Source of the DNA: an uncultured Eubacteriales bacterium
GTDB lineage: Bacteria > Bacillota > Clostridia > Oscillospirales > Oscillospiraceae
DNA length: 34,588 nucleotides
NCBI GenBank assembly: GCA_900317375.1
Contig: ONGJ01000033.1
Coordinates: 1-34,588 of the forward strand
Direction: 5' to 3'
Shown here: one piece after another, positions 1 to 34,588 of the stretch
Layout: every line of letters begins with the position of its first letter
Numbering within the stretch: the stretch's first letter is position 1
Program-made: the position numbers and the translations under genes
Notes under the pieces: model-generated
Database searches by the model: none
Told to the model about the DNA's origin: nothing
The model's input: the letters and a program-made list of their open reading frames with translations, nothing else

Positions 1-29
1 CAGGGCTTCAGCAAGGTTTCGGAACAGGG

Positions 30-75
30 AAAAATAAAAAACGGGGTTGTCTCGGTCTTTTGAGACAACCCCGTT
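30..75 (-). terminator. Rho-independent terminator of the LRR/DUF4214 gene
   Basis: A perfect 14-bp stem (40-53 with 62-75) closes an 8-nt loop. On the minus strand it is followed directly by a T-rich run (the A-rich plus-strand stretch at 30-40). It lies about 65 bp beyond the stop codon of the minus-strand surface-protein gene, so it is the natural transcript end. Nothing else is recognisable in bases 1-29. Confidence 0.9.
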
Positions 76-141
76 CCTCATTTTGATCATGATTGCTTGT
101 TTTTTACGGGTCGGGTCGGTCTGCCCCACAGATAGCCGTTG

Positions 142-2256
142 TCACAGCCCGTAATCTGACACAATCTGTTGGAATTCGGGGGAGTTGGCAAAGTTTACCT
201 CGACCTGTTCGCGGGTCCGGCCCTTCTGCATCTCAGTCAGGTAATAATTCAGACCGCCCGCGTCCGCATCCCGGTCCATGTACAGGTGGTACAGCATCTC
301 GATATACGCCCGGTCACTCAGACCCCGCCCGACACACTCGGGAGAAAAGACAAAGTTGTGCGCCGTCTGATACGGGGTCAGTGTCTTTTCCAGCAGGCTG
401 TGGGTATAGAAGTTCAGACCGTCGGCCTCGCCGCTGCGCTCCAGTGCGTAGAGATAGTTCCGGTTCACAAAAGCCGTGACCAGGGGATTCCTGTCGCGCC
501 ATTCGAGCTCGACGAAACCGGGTTCGATGTGGTAAGAACTGCAGATCGCCGCAAATTCGGGAGAGCCGGAAAAGCTGTTGATGACGGCGTTATAGCTCAG
601 ACCCCGGTCGAGGTTCGCGCTGTGATACGCCAGGCCGTCGGGGTCCGGCTCACGGTCCAGCATCGTCCGATAGACGATCGTCACGGCCGAGCTGGGCGCA
701 AGCTGCTTATTCGTGAACTCCGGACTGTTCATGAAGCTGCTGACCAGCTGCGCGGCGCTCAGAGAGCGGCTGCTGAGTACGCCGAAATAGTATGCCAGAC
801 CGTCATGGTCCGCCTCGCGTCCGAGGATCAGGCTGTACGCCCGCCTGATAAAGGCCGGCAGAGGATCGGAAACCCAGGTGATGCTCAGGCCTCCGTAGTT
901 TTTTAAATCGTAGCTTGTCCAAGCCCTGTCAGTTGGATAATAGGCAAAGGCCGTCAGGTCCTTGAAAGCATAGGCGTTGATTGCCGGCGGCTCGCCCAGA
1001 AAGCGAATCTCTTCCACATCGGTCCCGTACAGGGCAAAGTCGCCGATTTCCATCACCCCGTCCGGGATGGTCATGGTCGTCAGACCGCTGCATTCGGCAA
1101 AGGCGCCGTAGCCGATGCGCGTCAGCCGTGGCGGAAGCTTCAGGCTCTGCAGTTTTTCGCAATAGGCAAAACTGTTGTCGCCGATTTCCGTCACGCCTGC
1201 CGGGATCGCAACGCTTTCCAGGGCGCTGCACTGGCCGAAGGCAGAATTGCCGATTCTCGTCACGCCTGCCGGGATCGTAACGCGCTGAAGCCCACTGCAG
1301 TAGGCGAAAACGCTGTCGGCGATTTCCGTCACACCCGCGGGGATCGTAACCTCGGTCAGAGAGCCGCAGCCGATGAAAGCGCAGATGTCGATCGATGTCA
1401 GCTCCGCGGGAAGCGTTACGGCCTGCAGGGCGGTGCAGTACGAGAAGGCGCCGTATCCAATGCTTGTGATGCCCGCGGGGATGATGGCGGCCGTCAGGAT
1501 TTCGCATTCATTGAATGCGTTATCCGGGACCGCCTTTGTCCAGCCGAACTCGATGTCACAGCCGCTGCCGATCGGCCCCGCCGTTTTCAGGCCGCTGCAG
1601 CCGGTGAAAACACGTCTGCCGACAGTCGTCACGCTGCCCGGGATTGTAAACTCGGTCAACGCGCTGCAAGAACGGAAAGCATCGTTGGAGATCTCGGTCA
1701 CGCTCGAGGGAATCTGGACACGCGTAAGAGCAGTGCAGTTGAAAAACGCGTTCCAGCCGATGCGGGTGATGCCGGGGTTCAGAATGACGGTTCGGATCTT
1801 TCCAGTATAGCGGCGCCAGCCCTCGAAAGTACCCATGCCGATGTTTTCCAGCGGGCCTTCGCCGGAGAAAACCAGAGTCCCTGTGTCATCCAGCACCCAG
1901 TCTACCCCGTACCAGTCGCCGGAGGCGACCACCGAGCCACCGGGAGTGCCGGAAAGCACCTCGGCGTCGGCGGATCCCTCCTCTAGGATGATATCTTCCG
2001 CCTCTTCCGTGATCGGAAGCGCGTCCTCTGCTGGAGACGCGTCCTCCGCCGCCTCTTCCTGAATCGGAAGCTCATCCGGCTCTTCCGGGGCGGCGTCTTC
2101 CGGGAGGACGGACGATACCGGCTCGTCCATAGTCAGAAGAATACCCGCTTCGGCGCTGTCCTGATCGTCCCCAAACGCGGCAGGCAACAGGGAAAGGAAC
2201 AGCGCCAGGCACAGCAGCAGGGACAGGGGTATTGCTCTCTTCATCTTCCGGTTCAT
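142..2256 (-). CDS. Secreted BspA-type leucine-rich-repeat protein with C-terminal DUF4214 domains
   Basis: This is a predicted exported surface protein of about 704 residues. The N-terminus is basic and then strongly hydrophobic, with a signal-peptide-like end near AAFG. An acidic, Glu/Ala/Asp-rich spacer follows. About ten LRR_5 (BspA-like) repeats come next, of the pattern ITxIGxxAFxxCxxLxxVxIPxxVTxI, covering roughly residues 120-440. The C-terminal 230 residues are DUF4214 repeats (LGREADxxGLAYY, MLDREPDPDGLAYH, MDRDADAGGLNYY, each followed by NSPEF-like blocks). I chose the ATG at 2256 over an in-frame ATG at 2289 because an AGCGAGG ribosome-binding site lies 8 nt upstream of it. BspA repeats and DUF4214 occur in adhesins and exported proteins, but the ligand here is unknown. 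The DUF4214 part is clearly paralogous to the gene at 7466-8563, which faces the opposite way. Confidence 0.9.
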   Translation of the reverse strand: MNRKMKRAIPLSLLLCLALFLSLLPAAFGDDQDSAEAGILLTMDEPVSSVLPEDAAPEEPDELPIQEEAAEDASPAEDALPITEEAEDIILEEGSADAEVLSGTPGGSVVASGDWYGVDWVLDDTGTLVFSGEGPLENIGMGTFEGWRRYTGKIRTVILNPGITRIGWNAFFNCTALTRVQIPSSVTEISNDAFRSCSALTEFTIPGSVTTVGRRVFTGCSGLKTAGPIGSGCDIEFGWTKAVPDNAFNECEILTAAIIPAGITSIGYGAFSYCTALQAVTLPAELTSIDICAFIGCGSLTEVTIPAGVTEIADSVFAYCSGLQRVTIPAGVTRIGNSAFGQCSALESVAIPAGVTEIGDNSFAYCEKLQSLKLPPRLTRIGYGAFAECSGLTTMTIPDGVMEIGDFALYGTDVEEIRFLGEPPAINAYAFKDLTAFAYYPTDRAWTSYDLKNYGGLSITWVSDPLPAFIRRAYSLILGREADHDGLAYYFGVLSSRSLSAAQLVSSFMNSPEFTNKQLAPSSAVTIVYRTMLDREPDPDGLAYHSANLDRGLSYNAVINSFSGSPEFAAICSSYHIEPGFVELEWRDRNPLVTAFVNRNYLYALERSGEADGLNFYTHSLLEKTLTPYQTAHNFVFSPECVGRGLSDRAYIEMLYHLYMDRDADAGGLNYYLTEMQKGRTREQVEVNFANSPEFQQIVSDYGL

Positions 2257-2302
2257 CTGTTCAACCTCGCTTTCTCTTTTCGTCTGCATTTCGTCTGTCC
2301 CT

Positions 2303-2331
2303 ATTGTACCATGCCGAAGCTGCGATTACAA
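2303..2331 (-). promoter_or_regulatory. Sigma-A-like promoter of the LRR/DUF4214 gene
   Basis: On the minus strand there is a TTGTAA -35 box (2326-2331), a 17-nt spacer and a TACAAT -10 box (2303-2308). The -10 box is about 47 bp upstream of the chosen ATG. Confidence 0.7.
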
Positions 2332-2781
2332 CATGAGAAGAGAGCTTCTGTTCTCAGCCCGTTGGCACATAAGACCGTCCCCGTGTCCTATGTCGAATAG
2401 AAAACTCTGAAGATTTTGCACCGTCCCATCGTCTTAAAAACCGGAAGAAAGATGATGGGACGGTGTAAAATCGGAGGCGTTTTTCGTCCCTGGTCAGGCG
2501 CAGGCGACCTGCCCCTAGCCTGCCGGCTGGAAACATCCGGCGCCAGAGCGGTAACATGATTATTACAATGTATAAAAAACCGAAAAAGAGTCTTAAAAAT
2601 TTTTAAGAAACTGACATTAAGCCTTGACAATAAAACTGTTTTAATTAAACCCCGGTATATAGTCTGTCAGACCATGTGCCTATTTGTGGTATGGCAGAAA
2701 TATCCGAACGAGGGACCTAAAGTTTAGCAAGAGTATCTTCGTCCTTCGGAATCTCAATCACGGAAGAAAGGAATTAAGATC
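2332..2781. other. Gene-free left flank of the AT-rich island
   Basis: No convincing gene is seen here. The short open frames on the minus strand lack ribosome-binding sites and family resemblance. The stretch marks the change from GC-rich surface-gene DNA to AT-richer DNA. Near 2370 it contains a tract (GACCGTCCCCGTGTCC) that resembles the REP-like palindromic elements seen in clostridial genomes. A long hairpin (2414-2470) follows. No insertion-sequence end or target duplication could be identified by eye. Confidence 0.4.
2414..2470 (+). repeat. 20-bp inverted repeat (RNA-type hairpin, possible REP/MITE remnant)
   Basis: Arms 2414-2433 and 2451-2470 pair over 20 positions. The two non-Watson-Crick positions are both G-U in plus-strand RNA and would be C-A mismatches in minus-strand RNA. 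The pattern therefore fits a structure kept at the level of a plus-strand transcript. There is no U-tract directly after it, so it is not an obvious terminator. It may instead be a miniature palindromic mobile element. Confidence 0.5.
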
Positions 2782-2927
2782 ATGAATCACAACGCTATAG
2801 ATACTATTTCCGCATTCTATTCCATACCACAGAGAGCGGCGGCAAAGAAATAACTCTATTGTTTGATTTTGACAAGCTGATACGGCCGATAACAGATCAG
2901 CCAAAAGAGAAAGGCGGTGCATCGTGA
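2782..2927 (+). pseudogene. Small frameshifted ORF, mobile-element type
   Basis: An AAAGGA ribosome-binding site sits 9 nt before the ATG at 2782. That frame closes after 23 codons. The next frame (in phase with 2793) then reads a protein-like 44-codon stretch containing GGKEITLLFDFDKL and ends at 2925-2927. One missing base just after the ATG would join start and body into a peptide of about 48 residues. The stop overlaps the GTG of the following 31-codon ORF, an operon-like arrangement. I do not recognise the family. The setting, next to a recombinase remnant, suggests a small accessory gene of an integrative element. A programmed slip or a sequencing error are alternatives. Confidence 0.4.
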
Positions 2928-3019
2928 AGCTGATACAGTACATCAATCGGCTCTTCTCTGTCCGCTTGACACCCGAAGAAATCATCTACTTGACAGCGGT
3001 GCAAATCCGGGCCATGTGA
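2924..3019 (+). CDS. Very small hypothetical protein (31 aa)
   Basis: A GTG at 2924 is preceded by an AAAGGCGG ribosome-binding site with 5 nt spacing. The ORF overlaps the stop of the preceding broken ORF by four bases. The peptide is basic at the N-terminus with an amphipathic middle (LFSVRLTPEEIIYL). A terminator-like hairpin follows 15 bp after the stop, which supports a real transcription unit. No family is recognised. It could be a leader or a remnant of a longer gene. Confidence 0.35.
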   Translation: MKLIQYINRLFSVRLTPEEIIYLTAVQIRAM

Positions 3020-3034
3020 ACCGCCTGTGATCTT

Positions 3035-3068
3035 CACACGGCAGCGGAAAGCCTGCCGTGTGTGTTTT
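3035..3068 (+). terminator. Rho-independent terminator after the 31-aa ORF
   Basis: A perfect 10-bp stem (3035-3044 with 3053-3062) closes an 8-nt loop and is followed by TGTTTT. It lies just after the stop of the small ORF at 2924-3019. Confidence 0.65.
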
Positions 3069-3180
3069 CACATTTGAAGCAGTAAAACGCCACAGCGGGC
3101 AATTATGCCGCTCAGAAAAGCCAACGGAAAGAGAATGGCACTTTATCTGCCACCCGGAAAATTGAAGAGATAAGGCTTGC

Positions 3181-3217
3181 TTTTGAAGTGTGCACGGGAT
3201 TCAGGCCGTGCTATACT
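3181..3217 (+). promoter_or_regulatory. Extended -10 promoter, copy A (upstream of the recombinase)
   Basis: A 37-nt element begins TTTTGAAGTG and ends TGCTATACT, that is, TG-n-TATACT, an extended -10 box at 3209-3217. The same element with identical length occurs at 4080-4116. The recombinase start is about 120 bp downstream, so a leader would be transcribed. A second possible promoter lies closer (GTGACT at 3269-3274, 18 nt, TAAAAT at 3293-3298). The 3063-3340 interval otherwise holds no gene. Confidence 0.55.
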
Positions 3218-3340
3218 TCAACTCAGATAATACCATTTTAACGGGTATACCAAAATAATTCTTGTGCGGTGACTTTTCACCCGTCAATCCGGTAAAATTG
3301 TAGAGGAACGTTTTTTGTGAGACAGAAAGGGGATTTATCT

Positions 3341-4025
3341 ATGACTTACGGATATTGCAGAATCAGCAGGCCAACACAGAACATTGACCGGAAAGCCCGG
3401 AATATTTCAGAATATGATAGCACGGCAAAGCTGATCAAAGAAGCGTACACGGGAACAACGCAAGAGCGCCCAGCATGGTTAAAGCTTCGCAAGGGATTAA
3501 AGCCGGGGGGATACCGTGATATTTGATTCCGTTTCCAGAATGTCCAGAAACGCGGCAGAGGGGTTCCGGGAGTATCAAGAGCTTTTTGACGCCGGGGTTA
3601 ACCTTGTGTTCCTGAAAGAGCGGCACATTGACACAGAGACATACAAGACAGCTTTACAATCCGGTATTGATATGACGGGAAATCAGATCGCAGATATCTA
3701 TATTGAGGCCACAAACAGGGTATTGATGATTCTTGCACGGCAACAGATAGAGCTTGCTTTTCTGCAAGCGGAAAAAGAAGTGCAGGATTTGCACACTCGC
3801 ACAGCCGAGGGAATGAAGACAGCAAAGCTAAACGGGAAACAGACAGGTCGTCCTGTGGGCGCGGTGGTGGTTACAAAGAAATCTGTACATGCGAAAGCTG
3901 TAATCAAGCAACACTCGCGTGATTTCGGCGGGACGCTCAATGATACCGATGTGATCAAGTTAATTGGGGAAATCAGCCGGAATTCTTTCTACAAGTATAA
4001 GGCAGAGCTGAAAGCGGAAATGTAA
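3341..4025 (+). pseudogene. Serine recombinase (resolvase/invertase family), frameshifted
   Basis: The joined frames give a site-specific recombinase of about 227 residues. Residues 1-60 (YGYCRIS with the catalytic Ser, then EAYTGT) are in one frame. The rest is in another: DSVSRMSRN with the conserved arginines, the dimer helix, the GRPVG hinge, and a C-terminal helix-turn-helix-like region ending SFYKYKAEL. The switch falls in a run of six G at about 3505-3510, where five would keep the frame (KPGDTVIFDS). All expected blocks are present, so a single +1 event is the only visible damage. The start at 3341 has an AAAGGGG ribosome-binding site 8 nt upstream. Such enzymes belong to plasmids, transposons and integrative elements. 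The active state would need a -1 slip in the G run. A sequencing error is also possible. Confidence 0.85.
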
Positions 4026-4079
4026 AAAGGAATTATCCGAGCTTAACATTTCAATGATTTTTGATTTTTCCAGAAGCGT

Positions 4080-4116
4080 TTTTGAAGTGGGCAAACATGA
4101 TTCTGTATGCTATACT
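4080..4116 (+). promoter_or_regulatory. Extended -10 promoter, copy B (upstream of the acidic ORF)
   Basis: This element has the same length and layout as 3181-3217: TTTTGAAGTG at the left, GCA at the same offset, and TGCTATACT at the right. The middle differs. The first possible codon of the acidic ORF lies about 90 bp downstream. Two such copies in 1 kb suggest co-regulation by one factor of the former mobile element. Confidence 0.55.
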
Positions 4117-4204
4117 CAGATCATAGGTAAGGGTTCCTGACATTGTTTCCCTACTACCTATCAGATCTACCACCACTGCGGAAAAAATATAGAAAGGACT
4201 TGCA

Positions 4205-4399
4205 ATCACGGGCTATATCTTTGATCAGAGCACAGGGGGAGCGCTTTTTACGCTCGATGATAACACGGCGATAGACGAGAGAGGGAATATTGTCACAAGG
4301 ATTTCTGATGATATGGCTATTGACTTCAGCACAGGGGATGCACATTTCTTTTCTGATTGGGATTCAGAAGACAGCCTTGACAGCGACTTTGATTTCTAA
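4205..4399 (+). CDS. Highly acidic 64-aa protein with no standard start codon
   Basis: The frame from 4205 to the TAA at 4397-4399 reads as a coherent small protein (TGYIFDQSTGGALFTLDDN and onward). It contains about 16 Asp/Glu against two Arg and ends in an Asp/Ser/Phe tail. A GAAAGGA ribosome-binding site lies about 6 nt before the codon ATC at 4205, exactly where an ATG would be expected. An in-frame TAG lies upstream. Either ATC is used as a rare start or the gene has lost its start by one substitution. Promoter copy B lies upstream and a strong terminator downstream. Strong acidity in a mobile-element setting recalls DNA-mimic anti-restriction proteins, but I see no family match and that is speculation. 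Confidence 0.45.
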   Translation: MTGYIFDQSTGGALFTLDDNTAIDERGNIVTRISDDMAIDFSTGDAHFFSDWDSEDSLDSDFDF

Positions 4400-4464
4400 A
4401 TAGACAGAACAGGATTATATGCACATGCCTTTAGCCCATCACTAAATAATTCATGAGTATTATC

Positions 4465-4526
4465 AAGAAACAGACGATTTGTTCGCAGATCGTCTGTTTC
4501 TTTGTTCGGAGATCGTCTGTTTCTTT
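4465..4526 (+). terminator. Terminator with a duplicated 3' arm
   Basis: A 14-bp stem (4465-4478 with 4489-4502) closes a 10-nt loop and is followed by a T-containing run. A 23-nt unit carrying the 3' arm is then repeated in tandem (4481-4503 and 4504-4526, one difference). The single 5' arm could therefore pair with either copy. It follows the acidic ORF and directly precedes the promoter of the next gene. Confidence 0.75.
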
Positions 4527-4529
4527 TGG

Positions 4530-4558
4530 TTGTATTATACGAATCAATATGGTATAGT
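4530..4558 (+). promoter_or_regulatory. Sigma-A-like promoter of the InlB-repeat protein gene
   Basis: A TTGTAT -35 box (4530-4535), a 17-nt spacer and a TATAGT -10 box (4553-4558) lie about 70 bp before the start codon. Confidence 0.65.
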
Positions 4559-4625
4559 TATACTATTATATGTGTTTTTGCTAGTGAAAACCTGATTCAT
4601 AGGGATTTGCGGAGGGTTAAGGAAC

Positions 4626-7085
4626 ATGTTGATGAATAAGAACACGAAAACCACGGGGAAAAGAGGATTGTCTCTGTTGCTGGCAATGCTGATCTGCCTC
4701 GGTTCTTTCTCAATTTCGGCATTTGCGGAAGAGCCTGATGAGGCAGTGTCAGCAGAAGTACTTTCTGTCGTTGAGGAAACAGAAATCGATGATTCCACAA
4801 AAGAAAACACCTTTGTTGATGCGGCAACGTATAAAACCCGGTTTAAAACAGGCTTTGAAGACTTTGGTAGCACGGATGGTATCTTCAATGACAGCAAAGA
4901 CTCCGCAACCACATGGACTGTCCGTTTCGAGATGAACGGGTACGGAACACAGGTGCCTGCGCAACAAATTGAACCGGGCAGAAAAGCAACCAAGCCGGTT
5001 CCAAACCCAAGTCAAGATGGAATTGTTTTTTACAATTGGTATGCTGACCAAGAGTGCACAACCGTTTTTGACTTTGACAGAGAGATCACAGATAATACCA
5101 TAGTATATGCCCGGTGGCGCTGCATAGTTACTTATGATGCGGCGCCCGGTACTGTTACAATCAGTGGTTATACTCGGCCTGCAGTAAAAGTGTATAAAGA
5201 TATTAATCAAACAGCAATTTTTCATGCTCCTAACGCTTTAGATGGTTATATATTTGATAAATGGTACATGGATGAGGCTTACGATACACCGTTTGACTTC
5301 AATACTCCAATTACAAGAAATACGACTCTCTATGCCAAATGGATTCCTGACTTCAGAATAATTGAAGGCAATAGAGGTATAGCGTATTATGGAAGCAACT
5401 ATGACTTCACCTTAAACTATTCTTTTTCCAATTACAGTGTAAACAGTGGCTTGTTTAAGGTTTATGTTGTCAGAGACGGCAGCGAGTTTGGTGATGCCCT
5501 CAGCCAGGAGAATTACGTTATTACATCGAATTCAGAAGGCCTTGTCGTAGTTACACTGAAGGCTGCTTATATCAATGCCTGTGAAGATGCGGAGACATAC
5601 AAAATCCGTTTTGATACAGGTCTTGAAGATTCAGGTTTCACAGATGGTATCTTTAGTATCAACACAGACCTCACAACAACTTGGACTGTCTCCTTCGAGA
5701 ATAAAGTGACTGGTGTTACTAATTGGCCCATAAACCAGCAGGTCCCTGCTAATGGTAGGGCCATAAGACCGACTGCTACTCCGACAGCTGGCGATTATGT
5801 CTTTGATGGCTGGTATGCGGATGCAGGATTGAAGAAAATATTTGACTTCACAAAAGCCATTACCAATGATACTGATATATATGCCAAGTGGCGGTGTGAG
5901 GTGGTATTTGTTACTGCTCATGGAGCAACGCCGACAACACAGATCGTAGATATCAATGGAACTGCGAAAACCCCTGGCAATATGAGTTGGATCGGCTATA
6001 AATGGGGTGGATGGACCGATGAGGCAGACAATACCTTTGACTTCAAAACGCCAATCACAAAAAACAGAACACTTTACGCAAAGTGGATTCCTGACCTGAA
6101 GATCACGATAGGCGACGGAGGCACGGCGCATTACGGCAGTACCTATCCCTTCACTCTGAATTATTATTTTCCCGATTACAATACAAACAAAGATCTGTTT
6201 GATGTGTATATTGCAAGGAGCGGCAGCAATTATGCCGTTCTCAACAGAGACTATTATGCTGTTACGCAGGACTTGGATAAGCGAGTCGTGGTTACTTTGA
6301 AGGCCTCTTATATCAGGACTCTCACCGATGGGGCAACCTACTATATCCTGTTCGATACAGGGCTGCCTGATCCTCCCACCGACCTGGGCGCCACCGAGGG
6401 TACCTTCAAGGTCAGCAAAGCGCCAAAGACGACTTCTTTCGTTGTCACTTTTGCTGATAATGGTATGGTTGGAGCTACGAATATGCCCCCTGATCAAACG
6501 GTGCAATCGGGTGGAAAGGCAGTTAGGCCTGTAGCCATACCAAGTGCGGAGGGTTATCAGTTCCTTGACTGGTTTACAGATCCAGAAGGAACCACAGCAT
6601 TCGATTTCAACAACACAGGGATTACGAAGAATACAATCGTTTATGCCAAGTGGGTTACAAATGCTCTTCGTCTTCCTTCAGGCTTAACCACGATTGAAAG
6701 CGAAGCTTTTGCCAATGTCAGCGCACAGTGGATTATTGTTCCTGATTCTGTGGAAGTGATCGAGTCCCGCGCCTTTGCAGACTGTCCCAACTTGTTAGTC
6801 TTATATTTTGAGGGGTCTCCATACACTATTGCCTTGAATACTCTGTCCGGGAGCGATAATGCTGCCGTTAACGTTATTCGCGGGAGTTCTGCGGAAAAAT
6901 GGGCAAACCGGGTAGGTTTGACCGTAATCTACCGATCAGATTCTTCTTCCGAGGATGGTGAGATCCATGATCCTTATTACAGCGACGACAGCACCTACAA
7001 CGTGATTACCTGTCCGTCCTGTGGACAGGAAGTATCCATGGCTTACAGCGATTGTCCGTACTGCGGGTATCGGATTTACGGATGA
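4626..7085 (+). CDS. Secreted InlB B-repeat protein with LRR-like block and C-terminal zinc ribbon
   Basis: This is an 819-residue exported protein. The N-terminal signal peptide (KKR-like start, LSLLLAMLICLGSFSISAFA) is followed by an acidic stretch. Four InlB B-repeat (Listeria-Bacteroides repeat, Flg_new-type) units follow, of the form TWTVxFxxNG...FxxWYADxxxxxxFDFxxxITxxTxxYAKW. They alternate with Ig-like spacer modules beginning at IxxGxxGxAxYGSxYxFTLNY. Near residues 680-780 there is a short BspA-type LRR segment (SGLTTIESEAFAN). The last 30 residues carry CPSC and CPYC pairs, a four-Cys zinc ribbon. A GGAGGG ribosome-binding site precedes the ATG; a second ATG two codons on is also possible. 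Codon use and AT content differ visibly from the operon downstream. InlB repeats are known in surface proteins, but the target here is unknown. No LPXTG or DUF4214 anchor is seen. Confidence 0.85.
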   Translation: MLMNKNTKTTGKRGLSLLLAMLICLGSFSISAFAEEPDEAVSAEVLSVVEETEIDDSTKENTFVDAATYKTRFKTGFEDFGSTDGIFNDSKDSATTWTVRFEMNGYGTQVPAQQIEPGRKATKPVPNPSQDGIVFYNWYADQECTTVFDFDREITDNTIVYARWRCIVTYDAAPGTVTISGYTRPAVKVYKDINQTAIFHAPNALDGYIFDKWYMDEAYDTPFDFNTPITRNTTLYAKWIPDFRIIEGNRGIAYYGSNYDFTLNYSFSNYSVNSGLFKVYVVRDGSEFGDALSQENYVITSNSEGLVVVTLKAAYINACEDAETYKIRFDTGLEDSGFTDGIFSINTDLTTTWTVSFENKVTGVTNWPINQQVPANGRAIRPTATPTAGDYVFDGWYADAGLKKIFDFTKAITNDTDIYAKWRCEVVFVTAHGATPTTQIVDINGTAKTPGNMSWIGYKWGGWTDEADNTFDFKTPITKNRTLYAKWIPDLKITIGDGGTAHYGSTYPFTLNYYFPDYNTNKDLFDVYIARSGSNYAVLNRDYYAVTQDLDKRVVVTLKASYIRTLTDGATYYILFDTGLPDPPTDLGATEGTFKVSKAPKTTSFVVTFADNGMVGATNMPPDQTVQSGGKAVRPVAIPSAEGYQFLDWFTDPEGTTAFDFNNTGITKNTIVYAKWVTNALRLPSGLTTIESEAFANVSAQWIIVPDSVEVIESRAFADCPNLLVLYFEGSPYTIALNTLSGSDNAAVNVIRGSSAEKWANRVGLTVIYRSDSSSEDGEIHDPYYSDDSTYNVITCPSCGQEVSMAYSDCPYCGYRIYG

Positions 7086-7465
7086 ACAGGGTACAGTCGG
7101 TATGATTGTCTGATTATGCAGGAAAAAACAGAAAAATCTGACAGGTGCTGTTCACCGCAAACCGTACAGCGGTGGCTGTTATCAGCCGTCGCTTCTGTAA
7201 ACTATAGTTACTTTCGACATTTAGACTTACGTTAGGAAGCATTCTACTATGTCCTACATTCACTATGACAAAAAACCAAGTAAACTGTTGACGAAGACAA
7301 AAGGCCGGTGCGTTTGGTGCATCGGCCTTAAGTCTATCCATATTGCGCTTCTATTTTTCGTAAGTTTTTCGTAAGGTCAAATTAAGAGCCTGTCAAAAGT
7401 TCCGAAAAACGATGCAAAATCCGATAGAATCAATTAATCTGAGCTGAATAGTTCCTTATCAGTAC
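7086..7465. other. Gene-free right flank of the AT-rich island
   Basis: No gene is supported here. There is an imperfect 11-bp hairpin at 7301-7329 (one G-U pair). Its only T-rich side is on the minus strand, so it is a poor terminator for the upstream plus-strand gene. A GAGCCTGTCAAAAG tract near 7387 looks like an insertion-sequence end, but no partner copy was found. In-frame coding sense resumes just after a TGA at about 7446 (IVPYQYMPPM), which marks where the truncated gene at 7466 begins to make sense. Confidence 0.4.
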
Positions 7466-8563
7466 ATGCCGCCCATGGAGGTTGTGGTGGTACCGCATCA
7501 GGCCGGCTGGAGCACGGTAGATCCTGAGAAGGGCGATCCGGTTGATTTCGACCCCGAGACCACCCCGATTACGACGGATATCGAGCTCTGGGCCTATATG
7601 GAAAGCTTTGTGGTAAGCTACAGCGCGAATGCAACTGACCTTACAAAGCCGGTTCCCGCAGATCAGACCAAGACCTATGGCAAAGCTCTTACCCTTTCCA
7701 GCGAAGAACCTGCGCGCGATGGGTACAAGTTCATCGGCTGGGGCTTTGCGGCCGCAGACGTTGAGCCCACCTATCAGCCGGGCGACTCTTATGAAAAGGA
7801 TGAAAATGTCACCCTGTACGCCATTTGGGAGAATCAGGTAGACAGCATCATCAAGACCGGCTATGAAAAGATGCTCGGTCGTGATCCTGATGCCGAAGGC
7901 CTTGCCTACTACGAGAAGGAACTTACAGAAAAGAGACTGACCGGCGCAAAGATGGTCAGCAACTTCATGAACAGCCCCGAATTCGCCGAGATCGCGAAGG
8001 ATCTGAGCAATGAAGAGATCGTCGCCCTCATCTATGAGACCATGCTGGGCCGTGAGCCGAGCCCGGAGGAAGCTGCCTATCATGCAGCCAACCTTGATCA
8101 GGGTTACAGCTACAACGCGATCATCAACTGCTTCTCGCAGTCTCCCGAGTTCCTGGCAATCTGCAACGATGCCGGCATTGAAGCCGGTACCGCCGAACTG
8201 ATGTGGCGCGATAAGAACATGCTTGTTACCGAGTTTGTCAAGCGTAATTACAGGCTGACTCTTGAGCGTGAAGCTGAAGTCGACGGACTGGAGTACTACT
8301 GCGAGACCCTGTTGCAGAAGTATGAGACTCCGCAGCAGGTTGCGACCCACTTTGTGTTCTCTGACGAGTGCGTTGCACGCGGACTGAGCGATGAGGAATT
8401 CATCACGATGCTGTACAACCTGTACATGGATCGCGCACCTGAGGCGGAAGGCCTTGCCTACTACAAGGATCTCCTTGCCAACGGCGTCAGCCGCGAGCAG
8501 ATTGATGCCAACTTCGGCGCATCGCCCGAGTTTGCAGAAATCGTAAAGAGCTACGGTCTCTGA
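7466..8563 (+). CDS. DUF4214-domain protein, 5'-truncated surface protein
   Basis: The open frame gives 365 residues. Residues 1-125 are the end of an InlB/Flg_new-type repeat region (DGYKFIGWGF, ENVTLYAIW). The remainder is DUF4214: LGRDPDAEGLAYY, LGREPSPEEAAYH, a SYNAIIN block, FVKRNYRLTLERE, LYMDRAPEAEGLAYY and a final SPEFAEIVKSYGL. The C-terminal 150 residues align closely with those of the protein at 142-2256. There is no signal peptide and no ribosome-binding site at the ATG. Protein-like sequence continues upstream of the ATG to a TGA about 21 bp before it. The gene therefore seems to be the 3' remnant of a larger secreted protein whose 5' end was lost at the island boundary. It is followed by a strong terminator. 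Confidence 0.8.
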   Translation: MPPMEVVVVPHQAGWSTVDPEKGDPVDFDPETTPITTDIELWAYMESFVVSYSANATDLTKPVPADQTKTYGKALTLSSEEPARDGYKFIGWGFAAADVEPTYQPGDSYEKDENVTLYAIWENQVDSIIKTGYEKMLGRDPDAEGLAYYEKELTEKRLTGAKMVSNFMNSPEFAEIAKDLSNEEIVALIYETMLGREPSPEEAAYHAANLDQGYSYNAIINCFSQSPEFLAICNDAGIEAGTAELMWRDKNMLVTEFVKRNYRLTLEREAEVDGLEYYCETLLQKYETPQQVATHFVFSDECVARGLSDEEFITMLYNLYMDRAPEAEGLAYYKDLLANGVSREQIDANFGASPEFAEIVKSYGL

Positions 8564-8599
8564 TCGTAAGGTCAGAAGCACAGCAAAACAGCAAAACCA

Positions 8600-8641
8600 A
8601 AACAGCCCTGCGGATCTTCGGATCCGCAGGGCTGTTTCCTT
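8600..8641 (+). terminator. Rho-independent terminator with UUCG loop
   Basis: A perfect 17-bp stem (8600-8616 with 8621-8637) closes a TTCG tetraloop and is followed by CCTTT. It ends the DUF4214 transcript and isolates the operon that starts at 8665. Confidence 0.9.
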
Positions 8642-8664
8642 TGAAGGGGAAATCGGCAAAAGAG

Positions 8665-8693
8665 TTGAAAGACATGCGACAATCTGGTAAAAT
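8665..8693 (+). promoter_or_regulatory. Sigma-A-like promoter of the phosphonate/glycopolymer operon
   Basis: A TTGAAA -35 box (8665-8670), a 17-nt spacer and a TAAAAT -10 box (8688-8693) lie about 35 bp before the ATG at 8729. This is the only good promoter seen before the eight-gene operon. Confidence 0.75.
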
Positions 8694-8728
8694 GACAACA
8701 TATCGCGAGGAACAGGAGATTAACACGC

Positions 8729-11700
8729 ATGACGGGACGGTTACGGGACAGAAGAAAACTGCAGGCCTGGACCATGCTGAGCTTTGCGACGGCCTTTCTG
8801 TTCTCTATATTCGCGCCGATGGAGGCATATTACGCAAACCTGGATCAGTACTGGTTCAGCCTGGGACAGCTTTTGGGCGTGTGCCTGCCGGTTTTTCTGA
8901 TTTCCTTCGCGCTGATGGAGGGCCTGGGCCTGCTGCTCAGCGGCAAAAAGGCGGGGGACGCCGTCTTCGCGTTGCTACTGGCGGCCTATGTGTATTTTTA
9001 TATCCAGGGCAATTTCATCCCGCGGGATTACGGCGTACTGAACGGACGTGCAATCGACTGGGACGCGTATCCCGGATATGCGGCGGCGAGCATTGCTGCG
9101 TTGCTGCTGTGCCTTGGGGCGGGTCTTGCGCTTTGCCTGTGCTTTCGGGATAAGCTGCACGCGGCGGGGGCGGGGGTCTGTGTCTTCGTGCTGCTGGTAC
9201 AGCTTGTCACGCTGGGGACGCTGATCCTGCAGCATGGAATGAAGCGGCAGGAAGAAGGGACCATCGTCACGCAGGAGCATGCTTTTGATCTTTCCAGGGA
9301 CAGGAACCTGATCGTCTTTGTGCTGGATACCTATGACGCCGGTTTTTTTGCAGAACTGCTGGAGCAGGACAGGGAACACTTGGAGGACATTTTCGAGAAC
9401 TTCACTTGGTATCCCGATACGCTGAGCGCCTATCCCACCACGCGGGCGGCCATGCCACAGATCTTGACGGGAAAATGGTACGAGAATCGCGAGCCGTACG
9501 AGGACTTTGTAGCGGCGGCCTGGGAGGAAAGCCCCGGTTTTCAGGCTCTGCAGGAACGGGATTACCGGGTTGCGGTCTACACGGACCCCTTTTACCTCAG
9601 CGAGGATTATACGCGATATGAAAACACCGAGCGCGGACGTGTCCGCATCGCGGACCGAGGGGAATTCGCACGGGTGCTGTGGCGTCTGGTGTGCTTCAAC
9701 TATATGCCGCACCAGCTCAAGGCCGCTTTTGCCGTCGATGGAACGGAGTTCCGGGACCTGAAGGCGGCGGAATCCGGCGTACCTGTGTTCCGACAGGACA
9801 CAGTGAAGTTCGCCCGCCGTTTTGCGGAGGAGGGACTCAGCGCCGAAGAGGGTGGAAACTGCTTCCGCCTGTACCATCTGGACGGGGTGCACGACCCTGC
9901 GACTTTCGGCAGCGCGCTGCGCGAGGACGGCGGGGAGTATACCGCGACGGACGAGGCCGCCGGGAACAACGAGCTTCTCGCCGCCTGGTTTCAGGCCATG
10001 AAGGAGGCGGGGATCTATGACAGCGCCGCCATCATCATCATGGCCGACCACGGCCGTCTGGCCTTTGACCAGAACCCACTCTTCCTTGTCAAGAACGCCG
10101 GGGAACGGCATGCCTTCACCGTTTCGCGGGAGGAGATGAGCTATGAATACCTGCCGCGGATCTGGAAAACCCTTGCAGAGGGAACGGCGGTGAACGAGGG
10201 CTTCGTGCGCGCCTGCCGGCCAGAACAGGGTCAACGCAGGTTTCTGTACTACAGCTGGGACGACGCGTGGAAGAGGACCTATATGCCGGGGATGGAGGAG
10301 ATGCTCTGTGACGGGTCGGCCTCCGAGCCCGGCAGCCTGAAACCCACGGGGAGAAGCTATATCGCCGAAGGCGAGGACCGCGCCTACCGCCCGGGCAGCC
10401 GCCTTGCCTTTACGGAGGGCAGGTCGGCCTATCCCTATGTGCTGTACGGCATATCCAACGGAACGCTGATGCAGGACGCTGCGATGGCCTTTGACCTGAA
10501 GGGGAAGAACGGGGACCTGACGGCGGAGATCCTTCTCGCCGACAGCAGCATCCCGGGGCCCCTGACGGTGACCGCAAACGGGGTGCCGGTGGCCGAAAAG
10601 GCCTTTTCTCCCGGGGTGGGGCCGATCCGGGTCTTTATCCCGGAGGACTGCATCGACCCGGACGGCCGTCTTGAGCTGCGCTTTCAGCGGCCGGAGAGCG
10701 AGGCGGACAGCGCCGCGATGACGCCCTCGGGCACGGTGTTTCGCGAGATGAGACTGAGAAAGGCGAAGCGGGGTGAGAGCCTCGAGGACTGCTTCACGGC
10801 CTTTCGCTATGTGCCCGGGACGAACGCGGGCTTTACCCGCGCTGACCCTTCGGGGATGGAATTCATTCTGAGCGGCTTTTCCGTACCGGAGGAGGACGGC
10901 ACCTGGACAGACGGAAAGGAAGCAGCGCTGCGCCTGCGTCTGCCGGAGGAAACGGCCGGGGACCTGACGCTGCGCATCGGGTATGCCAGCTTTCACGGGG
11001 AGCAGCGCGTGCGCGTCCTCGCAAACGGGACGCCGGTGGCAGAGCTGACGGCGGCGGGCGAGGAAGAGCGGGAAATCCGCATCCCGTCAGAATGTGCGGC
11101 AAGCGGGACGCTGGAGCTTCGGCTGGAGCTGCCGGACGCGCATTCGCCGGCCTCCGTGGGCGAGAGCACGGATGAGCGGGCGCTTGCCCTGCTGATCCGC
11201 TCGATGCAGATCGTGCCGGCGGCAGGATCGGCCGCACAGCCGGGAGAAGAAAGCATGGGTGTGGTATCTTCCCTTCTGGGCGGGATCCTGAACCGCTGCT
11301 GTGCCCTGGTCGGAAGCCGGGGATGGGGGATCGTGCTGTTCACGCTGGTCACCAAAATCCTGCTGTTTCCGGTGGCGCTGTGGACCAACCGGAACAGCCT
11401 GAAGATGGTATCGGTGATGCCGGCGGTCAACCGGCTGAAGATCCGGTATTACGGGGACAGGGACACGATCGCCGAGGAGACCCGGACGCTTTATCAGAAG
11501 GTCGGCTACCGGCCGCTGGCGGGAACGGTGCCGCTGTTCCTGCAGCTGTTTCTGCTGATCGGGGTGATCGGCGCAGTGCGCATCACGCTGAGCACTCCGG
11601 AGAGCGCGCTGTCGCGGCTGCCCGCCGAGGCGGGGGGCGCGGCCCTGCTGGCGCCCGCGGCGGCCGGGCTTTCGGCCCTGGCCCTGGGCCTGGCCCAGAA

Positions 11701-13129
11701 CCGCCTCAACTCGCTGCAGCGGGAACAGAGCCGGGCAAGCCAGTGGGCCACCAACGGGCTGTCCATCGCCGTCTCGCTGTTTCTGGGGGCCTTCGTGCCG
11801 CTGGGCGTGGTGCTGTACTGGATCTGCAGCAACCTGATGAGCATCCTGCAGCAGCTGGTGCTGAACGCCCTGCAGCCGCCGGAGAAATACGTGGACTATG
11901 CGGCCCTGGAACAGAGCCGAAGAGAACTGAGCGAGCTGGACGCCCTGAAGGGCCGGGTTAACCGCGAGGACAGAAAGCGGGAGAAAGCGGACTACAGGCG
12001 CTTTTTCTCGGTGGTGAACAAGCACCTGGTCTTCTATTCCGAGGGCGGCGGCTTTTATAAATATTTCCGGGGCTACATCGAATACCTGCTGAAATACACG
12101 AACCTGACCATCCACTACATCACCGGGGACGCGAAAGACCGCATCTTTGAGATGGAAAGGGAAAACCCCAGGATCCGGGCCTACTATATCGGTGAAAACC
12201 GGCTGATCACGCTGATGATGAAGATGGACGCGGACATGGTCGTGATGACCACGCCGGATCTTGAGAACTTTCATATCAAGCGAAGCTATGTGCGCCGGGA
12301 CATCGAATACGTCTATGTCCAGCACGACATGAACAACCACGCGATGCTGATGCGGCGGGGCTGTACGGACCACTTTGACACGATATTCTGCGCCGGACCG
12401 CACCAGAAGGCGGAGGAAGAGGCCTTCGAGGCCGTCTACGGCCTGGCCCCGCGCAAACTCGTGGAGGTGGGATACCCGCTGATCGACGAACTGCGCGCGG
12501 CGTACCGGGCGCAGACGCACCCGGAGGGCGAGGGGAAAAAAATCCTGATCGCACCCTCCTGGCAGAAGGACAACATCATCGACAGCTGCCTGGAGGTGAT
12601 TCTGGACGGCCTGAAGGACCGCGGCTATGAAATCACCGTGCGGCCCCACCCCCAGGAGGTACGCCAGAAGCAGGGGACCATGCAGGCCCTGAAGCAGAAA
12701 TACGAGCCCGCCGGCATCCGGATTCAGACGGACTTTACGTCGGACAGCCCGGTGACGGAGGCGGACCTGCTGATCACCGACTGGTCCGGGATCAGCTGGG
12801 AATACGCCTTTACGACGCTGCGCCCGGTGCTGTTCATCAACACGCCGATGAAGATCATGAACCCCGACTATCGGGAGATCCCGACGGAGTCGGTCAACCT
12901 GAGTCTGCGGGATCAGCTGGGCAAGAGCCTGGAGCTCGGCGAGCTGGACAAAACGGCTGAGACGGCTGCCTTTTTGCTGGAAAACCGCGAGCAGTACCGC
13001 GAGCGGATCGCGGCGCTGGCAGAGCGCTGGATCTACCATCTGGACGGGGCTGCCGAGGTGGGCGGAAACTACCTGGCCCGGAGCATTCAGGATAAAATCA
13101 GACAGAAGAAGGAGAAACAAACGGAATGA
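8729..13129 (+). CDS. Fusion: LtaS/sulfatase-like domain + YidC/Oxa1-like domain + CDP-glycerol glycerophosphotransferase
   Basis: This 1466-residue membrane protein has four recognisable parts. Residues about 13-175 form four to five membrane helices. Residues about 190-500 form an alkaline-phosphatase-superfamily domain: VFVLDTYDAGFF metal site, a Thr-rich AYPTTRAAMP nucleophile region, MADHG ligands. The LtaS/MdoB resemblance implies an external phospho- or phosphoglycerol-transfer role. Residues about 550-830 hold two beta-sandwich modules, each with a VxANGxPVAE repeat. Residues about 850-1045 match YidC/Oxa1: VTKILLFPVALW with Lys at the usual groove Arg, LYQKVGYRPLAGTVPLFLQL, and GVVLYWICSN. 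Residues about 1085-1455 match TagB/TagF: VGYPLIDEL, IAPSWQKD, RPHPQ, DLLITDWSGISWEYAF. Such domains are normally separate proteins. An AGGAG ribosome-binding site lies 10 nt upstream. As first gene of the phosphonate operon it is the likely polymer-assembly or decoration enzyme. Substrate and topology are inferred. Confidence 0.85.
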   Translation: MTGRLRDRRKLQAWTMLSFATAFLFSIFAPMEAYYANLDQYWFSLGQLLGVCLPVFLISFALMEGLGLLLSGKKAGDAVFALLLAAYVYFYIQGNFIPRDYGVLNGRAIDWDAYPGYAAASIAALLLCLGAGLALCLCFRDKLHAAGAGVCVFVLLVQLVTLGTLILQHGMKRQEEGTIVTQEHAFDLSRDRNLIVFVLDTYDAGFFAELLEQDREHLEDIFENFTWYPDTLSAYPTTRAAMPQILTGKWYENREPYEDFVAAAWEESPGFQALQERDYRVAVYTDPFYLSEDYTRYENTERGRVRIADRGEFARVLWRLVCFNYMPHQLKAAFAVDGTEFRDLKAAESGVPVFRQDTVKFARRFAEEGLSAEEGGNCFRLYHLDGVHDPATFGSALREDGGEYTATDEAAGNNELLAAWFQAMKEAGIYDSAAIIIMADHGRLAFDQNPLFLVKNAGERHAFTVSREEMSYEYLPRIWKTLAEGTAVNEGFVRACRPEQGQRRFLYYSWDDAWKRTYMPGMEEMLCDGSASEPGSLKPTGRSYIAEGEDRAYRPGSRLAFTEGRSAYPYVLYGISNGTLMQDAAMAFDLKGKNGDLTAEILLADSSIPGPLTVTANGVPVAEKAFSPGVGPIRVFIPEDCIDPDGRLELRFQRPESEADSAAMTPSGTVFREMRLRKAKRGESLEDCFTAFRYVPGTNAGFTRADPSGMEFILSGFSVPEEDGTWTDGKEAALRLRLPEETAGDLTLRIGYASFHGEQRVRVLANGTPVAELTAAGEEEREIRIPSECAASGTLELRLELPDAHSPASVGESTDERALALLIRSMQIVPAAGSAAQPGEESMGVVSSLLGGILNRCCALVGSRGWGIVLFTLVTKILLFPVALWTNRNSLKMVSVMPAVNRLKIRYYGDRDTIAEETRTLYQKVGYRPLAGTVPLFLQLFLLIGVIGAVRITLSTPESALSRLPAEAGGAALLAPAAAGLSALALGLAQNRLNSLQREQSRASQWATNGLSIAVSLFLGAFVPLGVVLYWICSNLMSILQQLVLNALQPPEKYVDYAALEQSRRELSELDALKGRVNREDRKREKADYRRFFSVVNKHLVFYSEGGGFYKYFRGYIEYLLKYTNLTIHYITGDAKDRIFEMERENPRIRAYYIGENRLITLMMKMDADMVVMTTPDLENFHIKRSYVRRDIEYVYVQHDMNNHAMLMRRGCTDHFDTIFCAGPHQKAEEEAFEAVYGLAPRKLVEVGYPLIDELRAAYRAQTHPEGEGKKILIAPSWQKDNIIDSCLEVILDGLKDRGYEITVRPHPQEVRQKQGTMQALKQKYEPAGIRIQTDFTSDSPVTEADLLITDWSGISWEYAFTTLRPVLFINTPMKIMNPDYREIPTESVNLSLRDQLGKSLELGELDKTAETAAFLLENREQYRERIAALAERWIYHLDGAAEVGGNYLARSIQDKIRQKKEKQTE

Positions 13130-13416
13130 AAAGAAGCCTGCCCATGCTGTCGGCCTGCCTGCTGACCGCCGTCAGCGCCATGCTCTTTTTCGGGGTCAAC
13201 GGCGAGGCCTATATCGACCCCTCGGTCATGACCTATATGATCCAGGCCATCGCCGGCCTGGTGATCGCCGTCGGCGCCATCGCGGGGATCTATTACCGCC
13301 GGGCGAAAAAGAAGATCAGCAAGACCCTGAACATCGACGAGAACCGCGGCAAGGAAGTGGAGAGCGACGAGATCGTCATCCGGGACGAACAGCAGGATGA
13401 AGGCACTCATTCTTAA
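13126..13416 (+). CDS. Small membrane protein (96 aa) of the operon
   Basis: The start ATG overlaps the stop of the preceding fusion gene (ATGA). The protein has a signal-peptide-like hydrophobic N-terminus (residues 5-25, then GVNGEAY), a second hydrophobic helix (residues 34-54, AIAGLVIAVGAIAGIYY), a basic stop-transfer cluster (RRAKKK) and a charged, acidic tail of about 40 residues. It is not recognised as a named family. Translational coupling to the YidC/glycerophosphotransferase fusion suggests a partner or stability subunit. It could be a substrate of the signal peptidase encoded four genes on, but that is only inference from position. Confidence 0.75.
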   Translation: MKRSLPMLSACLLTAVSAMLFFGVNGEAYIDPSVMTYMIQAIAGLVIAVGAIAGIYYRRAKKKISKTLNIDENRGKEVESDEIVIRDEQQDEGTHS

Positions 13417-15406
13417 CTCCGGGCGCGGCTCGCGGATGGGCGCGCTCACGGCAGGACAGCCGAAATGCCTGACGGCTGTCTCGCCGCGCGAGACGATCCT
13501 CTCGCGCCAGCTTCGCATGATCGCCGAGGCGGGGATCGAAGAGGCCGTGATCACGACGGGATACCTGGACGGCGCACTTGAGGAGGCCTGCCGGGGCCTG
13601 GAACCGGAGATGCGCATCCGTTTTGTCAAAAACCCCCTCTACGACCGGACCAACTATATCTACAGCATCTACTGCGCCAGGGAAGCGCTGGACGACGACA
13701 TCCTGATGATGCACGGCGACCTGGTGTTCGAAAACGAGGTACTGGACCGGATGCTGGCCTGCGAGGCGTCCTGCATGGCGGTGTCGTCCACGCTGCCCCT
13801 GCCGGAGAAGGACTTCAAGGCCAGGGTGCTGAACGGCCGGGTCACGGCCGTCGGCACGGGCATTTTTGACGACGCCGTGGCGGCGCAGCCGCTTTATAAG
13901 CTGCACCGGGACGACTGGCGCCGGTGGCTGGACCGGATCACGGCGTTCTGCGAGGCGGGCAGGACCGGGGTTTACGCCGAGGAGGCCCTGAACACGCTGG
14001 ACGGGGCGGCCGACATCGAGGCGCTGGACATGCAGAACCTGCTCTGCGCCGAGATCGACAACGCCGAGGACCTGGCGGCCGTGAGCGCGAGACTGAAGGC
14101 GGTCGAGGCGCGCACGGTCTATCTCTGCTTTTCAACGGACATCATCCACGGCGGGCACATCGCGATCATCAAAAAAGCCCAGCGGCTCGGAAGGCTGATC
14201 ATCGGGGTGCTGTCGGACGAGGCGGTGGCGTCCTATAAGCGGATGCCCCTGGTACCCGCGGCGGAGCGCCGGGTCATGTTCGAGAACATCGCGGGCGTCT
14301 GGAAGGTCGTGGAACAGAACAGCCTGAGCTACCGCGAGAACCTCGAGAAATACCGGCCCGACGTGGTCGTGCACGGGGACGACTGGTGCAGCGGCTTTCA
14401 GAAGCCCATCCGGGACGAGGTCTGCGCGATCCTCGCCTCCTACGGGGGAAGGCTGGCGGAGTTCCCGTACAGCCGGGACGACCGGTACCGCGAGATCGAG
14501 GCAAGAACGCGCGCCGACCTCGCCATGCCGGACGTCCGCCTCGGACGCCTGAAACGAATGCTGGAAGCGAAGGGCCTGGTCACGGCGATGGAGGCCCACG
14601 ACGGCCTGACGGGCCTGATCGTCGAGAACACCGTCGTGCATGAAAACGGCGGTGCGCGTCAGTTCGATGCCATGTGGATCAGCTCCCTCTGCGACTCGAC
14701 GGCGAAGGGAAAGCCGGATATCGAGCTGGTGGACATGACCTCGCGCTTTCGCACGGTGGAGGACATCAGCGAGGTCACTACCAAGCCCATCCTCTTCGAC
14801 GGGGATACCGGCGGAAGGGCCGAGCATTTTGTCTATACGGTGCGCTCGCTGGAACGCCTGGGCGTGTCGATGGTCATCATCGAGGACAAGACCGGCCTGA
14901 AGAAGAACAGTCTCTTCGGCACCGAGGTGCTGCAGACACAGGAGAACACGGAGAACTTCTGCGCCAAGATCCGGGCAGGCAAGAAGGCGCAGAGAACGAA
15001 GGCGTTCATGATCTGCGCGCGGATCGAGTCGCTGATCCTGGAGCAGGGGATGGAGGACGCGCTGGAACGCGCGTACGCCTATGTCACCGCGGGCGCCGAC
15101 GCCGTCATGATCCACAGCCGGAAGAAGGACCCGGCGGAGATTTTCGAGTTTCTCGAGCGCTTTCGCAAAAAGGACCCCGCGACGCCCGTCGTGCTGGTAC
15201 CCACCAGCTTCAACAGCGTGCGGGAAGAGGAATGGAAGCGGCGGGGGGCAAGCATCATCATCTATGCCAACCAGCTTATGCGGGCCGAGGTACCCGCCAT
15301 GCAGAAGGCCGCGGAGACGATCCTGCGCTGCCACAGGGCGGAGGAGTGCGACGGGATGCTGATGCCGTTTCAGGATATCATCCGGCTGATCCCGGCGGAG
15401 ATATGA
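13397..15406 (+). CDS. Phosphoenolpyruvate mutase fused to two nucleotidyltransferase domains
   Basis: This 669-residue protein has three domains. Residues 1-225 resemble LicC-type sugar/choline nucleotidyltransferases: ALILNSGRGSRMG, a NYIYSIYCAREAL block, MMHGDLVFE. Residues about 235-365 are a TagD-like cytidylyltransferase (STDIIHGGH with the HxGH motif, VVHGDDW). Residues about 380-669 are PEP mutase, with the diagnostic EDK-x5-NS motif (EDKTGLKKNS), FDGDTGG and ICARIES. PEP mutase turns phosphoenolpyruvate into phosphonopyruvate, the C-P bond-forming step. The cytidylyltransferase domain(s) probably make a CMP-phosphonate donor. PEP mutase with one nucleotidyltransferase is known in surface-phosphonate clusters; two in one chain is less usual. 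It overlaps the previous gene by 20 bp and the next by a few bases. Substrate of each nucleotidyltransferase is inferred. Confidence 0.9.
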   Translation: MKALILNSGRGSRMGALTAGQPKCLTAVSPRETILSRQLRMIAEAGIEEAVITTGYLDGALEEACRGLEPEMRIRFVKNPLYDRTNYIYSIYCAREALDDDILMMHGDLVFENEVLDRMLACEASCMAVSSTLPLPEKDFKARVLNGRVTAVGTGIFDDAVAAQPLYKLHRDDWRRWLDRITAFCEAGRTGVYAEEALNTLDGAADIEALDMQNLLCAEIDNAEDLAAVSARLKAVEARTVYLCFSTDIIHGGHIAIIKKAQRLGRLIIGVLSDEAVASYKRMPLVPAAERRVMFENIAGVWKVVEQNSLSYRENLEKYRPDVVVHGDDWCSGFQKPIRDEVCAILASYGGRLAEFPYSRDDRYREIEARTRADLAMPDVRLGRLKRMLEAKGLVTAMEAHDGLTGLIVENTVVHENGGARQFDAMWISSLCDSTAKGKPDIELVDMTSRFRTVEDISEVTTKPILFDGDTGGRAEHFVYTVRSLERLGVSMVIIEDKTGLKKNSLFGTEVLQTQENTENFCAKIRAGKKAQRTKAFMICARIESLILEQGMEDALERAYAYVTAGADAVMIHSRKKDPAEIFEFLERFRKKDPATPVVLVPTSFNSVREEEWKRRGASIIIYANQLMRAEVPAMQKAAETILRCHRAEECDGMLMPFQDIIRLIPAEI

Positions 15407-15408
15407 CG

Positions 15409-16548
15409 ATGGAACAGACGATCATCGGTGCGGAAAACGACTACAGCCAGCTGGACGGATGGCTAAGAGACAGCGGGGCTGAGACGGTCCTGCTGGTCTG
15501 CGGGAAATCCATCGGGCGGCAAGCGATCGGCCGCTATTTCGAGGCGCTTCCCGGACGCCTTGGCATCCGGGTTGTCCGCTTTTCGGCGTTTGCACCGAAC
15601 CCGGTCTATGAATCCGTGCGCGAGGGCGTGGCGCTGTTTCGCAGGGAAGGCTGCCAGGGCCTGATCGCGGTGGGCGGCGGCTCGGCCATCGACGTGGCCA
15701 AGTGCATCCGGCTCTGGGCCTGTCTGCCCGGGGACGGCGCGGACGGGGCCTGGCTGCGGCAGGAGGGGGGAGGCCGGGACGTCCCCTTTCTGGCCATGCC
15801 GACCACGGCTGGGACCGGCTCGGAGGCGACGCGGTTCGCAGTGATCTACGAGCAGGGCGAAAAGCAGAGCGTGACAGACGAAAGCCTGATCCCGGATGCG
15901 GTTCTGCTGGATCCGGGGGCGCTGAAAACCCTGCCGGAATACCAGAGGAAGGCCTGCATGATGGACGCCCTCTGTCACGCGATCGAATCCTTCTGGTCGG
16001 TTAACAGCACGGAGGAGAGCCGGGAATACAGCAGACGGGCGACGGAAGCGGTCCTGCGGCATATGGACGGATACCTCGCGAATACCGATGAGGGAAACGC
16101 AGGGATGCTGATGGCCGCGCATACGGCGGGCCGGGCCATCAACCTCGCCCAGACGACGGCGGGGCATGCCATGTGTTACAAGATCACGTCGCTGTTCGGC
16201 TGTGCCCACGGGCACGCGGCCGCCCTCTGCGACCGGGTTCTGTACCCCTGGATGACGGAGCATACGGCGCTCTGCCGCGACCCGCGGGGCAGAGCGTGGC
16301 TCGAGGGGAGGCTGGACGACATCGGGCGGGCCATGGGCCAGAAAAACGCGGCGCAGGGCGCCGAAAAGCTGGGACGGATTTTCGACGGGCTGGGGCTTTC
16401 CGTGCCGGGGGCAACGGAGGCGCAGTTTGCCATCCTCAGGACCTCGGTCAATCCGGTCCGGATGAAAAACCACCCCGTCACGTTGGACGCGGCGGCAATC
16501 GACGCGCTCTACCGCAGGATTCTGTCGGAGGAAAACAGTGAAGGTTGA
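15409..16548 (+). CDS. Iron-type alcohol dehydrogenase, probable phosphonoacetaldehyde reductase
   Basis: A group III (iron-dependent) alcohol dehydrogenase of about 380 residues. The NAD(P)-binding GGGSAIDVAK and TTAGTGSEAT motifs are clear. The metal ligand region is also present (DALCHAIESFWS, TTAGHAMCYK, GCAHGHAAAL). Its place between PEP mutase and phosphonopyruvate decarboxylase points to reduction of phosphonoacetaldehyde to 2-hydroxyethylphosphonate, as known for related dehydrogenases in phosphonate clusters. No aminotransferase is nearby, so 2-aminoethylphosphonate is a less likely product. The second ATG (15409) was chosen because GGCGGAG lies 8 nt upstream. The ATG at 15403 would overlap the previous stop and has almost no spacing. 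The frame stays open far upstream, but that part is a shadow of the PEP mutase gene. Confidence 0.85.
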   Translation: MEQTIIGAENDYSQLDGWLRDSGAETVLLVCGKSIGRQAIGRYFEALPGRLGIRVVRFSAFAPNPVYESVREGVALFRREGCQGLIAVGGGSAIDVAKCIRLWACLPGDGADGAWLRQEGGGRDVPFLAMPTTAGTGSEATRFAVIYEQGEKQSVTDESLIPDAVLLDPGALKTLPEYQRKACMMDALCHAIESFWSVNSTEESREYSRRATEAVLRHMDGYLANTDEGNAGMLMAAHTAGRAINLAQTTAGHAMCYKITSLFGCAHGHAAALCDRVLYPWMTEHTALCRDPRGRAWLEGRLDDIGRAMGQKNAAQGAEKLGRIFDGLGLSVPGATEAQFAILRTSVNPVRMKNHPVTLDAAAIDALYRRILSEENSEG

Positions 16549-17656
16549 AGACTTTATCGAGATCGTCGGCGCCGATTTCTACACCGGGGTGCCGGACAGC
16601 CAGCTCAGAGCCCTTTGCGACTGCCTAACGGCGAAATACGGCACCGACGCGCGGCACCACATCATCGCGGCAAACGAGGGCAACGCCGCGGCGCTGGCGG
16701 CGGGCTATCACCTGGCAACGGGCAGAGCGGCAGCGGTCTATCTGCAGAATTCCGGCGAGGGAAACATCGTCAACCCCATGGCCAGCCTGCTCCACGAGCG
16801 GGTCTACGGGATTCCCTGCCTGTTCATCATCGGATGGCGAGGCGAGCCGGGGGTGCACGACGAGCCGCAGCATATATACCAGGGCGAGGTGACGCTGAAG
16901 CTGCTGGAGGATCTGGAGATCGCCTATTCCGTCATCGGGAAAGAGACGACCGAGGCCGAGCTGCGGCGGAGTATGGAGGGTTTCCGCACTCTTCTGGCCG
17001 CGGGGAGCTGTGCCGCCTTCGTTGTCCGGAAGGGCGCACTGACAGATGCACCGAAGGTCTTCTACGAGAACGACAACAGCATGAAGCGGGAAGAGATCAT
17101 CCGCCGCCTTGTCCGCGTCAGCGGTGAGGACCCGATTATCTGCACGACCGGGAAGGCGAGCAGAGAGCTCTTTGAAATCCGCGAGGCCAACGGGCAGGGG
17201 CATGCATACGATTTCCTGACGGTGGGGTCGATGGGGCACGCCAGTTCCATCGCCCTCGGCGTGGCGATCCGGAAACCGGAGCGGACAATCTGGTGCATCG
17301 ACGGGGACGGTGCCATGCTGATGCATATGGGCGCGATGGCCGTGATCGGCGAGTACAGGCCCGGGAACCTGGTGCATGTCGTGATCAACAACGGCGCCCA
17401 CGAGACCGTCGGGGGCATGCCCACGGCGGCGGGCGTGGACCTTGTCGGCATCGCCCGGGCCTGCGGCTATCCCCATGCCGTGCGGGTCGGGGACTATGAC
17501 AGCCTGGACAGAGAGCTTGCGGCGGCAAAGAGCAGAGGCGAGCTGAGCTTCCTGGAAGCCGCCTGTTCCCTCGGCGCTCGGGAGAATCTCGGTCGGCCGA
17601 CGACCGCGGCGCAGGAGAACAAAAAGAGCTTCATGACCTGGCTCGGGACACGGTGA
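16538..17656 (+). CDS. Phosphonopyruvate decarboxylase (ThDP-dependent)
   Basis: A 372-residue thiamine-diphosphate enzyme that decarboxylates phosphonopyruvate to phosphonoacetaldehyde, the step that pulls the unfavourable PEP mutase equilibrium forward. The N-terminal pyrimidine-binding part has the catalytic Glu in AANEGNAAALAAGYH, then YLQNSGEGN and GWRGEPGVHDEPQH, typical of Ppd. The C-terminal part has the ThDP motif GDGAMLMHMGAM ending in INNGAHETVGG. The length fits the family. The start is GTG with a GGAGG ribosome-binding site 7 nt upstream. It overlaps the dehydrogenase stop by 11 bp, so the two are translationally coupled. The gene order here is mutase, reductase, decarboxylase. 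Confidence 0.93.
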   Translation: MKVEDFIEIVGADFYTGVPDSQLRALCDCLTAKYGTDARHHIIAANEGNAAALAAGYHLATGRAAAVYLQNSGEGNIVNPMASLLHERVYGIPCLFIIGWRGEPGVHDEPQHIYQGEVTLKLLEDLEIAYSVIGKETTEAELRRSMEGFRTLLAAGSCAAFVVRKGALTDAPKVFYENDNSMKREEIIRRLVRVSGEDPIICTTGKASRELFEIREANGQGHAYDFLTVGSMGHASSIALGVAIRKPERTIWCIDGDGAMLMHMGAMAVIGEYRPGNLVHVVINNGAHETVGGMPTAAGVDLVGIARACGYPHAVRVGDYDSLDRELAAAKSRGELSFLEAACSLGARENLGRPTTAAQENKKSFMTWLGTR

Positions 17657-17660
17657 GCCA

Positions 17661-18146
17661 ATGCACCGGGCGAGCGCCGTGAAGAAAACAATGTGCACGA
17701 CCCTTATCCTGGCCGCGATCGTGGCGGCCTGTGCGTATGTGTCGGCCGGGTGGTTCCGGTTGATGCTGATCCGGGGCGATTCCATGCTGCCGGCTTATCA
17801 TAACATGCAAATCGTGGTACTGGACAGGCACAGCCGGGAATATCGCAGGGGGGATGTGATCGCCTTTCACTGCGAGGGCTTTAAGGCGGTCCTGGTCAAG
17901 CGGATCGCTGCCTGCGGCGGAGACCGCGTGCAGATTGCAGAGGGGACGCTTTTTGTAAACGGAGAGGCATCGCCCCTTTACGAAAAGGGCGCCTTCGACC
18001 GCGCGGGGTGCCTCGAGGAAGAGATCCGGCCGGCGCAGGGGGAATACGTGGTCATCGGCGACAACACTGCCGAGAGCCGAGACAGCAGGGATGAAGCGGT
18101 CGGAACGATACGCGCGGAAGAGATTATCGGAAAGGTGATCGGCTGA
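17661..18146 (+). CDS. Signal peptidase I (S26 family)
   Basis: A 161-residue, single-pass type I signal peptidase. An N-terminal membrane anchor (residues 9-31) is followed by GDSMLPAY with the catalytic Ser and by VLVKRIAACGGDRV with the general-base Lys. The end carries GDNTAESRDSRD. The length fits the short Gram-positive form. It starts 4 bp after the decarboxylase stop, so it belongs to the same operon. A processing peptidase inside a polymer cluster is unusual. Possible local substrates are the signal-peptide-bearing small protein at 13126-13416 or an unlinked surface protein. It might instead be a housekeeping copy that happens to lie here. Confidence 0.9.
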   Translation: MHRASAVKKTMCTTLILAAIVAACAYVSAGWFRLMLIRGDSMLPAYHNMQIVVLDRHSREYRRGDVIAFHCEGFKAVLVKRIAACGGDRVQIAEGTLFVNGEASPLYEKGAFDRAGCLEEEIRPAQGEYVVIGDNTAESRDSRDEAVGTIRAEEIIGKVIG

Positions 18147-18169
18147 CCGGGGAAGGCGGTGATTCTGAA

Positions 18170-19753
18170 ATGTATAAGCGCAGCAGTCAGGGCTGGATCA
18201 AACATATGGATTTCATCCTCTGGGACGTCTTTGCCCAGCAGCTGGCCTTCAACCTGTGCTACTGCCTGTATAACCGCACGGGGGCTCTTGTCTATTCTGA
18301 CCCGGACTACCGCAGTCTCGGCATCCTGCTGGCGCTGCTGGACGTCGCGGTGGCGGTGCTTTTCAACACCATGCACGGCGTGCTGAAGCGGGGCTATTAT
18401 CAGGAAGCAGCACAGACCCTCCGCCAGGTTGCGCTGGTCTTTGTCGGGATTACCCTGTTCCTCTTCACAATGAAGCTGGGCAGCGTGTACAGCCGCGTGA
18501 TTCTGAGCACGACGGCGCTGACGCATTTCCTGTTTTCCTATCTGTTCCGCCTGCTGTGGAAGCGGCATCTGAACCGCACGGCAGACCAGCATATAAAAAA
18601 CAGCATGATCCTCGTAGCGCCCGAGGACGCGGTCGGCGTGGTGCTTGGCTCGCAGGCGTCGGCCGACGAGACCAGGGTCGTCGGGGTCGTCCTGACGGAC
18701 AGAGACGCGGAGGGAGAGACGGTCGCAGGGCTTCCGGTGGTGGCGAACCTGGACAACGCGGCCCGGTATATCTGCCGCGAATGGGTGGACGAGGTGTTCT
18801 TCTGCCCGGATTCGCTTTCGGTGGGAAAGAACGCCGCAGCCGGGATCCCGCCCTCCGTGGACAGCATCCTCTATGACAGCTTCCCCGACTATGCCAGAAA
18901 GGCCAGACAGACAACGCAGGAGGCGGAAACGGAGGCGGCGGACGGTCCCGCCGCGGAGCAGAACGGGGTCTCCAGGCTGATCGAGCAGTGCGGGCAGATG
19001 GCGATTCCCGTGCATATCCTGCTGCCGGTCGGCGCCATGGGCGGAAAGAGCTTCGTTGAAAAGGTATACGGATTCGACGTACTGACCCACGCGGCGAACA
19101 CGGCCTCGCCCCTGCAGCTTCTGCTCAAGCGCGGGGCGGATCTGGCGGGAGGGCTCGTCGGCAGCCTTGCCGCCGTGCTGATCATTCTGATTGTCGGACC
19201 GCTGATCAAAATCGCCTCGCCCGGCCCGATCCTTTTCCGGCAGGAGCGGATCGGCCTGAACGGCAAACACTTCCGGATGCTGAAGCTGCGTTCGATGGAC
19301 GTGGACGCGGAAGAGCGGAAGGCCGAACTGCAGGATCAGAACTGCGTCTCGGACGGACGCATGTTCAAAATGGAGTTTGACCCCCGCATCATCGGCAACC
19401 GGATTTTGCCGGACGGGACAAAAAAGACCGGCATCGGCGAGTTCATCCGCCGGACCAGTCTGGACGAGTTTCCGCAGTTTTTCAATGTGCTGAAGGGGGA
19501 CATGAGCCTGGTGGGGACCAGGCCACCCACCCTGGACGAGTGGGAGCGGTATGAGCTGCACCATCGGGCAAGACTGTCCGTCCGCCCGGGCATCACGGGT
19601 CTGTGGCAGGTCAGCGGCCGCAGCGAGATCACGGATTTTGAGGAGGTCGTCCGCCTGGATACCCAGTATATCAACAACTGGAGCATCGGGCTGGATATCC
19701 GCATCCTGCTGAAGACGGTGAAGATTGTCCTTTGCGGACGCGGGGCCAGGTGA
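18170..19753 (+). CDS. Undecaprenyl-phosphate sugar-1-phosphate transferase (WbaP/WcaJ type)
   Basis: This 527-residue polyprenyl-phosphate hexose-1-phosphate transferase starts a surface glycan by loading the first sugar phosphate onto undecaprenyl phosphate. The N-terminal half has four hydrophobic helices and a CoA-binding-like domain (SMILVAPEDAV, VVGVVLTDRD). The C-terminal bacterial sugar transferase domain (PF02397 type) begins near residue 315 with KRGADLAGGLVGS, then GPILFRQERIGLNGK and FRMLKLRSM, the DE motif in RRTSLDEFPQFFNVLKGDMSLVGTRPP, and RPGITGLWQVSGR. A Glu/Ala-rich stretch near residues 245-260 looks like a loose linker. A GGAAGGCGG ribosome-binding site precedes the ATG. 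Its presence implies the phosphonate is attached to a lipid-linked glycan. The sugar cannot be read from the sequence. Confidence 0.9.
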   Translation: MYKRSSQGWIKHMDFILWDVFAQQLAFNLCYCLYNRTGALVYSDPDYRSLGILLALLDVAVAVLFNTMHGVLKRGYYQEAAQTLRQVALVFVGITLFLFTMKLGSVYSRVILSTTALTHFLFSYLFRLLWKRHLNRTADQHIKNSMILVAPEDAVGVVLGSQASADETRVVGVVLTDRDAEGETVAGLPVVANLDNAARYICREWVDEVFFCPDSLSVGKNAAAGIPPSVDSILYDSFPDYARKARQTTQEAETEAADGPAAEQNGVSRLIEQCGQMAIPVHILLPVGAMGGKSFVEKVYGFDVLTHAANTASPLQLLLKRGADLAGGLVGSLAAVLIILIVGPLIKIASPGPILFRQERIGLNGKHFRMLKLRSMDVDAEERKAELQDQNCVSDGRMFKMEFDPRIIGNRILPDGTKKTGIGEFIRRTSLDEFPQFFNVLKGDMSLVGTRPPTLDEWERYELHHRARLSVRPGITGLWQVSGRSEITDFEEVVRLDTQYINNWSIGLDIRILLKTVKIVLCGRGAR

Positions 19754-19796
19754 GCATGTTTCCGGAGAGACCGGAGGAAAGGAAGACCGAGAGCGT

Positions 19797-20699
19797 ATGA
19801 AAGGGATCATTCTTGCCGGCGGGGCCGGGACGAGGCTGTACCCGCTGACGCTTGTGATCAGCAAACAGCTTTTGCCGATCTACAACAAGCCGATGATCTA
19901 TTACCCGCTGTCGACTCTGATGTTGGCGCGGATTCGGGAGATCCTTGTGATCTCGACGCCGGAGGATACACCGCGGATCCGGACCCTGCTGGGGGACGGA
20001 AGCCAGTTCGGCATCCGGCTGGACTATGCCGTTCAGCAGGAGCCGAAAGGCCTGGCCGAGGCCTTTACCATCGGGAGGGAGTTTCTTGGAAACGAGCCCT
20101 GCGCGATGATCCTGGGCGACAATCTCTTTTATGGCAACGGCCTGGCCAACAGACTCGCAGCGGCCGCGGAAGCGGCGGAACAGGGCCTGGCTACCGTGTT
20201 CGGATACTATGTCGAAGACCCGGAACGCTTCGGCGTGATGGAGATTGAAAGAATGGCGGACGGAGACCGAAACTTCCGGGTGATCAGTCTGGAGGAAAAG
20301 CCGGAAAAACCAAGGTCCAACTATGCCGTGGTGGGGCTGTACTTTTACCCGGCAGGCGTCAGCGAAAGGGCGGCGCAGGTAAAACCCGGCGCCAGAGGAG
20401 AGCTCGAGATCACGAGCCTGAACGAGATATATCTCCGGGAGGGACGCCTGACCGCCCAGCTGTTCGGCCGCGGCTACACCTGGATGGACGCGGGAACGAT
20501 CGATTCTCTGCGCAGGGCGACCAATTTCGTCTGCATGATCGAGCAGTATCAGGGGATGAGCATCTCAGCTCCGGAAGAGATCGCCTATCTGTACGAATGG
20601 ATCGACAGGCAGCAGCTTGCCGAGAGCGCGGCGCGGTACGGGAACAGCCCTTACGGAAAGCACCTGAAGGCGGTGCTCGACGACAGGGTGATCTTTTAG
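19797..20699 (+). CDS. rmlA: Glucose-1-phosphate thymidylyltransferase
   Basis: A 300-residue RmlA-family enzyme that makes dTDP-glucose from dTTP and glucose-1-phosphate. The start MKGIILAGGAGTRLYPLT is textbook, followed by SKQLLPIYNKPMIYYPLS, GDNLFYGNG, EEKPEKPRSNYAV and GYTWMDAGTIDSL. The ATG at 19797 fits the family. A longer frame from 19725 would add residues that match nothing and overlap the upstream gene. It is the last gene of the operon, 43 bp after the sugar transferase. The next steps of the dTDP-rhamnose pathway (rmlB, rmlC, rmlD) are not in the window, so they must be elsewhere, or dTDP-glucose itself or another derivative is used. Confidence 0.93.
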   Translation: MKGIILAGGAGTRLYPLTLVISKQLLPIYNKPMIYYPLSTLMLARIREILVISTPEDTPRIRTLLGDGSQFGIRLDYAVQQEPKGLAEAFTIGREFLGNEPCAMILGDNLFYGNGLANRLAAAAEAAEQGLATVFGYYVEDPERFGVMEIERMADGDRNFRVISLEEKPEKPRSNYAVVGLYFYPAGVSERAAQVKPGARGELEITSLNEIYLREGRLTAQLFGRGYTWMDAGTIDSLRRATNFVCMIEQYQGMSISAPEEIAYLYEWIDRQQLAESAARYGNSPYGKHLKAVLDDRVIF

Positions 20700-20700
20700 G

Positions 20701-20756
20701 AAAGTTCAGAGTTCAAAGATTATAGTTCATAAATCAGAGTTCAGAGCTGAAAGCAC
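20701..20756 (+). repeat. Heptamer array 1 (AAAGTTC type, 8 units)
   Basis: Eight consecutive 7-nt units in perfect phase start 2 bp after the rmlA stop: AAAGTTC, AGAGTTC, AAAGATT, ATAGTTC, ATAAATC, AGAGTTC, AGAGCTG, AAAGCAC. The unit changes by substitution while the 7-nt spacing is kept. Confidence 0.8.
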
Positions 20757-20793
20757 TGAGGTCGTAGAGAAAAACAGGAAGGAGAGGAAACCC

Positions 20794-21135
20794 ATGAAGT
20801 TTTATAAGATTGAGGATCAGATTGTGATCTCGGACAAAAGCCTGCCGGTCGGGACCGAGTTGAAGGCCAACACGACGGACGCGTCGAACGAAAAACATGT
20901 GCCGGTCATTTCCGTCAATGGGGACGAGGTGACCGTGGCGGTCGGGTCGGTCGAACACCCCAGCCTTCCCGCGCATTATATCGAGTGGATTGTGTTGGTG
21001 ACAGAGGCCGGATTCCAGATGCATTATCTGAAGCCGGGGCAGACGCCCACGGCCACATTCCGCGTGACGGAGCCCGTCGTGGCGGCTTATGAGTATTGCA
21101 ACCTGCACGGGCTGTGGATGGCGGAGCTGAACTGA
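20794..21135 (+). CDS. Superoxide reductase (desulfoferrodoxin/neelaredoxin family)
   Basis: A 113-residue superoxide reductase, which reduces superoxide to peroxide in anaerobes without releasing oxygen. The iron-site ligands are visible: EKHVPVI, VEHPSLPAHYIEWI, and the Cys/His pair in YEYCNLHGLW. The N-terminus (MKFYKIEDQIVISD) aligns with the desulforedoxin start, but the Cys residues that hold the second iron centre in two-iron desulfoferrodoxins are replaced. It should therefore be a one-iron enzyme. A GGAGAGG-type ribosome-binding site precedes the ATG. It is separated from rmlA by heptamer array 1 and is probably a separate unit. A convergent terminator follows. Confidence 0.9.
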   Translation: MKFYKIEDQIVISDKSLPVGTELKANTTDASNEKHVPVISVNGDEVTVAVGSVEHPSLPAHYIEWIVLVTEAGFQMHYLKPGQTPTATFRVTEPVVAAYEYCNLHGLWMAELN

Positions 21136-21148
21136 AAACAGAAAACAG

Positions 21149-21174
21149 GAATCCCCACTTTTTGGCGGGGATTC
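21149..21174. terminator. Convergent terminator hairpin
   Basis: An 8-bp stem (21149-21156 with 21167-21174) lies between the convergent superoxide reductase and deaminase stops. The minus strand side is followed by a T-rich run (CTGTTTTCTGTTTTC), so it works best for the superoxide reductase opposite strand but may act in both directions. Confidence 0.55.
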
Positions 21175-21175
21175 G

Positions 21176-22533
21176 CTATTCTGTCGTGGCGGACGGGCGG
21201 CGGATCCGGTCCACAATGTCACGGATGTGGGCGTAGATCGCTTCCTCATCGATGGTGGTGAGTTTTCGGTTTTCCATCAGAATCCGGCCGTCGATGAAGA
21301 CGGTGTCGACCTCGGCGCCGGTAGAGGAATACACGAGACCAGAGAGGATGTTGTTCTGCGGGATCAGCTGCGGCTCGTTCAGGTTTATCAGGATCAGGTC
21401 TGCAAGGGCGCCCTCACGAATGACGCCGAGCTCGCCCTCGCGGCCGATGGCTTTCGCGCCGTTCACGGTGGCCATTTTCAGGACCTCGGCGGCACCGACG
21501 CACTGGGCGCGGTGTTCCGCCCCCTTATAGACCAGGGCGGCGGCGTTCATCTCGGAAAACATGTTCAGGCTGTTGTTGCTGCCGCAGCCGTCGGTGCCGA
21601 GGCACACGTTGACGCCGGCATCCAGCAGCTTCTGCGCCGGGGCAAAGCCGTTGCCGAGCTTCATGTTGCTTTTCGGGCAGAGGGCCACGCTGACCCCCTT
21701 CTCCGCCATGAGGCGGATGTCCTCGTCGGCGGCATAGACGCAGTGGGCCGCGATGACGGGCACGTCAAACACCCCCAGCGAATCTACATAGGCGATCGGG
21801 GTGGCGGCGTGCTCCTTTCGGATGCTGTCCATCTCCGCCTGACTCTCGGAGAGGTGGATGGTCTGCCCGATGCCGCGGTCCCTGGCGGAAGCGGTCAGCT
21901 TCTGCAGATAATCCGCCATGCAGCTGTATGGGGCGTGGGGGCCGTGCAGAAACTGCAGGCGGGGCTCATTCTTGAACAGCTCCATCTCATAGACAGCCTG
22001 GCCGTACTTCATGTGGGACTCGTCTGACTCCGCAAAGCCGGCAAGGCCGCGGGAAATCACGGCGCGAAAACCGGAGTTCGATACGGCACCGGCGGCAGCG
22101 GACTTCGGTCCGCTTTTTTCTTTGGCCGACTTGATGGTCATGTCGACAAAGCAGGTCGTGCCGCTGCGCAGCATCTCGATGATGGCGAGCAGGGTGGTCC
22201 AGTAGACGTCCTCCTCAGTCATGTGGTCTTCAATCCGCTGCACGGCATCCAGCCAGTCGAAGAAGGCAAGGTCGTCTGCAACATTGCGGTGGATGGTCAT
22301 ATAGGCGTGGGTATGAGCGTTGATGAGGCCGGGCATCACCAGTTTTCCTTCCGCATCTATGATGCGAAAGGGAAACTGGGAAAGTTCAGAGTTCAAAGTG
22401 CAAAGTTCAGATGGGTTTGAATCAGGGTTCAGGATGGATTCGATCCGGCTTCCGGAAATCAGGATGTCTTTTTTTCCTATTTTCCAACCGGAATCTTCCC
22501 AGAGCAAGACAAGCCCGTTCTTGATCAGTGTTT

Positions 22534-22537
<4 letters not shown>
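21176..22537 (-). CDS. SAH/MTA deaminase-type amidohydrolase
   Basis: A 453-residue metal-dependent amidohydrolase of the TRZ/ATZ - MtaD group, which deaminates 5'-methylthioadenosine and S-adenosylhomocysteine. Metal and substrate motifs are intact: PGLINAHTHAYM, LHGPHAPYSC, IHLSES, AAHCVYA and LGTDGCGSNNSL. The start ATG overlaps the stop of the SAH hydrolase remnant (ATGA), so the two form an operon that acts on the same metabolite. Residues about 44-53 (SELCTLNSEL) are encoded by a heptamer array and look like an insertion between IESIL and RIIDAEGKLVMPG. Substrate choice between SAH, MTA and adenosine is not decided by sequence alone. The SAH hydrolase neighbour favours SAH. Confidence 0.88.
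22381..22408 (+). repeat. Heptamer array 2 (4 units) inside the deaminase coding sequence
   Basis: Four in-phase units (AAAGTTC, AGAGTTC, AAAGTGC, AAAGTTC) lie antisense to the deaminase gene. They encode about ten residues near position 44-53. The total of 28 bp is not a multiple of three, so loss or gain of one unit would shift the frame. Confidence 0.75.
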
Positions 22538-23752
<1,215 letters not shown>

Positions 23753-23770
23753 AATTAATTCTCCTTCATA

Positions 23771-23798
23771 TTTGAACTTTGAACTCTGAACTTTGCAC
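23771..23798 (-). repeat. Heptamer array 3 (4 units, minus-strand sense)
   Basis: Plus-strand units TTTGAAC, TTTGAAC, TCTGAAC, TTTGCAC are the complement of the AAAGTTC type. The array lies between the AraC stop and the SAH hydrolase ribosome-binding site. Read along the genes, it starts right at the AraC TAA. Confidence 0.8.
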
Positions 23799-23799
23799 T

Positions 23800-24633
23800 T
23801 TATTTCAGGTCTGTGGGCGAGATGCCGAAGCTGGTGCGGAAGGCACGGTGGAAGACGGAATAGTCGTTGAAGCCGGCGTCTCCGGCTGCCCGGACCGCGG
23901 GCACGCCCTCGCGGATGAGGCGGGCGGCATAGAGAAGGCGCTTCTGGCGGACATATTGATGGACGGTGCTGCCGGTCTGCTCCTTGAACAGACGCATAAA
24001 GTGATAGCGGCTGAGAAAGACGCGGTCGGCCAGCGTGTCAATGGAGAGGTCGGCAGCGAGGTTCTCATTGATGTACGAGAGGGTCCGGCCGATCTTTTCG
24101 TCGACGGCGCGGTCGGCGGCGGGCGCATCGGCGGCCGAGATGCGGTTCACGGTGATCAGCAGCTGGGCGATCAGGGTGTCGCACATGGTGTCCGAGCCGG
24201 GACGCTCATCCCGAAGGGCCTTTTCAAAGGACGTGAGAAAGGCACTGAGCTCTTTCCGCTGCCCCTCGTCCGGCAGCAGGAGACAGCGGCCTGTGCGGTC
24301 GGCCATGCGGAAGCAGTCCATGAGACCGGCAGAGGGAAAGACGCGCTCGAAGAAACCCGGGTCGAGATAAAGGATGATGCGCTCGTAGGGGGCTGAGACA
24401 TCGATGAGGGCGCGGTGGATGGCGTGGTGGCGGACCAGGAGGAGGGACCAGGGCTGGAGGGGGTAGACGGTGTTTTCAACGGTATAGTCGACCTTGCCCG
24501 AGAGCAGAAGGACGATTTTGTCAAAGTCGTGAAAGTGAAAGCTCCGCTCCTGCCCGGCCGTATCCCGGAGGTGGAAATAGTGATAATTTTCGTGAAGGTA
24601 TCCCTCACGACTGATGCTGTTTGAATTCTTCAA
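23800..24633 (-). CDS. AraC-family transcriptional regulator
   Basis: A regulator of about 277 residues with an N-terminal cupin-like sensor (SFHFHDFDKIVLLLSGKVDYTVEN, PWSLLLVRHHAIH) and a C-terminal AraC double helix-turn-helix. The latter is seen in LSIDTLADRVFLSRYHFMRLFKEQTG and AGDAGFNDYSVFHRAFRTSFGISP. The likely start is TTG at 24633, after a GGAGGTG ribosome-binding site with 11 nt spacing. An ATG at 24681 is in frame but lies inside a perfect 35-bp inverted repeat and upstream of that ribosome-binding site. The gene is divergent from the symporter at 24788 and is a good candidate to control it. It may also control the downstream SAH genes, which follow on the same strand. The effector is unknown. 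Confidence 0.88.
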   Translation of the reverse strand: MKNSNSISREGYLHENYHYFHLRDTAGQERSFHFHDFDKIVLLLSGKVDYTVENTVYPLQPWSLLLVRHHAIHRALIDVSAPYERIILYLDPGFFERVFPSAGLMDCFRMADRTGRCLLLPDEGQRKELSAFLTSFEKALRDERPGSDTMCDTLIAQLLITVNRISAADAPAADRAVDEKIGRTLSYINENLAADLSIDTLADRVFLSRYHFMRLFKEQTGSTVHQYVRQKRLLYAARLIREGVPAVRAAGDAGFNDYSVFHRAFRTSFGISPTDLK

Positions 24634-24653
24634 GTGGATGCTTTCACCTCCGA

Positions 24654-24688
24654 GGTAAAATTGCTTCGCAAAGCGAAGCAATTTTACC
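24654..24688. repeat. Perfect 35-bp inverted repeat between araC-type gene and symporter
   Basis: Two 16-nt arms (24654-24669 and 24673-24688, GGTAAAATTGCTTCGC and its complement) flank an AAA centre. The perfect symmetry in a divergent promoter region could be an operator for the AraC protein. It could also be an RNA hairpin in the AraC leader just upstream of its ribosome-binding site. No T-run follows on the minus strand, so it is not a terminator for that direction. Confidence 0.7.
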
Positions 24689-24722
24689 GCACTTTTTGCA
24701 AAGTTTCAAGCAGGAATCGCAA

Positions 24723-24750
24723 TTTACTGTGTTTTTATTTCAGCTATAAT
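24723..24750 (+). promoter_or_regulatory. Sigma-A-like promoter of the symporter gene
   Basis: A TTTACT -35 box (24723-24728), a 16-nt spacer and a consensus TATAAT -10 box (24745-24750) lie about 37 bp before the start codon and 35 bp after the inverted repeat. Confidence 0.7.
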
Positions 24751-24787
24751 AAGGAGCATTCAGGCCCTGAAAAGGAGGACTATGGAA

Positions 24788-26029
24788 ATGAAGGGAAACA
24801 ACTTCTTCAAGAACAACTGGTTCCTGCTGACGATGGTGCTGGGCATGGTCGCCGGCGCGATTACCGGTGCGGTATGGCCGGGCGCCACCTGCCTCGAACC
24901 GCTGGGGACCATCTTCATCAACATGATGTTCTGCGTGGTCGTGCCGATGGTGTTCTTCTCGATTTCGAGCGCCGTGGCCAACATGGTCAGTGCGAAAAAA
25001 GCCGGCAAGGTCATGGGCGTCACGATTGTGACCTTCTTCTGCACGGCGGCCGTCGCGGCAATTATTATGTATATCATCGTACGCCTGATCCCCATCGTGC
25101 CGCAGGGCTTTGAGGCGGTCGAGACCGCCGAGGCGACCGAGATCGATGTGCCGACCCTGATCATCAACTTCTTTACCAAGCCTGACTTTATCGAGCTGTT
25201 CAGCCGCAGGGCGATCCTTCCCCTGATCGTGGCGGCGATTCTGTTCGGCTTCGGCGTCCAGCTCAACGGCGGACGCGAGACCCTGACGGCGAAGATCCTG
25301 GCGGACGTAAACGCCTGTCTGATGAAGACCATGCGCATCATCACCTACTACGCACCCATCGGCTTCTTCGGTTTCTTTGCCTACCTCGTGGCGACCTACG
25401 GCCCCTCGCTGATCGGTGCCTACGGCAAGACGATCATCATCTACTATGTGGTGGCCTTCGCGTACATGTTCATCTTTGCCCCGATCTACGCCCGCTTCGG
25501 CGGCGGCAAGGGCGCCGAGAAGGTCATGTTCAGCCACCTGTTTGCACCGGCGGCGGTGGCCTTCGGCACCTGCTCGTCCGTGGCGACGATCCCGACGAAC
25601 ATGGAGGCCTGCGAGGATACCGGCATCTCCAAGGATGTCAGCGAGATCGTGATCCCGATGGGTGCGACGATGCACATGGACGGCTCCGCCATGAGCGCCA
25701 TCATCAAGGTGGCCTTCCTGTTCGGCATCTTCGGACAGGACTTCTCTACCGGCCGGGCGATCCTGGCGATCATTGTGGCGGTGTTCTCTTCGGTGGCCAT
25801 GTCCGGCATTCCCGGCGGCGGCGGCACGGGCGAGATGGTGCTGTGCTCCATCTTCTTCCCCGAGCAGATCGGCATTGCGCTTCCCATTGCGTGGGCGCTG
25901 GGCGACCTGGTCGATCCTCCTGCCACGATGGTGAACGCGGCGATGGACTATGTCTCGACCTTCATCGTGTCGAAGTATGTGGACGGCAAGGACTGGCTGC
26001 AGAAGCAGCTTAGAAAAGTTCAAAGTTAA
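24788..26029 (+). CDS. Dicarboxylate/amino acid:cation symporter (DAACS family)
   Basis: A 413-residue membrane symporter related to GltP/SstT/DctA, which imports dicarboxylates or amino acids with H+ or Na+. The family marks are present: MMFCVVVPMVFFSISSAV, the Ser-rich AFGTCSSVATIPTNMEA re-entrant loop, PMGATMHMDGSAM, and the second hairpin MSGIPGGGGTGEM followed by WALGDLVDPPATMVNAAMD. The second ATG (24788) is preferred because AGGAGG is 9 nt upstream. The first ATG (24782) leaves only 3 nt. The last codons (KVQS then TAA) are formed by heptamer array 4, and the family fit ends just before them. It is divergent from an AraC-type regulator. The substrate is not readable. Confidence 0.9.
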   Translation: MKGNNFFKNNWFLLTMVLGMVAGAITGAVWPGATCLEPLGTIFINMMFCVVVPMVFFSISSAVANMVSAKKAGKVMGVTIVTFFCTAAVAAIIMYIIVRLIPIVPQGFEAVETAEATEIDVPTLIINFFTKPDFIELFSRRAILPLIVAAILFGFGVQLNGGRETLTAKILADVNACLMKTMRIITYYAPIGFFGFFAYLVATYGPSLIGAYGKTIIIYYVVAFAYMFIFAPIYARFGGGKGAEKVMFSHLFAPAAVAFGTCSSVATIPTNMEACEDTGISKDVSEIVIPMGATMHMDGSAMSAIIKVAFLFGIFGQDFSTGRAILAIIVAVFSSVAMSGIPGGGGTGEMVLCSIFFPEQIGIALPIAWALGDLVDPPATMVNAAMDYVSTFIVSKYVDGKDWLQKQLRKVQS

Positions 26030-26042
26030 AAGTTCAAAGTTC
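26015..26042 (+). repeat. Heptamer array 4 (4 units), overlapping the symporter stop
   Basis: Units AAAGTTC, AAAGTTA, AAAGTTC, AAAGTTC run across the symporter stop codon, which is created by the AAAGTTA variant followed by A. The array then ends just before the dapF ribosome-binding site. Confidence 0.85.
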
Positions 26043-26062
26043 AAATAAAACAGGAGAACATG

Positions 26063-26881
26063 ATGGAAATGATCCGGATGAACGGAGCGGGGAACTCGTT
26101 CTTCGTTCTGGAAGACCCGGAAGGCGAGCTGCGGCGTCGGGGCCCTGGTGCCCTGGCGCGGCAGCTTTGCCGTCCGGAGGAGGGCGAACAGACCGACGGC
26201 ATGATCGTCATCATCCCCGCCGCGGGGGACGAGGACTTCGGCATGCTGTTCTATAACGCCGACGGCAGCCTGGGCGAGATGTGCGGAAACGGTGCCCGCT
26301 GCGCCGCCCGATACGGCGTCGAGCACGGCCTGGTGCGCGACGATCAGCAGATCCGCTTTCTGGCCACGGCGGGCGAGATCCGGGGCCGGCGCATCACGGA
26401 GGACCTGTACGAGGTGCGCCTGAACAATCCCTCGGTGGTGGACCGGCACCGGCTGGCGGTGACGCCGGAGGAGACAGTGCCGTGCTGCTATGTCGAGCTG
26501 GGCAACCCCGGGATTCCCCATGCGGTGGTCCGGGTTGGGCCGGAGGCCTTTGAAGATCTGGATGCGCTGCGCGAGAGGGGCAGGGCGCTGCGGTACAGTG
26601 CATCCTTTCCCAAAGGGGCCAATGTGAGCTTTGTGTGCCCGACGGGGGAGAGCTGTGTCAGAGCCATCACTTTCGAGCGTGGGGTGGAGGACTTTACCCT
26701 GGCCTGCGGCACCGGTGCCGGCGCCATCGCGGTGAGCCTGGGCGAATCGCTGCAGGTGGCCATGCCGGGCGGGACCCTTTCCATCCGCCTGGTAAAAGAC
26801 GGCGGCACGGTGAAAGAACTGTACCTGACCGGCCCAACGGAAGTGGAGTGTTCCGGTACAGGGGACTTGACGGAAGCGTGA
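26063..26881 (+). CDS. dapF: Diaminopimelate epimerase
   Basis: A 272-residue DapF that interconverts LL- and meso-diaminopimelate for lysine and peptidoglycan. Both catalytic cysteines are in their motifs: MCGNGARCAARYG near residue 75 and TLACGTGAGAIAVS near residue 215. The N-terminus (RMNGAGNSFFVLE) is typical. The second of two adjacent ATGs was chosen (AGGAG 6 nt upstream); the first at 26060 is possible. It is flanked on both sides by heptamer arrays. The neighbours are not lysine-pathway genes, so it seems to be an isolated housekeeping or cell-wall gene, consistent with the cell-envelope theme of the window. Confidence 0.92.
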   Translation: MEMIRMNGAGNSFFVLEDPEGELRRRGPGALARQLCRPEEGEQTDGMIVIIPAAGDEDFGMLFYNADGSLGEMCGNGARCAARYGVEHGLVRDDQQIRFLATAGEIRGRRITEDLYEVRLNNPSVVDRHRLAVTPEETVPCCYVELGNPGIPHAVVRVGPEAFEDLDALRERGRALRYSASFPKGANVSFVCPTGESCVRAITFERGVEDFTLACGTGAGAIAVSLGESLQVAMPGGTLSIRLVKDGGTVKELYLTGPTEVECSGTGDLTEA

Positions 26882-26896
26882 GAAACAGGGTATATT

Positions 26897-26938
26897 AAAG
26901 ATTAAAGTTCAAAGTTCAGAGTTCGAAGTTCAAAGTGA
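26897..26938 (+). repeat. Heptamer array 5 (6 units)
   Basis: Units AAAGATT, AAAGTTC, AAAGTTC, AGAGTTC, GAAGTTC, AAAGTGA are in unbroken 7-nt phase between the dapF stop and the LCP gene. Confidence 0.85.
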
Positions 26939-26956
26939 AAAGACGAGAGACGGAAA

Positions 26957-28066
26957 TTGAAAGCTGAGAGAATAACGGATAAAAGCAGGATTATTGCGGC
27001 GGTGCTGGGCGCACTGCTGCTGACGCTGCTCTGCGCTTACGCCCTATGGGCGCGTCCGCCGGAGATTCAGGAAGAGCCTGCGCCGACCCCGACGCCGACC
27101 CCGACGCCGACGGCAAAACCCGAGCCGACCCCGACGCCGACCCCGACTCCCGAGCCCCTGCCCGAGGGCGAGGCCTTCCAGACTGAGCGGCAGGACGGTG
27201 TGTATACGGTGCTGCTGGTCGGCCTGGACCAGATGAGCATGAGCACGGATACGATCCTCGTCGGACGCGTCAATACCAAAACCCATGAGATGTCCTTTGT
27301 CAGCATCCCCCGGGACACGATCATCAACGTGGATGCCGAAATCCGGAAGATCAACGCGGTATACGCGGGCTCTGTGGCCTTCGGCGGAAACGGGATCGAT
27401 GCCCTGATGCTGCAGGTGCGGTGGCTGACCGGCATCCCCATCGACTGCTGGGCGGTGCTGGACCTGAACACCTTTATCAAGGTGATTGACGAGATCGGGG
27501 GCGTGGATTTTGACGTGCCCGTGGAGATGGAGTATTTCTTCGACGATATCGAGAAGCGCCTGTATGTGCATCTGAACCCGGGGTATCAACATTTAAACGG
27601 CATTCAGGCGATGGCGGTGTGCCGCTACCGCGAGGGCTATATCACCGGGGACCTGGGACGGATCGAGGTGCAGCATGCCTTCCTGAAGGCCTGCCTGAAG
27701 CAGATGATCACCGCAGGGAACATTCCGCATGCCCCGGCCGTGCTCAGGATTCTGAGCGAGGGGCTGACGACGAACCTGAACTCCGGAAATATCGCCTGGT
27801 TCCTGCGGCAGGCACTGCAGTGCAAAGAGGAGAATGTTCGCTTTGATACCCTGCCTGCGGACCCGAAGCTGCTGCAGGGCTACAGCTATGCGGTACCGCG
27901 CCTGGATGAATGGCTGGCGATGATCAACGCGGATCTGAACCCCTATGAGGAGCCGATTACCCAGTGGCAGCTGAACCTGGTTTACTGCGACTGGATGGGA
28001 CACTACTATGGTACGAACGGTTTGGACGGAGAGTGGTATTATGATCAGGGCGAAAACCTTGAATAA
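26957..28066 (+). CDS. LytR-CpsA-Psr (LCP) family glycopolymer ligase
   Basis: A 369-residue type II membrane protein. LCP proteins transfer lipid-linked teichoic acids or capsules onto peptidoglycan. A short basic start and one membrane helix (residues 11-31) are followed by a Pro-Thr linker (about residues 42-67, encoded by repeated CCGACG/CCGACC codons). The LCP domain then follows: YTVLLVGLDQ, STDTILVGRVN, FVSIPRDTIINV with the conserved Arg/Asp, INAVYAGS, and VCRYREGYITGDLGRIEVQHAFL. The start is TTG at 26957 with only a weak ribosome-binding site. It is unlinked to the operon at 8729-20699 by 6 kb but is a functional candidate to anchor the phosphonate-bearing polymer. That link is inference. 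Confidence 0.9.
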   Translation: MKAERITDKSRIIAAVLGALLLTLLCAYALWARPPEIQEEPAPTPTPTPTPTAKPEPTPTPTPTPEPLPEGEAFQTERQDGVYTVLLVGLDQMSMSTDTILVGRVNTKTHEMSFVSIPRDTIINVDAEIRKINAVYAGSVAFGGNGIDALMLQVRWLTGIPIDCWAVLDLNTFIKVIDEIGGVDFDVPVEMEYFFDDIEKRLYVHLNPGYQHLNGIQAMAVCRYREGYITGDLGRIEVQHAFLKACLKQMITAGNIPHAPAVLRILSEGLTTNLNSGNIAWFLRQALQCKEENVRFDTLPADPKLLQGYSYAVPRLDEWLAMINADLNPYEEPITQWQLNLVYCDWMGHYYGTNGLDGEWYYDQGENLE

Positions 28067-28120
28067 AGTTCAAAGTTCAAAGTTTAAAGTTCAAATAACA
28101 AAGTACAGAGTTCAAAGTTC
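28065..28120 (+). repeat. Heptamer array 6 (8 units)
   Basis: Eight in-phase units begin inside the TAA stop of the LCP gene: AAAGTTC twice, AAAGTTT, AAAGTTC, AAATAAC, AAAGTAC, AGAGTTC, AAAGTTC. A less regular tail (AAATTGA, AGTTC, AGAGTGA) runs to about 28140. Confidence 0.88.
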
Positions 28121-28162
28121 AAATTGATAGTTCAGAGTGAATAGACGGGGGATAGTGGGAAG

Positions 28163-28834
28163 ATGACGTTTCAGGATATTTTCAAGTCCAGCTTTGTGGA
28201 GAATGTCGAGGCGATCAGCGTTCTGGACATGGCGCTGGCCATGGTGCTGGCGTTCGGGGTCGGCCTGTTCATATTCTTCATCTACAAGAAAACCTATGCT
28301 GGCGTGATGTATTCCTCGGGCTTCGGCGTGACGCTGATTGCACTGACGATGATCACGACGCTGGTCATTCTGGCGGTGACCTCCAATGTGGTGCTGTCGC
28401 TGGGCATGGTCGGCGCGCTGTCCATCGTGCGCTTCCGTACCGCCATCAAGGAGCCTATGGACATCGCCTTCCTGTTCTGGGCGATTGCCGTGGGCATCGT
28501 GCTGGCAGCGGGGATGATCCAACTGGCGGTGTTCGGAAGCCTGTTTATCGGGGTCATCCTGTTCCTTTTCGCCAACCGCAAGGAGATGACGAATCCGTAC
28601 ATCGTGGTGCTGACCTGCGACGGACAAAAGAGCGAGAATAAGGCCCGGGAGTACTTGGTCAAGCACACAAAGCGCTGCAGCATAAAGAGCAAGACGGCAC
28701 AGAAAGGCCGGATTGAGCTGACCTGCGAGGTGCGCCTGCGTGAGAGCGATACGGACTTTATCAACGAACTGAGCGAGATGGACGGCGTCGAATCGGCGGT
28801 GCTGGTCAGCTATAACGGGGACTATATGAGCTGA
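28163..28834 (+). CDS. DUF4956 membrane protein
   Basis: A 223-residue protein. The first 140 residues hold several hydrophobic helices, including LGMVGALSIVRFRTAIKEP, a hallmark of DUF4956. A soluble C-terminal domain of about 80 residues (PYIVVLTCDGQKSENKAREYL onward) has an alternating ferredoxin-like look. Family knowledge: DUF4956 genes often sit with VTC-domain polyphosphate polymerases, CotH-like proteins and polysaccharide-binding beta-helix proteins. Here the beta-helix protein follows 13 bp downstream and polyphosphate kinases lie 3-5 kb further, but no VTC or CotH gene is in the window. A GGGGGA stretch precedes the ATG. The function is unknown. Confidence 0.85.
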   Translation: MTFQDIFKSSFVENVEAISVLDMALAMVLAFGVGLFIFFIYKKTYAGVMYSSGFGVTLIALTMITTLVILAVTSNVVLSLGMVGALSIVRFRTAIKEPMDIAFLFWAIAVGIVLAAGMIQLAVFGSLFIGVILFLFANRKEMTNPYIVVLTCDGQKSENKAREYLVKHTKRCSIKSKTAQKGRIELTCEVRLRESDTDFINELSEMDGVESAVLVSYNGDYMS

Positions 28835-28847
28835 GGGGGAGCGGAAC

Positions 28848-30410
28848 GTGTCCACACATCGCCATATTGACGCGATCTGCATCACCGTACTGATCTGCAC
28901 GCTGGCCCTCACGATCCTGTTTATGAACGGCAGGGTGCTGGGGCTGCAGACGCCGGCCGAGGTAGAGGCCGGGGAGAATGCCGAGTCGCCCTGGTTTACG
29001 GCAAACGACCGGGACGGAAGCTGGAGAAGTGAAGGCGCGACGAGGATTCTGCTGAATGGCTCCGAGGCTGTCGTCCGGGGCGGCGGTGCGTTTATATACG
29101 GCAAGACCGTGTTCATCACCGGCCCGGGGCGCTACGTGGTCTCCGGGACCCTGGAGGATGGACGCCTGGTGGTGGATGCAAACAGCGAATCCAAGGTGTG
29201 GATCCGGTTGAGTGGGGCGGATATCCGCTGCAGCGACGATGCCTGCATCCGGGTGGAGCAGGCGGAAAAAGTCTTCCTGACTCTCGCCGAGGGGACGGTC
29301 AACCGGCTTGAGACAAGGGGCTTCGGGGACGAGGTCCTGGCAGCCGGGGTGGACGGCACGCTGTTTTCGCGGGACGATCTGGCCCTGAACGGGACGGGCA
29401 GCCTGGAGGTCCTGGCGGCTTGCGAAAACGGGATCGTCTCGAACGACGACCTGATTATCGCGGGCGGCAGCATCACGGTGACGGCGGACGGCGATGCCCT
29501 GCATGCCAACGACACCCTGCGCATCGCGGATGCCGAGCTGACGCTTTCCGCCGGCGATGACGGCATCGCCCTGACCGGGGTCGAGGGCGGTCTGATTCTG
29601 GCCTCGGGCACGGTCACGGTACAGAGCGGGGATAAAGGCCTCGCCGCCGGGGACAGCGTGCTGATGCTCGGGGGGACCGTCAACCTGAATGCGGGGGCGG
29701 ACGGGATCGGCGCTGCCGGCACCGTGCGCATCGAGGACGGGACGCTGAATATCTGCTCCGGTGACGACGGCATCCACGCCGATACCGCGGTCGAGATTGC
29801 GGGCGGGACCGTGCGCATTTCGGACTGCTGGGAGGGCATCGAGGCCCGGCTCATCGACGTGTCGGGCGGCGAGACCTTCATCTCGTCCCGGGACGACGGC
29901 CTGAACGCTAACGGCAGTGCCGGCTTCGGCAGCGGCACAGAGACGGACGAAGAGACCCGGATCGCCGTCAGCGATGGAAGCGTCACCGTGGTGAACAGCA
30001 CGGGGCGGGACGCCGACGGCTTCGATTCGAACGGGGACATCCTCATCTCCGGCGGCCGTGTCTGTGTCAGCATGCTGAACAGCGGGTCGACCAAGGCGCT
30101 GGACTACGGCAGCGAGAACGGCGGCGTGCTGAATATCAGCGGCGGCGAGGTCATCGCCTGCGGCAGCGACAGTCTCGACGAGGGCTTCGGCGAAGGGTCC
30201 GAACAGGGCCTGATTCACTACCTCAGCCGGCGCGGCGTTCCCGGCGGGACGGTCATTCGCCTGGAGGACAAAAAGGGCACGCTCCTGCTGGAATACGAGG
30301 TGCCGTACAGCTTCTCCTCTGCGGTGCTGAGCTGCCCGGGTCTGCAGAAAGGCGAGACATACCGGCTCATCATCGGCGACAGAGTTGAAGAGTTAAAAGT
30401 TCAAAGTTAA
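28848..30410 (+). CDS. Cthe_2159-type polysaccharide-binding beta-helix protein
   Basis: A 520-residue secreted or membrane-anchored protein. It has one N-terminal hydrophobic helix (residues 10-30) and then a long right-handed beta-helix of short repeats, each like IxGGTVxxxxGDDGIxAxxxVxIxGG. It resembles the Cthe_2159 / carbohydrate-binding (DUF4353-type) family, known to bind pectic polysaccharides. Many Asp-Gly and Gly-Asp turns could bind calcium. The start is GTG with GGGAG 6 nt upstream, directly after the DUF4956 gene, so the two are one transcript. The last codons (LKVQS then TAA) come from heptamer array 7, giving the same tail as the unrelated symporter. The ligand in this organism is not known. 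Confidence 0.82.
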   Translation: MSTHRHIDAICITVLICTLALTILFMNGRVLGLQTPAEVEAGENAESPWFTANDRDGSWRSEGATRILLNGSEAVVRGGGAFIYGKTVFITGPGRYVVSGTLEDGRLVVDANSESKVWIRLSGADIRCSDDACIRVEQAEKVFLTLAEGTVNRLETRGFGDEVLAAGVDGTLFSRDDLALNGTGSLEVLAACENGIVSNDDLIIAGGSITVTADGDALHANDTLRIADAELTLSAGDDGIALTGVEGGLILASGTVTVQSGDKGLAAGDSVLMLGGTVNLNAGADGIGAAGTVRIEDGTLNICSGDDGIHADTAVEIAGGTVRISDCWEGIEARLIDVSGGETFISSRDDGLNANGSAGFGSGTETDEETRIAVSDGSVTVVNSTGRDADGFDSNGDILISGGRVCVSMLNSGSTKALDYGSENGGVLNISGGEVIACGSDSLDEGFGEGSEQGLIHYLSRRGVPGGTVIRLEDKKGTLLLEYEVPYSFSSAVLSCPGLQKGETYRLIIGDRVEELKVQS

Positions 30411-30416
30411 AAGTTC
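30389..30416 (+). repeat. Heptamer array 7 (4 units), overlapping the beta-helix gene stop
   Basis: Units AGAGTTA, AAAGTTC, AAAGTTA, AAAGTTC. The TAA at 30408-30410 is created by the junction of two units, as at the symporter stop. Confidence 0.82.
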
Positions 30417-30435
30417 AAATATCAGATTATTTGGC

Positions 30436-30463
30436 TTGACAAATAACGAAAAGCGGATATAAT
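30436..30463 (+). promoter_or_regulatory. Consensus sigma-A promoter of metK
   Basis: A perfect TTGACA -35 box (30436-30441), a 16-nt spacer and a perfect TATAAT -10 box (30458-30463) lie about 15 bp before the riboswitch. Confidence 0.88.
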
Positions 30464-30478
30464 ACAGGTACAATTAAA

Positions 30479-30576
30479 CACCTTATCAAGAGCGGTGGAG
30501 GGAACGGCCCTGTGAAGCCCGGCAACCTGCAGCATGCAAGGTGCCAAATCCGGCGGTGAGACGAAAGATGAGGCTT
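30479..30576 (+). ncRNA. SAM-I (S-box) riboswitch
   Basis: All core elements of the S-box aptamer are in order: CTTATCAAGAG, GGTGGAGGGA, CTGTGAAGCCC, GGCAACC, the AAGGTGCCAAATCC block, and GATGAGG closing helix P1 with CCTTATC. The transcription terminator and the metK gene follow. Binding of S-adenosylmethionine should favour termination, giving feedback control of metK. Confidence 0.96.
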
Positions 30577-30593
30577 TGAAGCATGTTTTTCCG

Positions 30594-30620
30594 TGCCCCG
30601 GATGCGTCCGGGGCATTTTT
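30594..30620 (+). terminator. Riboswitch-controlled terminator
   Basis: A 9-bp GC-rich stem (30594-30602 with 30607-30615) closes a TGCG loop and is followed by five T. It is the expression platform of the SAM-I riboswitch. Confidence 0.92.
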
Positions 30621-30652
30621 CTGCGCACGGATAAGAGAAAAGGAGAAAAGCT

Positions 30653-31804
30653 ATGAGTCACTATTTCTTTACTTCCGAGTCGGTCACCGAGGGGCATCCG
30701 GATAAAATCTGCGACCAGATTTCCGATGCGGTGCTGGACGCCATCCTCGAGAAGGATCCCAACGGGCGCGTCGCCTGCGAGACGACGGCCTCTACGGGCC
30801 TCGTGCACATCATGGGTGAGATCAGCACGAACTGCTATGTCGATATCCAGAAGATTGCCCGCGAGGTCATCCGCGAGATCGGCTATGACCGGGCAAAGTA
30901 CGGCTTCGACTGCGACACCTGCGGCATCCTTGTCAACATCGACGAACAGTCCAGCGACATCGCCCTGGGCACCAACGACGAGGTCGGCGGCGCGGGCGAT
31001 CAGGGCATGATGTTCGGCTACGCCTGCGACGAGACGCCCGAAAAGATGCCCCTGGCCATTTCCCTGGCCCACAAAATGGCGAGGCGCCTGACCCAGGTGC
31101 GCAAGGAGAAGCTGGTGGATTATCTGCGGCCGGATGGCAAGACCCAGGTGACGGTGGAGTATGACGAGAACCGCAATCCCGTGCGCGTGGACACGGTGGT
31201 CCTGTCGACCCAGCATGCGCCGCTTGCGGGCCTGGATCAGATCCGCGAGGATATGATCAACCTGGTCATCAAGCCGACCATCCCCGCAGAGCTGCTGGAT
31301 GAGAGGACAAAGTTCTATGTGAACCCGACCGGGCGTTTCGTGATCGGGGGGCCGCAGGGCGACTCTGGCCTCACAGGCCGCAAGATCATCGTTGACACCT
31401 ACGGCGGCAGCGCTCCCCACGGCGGCGGCGCCTTCTCGGGCAAGGACCCGACCAAGGTAGACCGCAGCGCGGCCTACGCGGCGCGCTGGGTGGCGAAGAA
31501 CGTGGTGGCGGCAGGCCTGGCAAAGCGCTGCCAGATCCAGCTGGCTTACGCCATCGGCGTGGCCGAGCCGGTCAGCATCCTGGTCGAGACCTTCGGGACC
31601 GGCACGGTATCGGACGATGTGCTGTCCAGGGCAGTCTCTGAGGTGTTTGACTTCCGCCCGGGCGCCATCATCCGCGAGCTCGACCTGCGCAAGCCGATCT
31701 ACCGCCGCCTTGCCGCCTACGGCCACATGGGCCGCGAGGACCTGGGCGTCCGCTGGGAAGCCTGCGACAAGGTGGACGCGCTGAAAGCCGCAGTAAAGAA
31801 ATAA
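30653..31804 (+). CDS. metK: S-adenosylmethionine synthetase
   Basis: A 383-residue MetK that makes S-adenosylmethionine from ATP and methionine. The diagnostic blocks are present: [22 protein letters not shown], the [19 protein letters not shown] methionine/ATP loop, [20 protein letters not shown], and [25 protein letters not shown] lies 7 nt before the ATG. The length fits the family. It is under SAM-I riboswitch control and ends in an efficient terminator. Functionally it stands upstream of the SAH genes at 21176-23752, whose hydrolase is broken, so the methyl cycle in this strain may rely on the deaminase or on an unlinked nucleosidase. Confidence 0.97.
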
Positions 31805-31805
31805 T

Positions 31806-31847
31806 AAAGTTAAAAGATCAAAGATCAAAGTTCAAAGACGAGAGTTT
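31806..31847 (+). repeat. Heptamer array 8 (6 units)
   Basis: Units AAAGTTA, AAAGATC, AAAGATC, AAAGTTC, AAAGACG, AGAGTTT start 1 bp after the metK stop and end exactly at the terminator stem. Confidence 0.85.
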
Positions 31848-31873
31848 AAGGGGGCTGCGGCCCCCTTTCTTTT
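31848..31873 (+). terminator. metK terminator
   Basis: An 8-bp AAGGGGGC stem (31848-31855 with 31860-31867) closes a TGCG loop and is followed by TCTTTT. Heptamer arrays of opposite orientation flank it on both sides. Confidence 0.9.
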
Positions 31874-31880
31874 ATAGCGA

Positions 31881-31894
31881 AACTTTGAACTTTG
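31881..31894 (-). repeat. Heptamer array 9 (2 units, inverted)
   Basis: Two AACTTTG units are the complement of the AAAGTTC type. They face array 8 across the metK terminator and abut the ppk2 promoter. Confidence 0.65.
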
Positions 31895-31896
31895 AA

Positions 31897-31925
31897 TTGA
31901 CTTCATGGCATAGACAGCGTAAAAT
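31897..31925 (+). promoter_or_regulatory. Sigma-A-like promoter of the PPK2 gene
   Basis: A TTGACT -35 box (31897-31902), a 17-nt spacer and a TAAAAT -10 box (31920-31925) lie about 43 bp before the start codon. Confidence 0.8.
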
Positions 31926-31968
31926 AGAAGCACCTTATACGAAAATTCACATCCTGGAGGGGTTGAAA

Positions 31969-33438
31969 ATGCTCAAAGAGTACAAAGGCGCGAAGGACGA
32001 GGACAACCAAAAACTGAAAACCGAGGTCAAGGCCCTGCGTGAGCGCCTGATCGCACAGCAGCAGCTGGTCCGCGAGACAAAGCTGCCCATCATCGTCCTG
32101 CTCGAGGGCTGGGCGGCTGCGGGAAAGGGAAGCATGATCAGCGCCCTCATCAGCGAGATCGACCCCCGCTTCTACAATGTGGTTTCCCCGGTGGTGCTCC
32201 CGGAACGGGAAGAGCGTTACCCCTTCCTGTATCAGTACGCAGGCGCCATCCCCGAAAACGGGAAGATCATGTTTTATGACTCGGGCTGGATGGAGGGCGC
32301 GGTCCGGAAATACCTGCGCCGTGACATCACGCGGGAGGAGTATAAAAAGCGGATCCGCTCGGTCAACGAGTTCGAGCGCCAGCTGCGCGACGGCGGTTAT
32401 CTGGTGCTGAAGTTCTTCCTGCATATCGACAGGGACGAACAGCACAAACGGCTTCATGCCCTGAAAGAGAATTTCGAGACCGAGTGGCGTGTGACCGATG
32501 ACGACCTGTGGCAGCACCGCGAGTACAAGCTGTTCCGGGATACCTATGATGACTTTATGGAGCAGACCGGGAAGGTTCTCCCATGGCACATCCTGGACGG
32601 CACGAAAAAGCTGACCGCGACCCGTGATGCCCTGCAGCTGCTGGTGGATTCGATTGATGATGTCCTGGAAAACGGCAAATATGTCGGTAAACCCTTCAAG
32701 GAGAGCTTCCCCCTGAAGAAGATGCAGAAGCTCAGCGAGGTGGACCTCTCGCCCTCTCTCGAGGACGAGGAATACCGCAAAGAACTCAAAAAGCTGCAGA
32801 AGCGCCTGGGCGAGCTGCACAACACGGTCTACCGCAAAAAGATTCCGGTGATTCTCTGCTACGAGGGCTGGGACGCGGCCGGCAAGGGCGGCAACATCCG
32901 GCGGATTTCCAAGCCGCTGGACCCGCGCGGCTTCGATGTGATGCCCATCGCCTCGCCGGAGCCGCATGAGCTGAACCGGCAGTATCTCTGGCGCTTCTGG
33001 ACCAGGCTGCCGCGCAGCGGGCATATCTGCATCTTTGACCGCACCTGGTACGGCCGTGTGATGGTCGAGCGCCTTGAGGGCTTCTGCAGCGAGGACGACT
33101 GGAAGCGCGCCTACAACGAGATCAACGAGTTCGAGCGCCAGCTCACCGACTGGGGCGCCGTGGTGCTGAAGTTCTGGATTCACATCGACCAGGAGACCCA
33201 GCTTGCGCGCTTCACCGACCGCCAGAACACGCCCGAAAAGCAGTGGAAGCTGACCGAAGAGGACTGGCGCAACCGCGAGAAGTGGCCGGAGTATGAAGCG
33301 GCCGTTGACGAGATGCTGCAGAAGACCAGCACCGAGAACGCCCCCTGGTACATCATCGAGTCGAACGACAAAAAATACGCCCGCATCCGGACGCTGAAGA
33401 TCCTCATCAAAGCCCTGGAAAAGAGAATCGAAGAATAA
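31969..33438 (+). CDS. pap: Polyphosphate:AMP phosphotransferase (two fused PPK2 domains)
   Basis: A 489-residue PPK2-family enzyme with two tandem domains, the arrangement of polyphosphate:AMP phosphotransferases, which use polyphosphate to make ADP from AMP. Domain 1 (residues about 10-240) has Walker A LLEGWAAAGKGSM, but its Walker B region reads MFYDSGWMEGAV, a departure from the usual DRSWYGR. Domain 2 (about 255-489) has YEGWDAAGKGG and FDRTWYGRVMVERLEGF intact, so it is the likely active site. The start at 31969 has GGAGG 8 nt upstream. The frame opens earlier (31885), but that part is heptamer and promoter DNA. ppk1 follows 209 bp downstream, giving a polyphosphate module. The exact nucleotide substrate is inferred. 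Confidence 0.88.
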   Translation: MLKEYKGAKDEDNQKLKTEVKALRERLIAQQQLVRETKLPIIVLLEGWAAAGKGSMISALISEIDPRFYNVVSPVVLPEREERYPFLYQYAGAIPENGKIMFYDSGWMEGAVRKYLRRDITREEYKKRIRSVNEFERQLRDGGYLVLKFFLHIDRDEQHKRLHALKENFETEWRVTDDDLWQHREYKLFRDTYDDFMEQTGKVLPWHILDGTKKLTATRDALQLLVDSIDDVLENGKYVGKPFKESFPLKKMQKLSEVDLSPSLEDEEYRKELKKLQKRLGELHNTVYRKKIPVILCYEGWDAAGKGGNIRRISKPLDPRGFDVMPIASPEPHELNRQYLWRFWTRLPRSGHICIFDRTWYGRVMVERLEGFCSEDDWKRAYNEINEFERQLTDWGAVVLKFWIHIDQETQLARFTDRQNTPEKQWKLTEEDWRNREKWPEYEAAVDEMLQKTSTENAPWYIIESNDKKYARIRTLKILIKALEKRIEE

Positions 33439-33647
33439 ATACCTCCCCGGAAGCTGGCCCCGTGCGCGCCAAGGGAAAGCTTCTGCCTCTGACCAAAATC
33501 CAGCGGGCGCTAAGTTTTTTGGGGGGAAGACTTCCGGTACAATAAAATGCGCGGCGGGGAAACCTGAAGGCGAGGGATCAGCTCCACTTCCGCGCAATTA
33601 CAGAAAGCCAAAGTCGGGCAAAACAAAAGAAGTGAGTTGGAAATACC

Positions 33648-34588
33648 ATGGACAAACAGAAAAAAACAGACAGTATCTACATCAACCGTGAGATCAGCTG
33701 GCTGAGCTTTAACGAGCGCGTCCTGCTCGAGGCGGCGGACGTGTCCGTGCCGCTGCTGGAGCGGCTCAAGTTCCTGATGATCTACCAGTCGAATCTGGAG
33801 GAGTTTTACCGGGTCCGCATCGGCATCCTGACGCACCGCTTCATGCTCGAGCCCGACAAGAGGGACCCGCTCTCCGGCATGCTGCCCGACGAGCTTATGG
33901 AAGAGGTCCTGCGCATCACGCGCGAGCAGCAGAGCCTCGCGGAGAGCGTCTGGAAGGCCATCCGCGCCGAGCTGCGGCACAGCGGCGTCGAGGTGCTGTC
34001 CTTCAACAAGATCAGCAAGGTCGACGAGCTGATGAGCAAAAAGCTGTTCGGGGATATCCGCAACCTGCTCTTCCCGAAGATCATCAGCCTCAACCAGCCC
34101 TTCCCCTTCCTCTGGGGGGAGGAGAGCTACGTCATCGCCTTCCTCGGCCGCGGCAGTGCGCAGCAGATGGCCGTCATCCCCATGCACCGTGTGCCGGCGT
34201 ACCTGAGCTTCGAAATTGACGGCTGCCAGAAAATCGTCCTGACGGACCAGCTGGTCCGGCGCTTCCTGCCCCTGCTGCTGAAGAAGGAGAAGATTCTGGA
34301 GTCGGCGGTGGTAAAGGTCACGCGAAACGCCGACGTCTTCCTCTCCCAGATTGCGGACAAGGAGGATCTGCGGCAGAAGACCTCCACCATGCTCTCCAAG
34401 CGCAAGCGCGAGGCCCCCGTGCGCGCCCAGATCTACGGCAAGCTCAGCGATGCCTCCCGTGCGCTTCTCATCAAGAAGCTGCACGTGCCCGAGCGGATGG
34501 TCTTTTCGGTGAACATCCCCTTTGACCTGTCCTTCCGCAGCGCGGTGGGCGGCCACGACAACTTCCGCTATGACGAGCGGAAGCCCGC
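33648..34588 (+). CDS. ppk1: Polyphosphate kinase 1 (5' part, runs off the window)
   Basis: The first 313 codons of PPK1, which polymerises ATP gamma-phosphate into polyphosphate and also runs in reverse. The N-terminal domain starts with INREISWLSFNERVLLEA, then LKFLMIYQSNLEEFYRVRIG, both typical. The following head domain continues with VIPMHRVPAYLSF and VKVTRNADVFL. The catalytic histidines lie beyond the window end. The gene begins 209 bp after the PPK2 gene. The spacer holds a TACAAT -10-like box at 33538-33543 but no strong -35, so it may have its own weak promoter or be read through. The ribosome-binding site before the ATG is weak (GTTGGA). Confidence 0.93.
   Translation, partial: MDKQKKTDSIYINREISWLSFNERVLLEAADVSVPLLERLKFLMIYQSNLEEFYRVRIGILTHRFMLEPDKRDPLSGMLPDELMEEVLRITREQQSLAESVWKAIRAELRHSGVEVLSFNKISKVDELMSKKLFGDIRNLLFPKIISLNQPFPFLWGEESYVIAFLGRGSAQQMAVIPMHRVPAYLSFEIDGCQKIVLTDQLVRRFLPLLLKKEKILESAVVKVTRNADVFLSQIADKEDLRQKTSTMLSKRKREAPVRAQIYGKLSDASRALLIKKLHVPERMVFSVNIPFDLSFRSAVGGHDNFRYDERKP

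Follow-up and report, generated by a model that had tools for sequence, protein, structure and literature searches.

The window (the whole stretch of 34,588 nucleotides analysed here) contains a tight, co-directional operon of eight genes at positions 8729–20699 of the forward strand, as defined by open reading frames and matches to Pfam and NCBIfam profiles (Table 1). The preliminary description had recognised this tight run but counted seven genes; the additional one is gene 2. Four neighbouring pairs (genes 1/2, 2/3, 3/4 and 4/5) overlap, and the remaining spacings are 4 bases (genes 5/6), 23 bases (genes 6/7) and 43 bases (genes 7/8). This agrees with the earlier statement that the genes overlap or nearly touch, whereas the single promoter proposed with it is only a candidate, because a scan of the region found three promoter-type sites against 2.6 expected. 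Chance or artefact was rejected as an explanation of the operon, because the mutase and the decarboxylase, encoded in a single run of overlapping genes, both exceed curated cut-offs, and because the set is found again in three other loci (L103, L080 and L171).

Table 1. Features of the operon and of its surroundings in the window
Feature	Position	Strand	Description	Basis
Promoter	8665..8693	+	Candidate promoter TTGAAA-17-TAAAAT, TG before -10	10/12 matches; directly upstream of gene 1
Gene 1	8729..13129	+	LtaS-like + YidC + Glyphos_transf fusion, 1466 aa	Pfam/NCBIfam, profile searches
Gene 2	13126..13416	+	Small membrane protein with AYIDPSVMTY motif, 96 aa	Overlaps both neighbours
Gene 3	13397..15406	+	PEP mutase triple fusion, 669 aa	NTP_transf_3 + CTP_transf_like + PEP_mutase
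Gene 4	15403..16548	+	Iron-type alcohol dehydrogenase (Fe-ADH), proposed phosphonoacetaldehyde reductase	PF00465, 1.4e-36
Gene 5	16538..17656	+	Phosphonopyruvate decarboxylase (Ppd)	TIGR03297, 434.7 bits (equivalog cut-off 312.5)
Gene 6	17661..18146	+	Signal peptidase I	TIGR02227, 86.9 bits (cut-off 47)
Gene 7	18170..19753	+	Polyprenyl-phosphate glycosylphosphotransferase (Bac_transf, initiating sugar transferase)	TIGR03025, 336.8 bits (cut-off 295.55)
Gene 8	19797..20699	+	RmlA glucose-1-phosphate thymidylyltransferase	TIGR01207, 415.1 bits (cut-off 360.65); start read from bases
LCP gene	26957..28066	+	LytR-CpsA-Psr (LCP) family protein, candidate wall-attachment enzyme, outside operon	PF03816, 8.6e-34

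The triple fusion encoded by gene 3 consists of a LicC/PntC-type nucleotidyltransferase (residues 1–232), a Fom1-type cytidylyltransferase (CyTase; residues ∼238–359) and a PEP mutase (PepM; residues 385–667). The mutase domain scores 393.1 bits with TIGR02320 (equivalog cut-off, 319.55) and carries the motif EDKXXXXXNS as EDKTGLKKNS at residue 496, and the HxGH motif of the CyTase is present as HGGH at residue 251. The closest solved structure to this middle domain is the Fom1 CyTase (5x3d; 3e-35), with 58 of 121 residues identical (48%) and no gaps; the matches to ethanolamine-phosphate (1.8e-12) and glycerol-3-phosphate (2.8e-08) cytidylyltransferases are far more distant. The Fom1 CyTase is described as forming CMP-2-hydroxyethylphosphonate (CMP-HEP) in fosfomycin biosynthesis (PMC6697681).

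The mechanical reading-frame start of gene 4, at 14674, falls within the mutase gene; translation probably begins at the ATG at 15403, which overlaps the mutase stop, and the next ATG is at 15409. The protein scores 126 bits with the general Fe-ADH model PF00465 (cut-off, 31.3). With the model of the phosphonate-associated Fe-ADH PsrA (TIGR03405), it reaches 128.2 bits, below the cut-off of 423.7, which counts against our main reading, and all of its NCBIfam scores are under the respective cut-offs. The gene context suggests phosphonoacetaldehyde as its substrate, and the counterpart of gene 4 in Segatella is annotated as a phosphonoacetaldehyde reductase. The family assignments of the mutase, decarboxylase and CyTase are well supported by their sequences, as is the predicted route from PEP through phosphonopyruvate and phosphonoacetaldehyde to HEP, of which the reductase step is supported least, and the operon very probably makes and activates HEP. 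Both the three-step route to HEP and the activation by cytidylyltransferase domains borne by the mutase had been proposed in the preliminary description; the former is retained, with the mutase and the decarboxylase above equivalog cut-offs and gene 4 within the Fe-ADH family, and the latter is strengthened by the Fom1-type CyTase.

The reading frame of gene 1 is open throughout, and the parts of the fusion are separate genes in relatives. The product comprises a membrane and LtaS-like part (residues ∼1–560), a middle region (561–850), a YidC domain (865–1046) and a Glyphos_transf domain (∼1100–1466); an alignment of 17 fusion members is part of the evidence for this layout. Relatives of the middle region were sought among the initially collected loci and none was found. 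The YidC domain matches PF02096 (4.6e-29), TIGR03592 (92 bits; cut-off, 84.3) and, in a profile search, solved structures down to 7.2e-24. In the fusion YidC profile, Lys occupies the position of the Arg preceding the first conserved Pro of Escherichia coli YidC, which we take to be the groove Arg. The glycerophosphotransferase domain noted earlier is indeed present, with a PF04464 score of 41 bits (1.5e-10) above the gathering score of 22.1. What had been missed is an LtaS-like domain of the alkaline-phosphatase superfamily at residues ∼190–525. This domain alone scores 14.2 bits, below the PF00884 cut-off of 25; a profile of 12 members finds LtaS (2w5r) as the best solved match (2.4e-07), and D200, H388 and DHG 440–442 are invariant in the alignment.

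Gene 2, which had also been missed, occupies an apparent gap of 267 bp, the sole gap of the operon, and overlaps the gene 1 stop by ATGA and the gene 3 start by 20 bases. No Pfam or NCBIfam model matches its product, hereafter the YIDPS protein, above cut-off. The LtaS-like domain, the YIDPS protein and the YidC–Glyphos_transf (YidC-Glyphos) fusion recur together as a module: among 18 YidC-Glyphos loci, a homologue of the small protein is present in 17, and 15 have an LtaS-like protein or domain that is either joined to the transferase or encoded close to it. In the remaining locus for the small protein (L137), none was detected by the profile or by a six-frame search for YIDP-type motifs. Of the 17 other loci, four have a relative of the signal peptidase gene next to the module (L157, L158, where the contig end cuts it, L170 and L172).

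The initiating sugar-phosphate transferase and RmlA, both recognised earlier, score above their cut-offs. However, the term 'complete operon' was too strong: no glycosyltransferase, flippase or polymerase of a Wzx/Wzy-type glycan set is among the Pfam/NCBIfam matches listed for the eight genes. Nor is a 'phosphonate-decorated surface glycopolymer' supported as worded, because a phosphonolipid or an HEP-containing polymer fits the genes too.

The draft genome of the host is 94.75% complete in 161 contigs, and a gene not found in it may therefore be unassembled. One Glyphos_transf protein was found in this genome, and the mutase fusion gave a single match at an E-value of 0.001. For glycerol-3-phosphate cytidylyltransferase (TIGR01518/TagD), the best score in the genome is 39.5 bits (cut-off, 165.4), obtained by the domain of the mutase fusion itself, and the next is 12.4 bits. 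Given that the draft genome yielded a single Glyphos_transf protein and that no CDP-glycerol synthase scored above cut-off in it, CMP-HEP appears to be the likeliest donor for the Glyphos_transf domain in this host. The operon contains no aminotransferase, as stated previously, and the 2-aminoethylphosphonate (2-AEP) transaminase model TIGR03301 has three matches genome-wide, the best of which (36.1 bits) is below the cut-off of 360.8.

The donor genes near the module vary. The search for PEP mutase next to YidC-Glyphos fusions that had been suggested earlier was positive in 4 of the 18 loci (the window, L103, L080 and L171, which differ in the order of the genes and in how they are split), all carrying the HEP cassette; in the examined stretches of the other 14, PepM is absent, which counts against our main reading. 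A nucleotidyltransferase–choline kinase adjoins sister modules in two loci (L159 and L160), and a PPDK-type enzyme and an NTP transferase adjoin that in L138. When the window was left out, PepM adjoined the fusion at 2 of the 11 places obtained from genus and class searches (L103 and L171). From these two sets of counts, the donor of YidC-Glyphos is not HEP in general. Across 391 genomes of the class, PepM is present in 4 of the 5 that bear the fusion versus 32 overall (Fisher's test, 0.00018 with and 0.0017 without the host's own genome), which favours our main reading. The fusion and PepM are on different contigs in G345 and G472, and only the own genome and G001 among 37 genus genomes have a strong mutase match; both observations count against our main reading. 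The HEP-linked mutases of the four loci do not form one clade (4 changes; p-AU, 1.3e-11) in a quick tree of 43 hand-chosen rows, which also favours it; the fusion tree gives a borderline result when a single HEP clade is tested (p-AU, 0.048), which counts against it.

These distributions bear on the alternative that survives best, although we consider it unlikely: CMP-HEP would be made, but the YidC-Glyphos protein would be a merely co-located transferase of CDP-glycerol or another CDP-alcohol, and HEP would go to another, unlinked acceptor enzyme. The 14 stretches without a PepM cassette, the naming of PF04464 for CDP-glycerol and the location of PepM on another contig in two of the five fusion-bearing class genomes are as this alternative would have it. 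It is opposed by the absence of a glycerol-3-phosphate cytidylyltransferase above cut-off in the host genome, by the one Glyphos_transf protein found there, by the four linked mutases not being one clade and by the overlaps that join gene 1 to genes 2–5.

Our main reading, to which we give a slightly better than even chance on the basis of the sequence data, is that HEP is made, activated with CMP, transferred by the Glyphos_transf domain of gene 1 to a membrane acceptor and processed outside. PEP mutase would convert PEP to phosphonopyruvate, which the TPP enzyme encoded by gene 5 would decarboxylate to phosphonoacetaldehyde; the dehydrogenase of gene 4 would reduce this to HEP, and the Fom1-type domain would form CMP-HEP. 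The YidC-anchored Glyphos_transf domain would then move HEP from CMP-HEP to an acceptor bound to the membrane, for which the likeliest candidate is an undecaprenyl-diphosphate-linked sugar initiated by gene 7, and the product would be handled outside the membrane by the LtaS-like half and the YIDPS protein; the LCP enzyme may attach it to the wall. We infer the substrate of the gene 4 dehydrogenase, the use of CMP-HEP by the Glyphos_transf domain, the sidedness, the nature of the acceptor and the roles of the LtaS-like domain, the YIDPS protein and the signal peptidase.

A bolder version, which we regard as quite unlikely, is that the module represents a hitherto unrecorded machine for teichoic-acid-like polymers, whose donor cassettes are exchangeable and which would polymerise CMP-HEP when combined with the HEP cassette. 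Because one end of HEP is a phosphonate and the other a hydroxyl, repeated transfer would build up poly(2-hydroxyethylphosphonate), a form of teichoic acid whose backbone contains C–P bonds. The C–P bond of phosphonates is unusually tough.

A shade more doubtful is a phosphonolipid product: HEP would be attached to a lipid, and HEP head groups would be moved by the LtaS-like domain. LtaS, which transfers glycerol phosphate from phosphatidylglycerol, is the best solved relative of this domain, and the association of LtaS-like sequences with the transferase in 15 loci fits such a role; however, the initiating sugar-phosphate transferase and RmlA of the operon, the Bac_transf gene in the neighbourhood of the L171 HEP cassette and the polysaccharide genes surrounding the Segatella cassette point to a glycan. 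It is very unlikely that the Fe-ADH uses another aldehyde and that the end product is not HEP but, for example, 2-AEP formed by an enzyme encoded elsewhere. The breadth of the Fe-ADH family, the low NCBIfam scores and the three weak TIGR03301 matches would allow this, but none of these matches is above cut-off, the Fom1-type CyTase points to HEP, and among 80 relatives of the mutase, the fetched stretch contains the decarboxylase in 64, Fe-ADH in 59 and both in 54. We regard it as highly improbable that HEP is an intermediate on the way to a small phosphonate that is secreted, as it is when fosfomycin or methylphosphonate is formed: although the three steps and the CyTase are the same as in the opening part of the fosfomycin route, the remaining operon genes are of the envelope type, and no radical SAM enzyme, epoxidase or dioxygenase is among the matches listed for the operon genes.

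In the fosfomycin route, Fom2 is the decarboxylase and FomC the iron-type reductase, giving HEP. The operon has counterparts of these two enzymes, the reductase being a proposed one, and a PEP mutase fused to a CyTase of the type described as forming CMP-HEP in Fom1 (PMC6697681), but adds the N-terminal LicC/PntC-type domain and envelope genes and contains no methylation or epoxidation genes. The same source reports Pnt clusters in which the mutase is joined to PF12804, to PF01467 or to both, and counts 42 triple fusions among 1485 (Rice 2019, PMC6697681). These clusters resemble the operon in the cytidylyl activation of a phosphonate and in the mutase–nucleotidyltransferase fusions, and AEP is the preferred substrate of both PntC enzymes that were characterised in that study (PMC6697681); unlike them, the operon has a reductase in the place of the transaminase and the YidC-Glyphos fusion as the likely transferase. 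A capsule-type locus of Segatella copri (NZ_CP085933) encodes, in a single run, a triple fusion (66.4% identity at 100% query coverage), aepY, a phosphonoacetaldehyde reductase and a protein of the CDP-glycerol glycerophosphotransferase family; its Glyphos_transf is, however, a stand-alone protein, and an O-antigen polymerase, a flippase and glycosyltransferases are present. The window also shares a Glyphos_transf domain, an LtaS-like domain and an LCP protein with teichoic acid machinery (TagF/TagB-type, LtaS and LCP), but differs in the Glyphos-YidC fusion, the YIDPS protein, the phosphonate donor genes and a host without TagD above cut-off. The phosphonoglycans of Glycomyces and Stackebrandtia, the subject of work by Yu et al. 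in 2014, reportedly carry HEP on a surface polysaccharide; those hosts are actinomycetes, and we know of no YidC-Glyphos/LtaS-like module in their systems.

A phosphonate on a clostridial surface has a precedent, because 2-AEP is reported on the flagellin glycan of Clostridioides difficile (PMC8861647), where a cited survey is said to have found no pepM in that species. Mutase triple fusions and the CMP-phosphonate logic are already published (Rice 2019, PMC6697681), and the unusual part of the operon is the receiver module; our searches of the open-licence PMC literature listed no paper on a YidC-glycerophosphotransferase fusion or HEP teichoic polymers. The steps of phosphonyl tailoring past C–P bond formation are called 'enigmatic' in the abstract of Rice 2019 (PMC6697681), which then characterises activation; we found no characterisation of the transfer step there. 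The operon unites a candidate transferase with genes to make and activate one phosphonate, and the transfer step is directly testable here, because these genes lie in one operon and neither another Glyphos_transf protein nor a CDP-glycerol synthase above cut-off was found. It may thus point to a new way of placing phosphonate on the cell surface, via a membrane machine akin to teichoic-acid builders, and the YIDPS protein and the YidC-Glyphos fusion should be good markers for finding further such systems.

Loci with Ppd and without Fe-ADH were also considered as 2-AEP types. An aminotransferase match was sought in ten genes from their neighbourhoods, taken singly from 6 of the 10 such loci and from 4 loci with neither enzyme; none was found, and this gave no support either way. 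Only 13 of the 83 loci scored (including the window, L080 and L103) have a Glyphos_transf gene at a distance of up to 6 kb from the mutase, which counts against our main reading, and the role of Glyphos_transf as a universal partner of the triple fusion was rejected on this count. Among the 105 immediate neighbours of the mutase, LicD accounts for 9 and Glyphos for 6 (best 25 of 135 families), which suggests that the mutase fusion is served by several transferase solutions.

The eight genes of the operon, which overlap or are separated by short gaps (Table), lie in a draft genome of 3.08 Mb in 161 contigs (completeness, 94.75%); the window spans the full length of one of these contigs (C55). 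The genes named in the preliminary description are real, because genes 1 and 3–8 all have family matches. Its claim of a complete glycan operon is not supported, since no glycosyltransferase, flippase or polymerase was found among the genes of the operon; a LytR-CpsA-Psr (LCP) family gene is located 6.3 kb downstream. That description also overlooked gene 2 and an N-terminal LtaS-like domain in gene 1.

Table. Features of the window and of the compared loci
Sequence	Feature	Position	Strand	Length	Match or content
Window	Lower-G+C region	2001-8000
Window	Hairpin	8599-8638		18 pairs
Window	Operon	8729-20699	+	8 genes
Window	Gene 1		+	1466 aa	YidC, Glyphos_transf
Window	Gene 2	13126-13416	+	96 aa	Small YIDPS protein
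Window	Gene 3		+	669 aa	NTP_transf_3, CTP_transf_like, PEP_mutase
Window	Gene 4		+		Iron-type dehydrogenase (Fe-ADH)
Window	Gene 5		+		Phosphonopyruvate decarboxylase (Ppd)
Window	Gene 6		+		Signal peptidase I
Window	Gene 7		+		Initiating glycosylphosphotransferase
Window	Gene 8		+		RmlA
Window	Metabolic genes	21176-23752	-
Window	LCP gene	26957-28066
Window	Metabolic genes	30653-33438	+
L138	Donor-type gene set	2869-8783
L159	Choline kinase protein	10725-12500	opposite
L160	Choline kinase protein	12142-14166
L205	Second odd YidC	1-2163

The LtaS-like domain alone scores 14.2 of 25 bits, under the Sulfatase cut-off; a profile of 12 relatives matches Staphylococcus aureus LtaS at 2.4e-07, and D200, H388 and DHG 440-442 are invariant. 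The genome contains three YidC matches, and the YidC-Glyphos fusion therefore need not be the housekeeping insertase. In a second odd YidC of this genome (contig C88), the YidC domain is followed by one that, by eye, looks alkaline-phosphatase-type, and in loci L133 and L140 a single protein is matched by both the YidC and LtaS-like profiles. Gene 2, which fills the 267 bases separating genes 1 and 3, overlaps the gene 1 stop (ATGA) and the gene 3 start. Its product, a previously unannotated membrane protein, contains the motif AYIDPSVMTY and, by a simple hydropathy scan, hydrophobic stretches at 4-26 and 33-57, and reaches the cut-off of no Pfam or NCBIfam model.

We compared 18 loci carrying the full fusion, a sample of biased origin: besides the window, eight came from genomes already holding mutase relatives (L080, L103, L135-L138, L141 and L142), five from a genus search of 61 genomes (L156-L160, with L103 and L136 found again) and four from a class search of 391 genomes (L170-L173). 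The small protein is present in 17 of them, joined to the LtaS-like protein in L172, and was not found in L137; among 13,334 ORFs from the loci collected up to that point, a profile built from it matched only places belonging to YidC-Glyphos loci. An LtaS-like protein occurs in 15 loci (6.7 kb away in L136, on the opposite strand in L142, and fused in the window) and was not found in L135, L138 and L171, some stretches stopping at contig ends. Our literature search found no description of the fusion family, its small partner or a link to 2-hydroxyethylphosphonate (HEP).

The PEP mutase (PepM) cassette adjoins this module in four loci: the window, L103 (with L104: small, YidC-Glyphos, nucleotidyltransferase, cytidylyltransferase-PepM, Fe-ADH, Ppd, LtaS-like), L080 (LtaS-like, small, YidC-Glyphos, Ppd, nucleotidyltransferase, cytidylyltransferase-PepM, Fe-ADH) and L171 (YidC-Glyphos, Ppd, nucleotidyltransferase, cytidylyltransferase-PepM, Fe-ADH, small). 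On the tree of the 18 fusions, the HEP loci require three changes (2-3 in bootstraps), and a single HEP clade is borderline (p-AU 0.048), L080 being a long branch. In a quick tree of 43 hand-chosen mutases, the four module-linked ones require four changes, and a single clade is rejected (p-AU 1.3e-11). Cassette and module have thus been joined or separated several times, the counts not distinguishing gain from loss. Of the 391 genomes in the class search, 32 contain PepM (E at most 1e-60), 5 carry the fusion (E at most 1e-40) and 4 have both; the two lie side by side in 2 cases, the window and G378.

Donor genes adjoining other modules differ from the HEP cassette. In L159 and L160, a protein combining MarR-type, nucleotidyltransferase and choline kinase domains suggests phosphocholine or phosphoethanolamine as donor, and the neighbour in L142 is a nucleotidyltransferase with a MarR-type domain. 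The tightly packed L138 set (YidC-Glyphos, PPDK_N/PEP-utilizer of PPDK type, Peptidase_C26/GATase of glutamine-amidotransferase type, NTP transferase and the small protein) looks like a further donor cassette. The remaining module loci yielded no donor gene.

The mutase, whose motif is intact, and the decarboxylase both exceed equivalog cut-offs; gene 4 is far under that of the sole phosphonate model matching it. The three enzymes occur together in the fetched stretches of 54 of 80 relatives, and the Segatella counterpart of gene 4 is annotated as phosphonoacetaldehyde reductase. No 2-AEP transaminase exceeded the cut-off in the genome (three weak matches). The N-terminal domain of gene 3 resembles LicC (1jyk, 3.1e-09), and its middle domain is identical at 58 of 121 positions, without gaps, to the Fom1 domain, which is described as making CMP-HEP (PMC6697681). 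The triple fusion itself is not new, because the same paper counts 42 among 1485 mutases, and CMP-phosphonate logic is also known. Strong mutase matches in only 2 of 37 genus genomes (this one and G001) indicate that the cassette is rare within the genus, and close relatives of the mutase in other phyla (Segatella copri plasmid NZ_CP085933 and a Synergistales MAG, L079) suggest horizontal spread. The Segatella relative sits in a capsule-type locus.

Genes 3–5 would form CMP-HEP, the Glyphos domain would move HEP onto a membrane acceptor, and the LtaS-like part would work outside. CMP-HEP is the likeliest donor for the Glyphos domain, because a single Glyphos_transf protein, and no CDP-glycerol synthase above cut-off, was found in the genome. 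The lack of TagD counts against reading the operon as a plain teichoic acid system. HEP is a natural surface group in Glycomyces. Phosphonate on a clostridial flagellin has been reported (PMC8861647).

The hairpin between a DUF4214 gene and the operon was scored as a minus-strand terminator. The region upstream is lower in G+C (0.42-0.48 vs 0.57-0.66 in the operon) and encodes repeat-rich surface-type proteins (Flg_new, LRR_5, DUF4214), with a weak resolvase match. The downstream metabolic genes encode amidohydrolase, S-adenosylhomocysteine hydrolase, S-adenosylmethionine synthetase and PPK2 polyphosphate kinase.
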